Part shown: positions 1-64,000 of the stretch, one piece after another | Layout: the number at the start of each line of letters is the position of its first letter | Position numbering within the stretch: position 1 is the first letter of the stretch | Source: Arcuatula senhousia | Taxonomy: Eukaryota; Mollusca; Bivalvia; Mytilida; Mytilidae | Reading direction: 5' to 3' | Assembly (NCBI GenBank): GCA_963971305.1 | Contig: OZ020306.1 | Span: 55,588,686-55,652,685, forward strand | Length of the DNA stretch: 64,000 bases | Notes under the pieces: generated by a model | Told to the model about the DNA's origin: nothing | What the model saw: the letters and a program-made list of their open reading frames with translations, nothing else | Databases searched by the model: none | Position numbers and translations under genes: made by a program

Positions 1-935
1 ACTATTTTTTGCCTTTAAAGGGCTTTAACACCTATAAAGGGTCATAAGTCAACTTCCACCCCATGGAGACTTTTGTAGAGCTAAATGAGCTGAACATTTT
101 AGCAAGCAACAGCTTTTCTCTATCTGCAATAGTTTTCATTCTATAGGCCAAAAACACTATTTTTCGCCTTTATGGGGCTGTATCCCCTATAAGGGGTCAT
201 CTGACAACTTTAAACCTATGGAGACTTTTGTAGAGCTAAATGAGCTGAACATTTAAGCAAGCAACAGCTTTTCTCTATTTGCAATAGTTTTCATTCTATA
301 GGCCAAAAACATGCAAAAACACTATTTTTCACCTCTAAGGGGCTGTAACCCCTATAAGGAATCATCTGACAACTTTGACCTTATGGAGACTTTAGTAGAG
401 CTAAATGAGCTGAACATTTAAGCAAGCAACAGCTTTTCTCTATTTGCAATAGTTTTCATTCTATAGGCCAAAAACACTATTTTTGGCCTTTCAGGGGCTT
501 TAACCCCTATAAAGGGTCATCTGACAACTTTGACCCTATGGAGACTTTTGTAGAGCTAAATGAGCTGAACATTTAAGCAAGCAACAGCTTTTCTCTATTT
601 GCAATAGTTTTCATTCTATAGGCCAAAAACACTATTTTTGGCCTTTCAGGGGCTTCAACCCCTATTAAGCGTCATCTGACAACTTTGACCCTATGGAGAC
701 TTTTGTAGAGCTAAATGAGCTGAACATTTTAGCAAGCAACAGCTTTTCTCTATCTGCAATAGTTTTCATTCTATAGGCCAAAAACAATATTTTTGGCCTT
801 TAAGGGGCTGTAACCCCTATAAGGGGTCATCTGGCAACTTTGACCCTATGGAGACTTTAGTAGAGCTAAATGAGCTGAACATTTAAGCAAGCAACAGCTT
901 TTCTCTATCTACAATAGTTTTCATTCTATAGGCCA
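1..935. repeat. Tandem array of a ~155-bp module, cut by window start
   Basis: About six copies of a 155-bp unit (one copy is 165 bp), marked by GAGCTGAACATTT recurring near 87, 242, 407, 562, 717 and 872. Each unit also holds a short palindromic CCCCTATAAGGGG-type block and TTTTCATTCTATAGGCC. The same module recurs in inverse orientation at 41905-42540 and again at 61258-62520, inside elements with different ends. No coding potential is visible. Confidence 0.9.
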
Positions 936-1402
936 ATAAAAAGCTTCGCCGAGCGCAGCATGATACGACCGCAACATGTTGAACCCTGTACATTTTAGGC
1001 CCAATATGGATAGTCTATTGCTCTGGACACATGCAGCCCATGGTGGACTGACAAAGGTTTTTGACACATGCTGCTCTGGTGGACTTTCGACCCAGGGGGT
1101 AAAAATATAAATTTTCAATTTCGTATTCTACTCTTGCAAAAAAATTGTCAAAATCGGACAAGAATTAAAAAAAATCAATTTCGGCCCCTTTTGGCCCCTT
1201 ATTATGTAACAGGTGAAAAAGGGGTGGGGTTGCAATAATAATTTCTCAAATTTGGATTCACTACTTGACAAAAATAAACTTGCAAAAAAAAATTTTTAAA
1301 TCGGACCACAAATAAAAAAGTTTTGATTTTGGCCCCATTTGGCCCCTAATTACGTAATAGGGGAAAAAGGGGGGGGGGGTTGCAAAAATTAATTCTTAAT
1401 TG
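936..1402 (-). mobile_element. Family D repeat end inserted in the module array
   Basis: The segment begins with the outer end of family D (AAAAAGCTTCGCCGAGCGC, then a GATACGACCGC block), which matches the far end of the copy at 41474-43060 in inverse orientation. It contains two short degenerate units mentioning 'ggcccctaat-tacgtaatagg'. The 155-bp module resumes at about 1403, so this looks like an insertion into, or a recombination within, that array. The small open frame through it is repeat sequence and not a gene. Confidence 0.7.
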
Positions 1403-1470
1403 TGTAAATGAGCTGAACATTTAAGCAAGCAACAGCTTCTATCTACCTGCTATAATTTTCATTTCATAGG

Positions 1471-3243
1471 CCAACTAGAGGCTCCCAGGAGCCTGAATCG
1501 CTCACCTGATCTCTTATGCTAAAGCCTCTTACCTAGTGTCAACATGGTCTACATGTACTTGGTAAGTAACATTAAAGAGACAAGTTAGGATAGAAAACAC
1601 TTTTAAGCCCAAGAATACAAAGTTACAAAGCTTTCCATTTGAAAAATAAAACCAAAAAACAAACATATTAAGTTAAAATTGATTGAAAACACTTAAAAGG
1701 ATGATCTGACAATTTTGACCCTGAAATCATTTTTGTAGATCTCAATGAGCTGAACAATTTTGCAATGCTAACTATTCCTCTAACTCTTATGGCTTTTAAG
1801 ATAACGTCCAAAAACTGTGAAAATGGTCAATTTTGATGATTAAGGGGAAATAACTCCTGTAAGTAGTCATCCCACAACTTTGACTCAATGGAAAGTTTTG
1901 TAGAGCTTTTGATGCTGAAGAAGGAAGGTTGCTTTGGATTTTCTCTATCTCTTATACTTTTTTTTTCTCTATCTCTTATACTTTTTGAGCTATAAGCTAA
2001 AAACTATGGTCTGACCCCCCTGTTCTATTTTTAGTTACGGTAGCCATGTTGGTTGGTCGACGTTCACAAATTTCACAAACTTGGTAGAGGACATCCTAAA
2101 GATCAAGTGTACAAAGTTTCAAAGCAATCCCACCAGTGGTTTCAGAGAAGAAGATTTTTAAAAATCAGTTAAAATTGATAGTAAATCAGTCAAAGGGGGA
2201 TAACTCTTCAACGGTTGATCTGACAATTTTGACCCTGAATCATTTTTGTAGATCTGAATGAGCTTAACAATTCTGCAATGCTAACTTTTCCTCTAGCTGT
2301 AACAGTTTTCAAGATATTGTCCAAAAACTGCAAAAATGGTCAATTTTGACGATTAAAGGGCAATTACTCCTATAAGGAGTCGTTTCACAATTTTGACTCA
2401 ATAGAGAGATTTGTAGAGCTTTTGATGCTGAACAAGGAAGGTTGCTTCGGATTTTCTCTATCTCTTATACTTTTCCAGTTATAAGCCAAAAACAATGGTC
2501 TGACCCCCCTGTTCTATTTTTAGCAACAGCGGCCATGTTGGTTTGTCAACGTGTATATAATTCACAAACTTGGTAGAGGACATCCTAAAGATGAAGTATA
2601 CCAAGTATCAATGCAATCTCTTCAGTGGTTTCAGAGAAGAAGATTTTTGAAAATCAGTGTAAATTAATGGAAAAAACAGTTAAAGGGGAATAACTCTTAA
2701 AGGGTTGATCTGACAATTTTGACCCTGAAATCATTTTCGTAGATCTCAATGAGCGTAACAATTCTGCAATGCTAACTTTTCCTCTAGCTCTAACTGTTTT
2801 CAAGATATAGTCCAAAAACTGAACAAATGGTCAATTTTGATGATTAAAGGGCAATAACTCCTACAAGGAGTCGTTTCACAACTTCGACTCAATGGAGAGA
2901 TTTGTAGAGCTTTTGATGCTGAACAAGGAAGGTTGCTTCGGATTTTCTTTATCTCTTATACTTTTCGAGTTATAAGCCAAAAACAATGGTCTGACCTCCC
3001 TGTTCTATTTTTAGCAACAGCGGCCATGTTGGTTGGTCGACATGTATATAATTCACAAACTTGGTAGAGGACATCCTAGAGATCAAGTATACCAAGTTTC
3101 AATGCAATCCCTTCAGTGGTTTCTGAGAAGAAGATCTTTGAAGAAAAGTTAACGGACGGACAGACGGACGACGGACGGACGACGGACGACGGACGCTTAA
3201 CGATGACAATAGCTCACATGACCCTTTGGGTCAGGTGAGCTAA
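1471..3243 (+). mobile_element. Family A non-autonomous element, copy A1
   Basis: It starts with the palindrome AGGCTCCCAGGAGCCT followed by GAATCGCTCACCTGA. It ends with a hairpin in which AGCTCACATGACCC pairs with GGGTCAGGTGAGCT. The outer inverted repeat is therefore GCTCACCTGA...TCAGGTGAGC. Inside are three diverged units of about 480 bp ('ctgacaattttgaccctga', 'ggtctgaccccc...ctgttctattttt'), then a GGAC/ACGG microsatellite at 3151-3196. No transposase is seen, so it is non-autonomous. Further copies lie at 19227-20975, 61229-62908 and from 63548. Confidence 0.75.
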
Positions 3244-3267
3244 AAACATTTTAAACGAAAAAATCAC

Positions 3268-3415
3268 ATTTTGTTGCTCAGGGATTACTGAAAAATAGAA
3301 TATATGACTTTTTAAATCTTGAGACTGGTTGGGTTCACCATAAACAAGTGATAATCTCGATCTCAAGATTTAAAGTCATATATTCTCTTAACCAGTAATC
3401 CCCCAGCAACAAAAT
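3268..3415. repeat. 148-bp foldback (inverted repeat)
   Basis: Two arms of about 50 bp (ATTTTGTTGCT..., GGGATTACTG..., and the matching CAGTAATCCC...AGCAACAAAAT) surround a loop near 3325-3360. It lies just past the predicted polyadenylation signal of POLR2C. It could be a MITE remnant or a strong RNA hairpin. No protein is coded. Confidence 0.75.
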
Positions 3416-3478
3416 TTCACTTATTCACAAACTGATACTTAAACTAAAACATTAAAAAACATTTACATCTGTATTTCT

Positions 3479-3484
3479 TTTATT
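3479..3484 (-). terminator. Probable POLR2C polyadenylation signal
   Basis: AATAAA reads on the minus strand about 330 bp after the POLR2C stop codon. The implied 3' UTR (about 3460-3811) holds no other feature that I recognise. Function is inferred from position only. Confidence 0.5.
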
Positions 3485-3811
3485 TACAAAAATAGTATAC
3501 ATTTATAACTCTTTGTTAGATTTACAATGATGGTAAATTGTTTTGTGTAGATTTCAGTTCATCTCTCTTGAGAGCACATATCTTGTTAATATATATAAAC
3601 TAACATAACAAAACAGTGTATTCAAAATAAACTCCACTGAAATAACCATAAACATTTCTCATACTGACAAAATGAAACAAAGGTTTAAAGTTTACACCAA
3701 TTAACTTGCAACATGTAAAGGTCATCACAGGTTAGTTTATCTTTCAACCAATGAAAATGATTTATTTCAAATGTGCAGAAGGTCATTGTAGGTCAAATAC
3801 AAATCAACCAA

Positions 3812-6800
3812 TCAGATTGCCAAAGCATCATTTTGTATTTCATGACTGAGCTGAGTCTGTAGGTCACTGAGTTTTTTCTTGAGCACAGACAAACACGATA
3901 ACATGATGTTTTCTGGTCGCAATGAACCACAGGATTCCACATTGTAGAAAAATTTGTTGGCTTTTCCAAGTGGATTGGGTGGGGCTTGTACTGAAAAATA
4001 AATAGTAATATATATATAACATTTTATTTTGTGTTACACAACATTAAATGCTTTTTCTTTTAAAGCCCCACTCCTCCCATCAAATACATGTATATAGTGT
4101 GTTTTATGCCCCATCTATGAAAGAAGAGGGCATATAGCGTTTGGGTCCATCAAGTGCTGCGAGATGGGGCATTTATATCTTTCCAACATATTCTTGTTTC
4201 TCGTTGGTTCTGTCTCATTTTTAGTCATAAATAGTTAAAAGTCTTTAATTCAATTTGTTAAGATTAACATTTTTTTTTTATACTGATTTTCTAAATACAA
4301 TGTAGTTCGCACCAAATAATGGACAACATTTAGTTTGAATATGGCCACTTTTTAAAATTCTTTCGATTAAATAATGTATATTCTTCAAGATTCTTGCTAT
4401 ATTAAAAATAATTTTTGTATATCGTACAGAGGGTTATTTTGGTGGGGGTAAATTTTTAGCTGTTTTTATGTTATAAGGTAGGTGAAAAAAAAATTTCAGG
4501 TTTTATTTTCGTGGTTTGTGAATGTGTTTGTATATGATTTGTGCTAGATGGATATTTTTGCAGGATTTATTTTTGTGATTTTCGACTGTCAACCGCTTAA
4601 ATAACCCACTATACAGCAACTCACAAGTAAATTTAACAAATGAGGAAAAATTGAACAAGATACAGAAAAAAACCAAAATTGTTAAGGTTTTTAAAAGTCT
4701 AGGATTAAATGGCAGGTCCAAACAAACAAACAAATAAAGTGTTAACAAAAATATTAATGAAAGGTCAAGGTATAATGTAAATAAAAAATTCCAGCATAAA
4801 AAAGGACCTTGGCCTAGATCTAATAAAATTTGTCAAAGTCAAAAATGGCTGGATTTCGTTAAACAGAAAGTAGGTGAAAACAGAACTGAAATTGAATCCC
4901 ACATAATGGGACCCCATTCTGATGCTGCATACCAAATATCAAGTGGCTGTGATAAGTAGTTGCTGAGTAAACTATACAAAAAAATTTTTCACCGCTCGCC
5001 TGCCTGACATAAACCAATTTTTAACCTGGATTTTTTACTCAGTGAAATACGGCCAATAAATGAAATCATACCTTCATCTTCTTCTAGTTCTGTGTATTCA
5101 CTTTTTGGCCTGAAAACAGAATTATAAGATTAAAATAAAGAAGGAATGTGTCCATGGGACATGAATGCCCCCACTTGCCCAAATAGGAAGCAGAAGTGAG
5201 ACAGGTCTGAAAGTTGTTTAGGAAGTAGAGTTTGGCATACTAAACCATCCTAACAAATTTCAAATCATTCTCATGTACAGAAAAGCTCGACAGAAATTCA
5301 TAGGGATGGATGGAAAGACATGAGTAAAACTTAACCCCCTTCCACCGACATGTTGCTGTCGCAGGGGCATAAAAACTTTAACAAAGTAAGAGCTTTGAAT
5401 ATTTCAACAGCAATTTCATTTGTTTTAAATAGACTTCTCCATGTTTTTTTTTTATATAAACTTTCAATGATGTTAGCATTTATTTAAAATAGGGTTTAGA
5501 TAAACTTTTTTCAGTTACTTCATTTCATAAATAAAGCATTTTAGATTACAACTGATATAATAGTCATTCTTATACATTTCATTTTTTACTTGTCTTTATA
5601 TTAAAACAGCTTGACAATCAACTTTAAAGAGTTCATAACAACTCTTCCATTACTTAATCACACAAGTAAAGCTTTTATGCAAACTTAGACTCTGAGTTAA
5701 AAGTTCATAATTTAGGTCATACCATTCCTCTGGTTTAGGGTAGATGGTATGTCTGAGGGCATTATCTGGGTCATATTCAAACGCCACACCACAGGTAGGG
5801 TTCCACTTGGCATGTTCTTTGGCAAAACCTTTCCTGGCAAATGCTCGAACTTTCAATTCTTGTCCTTTTCTCAGCTTGACAATCAATATATCTGTAAACA
5901 ATAAGAAATATTAAAGTATTTAGTAAGATACATATGAAACAGAATTGTAAAACGAGAAAAAATTTAATGTCAGTACATATTTATGGGGTTGGTAAAGGAT
6001 TATTTTTGTGCAATGTTTTTTAACATTTTTTCCCTGTGTTTTTGTGATTTTGATTTTAATTTCTCTTATCTTCCTGTTCACATAATTGTACATACTATGT
6101 TTTGTATGTATTGTAGTCCTGTGTTTCGTGTTGGACAACCCATTTCTTGTGCATGATCATCTTTTTTGCTTCAAAATCTCAGGGGAAAATCAGTTTTTAT
6201 TCTCAAAAACTTTTAAAAAATCAAAAGAATTTATCCCAATTAATTTTGCTGTGTTTCATGATTGGCAATTTTGTAATTTGTGCCTAGTTTTTGTCATTTT
6301 TTAAGCACATGTTTTGTGTTGGGTTTTTCTCTTTACCACACTTATATATTTGTTTTCAAAGTAGAATTGCAGTCTGTGCCAAAAACTTTTTTCAGCTACT
6401 AGCCCGAACATGAAATTCTTATGTTTTGTAATATTTTACTATATGTTCAAACAAAAATTTGCTAATTTTTTCACTTGCCAAATTGAATTTTTACTAGACA
6501 AAGGCTTCAGGCTAGTGGCTAAAGGCGCAGACTTGGATTTACATCAAATTTTCATATGCAAATACATAAATAGTACAAAATCATTAAAAATTTCAATCTG
6601 TGTCCCTGTAGTTTTTAAGTTTTTGAGTTCATAAAAATTGTGGACAGACAAACTAATAGACAAAATTAAACTTGAAGGCTTCCCCATCTGTGATGCAGGT
6701 CTCTAATATCTGAATGAACAAAATACTTATATCAACATATATCATACATGTATATTAAAGTATAAATATAGTCTTTTTTAATATGCATTATAGGACAAAG

Positions 6801-9800
6801 CAAATTACCTATATTGCACCCCCTTTATCGCACCCCTACAAAATATCAATATTTTATTTTATATGATATAATGAACATTACATGGCAAAATCTGCATCAC
6901 ATGCTGTATTAACCCTCAACCTATGTTGGCCCTCGGTATGAGGTGTCTCTGGTAAATACAGCATATGATACAGATTTTGCCATGTATTATTCAGTATGTA
7001 TCCCTGTCGTAAAAACTTATATCTATATACTGGCAATCAATTTCATGCACAAGCAACACTCCTATGTATTGGAACATAATCCAATGGGCATGTATAATAT
7101 AATAAATATAATACTCGATCAATAATCATACAATGTTTCCTAGTGACCTACCATCTGTTTCTTCATATTCACTTGCTTCTTCTTTTCTTCTTGATGTTAC
7201 CTGAAAAATAAATCATAATACAACAAAATCAAATCAATGGAAACTTGAACATTTGCTACATGTATTTACACAATTACATGTTATTCATAAAGATAAGACT
7301 AACCTGAATGAAATACAAGTATAAACTGGGCATCTAATACAAACTTTATACACATTTCATTGATTTTGCCATTAAACTTTCTTTACTATTCTTCCACTTC
7401 TAATTTCTTTTCTTTACTTCTCTTTTCTCTTCTCCCCCACTAACAGAAATGTAGACCATGTCTCAGCTTTTTAACCCAGCCACCAGAACCATCAGTAAAA
7501 CAGTCCCCCGTACTAACCCACCAAGTCTACAAACCTTATGTCGTAACGTCATTCTCCAGGCAGTAACACTCAAGAGATTGAAACAGGTAAACCAGAAACT
7601 ATAGGTCATTTGCCAAATAAAATTCAATCTAATCATACAGTAAGAACAATAATTTTAAAGTAATCTGTAATCTGTTTTCCTTTGAGTATCAAAACATATT
7701 ATTCACATACTAACATCTTGAGTGATGGATTTTGATTTCCCTTTTCAAACATTTTCTGCTTTTTTGACAATTTTAAGTTTTTTCGACTTAAAATTCTTTG
7801 ATTCAAAGAAGAGGTTCAAAGGAATGTTATTTGGTCAATTTTTTCAGACTTTCATAGTGCTTAATCATTTACTAGTGTATATCATTATTTTCAAGAGGTG
7901 CTCTGGTAGAACCCTCAAACCCTCCTTGGCTATGGACATGATAGATAAAAATTTATGTGAATGTATTTTAGGCTGATGAGTTACTTCCCCTCCCCAGGCC
8001 TCTAAGACGTACAGTCAGTGTCCTAAATCTTCAAGATTTTTTCATTGATGCAGAACTAATTGCTGCAGGAAACCATGAAAAACAATCTTATCCAGCCAAA
8101 TGTGTTTTTGATGGGAAACCCTGTGTTCTTAAAGTCAAACCTAAAGGTATATTATTCCATGTGGAAAATGTATGTCTTCACTTGTTGGACTCAGTTCAGA
8201 TTAATATTGATAAACTAGGTCAACCATGTCAGATGCAGAAATGAATTTTACCATATACATGTAACATAAAACTTTCTATAGACATTGTCTTTCAAATTTT
8301 TTTTTAATTATTACATTGGTACCATTTTACATGTTTATACCACCTTAGTACATGTGTACATGGTACATAATCATACCTTTGAGCCTTTTGCATTCTAAGA
8401 ACCATATCACCCCAATTCTATATATTTACATCATCTCTTTTAAAATATTGAAGACTTAAATCTTATGTTGCTGCCCAAACTGCTGGCATACCAGATATAA
8501 AGGGCAGTAAGTAAGAAAGTAAAATTTTACAAGCATTCTGTGTAATACATTTTACACATTTCATACAATTTAGGCTTCTTTTTTTTTCAGGAAGTAACCC
8601 TGATGTGAACAACCCAAGTTATATTGTGTCATTTGAGGATTGTGACACAGTGTGTTGTGTGTATGAAAAGACTGATTCTCTGTTTGATAAAGTACAAGAG
8701 AATAAACAGCAAGGCCGTACCTTTCAAGAATCATTCATATGGAAAACTGTCAAAGGTCTTCTAGAATTCATGTTAAATGGAAAAATTTCGACGTCAACCA
8801 AAATCAACAGTAGCCTTATTCAGTTTTATGGTACGGAAGGCGTTTTATTTATAGAAAAAGAGGACGAATCCATGACTCAAGTTCAAATGAGTCCAGATTC
8901 AGCCATCTATGAAGCCCCAGAAGTACTGAGGCGTGAAGATCCAACAGAACAATCATTTTCATGGACCCTTGGTTGCATAATTTATGAAATGTTGGCCCTG
9001 GAACCAGCATTTTATGATAGAACTGGTACAAATCCGTTCCAGGTTTTCATGGATATGATGCAAGGGAATTTACCTCCCGAACCACCAGATGGCAGTGCAG
9101 GTCTAAAATCAGTCATGTGGAACTGTCTCAAATTAAACCCTACTGAGAGAATATCCCCACAAGAACTACTTGGACATGCAAAATCTCACTAAATTTCATT
9201 AATTTCAGTCTTTTAAAGTTCTACTTAAGTTTATTTCTGTTTTAATTAAATCTTTAATGTACAATCATTTTAAAACCTTTATTTTATATCTACTTGACAT
9301 TTTAACAAAATGATTAAAAGAGCATTTATATATTTGTGTTTTAATGAATATATGAAAGTAATTAAAACATGCTGCAAAACTTAATGAATGGTCAATTATG
9401 GTCCTGTGATGTTATATTGTAAGGAACACATTTAGGTTTACTAGAGGTTTAAAGGTCACTTTAGGATAGCACTGGTGGTCATGTGATATCATACTTACAG
9501 ATTACTGGAGGTTAGGTGAGCACTGGTCACATGTGTGGTCATGTGATATCATACTTACAGGAACACATTTAGGATTACTGGAGGTTAGGTGAGCACTGGT
9601 CACATGTGTGGTCATGTGATATCATACTTACAGGAACACATTTAGGGTTGCTGGAGGTTAGGTGAGCACTGGTCACATGTGTGGCCATGTGATATCATAC
9701 TTACAGGAACACATTTAGGATTGCTGGAGGTAAGGTGAGCACTGGTCACATGTGTGGTCATGTGATATCATACTTACAGGAACACATTTAGGATTGCTGG

Positions 9801-12800
9801 AGGTTAGGTGAGCACTGGTCACATGTGTGGTCATGTGATATCATACTTACAGGAACACATTTAGGATTGCTGGAGGTTAGGTGAGCACTGGTCACATGTG
9901 TGGTCATGTGATATCATACTTACAGGAACACATTTAGGATTGCTGGAGGTTAGGTGAGCACTGGTCACATGTGTGGTCATGTGATATCATACTTACAGGA
10001 ACACATTTAGGATTGCTGGAGGTTAGGTGAGCACTGGTCACATGTGTGGTCATGTGATATCATACTTACAGGAACACATTATGGATTGCTGGAGGTTAGG
10101 TGAGCACTGGTCACATGTGTAGTCATGTGATATCATACTTACAGGAACACATTTTGGATTGCTGGAGGTTAGGTGAGCACTGGTCACATGTGTGGTCATG
10201 TGATATCATACTTACAGGAACACATTTAGGATTGCTGGAGGTAAGGTGAGCACTGGTCACATGTGTGGTCATGTGATATCATACTTACAGGAACACATTA
10301 TGGATTGCTGGAGGTTAGGTGAGCACTGGTCACATGTGTGGTCATGTGATATCATACTTACAGGAACACATTTAGGGTTAATCGAGGTTAGGTGAGCACT
10401 GGTCACATGTGTGGTCATGTGATATCATACTTACAGGAACACATTTTGGATTGCTGGAGATTAGGTGAGCACTGGTAACATGTGTGGTCATGTGATATCA
10501 TACTTACAGGAACACATTTAGGATTGCTGGAGGTTAGGTGAGCACTGGTCACATGTGTGGTCATGTGATATCATACTTACAGGAACACATTATGGATGGC
10601 TGGAGATTAGGTGAGCACTGGTAACATGTGTGGTCATGTGATATCATACTTACAGGAACACATTTAGGATTGCTGGAGGTAAGGTGAGCACTGGTCACAT
10701 GTGTGGTCATGTGATATCATACTAACAGGAACACATTTTGGATTGCTGGAGGTAAGGTGAGCACTGGTCACATGTGTGGTCATGTGATATCATACTTACA
10801 GGTACACATTTAGGATTGCTGGAGGTTAGGTGAGCACTGGTCACATGTGTGGTCATGTGATAGCATACTTACAGGAACACATTTTGGATTGCTGGAGGTA
10901 AGGTGAGTACTGGTCACATGTGTGGTCATGTGATATCATACTTACAGGAACACATTATGGATTGCTGGAGGTAAGGTGAGCACTGGTCACATGTGTGGTC
11001 ATGTGATATCATACTAACAGGAACACATTTTGGATTGCTGGAGGTTAGGTGAGCACTGGTCACATGTGTGGTCATGTGATATCATACTAACAGGAACACA
11101 TTTTGGATTGCTGGAGGTAAGGTGAGCACTGGTCACATGTGTGGTCATGTGATATCATACTTACAGGAACACATTTTGGATTGCTGGAGGTAAGGTGAGT
11201 ACTGGTCACATGTGTGGTCATGTGATATCATACTAACAGGAACACATTTTGGATTGCTGGAGGTTAGGTGAGCACTGGTCACATGTGTGGTCATGTGATA
11301 TCATACTAACAGGAACACATTTTGGATTGCTGGAGGTAAGGTGAGCACTGGTCACATGTGTGGTCATGTGATATCATACTTACAGGAACACATTTTGGAT
11401 TGCTGGAGGTAAGGTGAGCACTGGTCACATGTGTGGTCATGTGATATCATACTTACAGGAACACATTTTGGATTACTGGAGGTAAGGTGAGCACTGGTCA
11501 CATGTGTGGTCATGTGATATCATACTTACAGGAACACATTATGGATGGCTGGAGGTAAGGTGAGCACTGGTCACATGTGTGGTCATGTGATATCATACTT
11601 ACAGGAACACATTTTGAATTACTGGAGGTAAGGTGAGCACTGGTCACATGAGTAGTCATGTGATATCATACTTACAGGAACACATTTTGGATTGCTGGAG
11701 GTCAGGTGAGCACTGGTCACATGTGTAGTTTGGTCGTCATTACATCTGATGTCGAGGGTAAATTCTACAGAACACTCGGGACAAAATTCTTCACATGTAC
11801 AGTCCTAAAACATGAAAAAATATGATGTTTTGTTATGAATTGTTCTTTTAGTCCTGGGCCAATGCAAGACGTTAAGCTGCTACCATTGGTCATGTTGAAG
11901 ACTGCCATGTACACTTATTCCACATCTCATTACTGTCTACATAAGTTTGTAAGTAAATTCAGCTGAACATGAACAAACTATGAACTAGGAATATGGTCAG
12001 ATAGCTCACAAAGGGATGATGCATCTCCTTTCACTTCATATTGAACTCTACATACATGTAAATATTAGGAAAAAGTTATATATCTTTAATATATATCAAG
12101 GCAAGAAATAACCTTATACATATCTCCATATGCTCATTGCTGTCACATCAAGCAGTTCAGAAACAGTTGCTGGACATATAAGAGAGGACGGGTATAAATT
12201 CTTATATACACCAAACTTTTTAAGCAGGGGGGTACATGGTTAAATAACAGACTTTTCTCTTAGATTTTGACTTGTTGTCTGCTTTCATCCTTCTTTTTAC
12301 ATGTTACAGGTATTATCCTTCACCTTCAAACATTTTTTTTTTGTTTTCAGATAAAAAATTGATCATTCTCTCATTAAAATTAATGCATTCTTTAAGCTAT
12401 CTTTGTTTAATTTTCTATGCTCTTTATTATCATAAAGTATTTGACATTTTCAATCTTTTTGGTAGCATGCTTCTGCAACTCTTGATTAAAAGAAACATAG
12501 CATAATTTATTGTCTGGAACTTTTTCTGTATTTTTTATTTGTATAAATGCTTTCATATCAGATGAATTTATTCTATAGCTTTTCTTACTCTTGAAAACTG
12601 CATTCTATCAACGATATCATCACTGGTCAGGGGAATGAGACCAATTCTGTGGGCTAAAAACTCGTCAAATAACACCGTAGAGTTGGCTTGGATCTGTACC
12701 CAATCAATGGCTAAAAATAAAATAACTTGTATGAAACTGATACAAAATGTTCTGAGTATTTTGTCCCTATGTTGAAAACATTGAAAATGACTGTGATTTG

Positions 12801-15525
12801 AAAGTATTTTCGTGATGTGTGATTGGTTCAATTTTAATTTTTTGTGAATTATGATTCAAAGAATTATTTTCCTGTGAACTGTGATAAGGAGGTTTTCAGT
12901 GAATCAGGATTTGTGATTTAGACTTTTCCCCATTTCTAGTAAACTGTGATATCTGAAATTTGTTTAGGTTATGGGTTTTGTCTAATTCATTTATATTAAC
13001 TTTGAGATTCAAATGCATTTTGATGCTTTCTAGTCATATATAAAAAGAAACATTTTTTCGGTGATGAATAATATTTTTTTTATTCAATTGGATCTGTATG
13101 TATTGTATTTTTACTACATTGTTTGATATCACCAACTTTAAAATCTATTTTGAATATTACTGGAAAGTAAAAAAAAAATATTTGTATGCCCAACCTACAA
13201 CATGTACAAAGTAGATGAGCATATAATGTTCAGGTCTGTTTCTCTGTATCTGCCAAATAAGGTTGAATTAAACATTCCAAGTTGCAAGATCAGGCATCAT
13301 ATCTTTTAAATTTATTTTTATTATTTAAATTTGCAATTATTCACCAATCATCCCATAACAAAATGCAAGTAATACCTGAATTTCTTTATAAAGAGGTTAT
13401 ATAGAAAATGTCAATTCAATGAATGTTTATATATATTATTACATCAAAGCTTTGTTTTCCACTTGTTTTTTGCTTAGTTCCCTCATAATATACAGTACAT
13501 GTTTAAAGATGAAAAAGGCAGCACCACAGATTTAAAACAATTTCTTAATTATGTCAAAAGTAAGAACACTGTGTCCCACAATTTCTACCTATCATACTTA
13601 CCCATAGTTGGCACCTCGGCTATACAAACCCTGCGTAATGCATTGGCCACACTGAAATATAAGTCATACAAATATTTATAGTGTTAATAAATATAAATGC
13701 AAAGTCATTAATGCTATAATAAAATTATATTTATTACTGTAAACCAATAAATTTTCGCGACTACAATATTTCACGTTTAAGTGTCACAGGGCTATTTCGT
13801 TCGTGAAAATAAGATGGTTTACAGTATTCAGAGTTTGAACTAAAACTAAAATGGTTAGATCTATAGAAATAATATGACCATCTTTTCAACAAAATTTTAT
13901 CCAGTATGGCATTTCTTTTTATTGTAACCAAATCTCCTTTGTGGCTTTGTCAGTAGATCAAGCTGAAACACTAGTTTTTTATTTAATAGAAAGAAGATCC
14001 AGACCACTTCATTTGTGTGACTGTATTTTAAGATGCAGCTTTAAAAGAACCAAAAGAAAAAGGTGAACTTATCAACAGAGAGATTCGTGATTTGGTTATG
14101 TTTTATACATGTTCATTGATGTATGTGAGCATATAGAAAAGCCTTTATTATACACATTCTGCCAAATGTCACTTAACTCAAATTTGGATGCAGAAAATAA
14201 GAAAACAGTCTGTCATTTACTCTGATTTCTCAGAAGATTTTGAAAAGTCTTTGCATGTACCGTATTAAAAACAACCAGAAATATCAGCACATTGTCCTTT
14301 AAATATTGTGTTCCATCGACCAATCTTGTCTATATTTGATCTTTGGGTTCGATCTACACAAACTTTTAAGGCCATGCTTTTTTTTTTAAAGTAAACTGGT
14401 ATCTGATTTTACATCCCATGTGTGTGAACAAAGAAATTGACAAAGTGATTTGGTTATCTTTTTTAGAGTAAACCAGCTTCTCTATATAAACTTCTGCCTC
14501 TCAGGTTAGTCTTTATTTACCTTCATGTAATTAATACACAAGATAGCAGTTGATTTTATAGCTAGTACAGCTCATAGCAGAGAACTCCACATGGCAAGTT
14601 ACCCAAAAAATTTGCCTAATGCTAATATCAATTTTTTTTTGTGCGGATATGCTTCTCAGAGTTACAGGTGCAGTGTGAACATTGCACTTTAGTAGGATTG
14701 GGCTTGAATCATATGTATTTTATTTTCAATAAAGGGGCCAATTGAAAAACAGGGAGCAGCGACCGCTGGTCACATTGAAGGCAGATGCTGTTTTCCATTG
14801 TGGATATTTTAAATTTACGTTTATAATGTAGATTGTGTATAATGTCGCTAACACTTATTCCACATCTCATTTTCTTCTAATTAATAATATTGCTGCTTAA
14901 AATATATTTTATGTTTTAAAACATAGAAGTTTGAAATATTAGTGGTGAAAATATTTAATAGCAATGCAATTCAATTGTGCTTTTCATTTATTTTTGTACA
15001 AAGCATATCAAAGAAGTAAATCATATTGTTATTAATGTCATTATTCAAAATTTTGAGCGAAACATCACATGCTCATAGGTGCAATTAAAGCATTTTCATA
15101 ATCAACCACAGAATTCACTGCATTGTTTGCTAAAAATAGAATTTGTAGAATTAGAAAGAAGTTTTTATGATTATCAAGATTATAAACACTTCTTCCCATT
15201 TATTTTCCCTATCAAATTAAGTGAAGTGAATAATTATGATGTGCTTGCAGCCAGGCAATGCCTAAATCGGTTTAAAAACTTTCATCATGATTATTTTTCT
15301 GACTTTAAATGATTAACCAATTCAATACACCTAAATCTGTGAGATTTTAAGGGATCTCTTTCATTAATTTTGGGGTTCACTCCTTGGTACAGGGGAAAAC
15401 AAAGACTGAATGGGTTGACAACATATATGCTGTTGTCACCTGAGATCAGTATCTTCCAATGTGAACTTCAAATTTTCATCTGTTAGTTCTGATAAAGTAA
15501 CAACAGGCTGATTAGCATAAGGCAT
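3812..15525 (-). CDS. POLR2C: RNA polymerase II subunit RPB3 (8 exons)
   Basis: RPB3 is the alpha-like subunit that pairs with RPB11 to nucleate assembly of nuclear RNA polymerase II. Exons, in transcript order: 15440-15525, 13602-13651, 12589-12710, 11676-11804, 7152-7200, 5723-5891, 5072-5109, 3812-3990. All have GT-AG borders and compatible phases and give 273 aa, against about 275 in human. The start is MPYANQP, as in animal RPB3. Visible motifs are [14 protein letters not shown], the zinc cysteines C88, C90, C94 and C97 ([10 protein letters not shown]), [13 protein letters not shown], and the C-terminal [13 protein letters not shown]. Intron 4 (7201-11675) contains both an antisense gene and a large array copied from exon 4. 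The start lies 326 bp from the divergent RPRD1 start. Identity is very secure; splice borders were read by eye. Confidence 0.96.
4107..4177. repeat. Short repeat fragment with GCCCCATCT ends
   Basis: A 70-bp stretch opening with TGCCCCATCTATG and closing with GAGATGGGGCAT forms a short terminal inverted repeat. It resembles the termini of the family A-D elements but has almost no interior. It lies in POLR2C intron 7. Confidence 0.45.
5144..5385. repeat. Probable dispersed-repeat fragment in POLR2C intron 6
   Basis: The stretch runs from 'catgaatgcccccacttg' to 'ctgtcgcaggggcat'. The ends are loosely inverted and the interior ('aggtctgaaagttgttta', 'aatttcaaatcattctc') resembles the internal modules of family B run backwards. 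This is weak and a full match was not found in the window. Confidence 0.35.
5892..7151. other. POLR2C intron 5, no recognisable feature
   Basis: AT-rich intronic sequence with short unrelated open frames on both strands. A short self-complementary motif near 6895-6985 (GGCAAAATCTG...CAGATTTTGCC) suggests a small inverted repeat. Nothing else was seen. Confidence 0.6.
7458..9192 (+). CDS. Nested pseudokinase-like protein (3 exons)
   Basis: Exons 7458-7586, 7972-8146 and 8591-9192 join in phase to give 301 aa and lie wholly inside POLR2C intron 4 on the opposite strand. The N-lobe shows a beta-3 lysine in PCVLKVKPK. The C-lobe keeps YEAPEVL (APE motif), [18 protein letters not shown] (alpha-F, as in NEK-like kinases) and [16 protein letters not shown]. 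The catalytic loop reads [15 protein letters not shown] in place of HRD...N, no DFG is present, and the usual D of DxWxLG is missing. It should therefore be catalytically dead and act, if at all, by binding. The N-lobe is short for a full kinase. The ATG is the first in frame, but an upstream non-coding exon is possible because AACAG precedes it. ATTAAA near 9245 may end the transcript. No frame breaks are seen. The family is not named with confidence. Confidence 0.8.
9411..11675 (-). repeat. 73-bp tandem array copied from POLR2C exon 4 plus its donor
   Basis: There are twenty-nine successive periods of exactly 73 bp between 9559 and 11676, preceded by a 60-bp shortened copy (9499) and a diverged copy (from 9411). 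On the minus strand each unit is 51 bp of the exon 4 end, coding [17 protein letters not shown], followed by 22 bp of intron beginning GTAAGTATG. Common variants are CTA/CTT/CTG at one Leu and CCT/CCA at one Pro, both synonymous. Five units have TAA after Pro, and five have GTTAGT instead of GTAAGT. Because 73 is not a multiple of three, read-through cannot keep frame. The array lies between the nested gene's 3' end and the true exon. Confidence 0.97.
11676..11804 (-). other. POLR2C exon 4, source of the 73-bp array
   Basis: This 43-codon, phase 0-0 exon carries the RPB3 zinc motif ([10 protein letters not shown]) and ends in NPKCVP|GTAAGT. Its last 51 bp equal the exonic part of every array unit. 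Similarity to the units stops upstream of ACACATGTG, so the duplicated segment began inside the exon and ran across the donor. Confidence 0.93.
11805..12588. other. POLR2C intron 3, one small dispersed motif
   Basis: The only recognisable item is 'cacttattccacatctcat' near 11911. It recurs near 14850 and 37981, and inverted near 55657, so it marks a dispersed repeat family. Otherwise the intron is plain AT-rich DNA. Confidence 0.5.
12711..13601. other. POLR2C intron 2, no recognisable feature
   Basis: AT-rich sequence with T-runs. No repeat, RNA gene or coding exon was recognised. Confidence 0.55.
13735..13826. mobile_element. 92-bp TIR MITE
   Basis: Ends are TACTGTAAACCA and TGGTTTACAGTA, a clean inverted repeat, with TTTTCGCG and CGTGAAAA just inside. 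No coding capacity. It lies in POLR2C intron 1. Confidence 0.75.
14745..14880. repeat. Dispersed repeat with GACCGCTGGTCAC motif
   Basis: It runs from 'ggagcagcgaccgctggtc' to 'attccacatctcat'. A diverged inverse copy lies at 55655-55740 (GACCAGTGGTCACTGC), and the tail motif recurs elsewhere. It is probably an old non-coding mobile element. Confidence 0.5.
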
Positions 15526-15851
15526 GTTTTCTTGTTTTGAAAGCCGCCGGAAGTGTCCAAATCCGGAAGTTAATCAGACTCATTTAATTTGTTAAAGGGG
15601 GGAACAGATTACATTTAGGAACACAGCCTAGTCTTTAATCTCATTTGTTTTATCTGATTAACCCTAACAAAAATGAATACGATAATATAATAGTTACACA
15701 AGAAGAAATCTATGATTTTCATTTGCTATGAAGAGGAAATTTAACGTTTGGAAAAACAAATTTTACCTAAACATTCAAATAGACTCAACCTAGAGACTTC
15801 CTGTTTAAGTTTTCCACACAGCTGCAAAACACAGACAAAAACAAAACGGGA
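15526..15851. promoter_or_regulatory. Shared divergent promoter of POLR2C and RPRD1
   Basis: The two start codons are 326 bp apart and point away from each other. Two direct CCGGAAGT boxes (15547-15554 and 15563-15570) match the ETS/GABPA-type site typical of TATA-less housekeeping bidirectional promoters. They lie within 50 bp of the POLR2C ATG, so they may be in its 5' UTR or core promoter. No TATA box is obvious. Transcription starts were not determined. Confidence 0.65.
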
Positions 15852-18800
15852 ATGTCTTCTTTTACCGACAGTAATTTTGTCAAAAAGTTGAGTGAGTTGA
15901 ATAACACACAACAGAGTATTCAAACACTGTCTTTATGGCTGATTCACCACAGAAAACATTCCAGAACTATCACACAAGTGTGGCTGAGAGAACTTCAGAA
16001 AGGTAAGACTCATGGACTATGCAGGTAGGTCAATGACTTCATATGATTGTGACCAGAGTGCCTATTGGAATGTGATCGTTTGAAAAGGTATAAATTTATA
16101 CGTTTATTATTAGGACCCCTTTTTAAGGAAGATTAAGCTCTTTATTTTTTTACTTTTATAGTCTACACGCAAGTCATGCAAGTTATCCGTACATGTCATA
16201 AATTTTAGACACAGGCACTTGTTTTCAACTTCGAGGCCGTCATAACAGCCAGGGGTAGTTCAGTAAAATTGCATGCACCTTTTAAAAAAAAATATCTAAT
16301 GAAAACTGTAAGAATACACCAAACACCAACAAAATAAGTCAAGTTTTAGTAAAATAAGTCTCCAGCTGGAATGTTCCTTTAGGCCTGTTTATCGGCAATA
16401 AATCATGTAAATGTGAACATACAAAAAATTATGGAGATTGTTTTTCTCATTTTTTTAGTGCGCCCCTCAATGAGGTTGATATTTATGTATCTAGCCAATG
16501 ATGTGATCCAGAACAGTAAAAAGAAAGGCCCAGAATTCACCAGGGATTTTGCTGGTGTAATGACAGATGCTTTTGCAGTAGCAACAAGGTAATAAAGTGT
16601 TTTGGTTTGCATGATATACATGTCAATGATTCAGGTCAAATTGAAACAAAATATATAAACATGATAAAAGCAATCAATAATCTTCTGATTGGTTAATAAT
16701 ATTTCATTCATGATTGATTTAAAAATCAATCGGCGATGATAAAGCACCCTTTATTATGACCATCTAAACAATTAACATTTAATTAGCTGTAAACATATCT
16801 GTTGTTCATGAAGAGCTCAGCTTGTGGTCATAAATCAATAGGGCTTAAGCAGGGATGTCCAAAACAGGGGATGAGCAACTTCCAATACAAACTAACAAAA
16901 AGTCAATATTTTTCTATGCCTCCCCATCTTTCTTCTTTATTTACACAAATTTTAAAAATTGAAGTTACACGATATTTATATCATTGGAAAGAGAAATTAT
17001 TCAGGAATTATCATAAATAAAATATTTGGCAATCACATTGAAAATATAGAAATTATATTGAATAATGTAAAGATGGTCCAAATTTCTTAAGTAAAATTTT
17101 CAATTAATGTGCTAAATTGACAAGGAAATAAAATCAATAATTGCACAAATTTATCAGTGAGTGCCTCAGGGGAATTAGGTGAAATTGACAAATTTCTACC
17201 TGTTAATTGGCGGGCTTAATGGTATATTACAGTCATAAAACTTGTATCACATGAAAGCCCTTTCTTTGGTCTGTTTATTGAATATAAATTTGTTTAGATT
17301 CACAATAAAATTGTTTATTAATTAAGCCCATAAAATAGCAAGAAATTCAAAATTTGATGTTTTTTTAAAGTTTTATTGAAGAGAGGTAATTTGTATTTTT
17401 TGATATCTTTGGCATTTCTTAATATAGAAATACAGAGTTTTTAATTAGCATTTGAGAAAATAATTGTCTTTCAGAGGACATAATTTCCATTTTTGATACA
17501 CCTATTATTTTCAGAACCAACCCTGGAGAAATTTAACCCTTATGAACCTTCTGAAAATGACATTGAACTAAGATACACCTAAAATTAAACAAGAAAATTT
17601 TCTTTTTATTTAAGTTTGTTTCCCTTCACATGGCGAAATAGCTATTTTCCATTTTCCCCTCTTTTATTTGATATGTATTTCATAAAAATCTGTTCAGTAG
17701 TTTTAATGCATACCCTGGAGAAAGTTGACCCTTTTTTCAACAGAAAACATGCAAAAATATGACAAAATCTCAGGTAAACAGAGGAGGCATAGAACATTAA
17801 TGATTAAATACAGATACATATCCCATCAGTTTTATTTAATCCCTGGCTTAAGATTGAAATCTGTTGTCAATTTTAATGATATGAAGATGACGAAAGTTTT
17901 ATCTGATTGTCGTAAAAAATAATGAAAATTTTCTACACTTTTGAATAAATAAAGTGGAGAAAATGGTTTGAAAAATTATCATCAACTAGAATACATTGTA
18001 TCTATTTGCCAATAACCAAAGTGACGAATGTTAGAAAAATAACTGGAACTATATTAAAAGTTCATTTAGACTTGTTAGAACATAATTTAGATCTGTGTGA
18101 TAAGATTACATTATTTTCTCTATAATATTTTACTTTTTTGTCTGACATTTGCTTGGGTCAGAAATATTTTGTCCTGTCTGTTGTTTTATAAACTCTCATG
18201 TCACAATTACATTTATTTTCAGAGATGCTGATGAGAAAACAAAGAAATCAGTGGAGAGAATCCTGAACATTTGGGAAGAACGTGGCGTCTACAGTAAAAA
18301 TACAATAGATAAAATCAAGAGTGGGACAGGTAGGTCAGAAAGTCAACAGAAACAGAGGCAAACACAATGTCAACAGAAACAGGGGCATTGTTGGAAATAA
18401 TAGCCCAACCACCAGCCGGAGACTTGCAACTTTTTGGCAGCGTTGACTAAAATTCATGAAAATTTGACTCGCTATATAGTAAAAACCGATAAAATTTCAA
18501 TTCAGGGCTGGTTACTTTTTCAGCAAGTTTCCTACCCTGGGCAGAAGATGTTGAGACTTTTTACCTTTATAATATACACTTTTTTTTCTCTTCTTATAAA
18601 ATGCACAATGGATGTAGAACGTATATTTTACATGACATCATACACATGTATTTGTCCCGGAGCAGTTCAAATAATGGCAACACATAAAGGACACAGTTAT
18701 TTTCAAACTGTGCACTTAAATATTTAATTTCTTTTTCACGGTAAAGACATGGCTATCATTGTTAAAAGATATTTACTACCAAAAAAAAATCCACATTATT

Positions 18801-21800
18801 GTTTACTTTTAAGTTACACATAAACCAGTAATTAGACTATACACTTATGTGAGTTACAAATTGTACTTTTCTTTTAACTTCAATTACATCACTTACATGT
18901 AGAAGTTAGATAAAAGGCATTTCATTGTAGAAATTAAAAATGGGAGTGAAAACTGCAGAAAGTATCTTTAAAAGAAATTTTCTCTTAATTTTGTTTATAT
19001 AGCTGAACCAAGTAACCATTCAACAACTGGACTTGAGAATGCTGGTGATTATCACAGCTGCATGTGTTAATTTCTTGCTTAATCATCATGACAAAAGTCA
19101 CAATTGTAACAGTTGTTAAGTCACTCAAAGTTCTAAAAATATGTTTAATAAACTCTCATAAAAACATATCAGAACTTTGTCAAGAATATCACAAATTTTT
19201 GTAATTCCTGTAGAAGACACAATTTTTAGCTCACCTGACCCGAAGGGCTATGTGAGCTATTGTCATCACTTGGCGTCCGTCGTCCGTCCGTCGTCCGTAA
19301 ACTTTTTAAAACGTTAACTCCTCTGACACCATAAGTCCAATTGCAACCATGACACCATAAGTCCAATTGCAACCAAACTTGGTATGATTGTTCATTAGCA
19401 TTGGGTGCCTAGAACTGATGTGGGGATTTTTGATTCGTCATAAAACATGGCTGCCATGGCTCAAAATAGAACATAGGGGTAAAATGCAGTTTTTTGCAAA
19501 TAACTCAAAAATGGCTACAGATATCAAAATTCTGGCATAGGGTATAAGTGATCAACACTTCAAGATCTACCTACCCTGAAATTTTGAAGAAAATCCAACA
19601 ATCCATGTAGGAGTTATTGCCCTTTTTGTGGATTTTTTGCAAATTTTCACCTGTTAAGCTCAATATCTTGAAAACTATACAAGATATTTGAGAAATTTAA
19701 ATTGCATATTGTTAAGCACATCAAGATCTACAAAATATGTAATTGGGTCAACGTTGTAGGACCTTTCCTTTTAGGAGTTATTGCCCTTAGAACGTCAAAC
19801 AGCATTTCTTCATTACATTGAAAACGTTAACTCCTCTGACACTTTAAGTCCAATGGGAACCAAACTTGGTATAGTTGTTTATTAGCATTAGGTGTATAGA
19901 ACTGATATGGGGATTTTTGATTGGTCGTAAAACATGGCCGCTGTAGCTAAAAATAGAACATAAGTGTAAATAACTCAAAAACTGTGACAGAATTTTGAAT
20001 GGGAACAAAAGTGATCAGCACCTCAAGATCTACCAGCTCTGAAATTTTGAAGAAAATCCAACAACCCATGTAGGAGTTATTGCCCTTTTTGTGGATTTTT
20101 TGAAGATTTTGCACCTGTTTAGCTTAATATCTTGATAACTATACAAGATATTTGAGAAATTTAAATTGCATATTTTTAATCAAGTTCTACAAAAAATGTA
20201 TTAGAGTCAACGTTGTAGGACCTTTCCTTTGAGGAGTTATTGCCCTTAGAACGTCCAAATTGAGCATTTAGTTAGTTAGTTATTGCTTTACTCCCAAGCA
20301 GCACGATTTCGGCTATATCCGGGAGAATTTAAAAAGCATTTCCTTGTTAACTCCTCTGACAATATACAATGTAAGTCCAATTGGAACCAAACTTGGTACT
20401 GTTGTTTAATATGAGAAAGACTTTGCCTTAAAAGCTCGCGTATATACAAAAATATAATCTATTCCATTGATAATTTCGAATAATGCCTGGGACATAATTT
20501 GGGACGATGTATTACTATTTCCCGCAATTTTTCAGCACGCGCAGACATTTTCGAAAAGTTCCGAAAATCGAATGTTTCCGGTGAGAACGATTTTTCTTCC
20601 ATAGTATTTTGAGTCTCGTGCAATTTGGCAGACTCTCTACAATAGTGAGCTTCGCTACGCTCGCATATTAGCATTAGGTGTATAGAACTGATGTGGGCTT
20701 TTTTGATTGGTTGTAAACAATGGCCGTTGTGGCTAAAAATAGAACATTAGGTTAAACTGCATTTTTTTTTCTAATACCGGGGTAACTCAAAAAGGGTGAC
20801 AGATTTTTAGATTTTGATTGAGAACAAAAGTGATCAGCACCTTAAGATCCACCATATTGTCAGTTGACCTCCTTATCAATCTTATGACCATTTCAACGTC
20901 AAATAGATTTTGCCTATTAATAACCTTTACTTCAGGTACATATGACAGTTGAGCGATTCAGGCTCCTGGGAGCCTCTTGTTAACTTGCATTCTTGTAAAT
21001 TTCATGACATTTGAAAATAATGGCAACCTGCATGACCTGACTTCTAATAGTTTTGCTACATGTACTTTTTTTTTTTTTTCATTTTCTTTACGTTTAAATA
21101 AAAAGTTCTATATATGACCAAGGTTTATTGTCATCTTGTTTTTTTCTTTTGAAACAGCTACTTTTCATAGTGACTTAACTACTGTTATAGATGTATAAAT
21201 TGTGTGTGATTTATGGGTCATTGCATGTGCACATTGCTTGCTTCATCATTTACATTGGTGTGTGTTTTATACATTTTAGTTGTCACAGACCTTGCAGCCA
21301 AACGGAAGAAAAAGCTTGAAGAATATATCCCTACTTACAAAAAAGGTGAACTATGAGGCCCCATGGGTATTCCGGTGAAAAATTACACCTGAGTGACTAA
21401 AAGATTAATCAAAATTCAAACTTGGTTTGGAATCAGACAATTTAACATGTTATTCTTACTAATTTCCCATTTCAAGATGTAAACTTTGTTTTCGTAACTA
21501 GGTTAAAGTTATTAATTTGTTTTTCGTATGATCACGATAATAAAAAGTGAACTATATTTGTAAAAGCAAACATGGCAAAACCTAATGGTTTTACATAATT
21601 AGGTAAAAAATTTAACTCAAAAGTTATTCTTTGAGCATGTTGTAAGTATTGAATTAATATTTTAGTTTAAACATATTTATTTATCCTGGATTGGGAAACA
21701 AGCTTAATGCTTATGTAAATCCCTCTCCAGCTAGCAGCACTAAAATTAATATTTTAGTGCTATACAGTGTATCTTCATAAAGGAATATTCTATGATTTTA

Positions 21801-24800
21801 TAATTTGTTGCAAATGAAAGAATAAGCTAAGCTTGCTCTTTGGATGAGTTATTAAATGAAATTTTCTGTAAAAATGAAAATAGATGTCATACCTATATTC
21901 CCACCTAACAAAAAAAATATAAGAAAACAGAATTTACAACATTTGTCATAATTATCCTCAGATTACATTTTATAACTGTTTACCACAAAGTTTGAAATTG
22001 AAATTCTGATTACATTTTATAAATGTTATCTATATATAGTATAAAATCTGTATTAAAGTTTTTTTTTTTTGGTACTGTAAAATATATTCACTCTGTCTAA
22101 TTTTTCGCTGGAATACTTCTTCTCGAGTGAGAGCGATTCATCATACTAACCTTACACATTCATGACATTGGCTAGCAATGAAATTTAACATTATGTAATA
22201 AGTATAATAATAATTTTGTAAATTTTCCTTTAGGGATAGCTGATATTGCTGCAGAAATAAAGAGTAGAAGAGACAAAAAGAAAGTAGAGGAATATGTTCC
22301 AGTTAACAAAAATAAAGGTAATTAGATTTCTTCCATGTACATTTGCATTTGGTTGTTCAATAAAAAAATTACAATAAAATGCCTGGCATTTTTTATTGTG
22401 TGTGATTATTCATATATAAAAGATACATCATACACATGTAAAACAGTAGTCTGAAGAAACACAGAAAATTATTTCTAAGCCATTGAGAAGCAGGGAGATT
22501 TGAATTTGATTGCAAAGTTTTTAAAAAATTCATAGTTCATTTTGTACATGGCATAACAACCATAAAACTATAGCAGTGTATAAAAATCACCTTAAAAACA
22601 CAAATTAAAACAGTAAACCACCTTCACTACAAGCTTGTAGTCATTTCTTCCTCTCTTGCAGTTTGAAACAGATTTAAAGTATTATGTAATATGTAATTTA
22701 TTTGAAAACCAATCTTAGAATTTTCTTTTATTTTCATCTGATTTATCAATGGTTCAACCCGTTATGGAAAAATATTTCTCACCTGTAGAGAAAATTTTGT
22801 TCTCACTGTAATTTCATGTGCAATTGATAAGCAACCTTTTGTAATTTTAAACCTGTAGACATAGAAAGACCTTTTACAAAAACTAAATTCTTGATGATTA
22901 TAGAATTTCTAACATCTCAGGAAAGAAATTTGATATTTTAATTGCTTGGCAAGCCTCGCCATTAAAATGATCAAATTCCTGTCCCTTGATGTTAGAAATT
23001 CCATGATCAACTTGATTGCATTGTAGAAGCTATATTTTTCTGGCATAACAACAATAATCATTGAGCAAGAAAGAAAACATCTTTGCAAAAGAGCCAAAAG
23101 TTTTACATGATAAGAAGATTCAATGTATGCATGAATTTGTTGAAAGTTATGCCTCTTTCACATTTCTTAACATCAGTATAAACCCATGCTGCTGGACAAC
23201 TTACAGGTGTGTTTATTTATTGACCTCAATACCATTAATTTTTCTTTCCATTACGTTAAAGATCCACAGCCAGTTGAAGCACCACCAAACAAGAAAAAGA
23301 AGAAGGAAGAAATGTTGTCTTTGAGAGAGGAGATTGAGTTAATGTCCAAAGATGATAATAATACTCCACCTGATGTAAGAAGTATAGGTTGTCACAAATT
23401 TTGGGGGTAAAATTTGGGTGTTCATTCAGGCCACATCAGTCTTATTAAAAGATTCTTTTTCAACTATGTTCAAAATATTGGGGCAGGTGAGGAAACTTTG
23501 AATTGAACTAATTAAGTAAAAAATCCAAAATAAAATAAAAATTACAATCTACAAAGTTGGGATGGGGGATGATGATCTGCATATTAAGTTGATATTGCCT
23601 AAAGTGAATTGAAATTAATGGTGGCTATTGCTTATTTGTTGGAGGTTACATTTAATCTACTGTAGATTCCTTTATTGGGTACCAATTTTCATGGTTTGGT
23701 GAAAAAGGATCGTTTCATTGATTCTTATATTCATGATCTTGAAAACTGCAGCATTCAGATCTATGTTAAATTTCCTTTTCGTGGGCATACAAACTGATAC
23801 CAAACAAATAATAATAAACCACAGTATTCAATAGAAATAAATGTTATCACCAAAAAAAGATCCCCAAGTCTTTTAGAGGGTCCAAGGGGCGGAAATGTCT
23901 AGGCAACCTGTGGCACTGTTTATAACTTAACAGTGTGCTCTAACCTTGCTTTTGTAATTGCATAAACAATTGCACCTAAGAAAATGATGATGGTTGTTTA
24001 TGATTACAGAATAACATATATAAATGTTTTTCTTAATTAGGGTACCCTATCAAGGATACAAAGCCCTATAGTTAAAGGGATATTGATCTAATTTTTCCAT
24101 AGTGGTTTAGAACCATTTCAGGATTTAAATGTACATCAGTCTCATATTTTTAAAGCAGACCCTTTCTTACTGCCAGTATTCATTTCTATTCTTTTGTTCA
24201 ATTTCTCTATCTTTTAATCTTTTAAAAAACATAATTGATTTTTTGCACACATATTTTTTTCTTTTAGAAACAAACTACCACAAAGTACCTTGGAAAACAA
24301 CTTTTTAGGAAAGGATGATTAAATTATTTGATTGGTTTTTTTTTTCATTTTTAGTCAGAAGAACTTGTGAAACGTTTAGCAGATTTAGAACATTCAGCAT
24401 CAAGTGATGCTGCAGTAAGGGAGAAAATCGCAGCATTACCACCAGAAGTATCAGATGTCAACCATCTCAATAAAATACATGGTAAATTATCTTGATTACC
24501 ATCTGGTATAAATAAAAAACAACTCCAGATAGATTTAGATTTTGAGAAAGCAATTCTTTGTGTTCATTGTCAATCTTTTTGTCCCCCATCCCAAATCAGA
24601 AAGGGGACATAAAAAATGTTTGATGTCTGTCCATCTGTCAATCCATCACAAAACTTTTCTGTATCAAATTTCTCAGCAACAATTTATCATATATTTATAT
24701 TTTGTATGCAGCTTCAGCAGGGAGGAGTCACATACAGTGGGTTACTTTTTCAGGTCTGTCACTCATCGGTTCTTGTTAAACAATAAAGGTAATAACAAAA

Positions 24801-27301
24801 CTACCGAACTTGAATGATCAATCTCATAGTCCAGAGAAAATGACAAAAACGAATCAGTCATACCGGAGAATTGGTGGATCGCAATGGTCCTGACTTGGTA
24901 CAGGCATTTCAAACGAAATGGTGGGTTAAACCAGGTTTTATGGCGCCAAACCTCCCTCTTCCATTGCGATCTTAGGATCCGGTAATGACCATAGATCACA
25001 ACATAGTTGTGAGACACAATAGGGATATTGAGGTGATCATCTCAGTACAGCAGACCAGTCAAACACTAATTAAAACAATTAACTATCATATCTTTTAACT
25101 CAATTTTGAACTTTTCTACCAGTGGCAGTGAACATAATTTTTTTCCACTTACCAGGTTCCTAGAATCTGTTCTTATTTAATGCTTAAACTCCAAAAACAA
25201 CAATATCACAATATTTTACACTGTGTTAAAGAACTTTTTAGGATGCATTGGCATACATCAATTTTGGGCAAATCTGTCATAGTTTTGGAAAATGTCTAGA
25301 TTTTGCCAGACAGGACCTTTTTAGGCTGTCAGTTTTCAAGTAAACTCTTAAAAAATAGAAGAATTTAATTGGTTGTCTCTTGCTTCCAGTAAAGACTGTA
25401 TATCTAATTTCTTGATCAATTTCCTTTTTGTAGACAAAGAATCTGGTAGAGTCCTATCTAGACAGGTGGAGGATGCCTGTATATTGTTGTCTGAATATAA
25501 TTTCCGTCTTAATGCTGAGTTAGAGGAGAGAAAAATGGTGGGGAAAATGTTAAAAGATTTCATAGCATGCCAAAAAGAACAGTTGTTGTCTGCAGAAAGC
25601 AAGTTAGAGGTATTTGAAGTTAAAGAACAATTTAATCATATTATATTAAGTTATAGATCTTGGTTAAGGTCCATATCTCAGGTACAACAGTACATGTTGG
25701 GGGGCACTGATATTGCAAGAACAAATAGGATCATAGACACATTTTTGTCTCGCCTGCGACGAATAGTCGCGGAAGGCGAGACATAGGTATTACTTTCCGG
25801 CGACGGCGGCGGCGACGGCGGCGGCGGCGACGGCGGCGGTGTAAACTTTTTTGTAAGACTTTTATGGACGATGAATTGCTTGAAAAGTATAATAGCTAGG
25901 CATCTGATATTTGGTATACAGACAGTTGAGGGTATGGTCTACGCAACTGTCGCCATGCTGTTTGACCCTGACCCCATTTTCACGCTCCAGTGATTCTGTG
26001 AACTTAGGTTTTTTTTCAGGCCATAAACATTTTTGTAAGACTTTTGTGGACGATCAATTGCTTGAAAAGTATAATAGCTAGGCATCTGATATTTGGTATA
26101 CAGACAGTTGAGGGTATGGTCTACGCAACTGTCGCCATGCCGTTTGACCCTGACCCCATTTTCACGCTCCAGTGATTCTGTGAACTTAGGTTTTTTTTCA
26201 GGCCATAAACATTTTTGTAAGACTTTTGTGGACGATCAATTGCTTGAAAAGTATAATAGCTAGGCATCTGATATTTGGTATACAGACAGTTGAGGGTATG
26301 GTCTACGCAACTGTTGCCATGCCATGTGACCCTGACCCCATTTTCACGCTCCAGTGACTCTGTGAACTTAGGTCTTTTTTCAGGCCGTAAACTTTTTTAT
26401 AAGACTTTTGTGGATGATGAATTGCTGGAAAAGTATATTAGCAAGGCATCTGATATTAGGTATACAGACAGTTTAGGTTAAGTTCTACGCAACTGTTACC
26501 ATGTTGCGTGACCCTGACCCCATTTTCACGCTCTAGTGACTCTGTGAACTTAGGTCTTTTTCAGGCCGAAAAACTTTTTTGTAAGACTTTTGTGGACGAT
26601 GAATTGCTGGAAAAGTATAATAGCTAGGCATCTGATATTGGGTAAACAGACAGTTGGGGCTATGGACAACACAACTGTCACCATGCCATGTGACCATGAC
26701 CCCATTTTTACGCTCCAGTGACTGTGAACTTAGGTCTTTTTTTTTTCAGACAGAAAACTTTTTTAATACTTTTGTGGACAATGGTTTGCTTGAATAGTAT
26801 AATAACTAGGCATCTGTTATTAGGTATACAGACACTTTTTGTGTTTATATCAAGAAATGAAAGCTTAGGTAGTTGATTTTAGTGATGGTGCCGGCAGGCG
26901 AGACATACTTTTAGTGGCCACACTTGTTAGTTCTTTGGTTAGAATTATAAAATGAACAAGAAGCTATACCCTTTGTTTTAACCACTGCAATAAGCTTGGG
27001 GTGGAAAGGACAAAAAGAAATTCAGATTTATTTGCTTTTACATTCTCACTTAATATATTTAACAAAAACTTCTTTTTTCTTTTAAGCTGAAATTTTTTTA
27101 TTTTGCATTTACAAATAATGTTAATAAATCTTATTTCAGGAATACAAGCAAAGACTTGATCGTGTAAAGGAAGTCAGAGTAGAGCTGGAATCTCACATAA
27201 AGAATCTGCCAGACTTCGACCTGTTACCTCGCCTCACTGGTGGTCTCGCTCCCCTCCCATCGGCTGGTGATCTCTTCAACATGTCTGACCTCAGAAGATG
27301 A
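15852..27301 (+). CDS. RPRD1: RPRD1 family CTD-interacting protein (9 exons)
   Basis: RPRD1A/B proteins bind the RNA polymerase II C-terminal repeat through a CID domain and dimerise through a C-terminal coiled coil, acting with the CTD phosphatase RPAP2. Exons: 15852-16002, 16459-16588, 18223-18329, 21280-21345, 22234-22317, 23262-23374, 24355-24481, 25434-25609, 27140-27301; phases agree throughout, giving 371 aa. The CID (residues 1-129) shows KKLSELNNTQQSIQTLSLWL, YLANDVIQNSKKKGPEFTRD and RILNIWEERGVY. A charged linker (130-217) is followed by LADLEHSASSDAAVREKIAA and the C-terminal LTGGLAPLPSAGDLF that is diagnostic of RPRD1. It is longer than human RPRD1A (about 312) and RPRD1B (about 326), mainly through the two similar linker exons 4 and 5. 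Confidence 0.95.
16589..18222. other. RPRD1 intron 2, no recognisable feature
   Basis: AT-rich sequence with scattered short frames. No repeat family or RNA gene was recognised. Confidence 0.5.
19003..19044 (+). other. Candidate cassette exon of RPRD1
   Basis: A pyrimidine-rich acceptor (TTTTGTTTATATAG) precedes 42 bp that would read AEPSNHSTTGLENA and end at a GTGATT donor. Entry and exit phases match exons 3 and 4, so inclusion adds 14 residues in frame. Extending it instead reaches a stop at MC*. I see no homologue, so it may be chance. Confidence 0.3.
19227..20975 (-). mobile_element. Family A element, copy A2 (reverse), in RPRD1 intron 3
   Basis: It begins with the hairpin end TAGCTCACCTGACCC, then a CGTCCGTCGTCC microsatellite, and ends with GAGCGATTCAGGCTCC and an AGGCTCCTGGGAGCCT palindrome. 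The interior is three or so degenerate units of about 500 bp built on 'aactcctctgacac', 'aaccaaacttggtat' and 'aggagttattgcccttag'. The middle is interrupted by an unrelated insertion at about 20411-20665. No transposase is present. Confidence 0.8.
20411..20665. mobile_element. ~255-bp CpG-rich insertion inside A2
   Basis: Family A sequence breaks off after 'ggtactgttgtttaa' and resumes at 'attagcattaggtg'. Between them lies DNA with many CG dinucleotides (GCTCGCG, CACGCGCAG, CTTCGCTACGCTCGC), unlike its surroundings. On the minus strand a 71-codon open frame crosses it but resembles nothing I know. It is probably a younger mobile insertion. Confidence 0.5.
21280..22317 (+). other. Tandemly duplicated linker exons 4 and 5 of RPRD1
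   Basis: Exon 4 (21280-21345) reads TDLAAKRKKKLEEYIPTYKK and exon 5 (22234-22317) ADIAAEIKSRRDKKKVEEYV plus PVNKNK. They share D-[LI]-A-A, K-K-[LV]-E-E-Y and P at matching places, have the same phase 1-1 borders, and lie in the CID-coiled coil linker. This indicates exon duplication. Either or both could be skipped without changing frame. Confidence 0.7.
21669..21735 (-). mobile_element. SINE tail fragment
   Basis: The stretch around GGAAACAAGCTTAATGCTT and CCCTCTCCAGCTAGCA matches the 3' portion of the tRNA-derived SINE at 47330-47692. Only the tail is present. Confidence 0.6.
22891..23010. repeat. 120-bp hairpin repeat in RPRD1 intron 5
   Basis: The arms TTGATGATTATAGAATTTCT and GAAATTCCATGATCAA (imperfect inverted repeat with a shared AACATC block) enclose a second palindrome ATTTTAATTG...CATTAAAAT. 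It is probably a MITE remnant. Confidence 0.6.
23657..23828. mobile_element. MITE of the TACTGTGGATTC family
   Basis: The ends TACTGTAGATTC and AAACCACAGTA are inverted, with 'gggtaccaattttcatgg' and 'ttttcgtgggcat' inside. Relatives lie at 27348-27585, 30127-30336 and 56324-56510. Confidence 0.65.
24795..25015. repeat. Dispersed repeat typical of mussel genomes
   Basis: It contains 'ttggtacaggcatttcaaa' followed by GGTGGGTTAAACCAGG and a 'cctccctctt' block. From memory, this phrase (tacaggcatt...gtgggttaaac) is widespread in mytilid genomes. Remembered similarity is the only evidence and no database was consulted. Confidence 0.45.
25747..26904 (+). mobile_element. Family C element, copy C1, in RPRD1 intron 8
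   Basis: Terminal inverted repeats are GTCTCGCCTGC and GCAGGCGAGAC. The first end forms a hairpin with the following GCGGAAGGCGAGAC. A CGGCGG/CGACGG microsatellite follows, then about five and a half tandem units with an exact 182-bp period ('gtaagacttttgtggacga', near 25853, 26035, 26217, 26399, 26581 and 26763). No transposase is present. The copy at 54243-54772 has the same ends and a different interior. Confidence 0.85.
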
Positions 27302-28190
27302 AAACAATTGTCTTTTAGACTAAAGGTAACAAAGCTCACATGAAAGATACTGTAATGTGGATTCATTTATTTTTTGGGGCATCAATTTTTGTGGTTTCCT
27401 AAAAAAAGACAATATGTTGTATATTGGTTTTCACATGTTGCTAAAAATCATCAATAAAAAAATACACTTGTTGGTTCTTATTTTCATGAGCGACTGTCAC
27501 CCCACCCCACCTCTAAAAAAAAACAAAAAAAAACAAGAAAATTTTTACCCAATGAATATAAAAATGAAACCACAGTCATGACAGTATGTGATGTATAAGA
27601 ACCAAATTATGTATTGATCTACCAGCATCAGTATAACCACTTGAGTTACACCTTCCTTGAGTTATTTTAGTTGAAATTTTCATACACTCAAATAGAAAAA
27701 ATATTGACTGGGGCGGATCAAAATATTTTCAAACAGGAGGGCACCCAATTAAAAAAAATCTTCTGGGACATCTAACCAAATTTTCATGTCAAACGGGAGG
27801 CCCTTAACCCCCCCCCCCCCTTTTGATTGAGTGATTTAGATTTCTTTTAAATTATATTCAAATAACATTACAATAAAGTTTTTTGTCACGTTTACATAAC
27901 TGGTATAAAAACAAAATTTATATCCTTCACTAAAAAAACCTGTTTCACTTTAATAACATATGGGAGACCCAGCAATTTTGGTTTCAATTGGTACCAATTC
28001 AGTAATTCATGATTTTAAATATTGTTATAAAACCAGAAATGTTTATATTTTCAGGTTCTCCAACAAGTGGCATTCAAATGGGTACAAGATATGAAACAAC
28101 CTAGTCACACCATCACATGAATAAAAGAATTACAGTGTCTAATGATAATATCACACTTCAAGTTGTTGTTATAACTCATCTTAATGTTAA
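27302..28190 (+). other. RPRD1 3' UTR region
   Basis: Sequence after the stop codon. A possible UTR intron runs from GACTAAAG|GTAACA (near 27324) to TTTTCAG (near 28055). A degenerate MITE of the TACTGTGGATTC family lies at about 27348-27585. An early AATAAA is at 28120-28125. A run of C occurs near 27810. Confidence 0.45.
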
Positions 28191-28387
28191 GGGCTGTTCC
28201 AAAATTAAATGTTTGTGTCGGGGGTCGGGAGGCAATTTTTTCTTTACCCCACCACCCATCAAAAATAATAAATTTTTATCATTGTTTCTTCACAAAATAT
28301 TTCTAAAACACGCAACACCCACCATATATGTAATAGAAGTTCCTCCCGACCCCCCCCCCCCCCACATGTTTAATTATGGAACAGTCC
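28191..28387. mobile_element. ~197-bp TIR MITE with a C-tract
   Basis: The ends GGGCTGTTCCAAAATTAAAT and TTTAATTATGGAACAGTCC form an inverted repeat of about 22 bp. Inside are 'accccaccacccatcaaaa' and homopolymer G/C tracts. A second copy truncated at its right end lies at 28863-29007 with GGGACTGTTCCAGAATTAAA. Confidence 0.8.
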
Positions 28388-28862
28388 TAATATTGTGCCA
28401 TCTAATTGGTTGTAGTCTGTAAAATTCAATACAATTTTATTCTGTTTCTAAATAATATACATGAGCATGTACAGCAATAATTTTTGTTTAACTTTTGAGG
28501 CCCAGTCCAATTTTTAAGGAAATCTAAAATCAAGAATAATGAAATTTGGAAAATATATAGGAAATCCAAAAATGATGATTTGTACAATGTTTATTTTTAT
28601 TCATGCTCGTATTGATGTTATTGAAACTTTGTATTCATTGTTTCAATTATTTGTTCAAAGTAGTACTATGTAACAGCATTATGAAATGTACAATGCATGT
28701 ATCAAATGAATATGTAAGGGGCAAACTTTTATTAGAAATAATTGTCCATTAGAAATGTGTATAATTGAAATGATACATCTTCAGTACGGCTTGAAGTCAT
28801 TTAAAAGGTAAAACAGAACATATTTAGTTTTAAACTGGATTATTCAGGTGCCTTTTTAATTA

Positions 28863-29007
28863 GGGACTGTTCCAGAATTAAATGTGGGGGGGGGGGGGGG
28901 TCGGAGGCACTTTTTTTCTTTACCCCACCACCCATCAAAACAATAATTAATCTTCACAAAATAATTCTAAAACGCCCACCACTCACCATATATGTAATAG
29001 AAGTTCC
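28863..29007. mobile_element. Right-truncated copy of the GGACTGTTCC MITE
   Basis: It shares the left end, a G-run, 'accccaccacccatcaaaa' and 'tatgtaatagaagttcc' with the copy about 670 bp upstream, but stops before the right inverted repeat. Its nearness suggests local transposition or duplication. Confidence 0.75.
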
Positions 29008-29757
29008 GCAATTAAACACAAGAAATAATTTCCATTTTACTCAATATGAAAAAAAAATACCCCAAAACCTTCACTCATGTGTTTTCTATATGTGGCCCAA
29101 TTGATAGAAAAAAAAGTGCTATAAGTTATTGTAAATAGAACAAACTTTATATTAAATATTACAGTAGTTTGGTCAACAAGTTTCAGTTGAAAAAGGTTGC
29201 AGAATATGTTTATGTTATGGGTTTTTTTGCTTGTTGATTTTAATTTTAACATTTTTTATCAACTGATATAAAAGAAAATAGATATATTGTTCTTTTAGTT
29301 TTATACTTAAAATTTGCTCCATGAGGAACATAGTTCAGTTCTTACATTAAAAGGTACTTATTATAACCAGTTTTATATTTTATTTCTTCTCAAATTTGTA
29401 ATGTTTTAATTGAGTGAGGTGCATGTTTTTTGAGGTGTGCCTTTTTGATGGAAAAGTGGATTGTTAAACCAAGACAAATGGTCTGGTTGGATTATATTAT
29501 TTGGAAGTTGTTGAGTTATTATTTTTATATTGACAAAATGTTTTGTTATGATTGTTTTAATATGATGCATTTTTATGAGTTTTGATTTCGTAATGTTGCT
29601 CGCTAATGCATGAGCATGTGATGTGGAAGTGAGTAAAATTTTAAAGTGAGTAAGAGGGGTTGAATGATAAAATGAGAAAATTGATCATGTTTGAGTGATT
29701 CAGTATGATTACAATTGTCAGTTTTGAAAAATGTGAAGCACAAATGTCTTAGTTTTG

Positions 29758-29763
29758 AATAAA
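29758..29763 (+). terminator. Candidate distal polyadenylation signal for RPRD1
   Basis: AATAAA is followed within 30 bp by a T-rich tract. This would give a 3' UTR of over 1.7 kb after splicing. The earlier AATAAA at 28120 is an alternative. Confidence 0.35.
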
Positions 29764-30126
29764 ACATGTCTACTGAAAAGATTGTTTTTTTTTATTTTTT
29801 CTGCAAAATCTTGCCAGAAAGATGTACTTTAAAAGTACTTAAATTCTTTGGCATTAATTTTGTATTTTTGTACCAATTACTCTAAGATTGTTATGGAAGA
29901 GGTAGACTTTGGGTCATATCACCTGATTTAACCTACCATTTCTATTGAAATGTCTGTACCAAGATAAGACCATTGAGGTATGCAATATCTTTGTAGAACC
30001 TTATTTTATCCTTAAGTCAGAGAAGAAGGGGGTATACTGTTTTTTCTCTGTCTGTATTTCTGTCAATCTTTCCATTCTTCCCCCTGTAACTGAACTTTAA
30101 TATAACAATTTTTTCAGCAACTACTT

Positions 30127-30336
30127 ACTGTGGATTCATTTATTTTCGTGGGTACCAATTTTCATGGTTTAGGGAAAAAGCATCAGTTCGTGGATTCTTA
30201 AATTCGTGGTTCTTTAGTATACAGCATATAATCCAATGTTAAATATCCTTTTCGTGGGATATCAAATTTTGTGGTTCAAGGCTACCCACGAAACCCACGA
30301 AAATTGATACCCCACGAATAATAATGAAACCAAAGT
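30127..30336. mobile_element. MITE of the TACTGTGGATTC family, best copy
   Basis: It reads 'tactgtggattcatttatt' then TTTCGTGGGTACC at the left and CCCACGAATAATAATGAAAC then CAAAGTA at the right. The TIRs extend about 40 bp with few mismatches, and the interior also repeats 'cgtggattctt'. No coding capacity. Confidence 0.8.
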
Positions 30337-30344
30337 ATCTTAGA

Positions 30345-31040
30345 GACTTGAAATTTGTTATATATGTATTATTTCAGTATATGATCCTATATTGCCAGTA
30401 GCAAATTTAGATCTGTAAGATATCTACTTCCTGTTAACTGATCTTTGGGGGTTAGCAGTGGTCACAGGTCTGCTCTTTTTTAAAAAAATAAGATAGATCA
30501 TCTGTTCTGTAGCCTAACAGCATGGAGAATATAATTCTAGCTCTGCCAATGGTTGATTTAAAAGTCATTTATTTCAGTTTTACCCAAATCTATAGTTTTC
30601 ACATAGCCTGTCCTGTGTTATAGTAGACAGAAGTTGAATAAGATGAAAAACTATCCCCCCTCTTTTGTCATGTTGTGGGGCATAAAGTTTAACTCGTGCA
30701 CATCAGTCTGTACAAATTTCTGTCAAGCGCTTTTCTCAGAAAATGTACATGGGAATGATATGAAACTTGGTAGGATGGTTCAGTATTACTTACTGTAGCT
30801 CCTAAGGGACTTTCAGATCTATTGTACTTCTACTTCCTGTTTGTGGTTGGGCAGATTTGAATTCTATGAAAATGGACTTGAAAGTTTGGGTCAAGCTTTT
30901 CTTAGAAACCATACATTGGAATGATTAAAACTTGGTAGGATAGTTTTGTATGACAAACTGTACATTCTAAGTGACTTTCAGACCTGTGGGAATTCTACTT
31001 TCTGTTTGAGGTCTATTGGAGGCACATTTTTCTTTGTGTT
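30345..31040. repeat. Degenerate module repeats
   Basis: Two or more diverged units of about 160 bp share 'gaaacttggtaggat' or 'aaaacttggtaggatag', 'gactttcaga' and 'ctacttcctgttt'. The style matches the interiors of families A-D but no clear ends are visible. Confidence 0.5.
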
Positions 31041-31046
31041 TTATTA

Positions 31047-31803
31047 TACCCCCACTCGTAAGAGAGGGGGCTATATTGCAATCACCTTGTCCGTCCGTCC
31101 GTCCGTCCGTCTGTCCGTCCGGTCCAATTTCTCTGCTTCTACTGGATGGATTGGTTTCAAATTTGGTACACAGCTTCAGCATGATGAGTTATACTATGCC
31201 TACCCTTTCCAAGTCAGTCCATCATCTACTTCCTGTTTTCCAAGCCAACTTAGACTTTTTTAGGGGAAAAAAAATTGAAATGTGAAATTTTTCGTAACAG
31301 ATTTGTCGGCTTCTACTGGATAGATTGGTTTCAAATTTGGTACACAGCTTCAGCATGATGAGTTATACCGTGTCCCCCTTTCCAGGTCAGTCCATCATCT
31401 ACTTCCTGTTTTTCAAGCCGACTTAGACTTTATAGGGTAAAAAATTTGAAAAGTGAAATTTTTCGTAACAGATTTCATGGCTTCTACTGGATGGATTGGT
31501 TTCAAATTTGGTACACAGCTTCAGCATGATGAGTTATACCGTGCCTCCCCTTTCCAGGTCAGTCCATCATCTAATTCCTGTTTTCTGAGCTGACTTAGAC
31601 TTTTTATGGGTCAAAAATAGACAATTTTTCGTAACAGATTTCTCGGCTTCTAGAGAAGGGATCGATTTCAAATTTGGTATACAGCTTAAAGATGATGAGT
31701 TGTATCGTGCCTCCTTTTTCCAGGTCAGTCCATCATCTAATTTCTGTTTTCTGAATGGCCGAGTGGGGGTATGCTTAGCACGACTTAGTGCAACCCCTTG
31801 TTT
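31047..31803 (+). mobile_element. Family B element, copy B1
   Basis: The inverted ends are TACCCCCACTCG and CGAGTGGGGGTA, followed outside by 'tgcttagcacgacttagtgc'. Just inside the left end is a GTCC microsatellite (31090-31123). The interior has four tandem units of about 170 bp ('tttcaaatttggtacacagc', 'ccatcatctacttcctg'). The open frames across it are products of this repeat. Copy B2 at 60336 is very similar. Confidence 0.85.
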
Positions 31804-32820
31804 TTAAATACTCTTTTGTATATGTATACTTTTTTTGTGTTATGTCATGTACAGCGCTTTTGAACATTGTATACTATGAAAAAAGCGCTATATAAATGTG
31901 GTATATAATAATAATAATAATAATAATTTTCTTCTTTACTTGAAAAAACAACAAAAAACATCAAAAATTAAAAAAAGACAACAAACAACTTGGGTTGAAA
32001 TACAGATAAACCACACAAACAAAATATATAAAGAAAACAATATAGAACTTCAAAAATAATTTCTTAAATACGTTTTTTTCTAGTTAATTAATTAATGATT
32101 TAAAATCCATTCCACACTGTTTGGTCATGTTTTACAGCATGCCTTTTAAACGCAGTAATGATCAAGAAATCTGGGTCAATTTGACGGAAAGGGGCGGATA
32201 ATTTTATATTGAGACAATGAAAATGAAGAAAAAATCGGTAAGGATGATAGAAGTTTCTTTTAATTTGTACAGGTTAAGTAAATATTTTCAACATTCAAAG
32301 TATCTTGTTTTGTGGCAGTTTGGGTGCATTTTACTCAATGCTTCCCACAATATAGTTCAGTTGTACATGTAAAATTTTATTGAAACACTTTTAACATTTA
32401 TCTGTTTATGTGGTCTACTGCCAGTCACAGGGACTTGCTCCCCCCAGGGATTGGGAAGCATTTTTTACAAAGGGGCCATTTACCACTTATTTTATTATAA
32501 TTCAAAATTTGAAGGGGCCATTCTTTAACAATCTATATAAAATTTTAAATTTTGAAGGGGCCATTTTTATCATTAAGGGGCATATGGCCCATGGCCCTCT
32601 ACCTTCCCAACCCCTGCTCCCCTCTATCAATATTTTGTTAGAGTCAATGTGTGGTACGAAAAAAAAACACAAGTGAGTCACTGAGATACTACTTTCAACT
32701 TCCCGTTTTTCTTCAATTTGATTTTCTTTTAATAAATTATTGATCTCATACATGTACCTTTTGGGTTTTTCTATATAATTCGTTTCATGGATAATTTTCG
32801 TTACTGGAGAAGTCGGACCA
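31804..32820. other. Intergenic, little recognisable
   Basis: AT-rich DNA with an ATA microsatellite near 31905. A short local repetition of 'aaggggccat' occurs at 32470-32590. No gene was recognised. Confidence 0.5.
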
Positions 32821-32821
32821 A

Positions 32822-34031
32822 AACAAACTCGGACTATTACAAAGCCGGACTAAAACAAGGTCGGACCATAACAAAATCGGACTACAATACATAATATACT
32901 ATGATAAATAATATAAGATACTTTTTAAAGTTATAGAAAAATGAAAGAATAAAGTAGCTCTTTTAATTTTTTAAATACAAAATTGAATTTCAAAATGAAA
33001 ACAAAAATGTATACAGTTATTATTGTCCTTACGGCTCATTACATAAAAAAAATGAAATTGGGTATGCATGGTTTATTAAAAAATAAAAATAACATTTTTA
33101 ATTTACACCAAGAATTAAGAAACATTTGTAGTAGAAACTTTTTACGTGATCCTAGTAGTATATAAGTAATGATTTATCATTTTAAATGATTAATTTAATT
33201 AAGGGCCAACGATTGATAATTTTAAGTGATTAATTCAATTAAGGGCCGTAAAACAATTTCAATGAATTATCATGATTGTGTACACAAGTCATATAAACAC
33301 ACGCTGATTAATCCAATTAACCAATTAAAACGGTATTGACCTGTTGCATATGGGGGGGGGGGGGGGCGGAGGGGCATAATTTCTTATCTATTTATGATCG
33401 AAAAGCATAAATAAATAAATAAAATAGAGATAGATTTAAATCTTCAACAACATAGCAAGCAACAACCCCGCATGTAAGTTCCGCGGGTTATTGCCGGCTA
33501 TCGTTACCATGGCCATCGTTTTTTTCTGCATACAATTTGCATACTCATAGTACCGTCGTGCTTCTAGGTGGGTAAAATGATACATTTGTAAAAAGAATAG
33601 CAATTGTATTCGTGTTGATAGGATACGTACATGTAATTTTGACCAGAAACATGTAAATGAAAATTACACAAAAGAGATTGAGATTCGACGTCTTAATTGA
33701 AAAATAAAGTTAAGCAAGTAACATTTATTTACATTTGATTTACAAATTTGTTATCTTAAACTTTATAATTTGTATAACGTTAAATATCCTCAAGATGACT
33801 TAATCTACAAATTGGAATGTTATAAAACTTTAACAAAGAAACTAAAAATAAGTCATATAACCCATCAAAACGTTGACACCATAAACTTAGCTAATATCAA
33901 AAGTTTTTTATTTAAGTGTAGATCTATAGATACTTTGAGGATCGTAGTCCGATTTTGTTATGGTCCGATTTAGTGAAGTCCGATTTTGTTATGGTCCGAC
34001 TTTGTCATGGTCCGACTATGTTATGGTCCGG
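32822..34031. mobile_element. 1.2-kb element with 16-bp tandem arrays as inverted ends
   Basis: The left end (32822-32895) has about five copies of TCGGACCAWAACAAAR. The right end (33943-34031) has about six copies of the complement, GGTCCGATTTTGTTAT. The repeated ends are inverted, so the whole could fold back as in FB-type elements. The AT-rich interior has two short frames without known similarity and a G-run near 33350. Target-site duplication was not found by eye. Confidence 0.75.
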
Positions 34032-34933
34032 GATGTCACGGAATCATAATTTTCCTTTCCAAAATGCCCAAAGAATTACTTGCTCGGGAGATAATCTGTG
34101 TCTAGTATGTATTGAAAATTGTTAAAGTACATGTACAACTATATAAAGGACAAAAGACAATTTTCAATACATATACATGTACATTGTACATAAGACATAA
34201 TTTATTTTCCAATTATGGTCCCTCAAATGGCAGCATCATTACAATGATTACATTTTTACAGAGAATAAAATAAAGTATAAATGTACATGTAAAAGCATTT
34301 GTATAAGTTTTGTTAGAACTACACAACTCCTAGGTTATTGAAACTTGTTATTTCCTAATGAGTCAGTGCTTGAAAATTCAAACTGCCATGGATTTTCATT
34401 TGAAAGACTTTGATAGTTTTCAGTGGTATAGTGAGAATAAGCTGTTAACAGTGTACTTATAATTAAGTGTTATAATTCTAGCTTTTTAGTGAAGAGCTCC
34501 AGATTATTTTTCCAGATTTTGAGTTGAAAACATAACTTTTAAAATACATTTTAAACAGTTGAAGGAAGCTTAGACATGTTAGATTTTCCCTCATGATTAG
34601 TTCCATAGTTTACTCATAGACCTGTATATGAGATGGATTTGGCAACTTGTTAATTGTCCAGTACCGTATATGTGTAAAAATATGTAACTACATTGTAATT
34701 TATGAATGGGAGTTAGTTTATTTTTCTAACTTCTGGTTTTTTTTCACCTTTCTATGAAGTTACGGTAATCAGAATAAATTGCATTAAGCAGACAAATTAA
34801 GTTTAAGGGATGAGAAATAAACTTTTTTTACTCAAAGTGAAATATACAAAATTTTGTAAAAATTTATATTTTCATGAAAAGAATTGGTGGTATAAGCTCT
34901 TCAACCATGTGAACTCAAGCCGTGACAAGAGTG
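34032..34933. other. Intergenic, no recognisable gene
   Basis: AT-rich DNA with TACATGT palindromes and an inverted pair near 34108-34165 ('gtatgtattgaaaattgt' against 'caattttcaatacatatac'). Nothing else was seen. Confidence 0.5.
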
Positions 34934-35154
34934 AATATATATGAATGTCTAGTATTGATACTCCTATAAAGTGTCAAATATTATTAAAAATAAATTTTCA
35001 TACATATAGAAATTCAAAATATTTTTTTAAAGAATGGTTGTAAAAAAGGATTAATTAATGCAAAAATAATTTGTGGTTTGTAATACACTGTACCTGTAAT
35101 ATACATGTATTACAGTAACATTGTTTGATTATATACTAGACATTCATATATATT
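34934..35154. mobile_element. 221-bp MITE with perfect 22-bp TIRs
   Basis: The end beginning AATATATATGAATGTCTAG and the end finishing CTAGACATTCATATATATT are exact complements over 22 bp. It follows directly after a copy of 'gaactcaagccgtgacaaga' that reappears at 35316-35344, so a dispersed repeat appears to have been split or copied around it. Confidence 0.75.
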
Positions 35155-35179
35155 ACAGTTTTAAGTTATACTTTTCAAA

Positions 35180-35355
35180 TGTTTAAGAAGCAAAGAGGCA
35201 CCAATTGGGCATTCAAGTGTCAAAAATCAAAAAGGACAACGACGAAACTGGTAAACACGAACAAAAACAGCACGGAGAAACACAAAACACAAAATCAACC
35301 GAATGGAAATCAACAATGTGAACTCAAGCCGTGACAAGAGTGAACTCAGGTGCTC
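35180..35355 (+). repeat. Dispersed repeat (GAGGCACCAATTGGGCATTC family), copy 1
   Basis: It starts 'gaagcaaagaggcaccaat' and continues through 'ggacaacgacgaaactggt' and 'aaacacgaac' to 'gacaagagtgaactcagg'. Three other copies occur at 46140, 51300 and 56535. No terminal repeats or coding capacity were seen. Confidence 0.7.
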
Positions 35356-37200
35356 CTCTTTTAATTTACACGAAATCTCATTTATAAACATGAGATCTAG
35401 ATATTACAAGATTTTACCAATTTGCATCCATTCTATTTACATGTAATATACAGTGTATAATGGTTTACCTAAGAAAAAATCACAAAAAATCTTATCTACA
35501 AAATACAATTTATTGGTTAGGATTAATAATTATGAAAGGAAGTAAATGAACATGAGATCACAACACATATCTTAACTCCAACTGTAATTAATTTTTATGA
35601 GCTGGATGACCATTTTGGAAAAGTATTCCTCATCAGCAGCATTAGAACCCAAACAAAGGAAATCAACAATTTAAAAGATGAATTTGAAAGAGAAACTATA
35701 TATCTATAGTAATTAAGGCCTAATTATACCAGTCTTCACAAAAGTTGAAAATTCTTGCCTGACCAATAACAGAGGACATTTTAATTGTAAATTAGACCAA
35801 ATTCGCTGGACCAAACATTAATTAGTAAATTTTTCACCAAACTGGTCGGGGGGTCTGTCACATTTCCTGAAGACTTTTATACCCCTCTATCCTGTTTGTC
35901 CGTCGGTCACTATGGCAACACAACTTTTGAAACTGATTCCTCTGCAACTGCTTATTTCAGCAACTTGAAACAAGGTATATATTTTCTATATACTGTATGA
36001 CTTCAGTTATATAATCTGGTTCTATAAGGCATGTAGGTTAGTGGGATATTTACTTCCTGTTTACCACTTTCATGTACTCAATTTTGGACATCAGTTGTCA
36101 GTGGTAGAATATTTTTCTAACAGTTTTCTCAGCAACAGTGACTTGAAATTGGGATTATAACTTTAATATACTGGTATAAGGTACTAAATCTGTTTATTGC
36201 AAGTGTCAATTTTAGAGCTGTCAGATATCTTCTTTATGCTTGTTCAACTTTAAAGGAGAAGTGGGAGTATACTTCAAAGCAATTGCTCACAGCAAAAAAA
36301 ATCTTGTTTGGAAATTTTTTAAAACTTATAAAAAAAATCTTTGTTTGGAAATTTTTTTAAACTTATAAATACCATGATCATGATGATACACTGTACATTT
36401 CACATTTATTTGGAATTTAAACTTATTTTAAGCCTGCATCCTTTTGATATATTTTTACATGTAACATGTGTAATCCAAATTATATTTTAGTTGAATCACT
36501 GAAAAAGGCTGCAAGTGATAAACACTTACATAAACATTCTTGCATTTAAATTTGTTGTCATATAAACATGTATGTAGTATATTAACACCTAAACACTAGA
36601 CTTTCAAACAAACTCCCACAGTAGATCAAAGATGATTTAATACGAATTTATGTAGGTGTTTAGGTGTAAGTTTAGAAATCAATCTTTAATCTGAATCTTA
36701 CACATTCATTTGAGATTCTTTTAAAACTGAGACTAAGGTAAGATTTTTATGCATGGTTATTAATCCCCCGCCTAGTGATGATAACTTATCCCTCCCTTTG
36801 ATTATCTCTGTGAGGGTTATGATTCCCGCCATTGACTTCAACCCAGCAAAATAATTGTCTTTGATAATCACTTTTACATATCTATTTGTATATTTTGATA
36901 TGGTACAATGTGCAATAAGCCAGCAAAATAATTGTCTTTAATACACACTTTTACATTATAGTATTTGTATATTTTAATATGGAACAAATGTGCTCGAGGG
37001 TAACTTTGGTTGAATGCCTTGCTGATATTCTAGATATAATAATATTATAAAATTTAGATTATGATTATTCTAAGCAAATAATTGAGGGCACAATTTATAA
37101 AACATCTCTATATGCGTACTCAAGCTCAGCCAATAGTTTTTTTCTGCCTGTTGAAAGATATTGTTACGTTATATGGTAACTAACCCCCACCCTATTCATT
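35356..37200. other. Intergenic, repeats only
   Basis: A family A-D-like fragment at about 35875-36260 has 'tatacccctctatcctg', 'gtccgtcggtcac' and two units with 'ttcagcaacttgaaac' / 'ctcagcaacagtgacttg'. A short direct duplication of 'gcaaaataattgtcttt' with a period of about 82 bp lies at 36843-36990. No gene. Confidence 0.5.
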
Positions 37201-37219
37201 AAAAAAAAAGGGTTTTATG

Positions 37220-37390
37220 GTTTGGCCTCCTTTTGTCATAGGTGGATCCAGGGGGGGGGGGGGGGGCCCAGGGCCCCAAAATTTGGTTTAATATATAGGA
37301 AATCATTGAAGCATTACCAAAGCGGGCCCCCTCTTAGGCCAGTCAGTGGGCCCCCTCTTTTCAGAATTTCTGGATCGCCTCTGTTTTGTA
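37220..37390. repeat. MITE-like repeat with G/C runs
   Basis: 'gtggatccaggggg' at the left and 'ctggatcgcctctg' at the right flank an interior with GGGCCCC-type tracts. The loose inverted ends suggest a small non-autonomous element. The frame across it is not a gene. Confidence 0.45.
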
Positions 37391-37469
37391 GGCATATGCT
37401 TTACATGTACATGTATGGCCTGGTGATTTATTTGATTGTTTGTTCTTCATTATCATAAAAATCATCCAA

Positions 37470-37790
37470 TTTCTAAAATAAACAGACCCAACCTTTGTAA
37501 ACTTGTTAGAATCTACATTTTTCATTCTTTTTAATTGACGAATTGTGATTAAGCTTTGTTAAATTATTTATTATTGATTTCAATAAATTTGATTAAAATA
37601 CTGCAATTTGATTGGGACAAATTTTTTTCTTTCTAAAAAATAACATACCCAAACTTTATAAACTTGTAAGAATCTACATTTTTCATTTTTTTGATTGACG
37701 AATTGTGATTGAAGTTTGTTCAGTTTAATATTGATTTCTTTAATGTCAATTGTTATGTCTAAAGTGCTGGCAGTTTCAAGAGCTTTTTGT
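37470..37790. repeat. Direct duplication, period about 165 bp
   Basis: Two copies share 'cttgttagaatctacattt' / 'cttgtaagaatctacattt', 'gacgaattgtgatt' and 'attgatttc'. The spacer is AT-rich and no coding is seen. Confidence 0.7.
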
Positions 37791-39005
37791 TAATAAAATC
37801 AGTCTTCACAGTTAACTTTTTGAAGCACAAACCGGAATTATTATTTTTAGAATTTTAATAATAATTGACTTGTAATTCCATATTTTAAAGAAATTTTACT
37901 GGTCCAAAAGCTATTTTACTGGCCAGGGCCGTCGGACTTGTGGTAAATTCGAAGACTGTAAAATTCTTACTCTAGATGGCCACTTATTCCACATCTCTTT
38001 ATCGTCAATACTGAATTACATGTATCTATAATTAGATTTTCAATACACGACCTACAAGTACACAATTACTTTGAATTATTAATATATCATGTTTGTTAAG
38101 TAATTTGGACTTTGTAGTTTACACCAAGTACATGTATATTGGTTATAGTTATAACCACAATTTAGATTTATAAAGAAGGAACACAAACTCATTCCTTATT
38201 TATGTTCATGGATTTGTATATAGACCCTACATGTATTATCAACAACAAAAAATGAAATTTAAGTGGTAAGGATATACGTTTATTATATTGACTTTAAAAA
38301 GTTTTACTTTCAACATCTTTTCAGAAAGAAATTAAGTTCTACAATATGTTAGGATTTGTATTGATCATTTAAAATTTTCCTCCCAATAATAAGTTCTCCT
38401 TGACATGAAAGTTAAAACAATTTTTTGTTTCCTATTGAAGTAATTGGATTTTAATTTAAATTAATTCTTGTTTTGTGTCGCTAACTTTATTAGAATAAAC
38501 AGAGAAATGACAATGTTTTATCAGCGTAAAAAAAGCGTAATTTTGTTTCTCAAAATGTTGAAGTAATATAACAATTATTTCATACATAAATGTTCGAAGG
38601 GAAAAAATTTTAAAAAAATGTCATAATTTTCAAAATCCAATACGAGATTATTCAGCTCCAAATGCACGTTTTCAGGAAAGTCTCTTGCAGAAAGACATAT
38701 AATTTTTTAAGATCAATAAAAGCAAAACCTTAGAATCAGTATTCATTATTCACACATAAGCAACTTTAGAATTCCAGGCTGATAATTTAGACACAATTGA
38801 ATTCCATGATGTGACATAATGTTAACTAATTACATGTAGATAATTTGATTTTACATTAACAAAAACTTTTTTTTATTTATTAAAGCCTTATTTTTTTTTA
38901 AATGTTTAAATGTATTAGAATTATTTAATCAATTTTATTAACTTAAGCCCCCCCCACATTGAAAATTTTACTGACAAGGACCAATAGACGATTGTTACAA
39001 TGTAT
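37791..39005. other. Upstream of EEPD1, no recognisable feature
   Basis: AT-rich sequence. The motif 'cacttattccacatctctt' near 37981 belongs to the dispersed family seen at 11911 and 14850. Nothing else. Confidence 0.5.
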
Positions 39006-39009
39006 ATCG

Positions 39010-39500
39010 TTCCTTGAACTGATATGACCAGCATATCGTTTAATATAAATATGATTTTATTATCAAACATCATAATCCAATATTTCACTTATATTTTTAG
39101 GTCAGTTGAAAGGGGATGGCCAATAGTTTGGACTGATTTGACCTATGCAGTGATTAGATTATTGAATATCATAATCCAATATTTTGGTCAGATGAATTGG
39201 GGATGGCTAATAGTTTGAACTGGAATGACAAATGCAGTGTTTGATATAAATGTGTTTTGATTAATATCATACTCCAAAATTTCACTTGTATTTAAAAGGT
39301 CAGTTGAAAGGGGGATGGCTGATAGTTTGAACTCAGATATGACCACTGAATCATTGATATTTGATATACATGTTAACTTATATGACTGAGATAGTGTTTA
39401 ATATCATTTATTATTAAATATCATAATCCAATATTTCACTTTATATTTTAGGTTAGTTGAAGGGGGATGGCCAATAGTTTAAATGGACTTGACCTAGCTT
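39010..39500 (+). repeat. Tandem array upstream of EEPD1
   Basis: About four diverged units of 90-150 bp share 'catcataatccaatatttca', 'ggtcagttgaaaggggatgg' and 'ccaatagtttgaact'. Each holds TTTTTAGGTCAG, which resembles a splice acceptor. It ends about 460 bp before the EEPD1 start, so it could lie in the promoter or 5' UTR. Confidence 0.8.
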
Positions 39501-39957
39501 ATCAAACAAATACGACCTACTGAAGGTTGCGTTCAGGACAAGATCGTTTTACTGCGATAGAAAAGTTACACTTGTGGGTATTTACCTAGATTAAAAAGTC
39601 ATCATATTGTAGATCATAAATTACATAATGCTATATATAGTCTTCATATTTGTAAACTTTATTTCTGAGTAAGCAATTGAAAATAGAAATTTTGTGTAGG
39701 ATTTTCACAATTACATTTTATAAGGAAGATAACATTTATTTATAATAATAGCATATGATCTATAGTTATATTGGATGCAGGAAATGAAGGAATATAAAGC
39801 TACCAGTAGAATTTCAAACAAGTTTTGCAGTGAACATGTTTAAGATTAAATTTCACTGAATCAGATTACGGCATAATGTACATACATTCAAAGGAATTGG
39901 ATTTGAAGTTAAGTTGAATTTTTAACAAACTGGGAATTTATATAAGATATATCAAAA

Positions 39958-42900
39958 ATGGGAGCAGTCAATAGTTGTTGTATTCCAAAAAATCGAGATG
40001 AGGATACCACTACAAATAAGAAAATTAAAGGTCATCGGCGGAACCTCAGCGCTACGTTTAATATGTCAATGTTGGAAGACCAGCCTCAAAGTGCTATAAA
40101 TATCAACTATTGTGGAGAGGAAGAGTTAATCACCCTGCCTGGAATTAATAAAGAAACGGCTCAAAATATTATAGACTATCGCAAACAGATTGGCGGGTTT
40201 AAAAAGATTGAGGATCTAGCCCTTGTGTCTGGAGTAGGGGCATCTAAACTGAACACAATTCGGAATAAAGTTTGTGTTACCGTTAAAAGACTAACAAGTA
40301 ATGCTGATGATAATTCAGTCAAAAGCTCAATAAGCGGCAGTAATAAAGATCTAGAAGTGTTCACAAATGATTCTTTTAAGAGGAAAAATGGCACTTCCAA
40401 ACTAAACGTTAACGCTTCTAATGTTTTCCAGCTGATGAAGATTAATGGAATCGGCCAAGTTCTGGCAGAAAATATAGTGACATATCGTGATAAAAAGGGA
40501 CCATTCAAATCAATTGATGATCTTATCAAAGTCAAGGGTATTGGCAATAGTATACTCAGTGCAATAAGACCACATATTTGTCTTGTGGACTCAGAATTGG
40601 AACATGCCCCGTCAGAAAACGGAGACATAACACATTCAAACTCCAATCACAAACATTCACCATGTACAAGTAAACATTTAACAGAATCCAAGGAAAATAT
40701 CCTAGAACTATTAGAACCCTTCATGAAAACTTCATCACGGCCAAAAGTTACGCCATTTAACTTTAAGCACAAAAATAAAGGAGTAGTTAGAATAGCTAGT
40801 TGGAATGTTGAAAGATTTGATGAAGAAAAAGCCAACAACCCTGGTGTGAAAGAGGTTATATGTATGACCATTCTAGAAAATGGGTAAGATTTGATTTAAG
40901 GCAACTCTGTAATAATTGGGATGTTGGATAGATAGGGGGGTATTCAATTCTTGCTCCATGTCCCTCTTGCCACTTTATACAATGTATATTTTAATCCTTG
41001 TTTCCATTCTGTTTCTAAGTCTCCTAATGTCCTCCACTCTCTGCCTCTAAGCTACATGTATAGCTAAACCCCTATTTACACTTTATTCCACAACCCATTA
41101 TCCCAGCTCCCCTGTCCACATGGTTAGATGAGTAAAAGTGAGATTCTAAAAGAAGATTCTTTTAATTAATTGTTTTGTTTCCAGGAGTGTAAGAATGATA
41201 TATTGCAGATTTCTGGCAAAGGTTTGTGGGGAGAATGGGTCCCCTCCATGTCAGTTTGAGCATTGTTGAGAAAAGGAGGAGGTTCAGTAATAACCAAAAT
41301 TGGCCCAAAATTTCAACTTGGAGTAAACGTCTTAAAGTTACTGGAAAATATGTTTTTGAATCCTGTATAATTTTAAGGAACGCAAAAAACTAGCTATGCT
41401 GTATTCAACAGCTTGGAGAAAACTGGGCTGAACATGCTGAAACTCATGTTATTTTATGAAAAATTTAAATTTTTATACGACCGCAAAAAATTGCGGACGT
41501 ATAATGGTATGATGCTGTCGTCGTTGTCGTTGTCGTCGTCGTCGTCGTTGTCTGTTAACTTTAGTGTATACACGATAACTTTAGTTCTAGTTATCCAAAT
41601 CCAATGAAATTTGACAATGATATTTCTTACCATTAAAGGATGGATGGGATTGATTTTGGGAGTCCCCCCTTTTTTCGTTTAGAAATTAAGGGCCAAAAGG
41701 GGCCAAATTACAACTTTTAGTTTGTTCTTACAATAACTTTTTCAAAAATCTTTTCCTCTGAAACTACTGAACAGAATTCAATGAAACTTGGTGTGATTGA
41801 TCAATAAGGTGTCATGCACTATAGATGTGTTTCAAGTTTTGATTCATCAAAAAACATGGCCGCTGTGGCTAAAAATAGACCAGGGGGGTCAGACTACTGT
41901 TTTTGGCTTGTAATTCAAAAAGTATAAGAGATAGATGAAATCTGATGCCACCCTACTGCTTCAGGATCAAAAGTTCTACAAAAGTCTCCATTTGGTTGAA
42001 GTTGTCAGATGACCCCTTATAGGGGTTACGGCCCCTTAAAGGTGAAAAATAGCATTTTTTCATGTTTTTGCCCTATAGTATGAAAACTATTGCAGATCTA
42101 TAGCAAAAAGCTGTTGCTTGCTTAATTGTTCAGCTCATTTAGCTCTACAAAAGCCTCCATAGGGTCGAAGTTGTCAGATGACCCCTTATAGGGGTTACGG
42201 CCCCTTAAAGGTGAAAAATAGCATTTTTTTCATGTTTTTGCCCTATAGTATGAAAACTATTGCAGATAGCAAAAAGCTGTTGCTTGCTTAATTGTTCAGC
42301 TCATTTAGCTCTACAAAAGCCTCCATAGGGTCGAAGTTGTCAGATGACCCCTTATAGGGGTTACGGCCCCTTAAAGGTGAAAAATAGCATTTTTTTCATG
42401 TTTTTGCCCTATAGTATGAAAACTATTGCAGATAGCAAAAAGCTGTTGCTTGCTTAATTGTTCAGCTCATTTAGCTCTACAAAAGTCTCCATAGGGTCGA
42501 AGGTGTCAGATGACCCCTTATAGGGGTTACGGCCCTTAAAGGGGCCAAAATCGAAACATTTTTATTAGTGGACCGATTTTGAAATTTTTTTTTGCATGTT
42601 TGTTCTTGTCAAATAGCGGATGCAAAATTGAGAATCAATTTTTGCTACCCCCATCTTTTCCCCTTATTATGTAATTAGGGGCCAAAAGGGACCAAAATGG
42701 AAATTTTTTTACTTCCGATTTTGAAAATTTTTTTTGCATGTTTGTTCTTGTCAAATAGTGGATACGTATTTGAGAATTAGTTTTTGCGACCCCCCCTTTT
42801 CCCCTGTTATGAAATTAGGGGCCAAAATCAAAACATATTTATTTGTGGTCTGATTTTGATCTCCTTTGGAAAAAAAAATAATTCCTTTTAAAATGTGAAT

Positions 42901-45900
42901 TTAGAAAGTCCACCAAAAGCTGCATGTGTCAAAAACCTTTGTCAGTCCACCATGGACTGCATATGTCCAGAGCAATTGACTATCCATATTGGGCCTAAAA
43001 CGTACAGGGTTCAACATGTTGCGGTCGTATCATGCTGCGCTCGGCGAAGCTTTTTATTGACAATTAAGAGCATTATCGGGGAGAAATCTCTAAATTTAAC
43101 GTAGAGCACACCCGTCGACAAAAACAATTTTGTGAAGATATATGCGAATTTGTGCCTGACAAATAGATAGGGAAAGAATTAAAGTTTTTGAGGAATGTGC
43201 TCTCTACTAAATTGAAGAAAAACTACTAACAACATGAACAATTAAATCTTCAAAAATGAAGCAAATATTGATATTTTTTTAGTTTTCAGCATGTTTATGA
43301 CGTCATAATATCATGCATGTTGCAGTCACAATCTGAAATTGATTTAATGATGTAAAGTTTTGTTATCTCAATGACTAAATCATGTAAATTACACCAAATC
43401 CATTGTGGTAGTACAAAGTTGAAAATTATGTGAAAATATGGGGCCCATTTCAGCAATTCCTGAACATAGTACTCCTTTCTAAAATTTGACCCATTTTGAT
43501 GGGTTTGTGTGCATTCCTAGAGAGTCTTTCATCATATTTTTTCTCAAAAGAGGGGTGCAATTCCCAACGCACCCCCCCCCCCCCCAATTCCAAAGGCCTT
43601 GTATTTTAAGTCTATTAGTCAATCAAAATTACTTGGGTGTTTAAATCACAATCCTCCTCGAGCTCCCGCCCTCTTAAATTTAAAAAACTGAATTTAAATG
43701 ATGAATAAAGTCTAATATACATGATATAAGAAGTATTAGCTATACTTGTAATTCATGTAAGAAAGATTCTGTCTTTTTGGTGTAACATATTGTACAGTGG
43801 TTATTAGCGACAGATTGCAGTGGGGGGGAACTGCTGAAACAGCAAATTATGCAATTTTCATTTACCATAAACTTCATGAATCATGGTGTTTGATAAACAA
43901 CATTTAAAACCTGAAAGAAATTTAAATCCACAGGAATTCATATTATTTGAAAGTCAAACTTCTTAAAGATATTCATATTTATATATATATTTATTATATA
44001 ATAATCAGATTTAAAAACTTGTGGTCAACATTATGATTTATTTGTCTGTAAAGTGGTTCAGGTTCATGTATGTATGTACATATAAAGTGTTAATTGATGT
44101 GAAAGTCAAATTAAAGTTAAGATTGATGGGGAATTAAGCATACAATGAAACAAAATAACACACTAGTATGTACATGTATATCTGACATGCCATGCGTACA
44201 GACGTGTCAAGTGTCACGGCAACTCGGTGAGACTCCCGCATCTTTACGACAATTTGCAATTGGCGGCAAATTTCTTTGATCTTTTATTTTTTTCCTTTGA
44301 TCTTTCAATTTTTCGTCAAATCTCACGCATGCAGCTCTTAAAAAACTTGACAGACCTGTGAATGAATACAACAAGGCCAAAAAAAAATATATGTCTGTAA
44401 TTCCTGCTGCCCTACCTACCCAATTTTTTTTTACCCTACCCTAAAGTTTTTATTGGCATTTTGTAATATGAGCACCGTTAAACATGTTAAAGTTGGGATT
44501 GCTTCCCATTGACTCAATGTAAAATAATTTTGTAAAAAAAATAAGTTTCCTACGTACCTACCCTAATTTTCAAGAGTAGGATGCAGGAAACAAACATATT
44601 TTGTTTTGGCCTTACATGTTCATAACAAAATGGAAAGAAAAAATGTGTATTAAGTTTAAAATTTTCACTAGGGGAAATAAAACCACTTAGATCAAATGAT
44701 ACTTTAATGTAATATGACAGTACAAAAGTCAAATGCTTTATCATTTTATCAAGTGATACTATACATGTACATAGACACAAACATTAATACTAGTTATATA
44801 ATTGCCTGTAATAATATAGTTCAATTGTTAAATAAGAAGATCCTGTCATCTTGCATTGGGTCAATAGCTGTATATGTAAAACGACCAAACTTGTTCTTTA
44901 TTCATGTTTTTCCCTGTCAAAAATGTCTTGTATACCACATTACTATTATCTAGGCATGTATACCTCAATACTATTCATCTTTTCATTGTATAGTGTTCAT
45001 GTTATGAAATTAATTTCTAACTATTAATTCTTTGCATGCTTTGTAATAACTTTTAAGCTTAGATGTGCTTTACACCATATACATGTAGGCTATTTGTCCA
45101 GAAAGTGCTTTGAGACAGTTATCATGTACATGTACATGTATGTCTGGTTCAAAATTTCATAAATTCGGTAAAAATGATTAACTGCTGAAGGAAAATCGTA
45201 TTTTATTAGCCCACAATTTACATTTGCATATGCATTTAAGTTTCATGAGACATGCCGATAGAAAGTTATTTTTTTTAAGCACAAAATATAGAAGTTTTCT
45301 ATTGAATTGTTGGCAAAGATCGTATACTTTATTGAAATAAAGGTTAATGCGTAATATTTTTTGTCACGAGCAATACATCGTAATCAATGAATCAGTTAAC
45401 AGCTTTTTGGCAGTCTTATTATTTATAAGTAGTGGAGCAATCAATTAGCCGTGAAAATGATTGACAAAAGGCCAACTGTAAAATGTGGTATGACTTTTGT
45501 AATGTGGATTTATATTTTGCATTAGAAAATGTTCATTAATTTTTGGCTATGTTTGTATTTCAGATTAGGTATTGTTGCTTTTCAAGAACTTGCTGATGTA
45601 AAAGCATTGGAAATGGTAAATATTTTAATTACTATGAATTGAAATAAAATGTACATGCATGACATGTATACATATTCATTAATTCATGTAATTCATGATA
45701 TACAGTGTAGTATACATTTTACACTATCAAAAAAAGCAATGGCATCTAATCTTTAAGCTGTGTTCCTGGGCGATAATAAGGACCAACCCTCATGTTAGCA
45801 CTGTGGACCAGGGGCCCATGTATACCGTAAATTGGGATATTTTGGATGTAGTTTTATTTTGGTTTATTTGGCGCCTCACCCAAATGTGCCAAAATTAAAC

Positions 45901-48900
45901 ACACCAAAATAAAGTTTAGAATACTTAGAATTAAATGTGTTTTAAACAATTAATTGATTAATTAATTAGATGATGTAAAGAATTATAAAAGAACTTTTTT
46001 CTGAAAGCGCTAATTAATACACACCAAATTTTAACATGGCCATTATATTCTCAAACCGCCAAAATATCCCTACACCAAAATATCCCAATTTACGGTAATG
46101 TATTTACACTAGCAAAGAAGAGATGGCATAAATATCACATCCAATCTTGAAGTCTAATATAGAAACAGAGAGGTACAATGTACCAAAGAGGCATTTGAAT
46201 GTCAAAAGACCAATAGTGGGGAGAGAACCAGTAAACACTAACAAGAATGGCACGAAACAAAACACACAAAAACAACTGAATCGGAATCAACAACACAGAA
46301 TCAAGGGAACAAAAGACATACAAAGATGAATAAATTACAGTCAAACCTGCTTTAGCGGCCACCTTTATTAGGCAATCAACTGTCTTATACAGCCACATAT
46401 TTTATGTCACTCTCTTTAAAAAAAACAACTAAAATGAACCTGGATTAAGCAGCCACCTGACTAATGAGGCCACTTTTTTCTCGTCCCAAGGCTGATCTCT
46501 TAAAACAGGTTTGACTGTAGTTTCTGTAGAATTAACATTTGAATGCCTTGACAGAATTTCATGAAACTTACACAATTTTGTATATAGCTCAGTCATAAGA
46601 TAAGGAAGAAGTCTATTGATTTTGGTCATGTGTTCGAGGTTGAGATCACAAGTTATACCAATTGAGGGACCTGGAGTCATGCATTTGATTGAAAATTTTC
46701 TTTGAATCAATCTGTCAAAGAGCAAAATGTATTTTTAAAAGTCTATTTAAGAATGAAAAGCTCCATTCTATTTTCAGTTTATAGATATCAACTCATAAAG
46801 CATACGTTTTTTATCATGGGAAAACTTATGTTCCATTTTTGGACATTTTGATATATTCTTACATACACATGTACATGTGTTAAACTGTTTTGTACATGTA
46901 TACTTTTTTCCAGATATGTCACGAGTTGAACAACCCTACCATACCCAGCATAAAGAAATGGAATGGACCAGTGGGCAATTGGAAGTGTGAAATTTCTGGT
47001 GTAACAGGCAGAATGTATAGGGTTCGTATGTTGAGACAATTCTATGTCTTAGTTAAAACATATTGGTGAATTGAACTTTTATCAATTTGATTTTTTAAAG
47101 TGTGTTATTTTTTGTACTTTGTACAAGATAAACAATAGGGGAAAGGTTGGGCCCAAAAAACTAGTTTAACCCCATCATAGTTATATGTGCCTGTCCTAAG
47201 CCAGAAATCCTTGTCAAAGCTTTTTTTTGTCCTTGTCAACTATCTGTTTTTTGTTTTATGTCCAGAAATGGGTCTTTTGTTTATAATCAAGGGATTTGTT
47301 TGAATCTTATGTATTGTATTTTTAGTCTTTCGCCATTAATGCAAGACAGCGAGCAGTGACCTCTAGGAGAAGTGATTAGGAAACAAGCTTAATGCTTATG
47401 TGAATCCCTCTCCAGCTAGCAATTTTCGAGTTTGGCCTTTGCAGTGGCCCCCCATTGAGCCTACTCTTATCAAACTCTACAAAGGGGTCTTTAATGTGCA
47501 TGGGGAATTGCTCTCCACATACATGGGACAACCTTTACTTTTTTCGTCCTTTCCAAAGGACTAGCATTGTTACTTGAGACCCTCCTCGAGAGAGTCGGAA
47601 AATTGGTTCATGAAATTTTCACCCTTGACGAGGAAATCACAAACCTTGGTGTTAGTAGCCCGACACCTTAACCACTACACCATTGGCTCTCAGTCTTAAT
47701 TTGTCATTTATAACTTATCCTAAATTGTTCAGGGTGCTATTTCATAAGGTTGTGCTACAGAATTACAAATACCTAAACCTAAACGCGGGTATAAATGGTT
47801 AATTTGGATATGCTATATAACGATATTTCAAGGAGTAACCTCTCATCAGTAGCATTTTAACCAAAACATTGGAAGGTCAAAATCCAAAACAGTTGAAAAC
47901 GAAAAGTACTCAAAACCAAAAACGTTCGAACAAGGAAGCCAAATCCAGCACCGAGGATATCGACCATGTGCATTACAAGGAAAGAAACCTGGTGTTTTCA
48001 TCAATTTTGAATTTAACAATCGGAAATTTCAGCGACAATATATTGGAAATTTTATAGTAATTCGTGTCAGACAAGTCTGACTACCAGGCTTGTGATTACC
48101 CCTGGGGACCTCTGATCCACCAGCAGCGGTTATCGCCCAGTGGTTTCAAAATTACAAATACCAAAACACGGGTATAAACGGTTAATTTGGATATGCTTTA
48201 TATCAATATTTCAAGGAGTAACCTCTCATCAGTAGCATTTTAACCAAAACATTGGAAGGTCAAAATCCAAAACAGTTGACATGGTTGAAAATAAAATTGT
48301 ACTCAAAACCAAAAACGTTCGAACAAGGAAGCCAAATCCAGGCTTTGCTGTGACAAAGCTACGTTTTGACAGAACTTGCGAAATTTTAAAACAATTGTCA
48401 TTATAAAAAAAAAAAACTTTCTAGAACCTCTAGTTTCATAGTCCCCAACATTGCTATTGATTCTAACAAATTGGAGGACATGCCCCAGGCACATCGGTCA
48501 TAATTCTGCCTTTGTTATGCATCTTGTAAGAGAAGTTAAGTTGAATATTAACACTCATTTTTGCTTTTTGATGCAAAAGTTCAGGTGAAGAACATGAAAA
48601 TTGTCCATACAGGGAAATTTAATTGGGAAATAAAAATACCCAAACGTGTATAAAAAAAAATTAATTTTGTTATGCTGTATATCGATTGTTCAAGGAGTAA
48701 CCTCTCATCAGTAGCATTTGAATCAAAACATTGGAAGTTCAAAAACCAAAAGTATTGAAAAAAAAGTACTCAAAGCCAAACCAAGGATATCATTCTGGTC
48801 CACCAGCAGGGGTTATACACCTAGTTGTTTTAAAATTCAAATACCAATAAAGAACATTGGGAATAAGAAAACTTTGTGAATAAATTTGTTTTTAAGTAAC

Positions 48901-51900
48901 TGATATGCAATTTCATCTAAGATTAATTGTTTAATTCATGTTTGCCAAACAACAAAGTTTTTAATGTACAATGTATGTTTTCACAATGTAAGTAATGATT
49001 GAGTTAGACTACACAGAGGTTTCTACTTTATAATCATTGACCCTGACAAAACATCTTGTTTTTCCCAAGTGATCTTGTCCAATTAGTTGTAGAATCATTA
49101 ATGAAGTACGTAGTAATTAGAGTTATTATACTAGTTGTACAAAAATGTATTAATCATGCTGTATCTAATAGGTTTATAGGTAACTGATAACATGGATAAA
49201 AGGTGTATTTTAAAATATTATCTTGACATTGCAGCCCCATACCCAGAAAGGGGGTGCTGTTTAGATATGATCAACAATAGAAATTTGGGAGGTGCAAACC
49301 AGAGAAATTTTTTTTGTTCCCAAAGAATTCCTTTAAATTATAAATATTCTACCTATATTTACATGGAACATGGAAAAAGGAGTGTGATTGCATCTCCCAT
49401 TCAGACATCCATGCATTTTAGAAAAAATTGTTTGATGTTTTGTATTGAAGATCTTAAATCTGTTAAGCTTTTCTTGAAATTTTGCAACTTTGCAGTGCTA
49501 GGCATGTTGGGTATGACAAACTGGATGTTCTAAGTCTGACTTTTCCTTTTGTTCGGGTGAGGGTGGGGACATCCATGTCCTATGGACACATTCTTCATTT
49601 AAAAAAAATTTCCTCTCTATTCTACATGTAACTTGAAACTTTGTAAAAAAAAAAAAATCTATTGTATATATTTTTCGCATTGCATTTCAAAACCAGTACA
49701 AAATCCAATATGAAAATTTTGCAAAAACATCACACCAAATCACATCTAGACATTATTTACTTAATAAGGAAAATCTCCTCTTTATTTGAACGGTTGACAG
49801 ACAGATTTAGATCTTAACTTGACTCCTATCTTCAATGGTAATCTGGTGTTGACAGCAAGCTTGCATTAGACATATTAAAATAGTGCTTTCAACATCTTCA
49901 TTTTCTGGATATGAATTGATATATTGATCATGCATGTCATAATTGTTTTGATAAATGAGGTTAGGAAGGACTTTGGTTACCATGGGAACGGTAAATAAAG
50001 ATGAAAATTGTTCACACTTTAAAGAATGATTTTCTAATCTTCATAAATATTCTTGATCTGACCATGCTGATTGTCCTAGTGTATTTATAGCAGTAAATGT
50101 TTTATGAAAATCTGTTAACATTGTCAAATTAATTTTTTAGGGTACTTGTAGTCTTGTGTAAATAACATTGGACAGTTTTTCAAAAAGTCAATTTCTGAAC
50201 GATAGATTATAAATCCCCAAAATTTCCAGCCCAAATATATTTCTGTTGAAAATTTAACTCAAAGGAGCGTCATTAGCTCTCTTAGCCCAATATGAGCTAG
50301 GGTTGTCTAACTGTCCCCCCTGCCTTTTTGTGAAAGCGGTGGATTGCATTTAGAATTTGCTTTTCCATCTGTCCATCTGGATTTAAGTTTTGGGAGATTG
50401 CTTGTAACCGCCTTGATAATTTTCATAAGACCTATTGATTTTGGGGTTGAAAGGTCAAAGATCAAGATCACTTTAAAATTTAATAGTTGAATTGGTTTCC
50501 AAAGCTAAGCTTTTAAAGATATGAAAAATTGATGAAGTAATGAAGAAGCAGATTGCTTTTGATGTTAAATTGTCAAGTGTCAAGATTCAAGACTGGGTAC
50601 TTTTTGGATTGGTTGGCTAAAATCAAGATATTGAATGACAAAAGAAAAACAAAATGTGGAACTGGAACTGACTTCAAATAATTTTTTACTCTGCACACAT
50701 TCGATTTACGCCTTTCTGGTAATTTTCTTTCTTTTTCAATTTCAGAGTAATGAGTACAATGGATTCCTGTATGACACGTCTCAGGGTATCACACTTCACA
50801 AATCTGCACTGCTGGAGAAACCTAAAAATTCCAAACCATTCACAAGACTGCCATTCATAGGAACATTTAAGGTAAAAATTCCAAACCATGCAGAAGACTG
50901 CCGGCCATTTATAGGATCAATTAAGGTAAAAATTCCTAACCATTCACAAGACTACCATTCATAGGATCATTTAAGGTAAACATTCCAAACTATTCACAAG
51001 ACTGCCATTCATAGGAACATTTAAGGTAAAAATTCAAAACCATTTACAAGACTGTCATTCATAGGAACATTTAAGGTAAAAATTCCAAACCATTTACAAG
51101 ACTGTCATTCATAGGAACATTTAAGGTAAAAATTCCAAACCATTTACAAGACTGCCATTCATAGGAACATTTAAGGTAAAAATCTCAAACCATTTACAAG
51201 ACTGCCATTCATATGAACATTTAAGGTAAAAATTCCAAACCATTTACAAGACTGCCATTCATAGGAACATTTAAGGTGAGACTTTCATGACATTGTGGTA
51301 AATGAAGCAGAGGTACCAATGGGGCATCCAAATGTCAAAAGTCTGAAAAGGCAGAGACAAAACCACTAAACACCAACCAGAACAGGATGAAAAACAGACA
51401 ACATATAAAACGTGGAAAAAAAATGAATATCAATTAACAATGCAATCTCTAGTTGTAACAAGATTGAACTCTCCTGAAGAGTAAGCAGTTCCAGTCTGCT
51501 ATAGCACGCCTGTCATGTTGCCAACAGTCAATTCAGTGTGTCAAATCCGGTGGAGGAAGACAAAACAAAATCCTATGACTAACCAACATATGCACATTCA
51601 AAAGTTTATACCTTTCTAATTCTCTATTCTTATAATTATGTTATTTTTTAGTCATTTTTTTCTGAAAAAAAATCATTAATTATACAGCAGAATTACCAGT
51701 TTGCAAGTCAAACTTGTTTGCTGCCCCAAAGACTTCTACAAAAGCACTTGTGAGATTATAAAAACAATTGTATCTATATAAACTGTAATTACCTCATTTG
51801 ATTAAATCAAAACGTATTCATACATATGTAGAAATATTGTCAGAATTGAAGATTCTGTTGTAAATAAAGGTATTTACATTTAAGGTTAAAATTCGAAAAC

Positions 51901-54900
51901 CATTTATTGGTTCACTGTTTACATGACCTTTGAGGCACTTTATTAAATAAATGCTTTAACAGTATACATTAAACATATGTTGTATTTTGTCATGAAGTTG
52001 CAGAAACTTTATAGTTTTTACATTGTCTGTCTTTTTGTCTGTTCATCAACAATATTTTGTGATGCCAATTTTCCAATACTAGACACATGCTAGAAGAGGT
52101 TCAAATCTGGAATTTTGCACAGCAATTTAATTTAGTATCATTGGAGGATTTGCATATCAAAATTTCTTGTTAGAAAAAAAATGGCTAGCTATTGTTCAAA
52201 AGAATCTGTTGAATATATATTTTCAGGTTAAGAAATTCGACTGTATCATTGTTAGTGTTCATATGAAGGCTACAGGGCTAGACAATGAAGATTTAGGTCG
52301 ACTTCAGGAAGAAATTGACAAGATACCTAAACTTGTTAAAGCTATAGAGGAGCAATATCCAGGTCAGTTTGCATGCTTAGTGCTGTAAAAAAATAGTCTG
52401 GAGAACATACCATTATTTGCATTCATGAAAATGGTTTCTTTCAAAATTCTTAGTTAAAAGATATATTAAGGATATGGAGTATATATATATGACACAAACT
52501 CACATTATAAATATTTGAGGGAAACAAAGCAAATGAACATTGCTTTTATTGCTTTTCACACCTCACTGTAAGTTTATGACAGCCCCTAGTACTAATATAA
52601 GTGGAAGTCTTGGCTCATTGTCTGTAAGTTATGCCTGTGTATTAATGTTCACAAGTGGGGGGTAATCAACTAGATATGTACAAATCTGACAAAGAAATCT
52701 AACAAATACTATTGTACAATGCCTGATAATCACATGCTAAATTGATAAATTTCTACAATACAAACAAGAAAACCAACAGAGCCTTTCAAGTTACCTGTTA
52801 CATGACTTGACAAGGACATAGGTATGATGGGGACAAGTTTGATTGGTAGAATGAAATTGCTCTTTTCAATATGACTTTTGCAATAGAAAATGAATGTATT
52901 TATATATGAATATATCATCCATACACATGTCATAACTGTAAAAGCATACACCTCAAGCACAGAGAAACTTTCTACGGTGTCCGCACAACATGAGTGACAA
53001 ATTCAGCTTATTATCTGAAAAAGACACAAACTCAGATTATAAATATTGAAGTAAAACAACATAGAAACAACACTTTTATTGCTGTTCTTCGTCCTTAAGT
53101 CTCATGGATGTCTTCAACATGGAGCTAATAATATGTTAACGAAACCTATGTTATCGAACCATAAGTAAGATGTTAAGCAATGGATGTGTCTTGCATTCAG
53201 CAGTGATTTGATATTTGAAGAAAATCACAACAATATATAAATGATACAAGCTAACAACTATTCTGAAGTATTTTATCCTGTGTCATGGAAGTCAAAAGCA
53301 GTGGATCTGCATCACTCTGTCTGTCTGTCTGCCCATCCTGCTATAGATGTGCCTGTCTTGTGTAATCTGAATCTCAAAAACCAAACACAAGTTTGTTCAA
53401 TTAAAACTGGTCTGAGTTGCTTTGATCAAATATCGATGAACATTAAAAAACCTTTCCAATAAATGCATGATGATTCTGTTTTGTGTTTGCCTGGGACTTA
53501 AGAGTTCACACTTGTATACATTATGTAAGAGGAGGATCACATATTTTGAAAGTTCTATATATCTTTATTGCAGGAGAGGATGACATTATCATGTTGGGAG
53601 ATTTTAATCTTGATCCAGATAAAGAAGGTAGGATTCTTACAAATTGATTTTCCCCCCGACTCTTTCATGACACCATTTGTGAGGATGGTCTGAAGAAATC
53701 ATGCAAAAAGGATGAAAAGGGGTTGTCCTGTGTATGGGGAGAGCAATAACCTCTGCATCTTGAGGACCCTTTTGTAGAGTTTGATAAGAGTAGGCTTAAT
53801 GTCCATTTACAAAGGCCACACTCTCAAACTGCTAGCTGGAGAGGGATTGATAGAAGCATTTAGCTTGTTTCCCGCTCCAGGATAAATAAATATGTTTTAA
53901 ACTAAATTAATTAAATGTAATTTTTATCTCTCTCTTTAGGAAATTGGGTCATTTATCTATATCAGTAGATAGTAAAGTACAACATATGCTAATTTATTTT
54001 TACATTAAATGCAATATTTGTAGTTTTAATGGTGTGTAAAAGCGTGTACCAAAGCATGTTTTAATGAAACCCCACAGAGCTTCATATTGAAAATATGTGC
54101 AAAGGTTTACACTTTTACACACCAAAAAAACAAACTACAAAATATTGAATTCAATGTATATAATAACATTCTGTTAAAAAAAATTAAATGTTTGCAAAGG
54201 TTATTTGATAAGATTGCACCAAATGCTTTGAGTATTTTTTTTGTCTCGCCTGCGAAACAGAGTGGGACATAGGTGTTGCTTTATCGGTGGCGGCGACGGC
54301 GGCGTTAACTTTATGGAAAAGTTTTATGAGCAACTCCATATCTCAAGAACTATAGGTCCTAGGTTGATGAAACTTGGTATGCATATGCCCCAGTAGTAGC
54401 TTAGCACGATTGCATCCCCAACTTTTGACCTTGACCTTGATTTTTTGGTTGAGTGACTTTGACAATTTTCAATACATATAATAGCAATGGAAAAGTTTTG
54501 CGAGCACCTCCATATCTCGAACTATAGGTCCTAGGTTGATGAAACTTGGTATTCATATGGCACAGTAGTAGCTTAGAACAGTTACATCCTCATCTTTTGA
54601 CCTTGACCTTGATTTTCCGGTTGAGTGACTTTGATTATTTTTATTGCATATATTTGCAATGTTTTAGTTCTAGAAACATCTTTTGATCTCAGAAACTGAA
54701 AATCCATGTAAATTCAAAATATAGTGGAAGTAAGAAAGAATAATTGTTTCTGATTGGGCTGGCAGGCATGACATAATTTAGTGTTATTACTCTTGTTTAA
54801 ATACTCTGCGCAAGTCCTTGTCAAGGTCCCACTCACTGATAAGTTTAATAGAGACATAAAACTTTATTACCGAAGCACTATTAACAAATTGAAATTGCCT

Positions 54901-57122
54901 CTATAAATACAAACAAATGGAATGTAATTCTTTATAGTTTATATATTATATCTAATTACAAAATCATGCAAGCTTGTAATCTTTACACTTTGGTTCAAGT
55001 CCATTTAATAATTATGTGTAGTACAACATGGTTCTGAAGGGTCAATATTTATAGACTCATTTCATATTACAAAATCGAAATTCTTTTTAGGTTAGAATTT
55101 AAACAAATATAGTATTTGCGAAAAGCAAAGCATTTAAGTTGTTGAAAGAATAAATAAATTCTTAGATATAATTGTTTCATTTCAGATTTTGATATATTAC
55201 GTAACAAAGGCTACACAAACAGTATTCCATCTGGTGCTTTTACAAATATAAGCAATAGTAACCCTAAAGGCAGCAAGGTTTATGACCATATTTGGATTCC
55301 TAAAAGTACACAACAGATATTTTCAGGTATGACATTTAAAAACATTAGACATTATTTATTTTTCCAATTAAGGTCCCTCAGAGGGTACAATGATTATATA
55401 CATGAATAATAACATTTAGTTTACAGTAATGGAATACATGACAATTACAGATGCTACATGTATGTTCAAATAAGAGACTGGATATAAAGAAACCATATGC
55501 CACAATTATAAATATATATAAGGCATGGTACAGCCCTTGTTTTGTCTGCAATCGCATATATATACATATCGTTATCTGCCATCTTTCATGTCTTTTATAC
55601 TTTTCTATGTACAGTTGATCTACATTCAGGCTTTTTCAATTCATAGATAATTAGATGTGGAAAAAGTGTAGGAACCATAACCTCCATAAATATGCAGCAA
55701 CCTTCAATGTGACCAGTGGTCACTGCTTGCTGTCTTACATCGGCCCTAGTGGAAAAACATATATTGAAATACATTTGTACATGAAATAACTGATTTTATT
55801 AATTCTGTCTTGTGTATTTCAAAGTCAATAAGCAAATACTGTATGGAGAATACATAGACAGATGCCTATAGAATTTTTTTTTGTGATTCAACGATGTTCC
55901 TAGAGGATGAAAATTTAAATGCTATCTGGAGGCTTTTTTGGAAAATTTCAGATTGTTAATAGTTGGATTAAAAATAAGTACCTTAAAACTTCTTAGACCA
56001 TAATTGGAAAATGCATGTATGTAAGGGACATAATGACATGATGGATGTACCTAATTATGAAAGCCTTTGAATATGACATACCATAAAATAATAAATTTAA
56101 ATGTGTATAGTATACAATGACCATGACACATTGAAAACTAATTAAGTATTGAGTGGGTACTATGGTTCCCTCTAACATTTAAACTGACCGCTCTTTATGG
56201 CCCAGGTGTGTCGAAAAGGATGTTAAACTCTAACACACACACACACACAAACAAACACAAAAACAGATTCAATTACAAAGTTTATAATATTCATTCACTA
56301 ATTTGTTGCTAATTCAAATGATATACTGTGGTTTCATTATTTTTCGTGGTTTTCATGGATTGCCCTGAACCACCAAATTTCATTCCCCACAAAAATCAAC
56401 TTTTACATTGTATTGCATTTACTGCAAACTTCAAGAATCCAGTAACTGAAATTGTTCAGCAATCCATGAAAATTGGTACCCACGAAAAAACAAAATGAAT
56501 TCATAGTATTGAAAGGTTTCATAAGACCATAGATTTGAAAGAAGCAAAGAGGCACCAATAGAGCATTTGAGTGTCAAAATTCTGAAAGGACAACGACGAA
56601 ACTGTTAAACACAAACCAGAACAGCATGAAGAAAGACAAAACACAAAATCAACCAAACAAAAACAACAACACAAACTCAAGTTGTAACAAGAGTGAACTC
56701 AGGTGCTATTGAAGAGTAAGCAGAATTTGTAAGAGTAAGAGTGAATCTGTAATTTGCAAATTCCTTAGTCAGAATCAGTTATTATAAACAAACTTATGCA
56801 TGTGTTTGTTATAGTTCTACATTCTAATGTAAATAGATAAAACATTTATGTGTTTGATAAAAAGTAAAAAAGTACAAAATCTGTCTAAAGGAAAAAAATA
56901 GCAGTGAAATATTAATTACAAATTATCATATTCATTATTTCAGGCAATTCTGGTGTTATAAGAGAAGGTCTGTCCCATGCACTTATACCTAAAGACTGGT
57001 CTTGGGGTGGTATCGTCAGCGACCATTGTCCTGTGTGGGTGGAGCTTTATAACGGCAAAGATTTAGACACCGCTGATTTTAATTTTGACCATGGAGAAAT
57101 CAAATTTACTCTGGCAAATTAA
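39958..57122 (+). CDS. EEPD1: EEPD1: HhH plus endonuclease/exonuclease/phosphatase protein (8 exons)
   Basis: EEPD1 is a structure-specific 5' endonuclease implicated in replication-fork repair; a membrane pool has been linked to cholesterol efflux. Exons: 39958-40883, 45564-45615, 46914-47021, 50746-50871, 52227-52362, 53574-53627, 55186-55326, 56944-57122; phases agree, giving 573 aa (human 569). The N-terminus MGAVNSCC is a likely myristoylation and palmitoylation site. Two helix-hairpin-helix regions lie near residues 46-107 (LPGINKETAQNIIDYR, LVSGVGASKL) and 149-208 (INGIGQVLAENI, VKGIGNSIL). The EEP domain shows SWNVERF (N283), QE (E317), GDFN (D459, N461) and SDHCP (D541, H542), so catalytic residues are intact. 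The exon 3 donor is weak (AGG|GTTCGT). The exon 4 donor has been multiplied into an array. The ATG heads the conserved MG start. Confidence 0.96.
41474..43060 (+). mobile_element. Family D element in EEPD1 intron 1
   Basis: The left end TATACGACCGCAA folds with TTGCGGACGTATA. The right end carries GCGGTCGTATCATGC, then GCTCGGCGAAGCTTTTTATT. A GTCGTC microsatellite (41517-41552) follows the left hairpin. The interior has a lead segment, then about four copies of the ~155-bp module in inverse orientation (41905-42540), and two degenerate units near 42540-42880. No transposase is present. Confidence 0.8.
43061..45563. other. EEPD1 intron 1, distal part
   Basis: AT-rich intron with a C-run near 43570 and no recognised element. 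Short frames here resemble nothing known. Confidence 0.5.
45823..46097. mobile_element. 275-bp MITE with 22-bp perfect TIRs
   Basis: The ends TACCGTAAATTGGGATATTT and AAATATCCCAATTTACGGTA are complementary, with TA on the outer flanks. A second 'caaaatatccc' motif lies just inside the right end. It is in EEPD1 intron 2 and looks young because the TIRs are intact. Confidence 0.88.
46140..46315 (+). repeat. Dispersed repeat (GAGGCACCAAT family), copy 2
   Basis: It contains 'accaaagaggcatttgaat', 'gtcaaaagac', 'gagaaccagtaaacactaac' and 'aaaacaactgaatcgg', parallel to the copies at 35180, 51300 and 56535 in the same order. Confidence 0.65.
47330..47692 (-). mobile_element. tRNA-derived SINE
   Basis: On the minus strand the element opens near 47692 with AGAGCCAATGGTGTAGTGG then TTAAGGTGTC, a good tRNA-like A box. 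A degenerate B box (AGGTTTGTGATTTCC) follows. The body includes 'gtagagtttgataagagtag' and it ends in 'ggagagggatt' and 'aagcttgtttcc'. The body copy at 53652-53885 and the tail at 21669 confirm a family. Whether the pol III promoter is active is unknown. Confidence 0.75.
47757..48850. repeat. Three tandem copies of a ~380-480-bp segment
   Basis: Marked by 'caaggagtaacctctcatca' near 47829, 48212 and 48691, with 'accaaaacattggaaggtc' and 'aaacgttcgaacaaggaagc' alongside. Copies differ by indels. It lies in EEPD1 intron 3. The small frames within it are not conserved between copies, so it is probably non-coding. Confidence 0.85.
48851..50745. other. EEPD1 intron 3, distal part
   Basis: AT-rich intron. 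A fragment near 50320-50480 ('ccccctgcctttttgtga', 'ccatctgtccatctgg') looks like a family A-D relative. Otherwise nothing is recognised. Confidence 0.45.
50824..51275 (+). repeat. 50-bp array spanning the EEPD1 exon 4 donor
   Basis: Nine copies end in TTTAAG|GT at 50872, 50926, 50976, 51026, 51076, 51126, 51176, 51226 and 51276. All periods are 50 bp except the first, which is 54. The unit is the exon end coding KNSKPFTRLPFIGTFK plus GT. The first eight donors are GTAAAA or close and the last is GTGAGA, a stronger consensus followed by unique intron. Donor 2 adds exactly 54 bp and keeps frame; donor 3 and later meet a stop near 50962. The first copy must be the one normally used. Confidence 0.96.
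51300..51490 (+). repeat. Dispersed repeat (GAGGCACCAAT family), copy 3
   Basis: It begins 'gaagcagaggtaccaatgg' and holds 'gtcaaaagtctgaaaaggc', 'actaaacaccaaccagaac' and 'gaagagtaagcag'. It starts just beyond the exon 4 array, in EEPD1 intron 4. Confidence 0.65.
52480..53100. repeat. Direct repeat in EEPD1 intron 5
   Basis: 'gacacaaactcacattataa' with 'cttttattgctttt' (from 52490) is repeated as 'gacacaaactcagattataa' with 'cttttattgctgtt' (from 53023), about 530 bp apart. No coding. Confidence 0.55.
53652..53885 (+). mobile_element. tRNA-derived SINE, 5'-truncated copy
   Basis: It matches the body and tail of the SINE at 47330-47692 in the opposite orientation: 'ccgactcttt', 'tttgtagagtttgataagag', 'tgctagctggagagggatt', 'tagcttgtttcc'. 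The tRNA-like head is missing. Confidence 0.75.
54243..54772 (+). mobile_element. Family C element, copy C2
   Basis: The ends are GTCTCGCCTGC and GCAGGCATGAC, as in C1, and a CGGCGACGGCGGCG run follows. The interior is two units of about 185 bp ('ctataggtcctaggttgatg', 'aaacttggtat', 'tttgaccttgaccttga') that are unrelated in sequence to the C1 units. It lies in EEPD1 intron 6. Confidence 0.8.
55655..55740 (-). repeat. Dispersed repeat, inverse relative of 14745-14880
   Basis: 'gatgtggaaaaagtg' at the start and 'tgtgaccagtggtcactgct' at the end mirror the copy at 14745. Short and diverged, in EEPD1 intron 7. Confidence 0.45.
56324..56510. mobile_element. MITE of the TACTGTGGATTC family
   Basis: The left end is TACTGTGGTTTCATTATTTT plus TCGTGG. 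The right end is 'ggtacccacgaaaaaac' then 'atgaattcatagta'. In EEPD1 intron 7. Confidence 0.7.
56535..56725 (+). repeat. Dispersed repeat (GAGGCACCAAT family), copy 4
   Basis: 'gaagcaaagaggcaccaata', 'ggacaacgacgaaactgtta' and 'gtaacaagagtgaactcagg' make it the closest relative of copy 1 at 35180. Confidence 0.7.
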
Positions 57123-57215
57123 ATAAAGTTTACTCTGGCAAATTCAAGAATTAGACAGGGCTGATGTTGATATTGACCATTGAGAAATCAAGTTTACCCT
57201 GGCAAATCAACATTA
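57123..57215 (+). repeat. Duplicated end of the EEPD1 coding region
   Basis: The last 60 bp of the coding sequence (from 'ttagacaccgctgatttt') reappear about 88 bp downstream, starting at 57151 ('ttagacagggctgatgttg'). The copy has a TGA in the equivalent frame after 'gaccat'. A partial third copy ('aaagtttactctggcaaatt') sits between them. It falls in the 3' UTR. Confidence 0.85.
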
Positions 57216-57455
57216 GAATTCTTGGTTGATATATATATTCCAATTTCATGTCTGTTATTGCAATATTTTAATTTCCTTGCATCAATTTATTTTTGTGTGT
57301 GCCAAATTATTATTATTTTAATGCATGATATACAATATTTATTACTGTAGTAAATAGATTTTGATCATTTATATGCGTGCATATTTTGTAACTTATTTAT
57401 AGAATTCAAATTAAATGGATTTTTTATATGTTATACAATAGTTTTAAATTATTGA

Positions 57456-57461
57456 AATAAA
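57456..57461 (+). terminator. Candidate EEPD1 polyadenylation signal
   Basis: AATAAA about 335 bp after the stop codon. Another AATAAA overlaps the region right after the stop at 57122-57127, and others follow further on, so the site used is uncertain. Confidence 0.3.
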
Positions 57462-58733
57462 TTGAATGAACAATCTTAAGTTTAATATTGTATTAGTATT
57501 TATTAATCTTTTTAGAACAAGATTTAAATATGTTATACATTTGAAGTCAAATTGAAATACATTTATTACTTGATAAATGATAATTTTGAATATTTCATGC
57601 ACAATTATGAAAAACAACATATGTTTATATGAAATTTTGTTATACAATGTATTAATGATATTAAAATGTATTTAATTTATCGATTAATAAATCTATTAAT
57701 TTTTGTTCATATAAAAGGTACGTTGGAGAGAGAAGTCTGCTAGATTCATGAGATTGGAAATATGATAGACTAAAAACTTGCTGTCTTTCATTTTTGCAAA
57801 AAGTCTTGGAAAATACTTTTGTAAAAATAGGCAAAATTTTTTACCTAAAGATTTTAATCTATGGTACTGAATAATCAGCCAATGATGAGATAACTGTTAT
57901 CAAACTTGTTATGATATAAGAATGTGTTTTATAATATTTTTACTAGCTGTTCTAAAAAGATAAAATTGCTGTCAAATAACAGTATATTGAGCAGATTGTT
58001 CTGAAATTATGTGGGAAAATTAACAATGTACTAATAAAGATGAAAATTGAATAAGTTTTAAATAATGTCAAGATAACTTATTAGGTTAACAACATGTTGT
58101 TGTTGAAATAATTTGATTTAGAAAAAAATGAATAATTCTTCAATTTCTGCTAAAGGTCCTTTAACAATATTTTTTGTATTTATTTTTCATACATTAAGTG
58201 CTATTATAAATCCATGTCATTTAAAAATCATGTCTCATATGTATGTATACCTTGTGTTTTTTCAGTTTTAATTGTAAATAATTTAATTGGAATATGAATA
58301 TATTTCATATTATAGATAATATATTTGGTGTATTAGTGTATAAACATAAGGTCACAATTGTTTAAATTTTAGTATATCATATGGCCAGTAGTTTTCCCAA
58401 GGTTTTAATTTTCTCTGTATTCATGAGTTTCTCAGGAGCTCAAAAATAAAAGGTAACTTAATTTGATATATCATACATTCCCCTTAAAATTTACAATTTA
58501 CAAAATTTGGCCCCTGTCAAAATTACCCACTTTATGGTATGTGCAAGAATATATGTACAAATGAAGAAAATGTATTTATTTTTAGTTCTGTTTTGTTTAT
58601 GATTAATGTTCATTGATTGTGATTAAAATACTTGATGCCAAAAGATGATTAAGTCATACACAGTGATATCTTTGGAATTTTTAAGTGACATTCACTGCTA
58701 TTATGCTATTAAGACTTTTCTAGCAATTTGAGT

Positions 58734-58758
58734 TGGGGGGGTTGGGGGGAGGGGGGGT
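58734..58758 (+). other. G-tract, possible G-quadruplex
   Basis: Three long G runs (7, 6 and 7 or more) separated by TT and A could form a G-quadruplex, with a fourth run obtained by splitting one of them. It stands in AT-rich intergenic DNA downstream of EEPD1. Confidence 0.5.
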
Positions 58759-60335
58759 AGTGGATCGGAAGGAGGGTCGGACATTCTAAATCTATTCATG
58801 AATTTTATTTACATTAATGTATTTCTTATACCCTGCTTGGGAGAAGAGAGGGGCAATACTGGTTAACCCTTGTCTGTCCTTCAGGATGTCTGCCCGTCAC
58901 AGTTTTCTTGGCAACTGCTCAACACAAGAACTTGATATTTGGTGTAAGATTTCAGTAAGAGGTCCTAAATCACAAGTACAAACATAAGGTCTGTCAGATA
59001 TCTGCTTCCTGTTTACTGACTTAGTCATTTTTTGGGTAGTAGGGTATTCTGAGTTAACAGTGGCTCACAGATTTCTTGTTGTTTATGTGGGACCCTTTCT
59101 TTTCCAGTAAGAGACATGCCAAAATTGTAAATAACAAATGTTGTATTATTTTGCATCAAAGTAAAAATCTTAAATGATGAAGCCACTCCTTGCCAAATTT
59201 AAGAATCCCAGCGATAGACAACACAGACATAAGTATTGTTATTTCTCTTTAGTTATAGTATATTTTATTCATATTTTAAGTTTGAATAATGCAATTTATG
59301 CCATAATTCAATGCAATCATTTTGTTTATGAATTTAATGTCATACATATTTTTTTATTTTATGATTAATACCCCAGGTATATAAGTTTAAGGACCAATGA
59401 TTCTATTCAAATTAAGATTTTTATATTGATATGTTAATTATTCCTAATATTTTTATATATTTGAAACAGGTATAAAAGAAGTTTTTAATTAAACTTTGAA
59501 AAGAGTAAAAAAAACTTTAGCTGTGTAACATTTCTTGTTTTGTTCAACATGAAACCAGAAAACCAAGAAATAATTGTGTATCAAATGTGCATCATACAAT
59601 GGGTTTTCAATTTATAAAACTTTCGGTTGATTCTCATAGTACCCAAGAAATTATCAGCAGATGTACAAATGATTAATTGGGCCTGGTTTTTTAAAACATC
59701 TCAAATTTGAAGATTTCCTCAGCTGCAATTTGCTTTTGAGAATTCCTATATAAATTAGAGGAAATTCTCAAATTTGAAGAAAACTTAAAGCTCAAAAAGG
59801 CCAGAACAAACAAATGTCGAACAGAAGATATATTTACAGGCATAATTTTTAACACGTGTGATAATCTATTTTTATTTTATCATCATATTTTTTAAAAAAC
59901 TATAATGTTTATTTTATTAATGCAAACATATTCATTTAATAACTCATGTCATTTTGCTTATTATTATTTTTATTTTGCTCAAATAAATGAATTATATGCC
60001 AAAATGTTCTTTTCTCATTTTTACAAAGACAGAGAATTAAAAAAAAACATGAAGTCAAAATTTCTGTAATTTGTGTTTTTCTGTTTAAAACTGATGACCA
60101 ATTAACTTGAATAATCCAAGCCCTATCTGTCTTGGCATACTTCGGCGGCACAGGGCTTGAACTCATCCAATGGAAATTATCCGTCATTCGCTGTCCAGTT
60201 CAGACAGCCAATTGCAATCCCTTTAATGATGTTAATCAATTAGTTGATAAGATTAGTTTGATCTTTTCTAAAACAGATATGACAAAAACCTGCGAATTAT
60301 GTGATAATCAATAATAAATAAATGATAAATAATTA

Positions 60336-61097
60336 TACCCCCACTCGTAAGAGAGGGGGCTATATTGCAATCACCTTGTCCGTCCGTCCGTCTGTCCGTC
60401 CGTCTGTCCGTCCGGTTCAATTTCTCTGCTTCTACTGGATGGATTGGTTTCAAATTTGGTACACAGCTTCATCATGATGAGTTTTACTATGCCTACCCTT
60501 TCCAGGTCATTCCATCATCAACTTCCTGTTTTCCAAGCCGACTTAGACTTTTTAAGGGAAAAAAAAATTGAAATGTGAAATTTTTCGTAACAGATTTCTC
60601 GGCTTCTACTGGATGGATTGGTTTCAAATTTGGTACACAGCTTCAGCATGATGAGTTATACCGTGCCTCCCCTTTCCAGGTCAGTCCATCATCTACTTCC
60701 TGTTTTTCGCGCCGACTTAGACTTTTTTAAGGGTAAAAAATTTGAAAAGTGAAATTTTTCGTAACAGTTTTCTCGGCTTCTACTGGATGGATTGGTTTCA
60801 AATTTGGTACACAGCTTCAGCATGATAAGTTATACTGTGCCTCCCCTTTCCAGGTCAGTCCATCATCTACTTCCTGTTTTCTGAGCTGACTTAGACTTTT
60901 TATGGGTCAAAAAAGACAATTTTTCGTAACAGATTTCTCAGCTTCTAGAGAAGGGATTGATTTCAAATTTGGTATACAGCTTTAGCATGATGAGTTGTAG
61001 CGTGCCTCCCCTTTCCAGGTCAGTCGGTCATCTACTTCCTGTTTTCTGAATGGCCGAGTGGGGGTATGCTTAGCACGACTTAGTGCAACCCCTTGTT
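60336..61097 (+). mobile_element. Family B element, copy B2
   Basis: Same ends (TACCCCCACTCG, CGAGTGGGGGTA), GTCC microsatellite, four units of about 170 bp and outer tail as B1 at 31047-31803, with only scattered differences. The high similarity implies recent spread or homogenisation. Confidence 0.88.
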
Positions 61098-61228
61098 TAA
61101 TCTACACTGGTCCTAAGAATCTTTGGTCAACACAGTATGCTCACCTAAAAAGTGCAATTCTACAAGATTGCGAACAAGATATAACAAGATATGTTAAGAT
61201 GTGTCAAGGGAAGTGCATCAGAAACAAG

Positions 61229-62908
61229 AGGCTCCCAGGAGCCTGAATCGCTCACCTGGTCTTGATGTTGACCCTATACTTTTGTAGAGCTAAATGAGCT
61301 GAACATTTAAGCAAGCAACAGCTTTTCTCTACCTGCAATAGTTTTCATTCTATAGGCCAAAAACACCATTTTTCACCTATAAGGGGCCATAACCCCTATA
61401 AGGAGTTACTGACAACTTCGACCCTATGGAGACTTTTGTAGAGTTAAATGAGCTGAACATTTAAGCAAGCAACAGCTAATCTCTATCTGCAATAGTTTTC
61501 ATTCTGTAGGCCAAAAACATGAAAAATCGCTTTTTTCAAAGGCTGTAACCCCTGTAAGGGGTCACCTGACAACTTCTACCCTAAGGAGAATTTTGTAGAG
61601 CTAAATGAGCTGAACATTTAAGCAAGCAACAGCTAATCTCTATCTGCAATAGTTTTCATTCTGTAGGCTAAAAACATGAGAAATCGCTATTTTTCAGGGG
61701 CCCTAACCCCTATAAGGGGTCATCTGACAACTTCAACCCTATGGACAATTTTGTAGAGCTAAATGAGCTGAACATTTAAGCAAGCAACAGCTAATCTGTA
61801 TCTGCAATAGTTTTCATTTTATAAGACAAAAACATGAAAAATCGCTATTTTTCAGGGGCCGTAATCCCTATAAGGGGTCATCTGACAACTTCGACCCTAT
61901 GGAGAATTTTGTAAAGCTAAATGCGCTGAACATTTAAGCAAGCAACAGCTAATCTCTATCTGCAATAGTTTTCATTCTGTAGGCCAAAAACATGAAAAAT
62001 CGCTATTTTTCAGGGGCCGTAACCCCTATAAGGGATCATCTGACAACTTCGACCCTATGGAAAATTTTGTAGAGCTAAATGAGCTGAACATCTAAGCAAG
62101 CAACAGCTAATCTCTATCTGCAATAGTTTTCATTCTGTAGGACAAAAACATGAAAAAACGCTATTTTTCAGGGGCCGTAACCCCTATAAGGGGTTATCTG
62201 ACAACTTCGACCCTATGGAGACTTTTGTAGAGCTAAATGAGCTAAACATTTAAGCAAGCAACAGCTAATCTCTATCTGCAATAGTTTTCATTCTGTAGGC
62301 CAAAAACATGAAAAATGGCTATTTTTCACCTTTAAGGGGCCGTAACCCCTATAAGGGGTCATCTGACAACTTCAACCCTATGGAGAATTTTGTAGAGTTA
62401 AATGAGCTGAACATTTAAGCAAGCAACAGCTAATCTCTATCTGCAATAGTTTTCATTCTGTAGGCCAAAAACATGAAAAAATGCTATTTTTCACCTTCAA
62501 GGGGCTGTAACCCCTATAAGGGGTCATCTGACAACTTTGACCAAATGGAGACTTTTGTAGAGCTTTTGATGCTGAATCAGTAGCGTGGCCTCAGATTTCC
62601 TCTATCTCTTATACTTTTTGATTTATAAGCCAAAAACAGTAGTCTGACCCCCCTAGTCTATTTTTAGTAACGGCGGCCATGTTTTTTAACGGATCAAAAA
62701 TCAAAACACAAGTTTGGTGCAGGACACCCTAAGGATCATTCATACCAAGTTTCATTAAATTCTGTTTGGTAGTTTCAGAGGAGAAGATTTTTGAAAAATT
62801 GTTAACAGACGACGACGACGACGACAGACGACGACAGACGACGACGACGACGACGGACGCCAAGTGATGGTAATAGCTCACATGGACCTTCGGTCCAGGT
62901 GAGCTAAA
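61229..62908 (+). mobile_element. Family A element, copy A3
   Basis: The AGGCTCCCAGGAGCCT palindrome and GAATCGCTCACCTGG open it. The hairpin AGCTCACATGGACC/GGTCCAGGTGAGCT closes it, after a GACGAC microsatellite (62809-62855). The interior is an array of about eight copies of the ~156-bp module found at 1-935, which differs from the interiors of A1 and A2. Confidence 0.88.
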
Positions 62909-63547
62909 AAATGGTTTTATGACATAAAATACTTACAATATATACAATTAAGCTAATAAGATAAGAAAGCAACCTATTCTTTTAGGGGTCAAAAGGTCAA
63001 GGTCTCAAGTGAAAAACTTAAACATTTAAGAGTGAAATTGGTTTCCACTGCATAAGTTAATAGAATTTCACGGAATTTGAACAAATTAAAGCTTTGGATG
63101 CATGGAAGATTTTTTTTGTGTGACAAAGACCAAGCTCTGTTCAATTTAGGTTGTCCTGTGCACTATGTAGTATCATTATTTATATTTTAGAAAAATGTTG
63201 GTTGGTTATTCTGTTAAAAGTTCCGTAATTTTTGTTGTAGCTTTCCTATCAAATTTCTAAGAACGTTTTCAACTCAGTTTACTATTCCAAGCATTTGGGT
63301 TTAATATAATTCTGACATGAGTTAAGGTTTATGATCTATCAAACTACTCCATATGCATCCTAAAAGGGTCACAATTCCTTATTAGCTGCTCAATGGATTC
63401 CCATTAAAATTTTATATAATGCCAATGTACACATCGATATCGATGGATTTCCATTAAACTCTTACAAAATCTTTGAATTTTGATCTCGATGTACACATGT
63501 GCATATTGAGGTATTTCCAGTTGACAATTGGAATATACACCTCTTTT
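62909..63547. other. Spacer between two family A elements
   Basis: AT-rich, with 'gatggatttccattaaa' and 'caatggattcccattaaaa' as a weak local repeat near 63390-63460. No gene or RNA recognised. Confidence 0.5.
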
Positions 63548-64000
63548 TAGCTCACCTGGACTGAAGGTCCAGGTGAGCTATTGCCATCACTTGGCGTCCG
63601 TCGTCGTCGTTAACTTTTCTTTGAAAATCTTCTCCTCCGTAACGACTGAAGGGATTGCTTTGAAACTTTGCACACTTCATCTATGGGATGTCCTCTACCA
63701 AGATTGCACAAATGGTGACCGCTGTCCAAACAACATGGCCGCCGTTACTAAAAATAGACTAGGGGGGTCAGACTACTGTTTTTGGCTTGTAAATCAAAAA
63801 GTATAAGAGATAGATGAAATCTGATGCCACGCTACTGCTTCAGCATCAAAAGCTCTACTAATGTCTCCATAGAGTCGAAGTTGTCAGGTGACCCCTTACA
63901 GGGGTTACGGCCCCTTAAAGATGAAAAATAGCATTTTTTCATGTTTTTGGCCTATAGAATGAAAACTATTACAGATAGAGAAAAGTTGTTGGTTGCTTAA
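63548..64000 (-). mobile_element. Family A element, copy A4, cut by window end
   Basis: It begins with the perfect hairpin AGCTCACCTGGAC/GTCCAGGTGAGCT and a short CGTCGTC run, then 'ggccgccgttactaaaaat', 'gggggtcagactactg', and the first ~155-bp module unit in inverse orientation to A3. The far end lies outside the window. A3 and A4 thus face each other about 640 bp apart. Confidence 0.85.

Follow-up and report, generated by a model that had tools for sequence, protein, structure and literature searches.

A 73-bp repeat of the exon 4–intron 4 boundary within intron 4 of the RPB3 (POLR2C) gene of Arcuatula senhousia

Described boundary repeats and the RPB3 array

Alternative splicing has reportedly been seen at the 31-bp VNTR of the human CBS gene. 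The units of this repeat, designated c.1444_1467+7(16_21), are described as equal in length and as differing from one another by single bases; its name, read literally, gives 24 exonic and 7 intronic nucleotides in 16–21 copies, and it is carried by control human chromosomes (PMC2630376). A table in PMC1395315 places it at the exon 13–intron 13 boundary and ties it to reduced CBS activity, and the title of Lievers 2001, as given in reference lists, associates it with reduced enzyme activity.

The array considered here, located in intron 4 of the RPB3 gene of the bivalve Arcuatula senhousia, resembles the CBS VNTR, as the latter is presented in these sources, in that the unit is built of an exon end, a donor, and an intron start and is of constant length. 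The RPB3 unit has 73 nt (51 + 22) as compared with 31, and there are 29 full extra copies as compared with 16–21. The CBS VNTR belongs to another gene in another genome, and its copy number varies between people, whereas the RPB3 array is represented by one assembly. Another CBS variant, 844ins68, shares with the RPB3 array a duplicated intron–exon junction that produces competing splice sites, and normal CBS mRNA is still made from it according to PMC2630376. The ABCA7 intron-18 VNTR is likewise an intronic tandem array, the length of which correlates with lower expression and altered splicing, but in the description given in PMC6660495 it is placed in intron 18 and is not presented as copies of an exon end. 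A literature search, performed largely at the level of titles and abstract openings, returned no exon-end array besides that of CBS. The RPB3 array thus belongs to a class of repeat that is rare but has been described before; it exceeds the CBS VNTR in unit length and copy number and resides in a core transcription gene.

The host gene and the anatomy of the array

In the window (the whole stretch of 64,000 nucleotides that was analyzed, from contig OZ020306.1), RPB3 is a complete 8-exon gene of the minus strand (3812–15525), coding for 273 amino acids plus the stop. The exons were located by tblastn with human RPB3, except for exon 5, which was read directly from the sequence. Joined at the GT-AG borders, they form an open frame of 273 residues that is otherwise intact, with exon 4 spliced to exon 5 in phase (...KCVP/VTSR...). 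The product matches human-type RPB3 over its full length; among PDB chains the top hit bears the name RNA polymerase II subunit RPB3 (E 2e-145), and two Pfam domains are matched, the Rpb3/RpoA insert and the Rpb3/Rpb11 dimerisation domain. No signs of a pseudogene were found in the reconstruction. RPB3 is an essential single-product gene for a core Pol II subunit and cannot be lost. The features of the gene and of the array are as follows, in the direction of transcription.

15440–15525, minus strand: RPB3 exon 1, coding part from the ATG (tblastn and exon joining)
13602–13651, minus strand: RPB3 exon 2 (exon joining)
12589–12710, minus strand: RPB3 exon 3 (exon joining)
11676–11804, minus strand: RPB3 exon 4, of 129 nt and in phase 0 on either side, the final 51 nt of which match the exon-like part of the unit (exon joining and unit alignment)
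11674–11675, minus strand: GT of the true exon-4 donor, CCT/GTAAGTAT (in-phase splice to exon 5, VTSR...)
9537–11653, minus strand: 29 full 73-bp units, each of 51 exon-like and 22 intron-like nt, with donors from 11602 to 9558 (Tandem Repeats Finder and donor anchoring)
9477–9536, minus strand: truncated unit, its donor at 9498, 60 bp past the donor of the last full unit (donor anchoring)
9389–9449, minus strand: decayed relic unit, its donor GT lost (at 9421) (donor anchoring and alignment to the consensus)
7152–7200, minus strand: RPB3 exon 5, 49 nt, the acceptor of which closes intron 4 (sequence reading and exon joining)
5723–5891, minus strand: RPB3 exon 6 (exon joining)
5072–5109, minus strand: RPB3 exon 7 (exon joining)
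3812–3990, minus strand: RPB3 exon 8, coding part to the stop (exon joining)

Each unit of the array in intron 4 repeats the last 51 nt (17 codons) of exon 4 together with 22 nt of the intron. Tandem Repeats Finder reports a period of 73 at 9500–11726, with 30.5 copies, 96% matches, and 0% indels. Read on the minus strand and anchored on the donors, the array starts from the true donor at 11675 and proceeds by 29 steps of exactly 73 bp, from 11602 to 9558. The exon end, the donor, and the intron start are spanned by the unit in all the full copies (29/29), which are arranged head to tail at constant length and differ by single bases; the departures are two copies at the far end, one truncated and one decayed. 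The initial annotation had described a unit made of the last 17 codons of exon 4, the donor, and 22 bp of intron, kept at exactly 73 bp in 29 consecutive copies. Its composition is confirmed by the alignment and its regularity by the donor-anchored reading and Tandem Repeats Finder, and the gene, strand, and exon named there are correct. No second copy of the unit is present elsewhere within the 64-kb window, where the best stray match has 17 nt, and nothing in the window thus favors the array being part of a dispersed repeat.

The exon-2 donor of RPB3 (13590–13601, minus strand) carries the 12-mer GTAAGTATGATA, which is common to the exon-4 donor and the array; its presence at both exon donors is due either to chance or to an old copy. 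Just beyond the array, a gene of the opposite strand is likely nested in intron 4 (7455–9192, plus strand). Its open frames contain a SOCS box (PF07525, 26.4 bits, 7455–7604) and, at 8515–9192, the C-terminal portion of a protein kinase domain (PF00069, 51.1 bits). Visual inspection of the kinase piece revealed neither HRD nor DFG, so it is perhaps a pseudokinase. The plus strand of 9411–11760 contains 44 donor-like sites, for example AAG/GTGAGC and GAG/GTAAGG, and all 44 score above the true exon-4 donor (5.19 to 8.28 vs 3.17). Any read-through transcript from the nested gene would face these sites.

Elsewhere in the window, tandem arrays with units of ~142–182 bp (one of 491 bp) are found at 1–3195, 25798–26834, 31089–31751, 41975–42827, 54313–54661, and 60378–62564, several of them adjoining ACGG, GTCC, or CGG microsatellites; this arrangement probably resembles that of bivalve Helitron-type repeats. 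An open frame of 313 aa at 39946–40887 (plus strand), with MGAVNSCC near its start, presumably represents EEPD1.

Unit variation and exchange with exon 4

The mean identity of units 1–29 is 95.8%, with 18 of the 73 columns variable, and the 30 copies (exon included) represent 21 different sequences. Between the exon copy and the array consensus, 2 of the 73 columns differ, namely column 24, where the coding difference is synonymous, and column 73, which is intronic. Neighboring units (lags 1–4) show on average 2.58 differences, in comparison with 3.07 (sd 0.10) after shuffling, and none of 5000 shuffles gave a value as low. Blocks are repeated within the array, units 5–6 being the same as units 8–9, and units 23 to 26 are identical. 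In the relic, 51 of the 60 aligned bases agree with the consensus, with 4 gaps (score 51, while the best of 500 shuffled tails reaches 31); the presence of such a decayed unit at the far end suggests that the array arose earlier than its present uniformity would imply. The likeness of neighbors, the repeated blocks, and the relic together indicate that the tandem array turns over locally and that its decayed edge is probably the older part.

In the coding part, the units differ from the exon by 15 distinct changes, 9 of which are synonymous in the RPB3 frame. The synonymous fraction expected at kappa 2 is 0.275, which gives P of 0.008 (between 0.004 and 0.015 when kappa is varied from 1 to 4), but the test was conceived post hoc and treats the changes as independent, and two of the nine synonymous changes share column 24, so the excess is suggestive only. 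It is confined to the RPB3 frame, with 4/15 and 1/15 synonymous changes in the remaining two frames. The excess hints, at the level of sequence comparison, at exchange between the array and exon 4; if it is real, units would at times have been copied from the exon end, or would have replaced it. A change at column 40 creates a stop and is present in 5 of the 29 units. With respect to position, the allele of the exon prevails near the exon at column 39 (Mann-Whitney p 0.0003), while at column 24 the T allele, which is not that of the exon, is also commoner near the exon (p 0.002). Three further columns gave p of 0.60, 0.72, and 0.05, and no gradient in the total distance of units to the exon is visible by eye along the array.

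Donor competition and explanations of the array

The donor is GTAAGT in 24 of the 29 full units and in the truncated unit, and GTTAGT in the other five (units 5, 6, 8, 9, and 13), which gives 30 downstream GT donors in all, 25 GTAAGT and 5 GTTAGT. The initial annotation spoke of near-identical competing donors. This holds for the 25 and not for the 5 with the weaker GTTAGT, and the competition is fairly stated as something that the sequence would allow. With a log-odds score of 3.17, built on generic donor base frequencies, the exon-4 donor ranks 4th of the 7 RPB3 donors, and ranking by U1 duplex energy gives it the same place. Among 420 other GTs in the RPB3 introns outside the array, 7 score as high. 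Donor strength does not tell the true donor from its copies; position therefore must, if the true donor is the one chosen. Competition between neighboring donors is described in PMC5585400 as depending on U1 binding and SR proteins.

Among the 18 distinct unit changes, none falls in the GT (chance 0.61), and the 9-nt donor core is hit once (probability of one hit or none by chance, 0.33). No sign of selection keeping the donors within the array is thus seen in these 18 events, which offer low power. An RNA hairpin reaching from a donor to the next unit was dropped, since the folds are not clearly better than shuffles: z is -0.50 and -0.42 for two inner units (62 and 60 of 200 shuffles as good), -1.54 for the true donor (14/200), and 0.26 for the last donor (115/200).

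When exon 4 is extended in the model to any of the 30 downstream donors, translation stops after residue 147 in every case, because an in-frame TAA lies in unit 1; retention of the whole intron 4 gives a stop after 147 residues again. The initial annotation, which reasoned from the frame shift, was right that later donors end translation, but extensions by multiples of three units are not spared. Of 917 array cassette exons that were modeled, none leaves the RPB3 frame open as far as the normal stop, while skipping of exon 4 is predicted to keep the frame, with a 43-codon deletion and 230 residues. As several introns lie downstream, RNAs bearing this stop would be NMD substrates. In-frame stops are present in most introns, so the uniform stop is also what chance would give. 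Intron gain by tandem duplication would require a usable acceptor and donor in each copy. CCAG after pyrimidines occurs in 29 of the 30 copies (exon included), where T makes up 24–29% as compared with 59–71% at the seven RPB3 acceptors; recursive splicing or microexons, for which most units offer CCAG, 19 nt, and a donor, were rejected given these T-poor sites and the absence of an in-frame cassette among the 917.

We consider it likely that the array is a minisatellite of the exon–intron boundary that is turning over and is mostly a tolerated passenger in intron 4. A segment running from the final 51 nt of exon 4 through the donor and 22 nt of the intron would have been duplicated in tandem, and the duplicate would then have multiplied and been partly homogenised, presumably by unequal exchange or slippage. 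The first donor is expected to be preferred in view of the order of transcription and the lengths that exons commonly have: it is transcribed before its copies, and its distance from the exon-4 acceptor is typical of an exon. It would mostly be used, and the array would be spliced out together with intron 4 and tolerated because of this; occasional use of a later donor would give a premature stop and only waste the RNA, at a probably small cost. The initial annotation had left a silent passenger and a tuning of RPB3 level side by side, and the passenger is the better supported, in view of donors no more conserved than chance (few events) and the parallel with CBS as described. Tuning is less so. 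Three points nevertheless weigh against the passenger. Since 25 of the 30 donors are GTAAGT, 24 of them with near-identical 51 nt upstream, real donor competition is plausible from the sequence, and the true donor is only 4th of 7 by either ranking; the synonymous excess (9/15) would be surprising in a passenger without any exchange with the exon; and, by analogy, the CBS array is reported to be tied to reduced enzyme activity (Lievers 2001, title).

A splicing rheostat, in which some exon-4 ends would be formed at downstream donors, leading to a stop and NMD, so that array length would set or buffer RPB3 output, is unlikely. The donors are repeated and mostly intact, the modeled extensions (30/30 with a stop) and cassettes (0/917 keeping the RPB3 frame) are of the decay type, and a paper title connects the CBS precedent with reduced activity; against this, the stop result is what chance gives, conservation of the donor core is not beyond chance, and 5 of the 29 full units have the weaker GTTAGT. 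Telescripting occurs in human, mouse, and Drosophila, as described in PMC5499120, and unspliced donors of the array could in the same way bind U1 snRNP and guard the long intron from premature cleavage and polyadenylation downstream. Such a U1 platform seems very unlikely here. Poly(A) hexamers cluster immediately beyond the 25 downstream GTAAGT in the direction of transcription, with 5 of them in 9410–9200 vs 1.8 (sd 1.1) in base shuffles, but this stretch of 211 bases was picked after the hexamers were seen, and over 9410–7201 there are 7 hexamers where 6.4 (sd 2.5) are expected.

The array, or its copy number, has just as small a chance of being the work of the assembler. Arrays of near-identical units are hard to assemble, but 21 sequences among 30 copies, ordered blocks, and a decayed end unit are unlike stutter; the true number of copies may nevertheless differ from about 30. 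The array might also disturb the recognition of exon 4 and so cause its in-frame skipping, by analogy with the ABCA7 intron-18 VNTR, which PMC6660495 links to skipping of exon 19. We regard this as slightly more improbable still, as what the array supplies is extra donors, with the acceptor unaltered, and although the frame is preserved with 230 residues, the 43 deleted codons hold a cysteine cluster, making a working product unlikely. The faintest chance is given to RPB3 serving as a read-out of Pol II: fast elongation or plentiful U1 would favor later donors, the RNA would be destroyed and RPB3 output would fall, with the exon end and the array evolving as one exchanging unit and array length setting the gain. 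The synonymous excess is consistent with the exchange that this supposes.

In general, the locus offers a natural case of splice-site competition, in which 30 similar GT donors come after one true donor and almost all of them share its 51-nt exon context, and RNA reads would reveal how strongly position in the transcript decides donor choice. Boundary arrays of the CBS type are not confined to CBS, and the present case hints at possible sequence exchange between such an array and the coding exon from which it derives.
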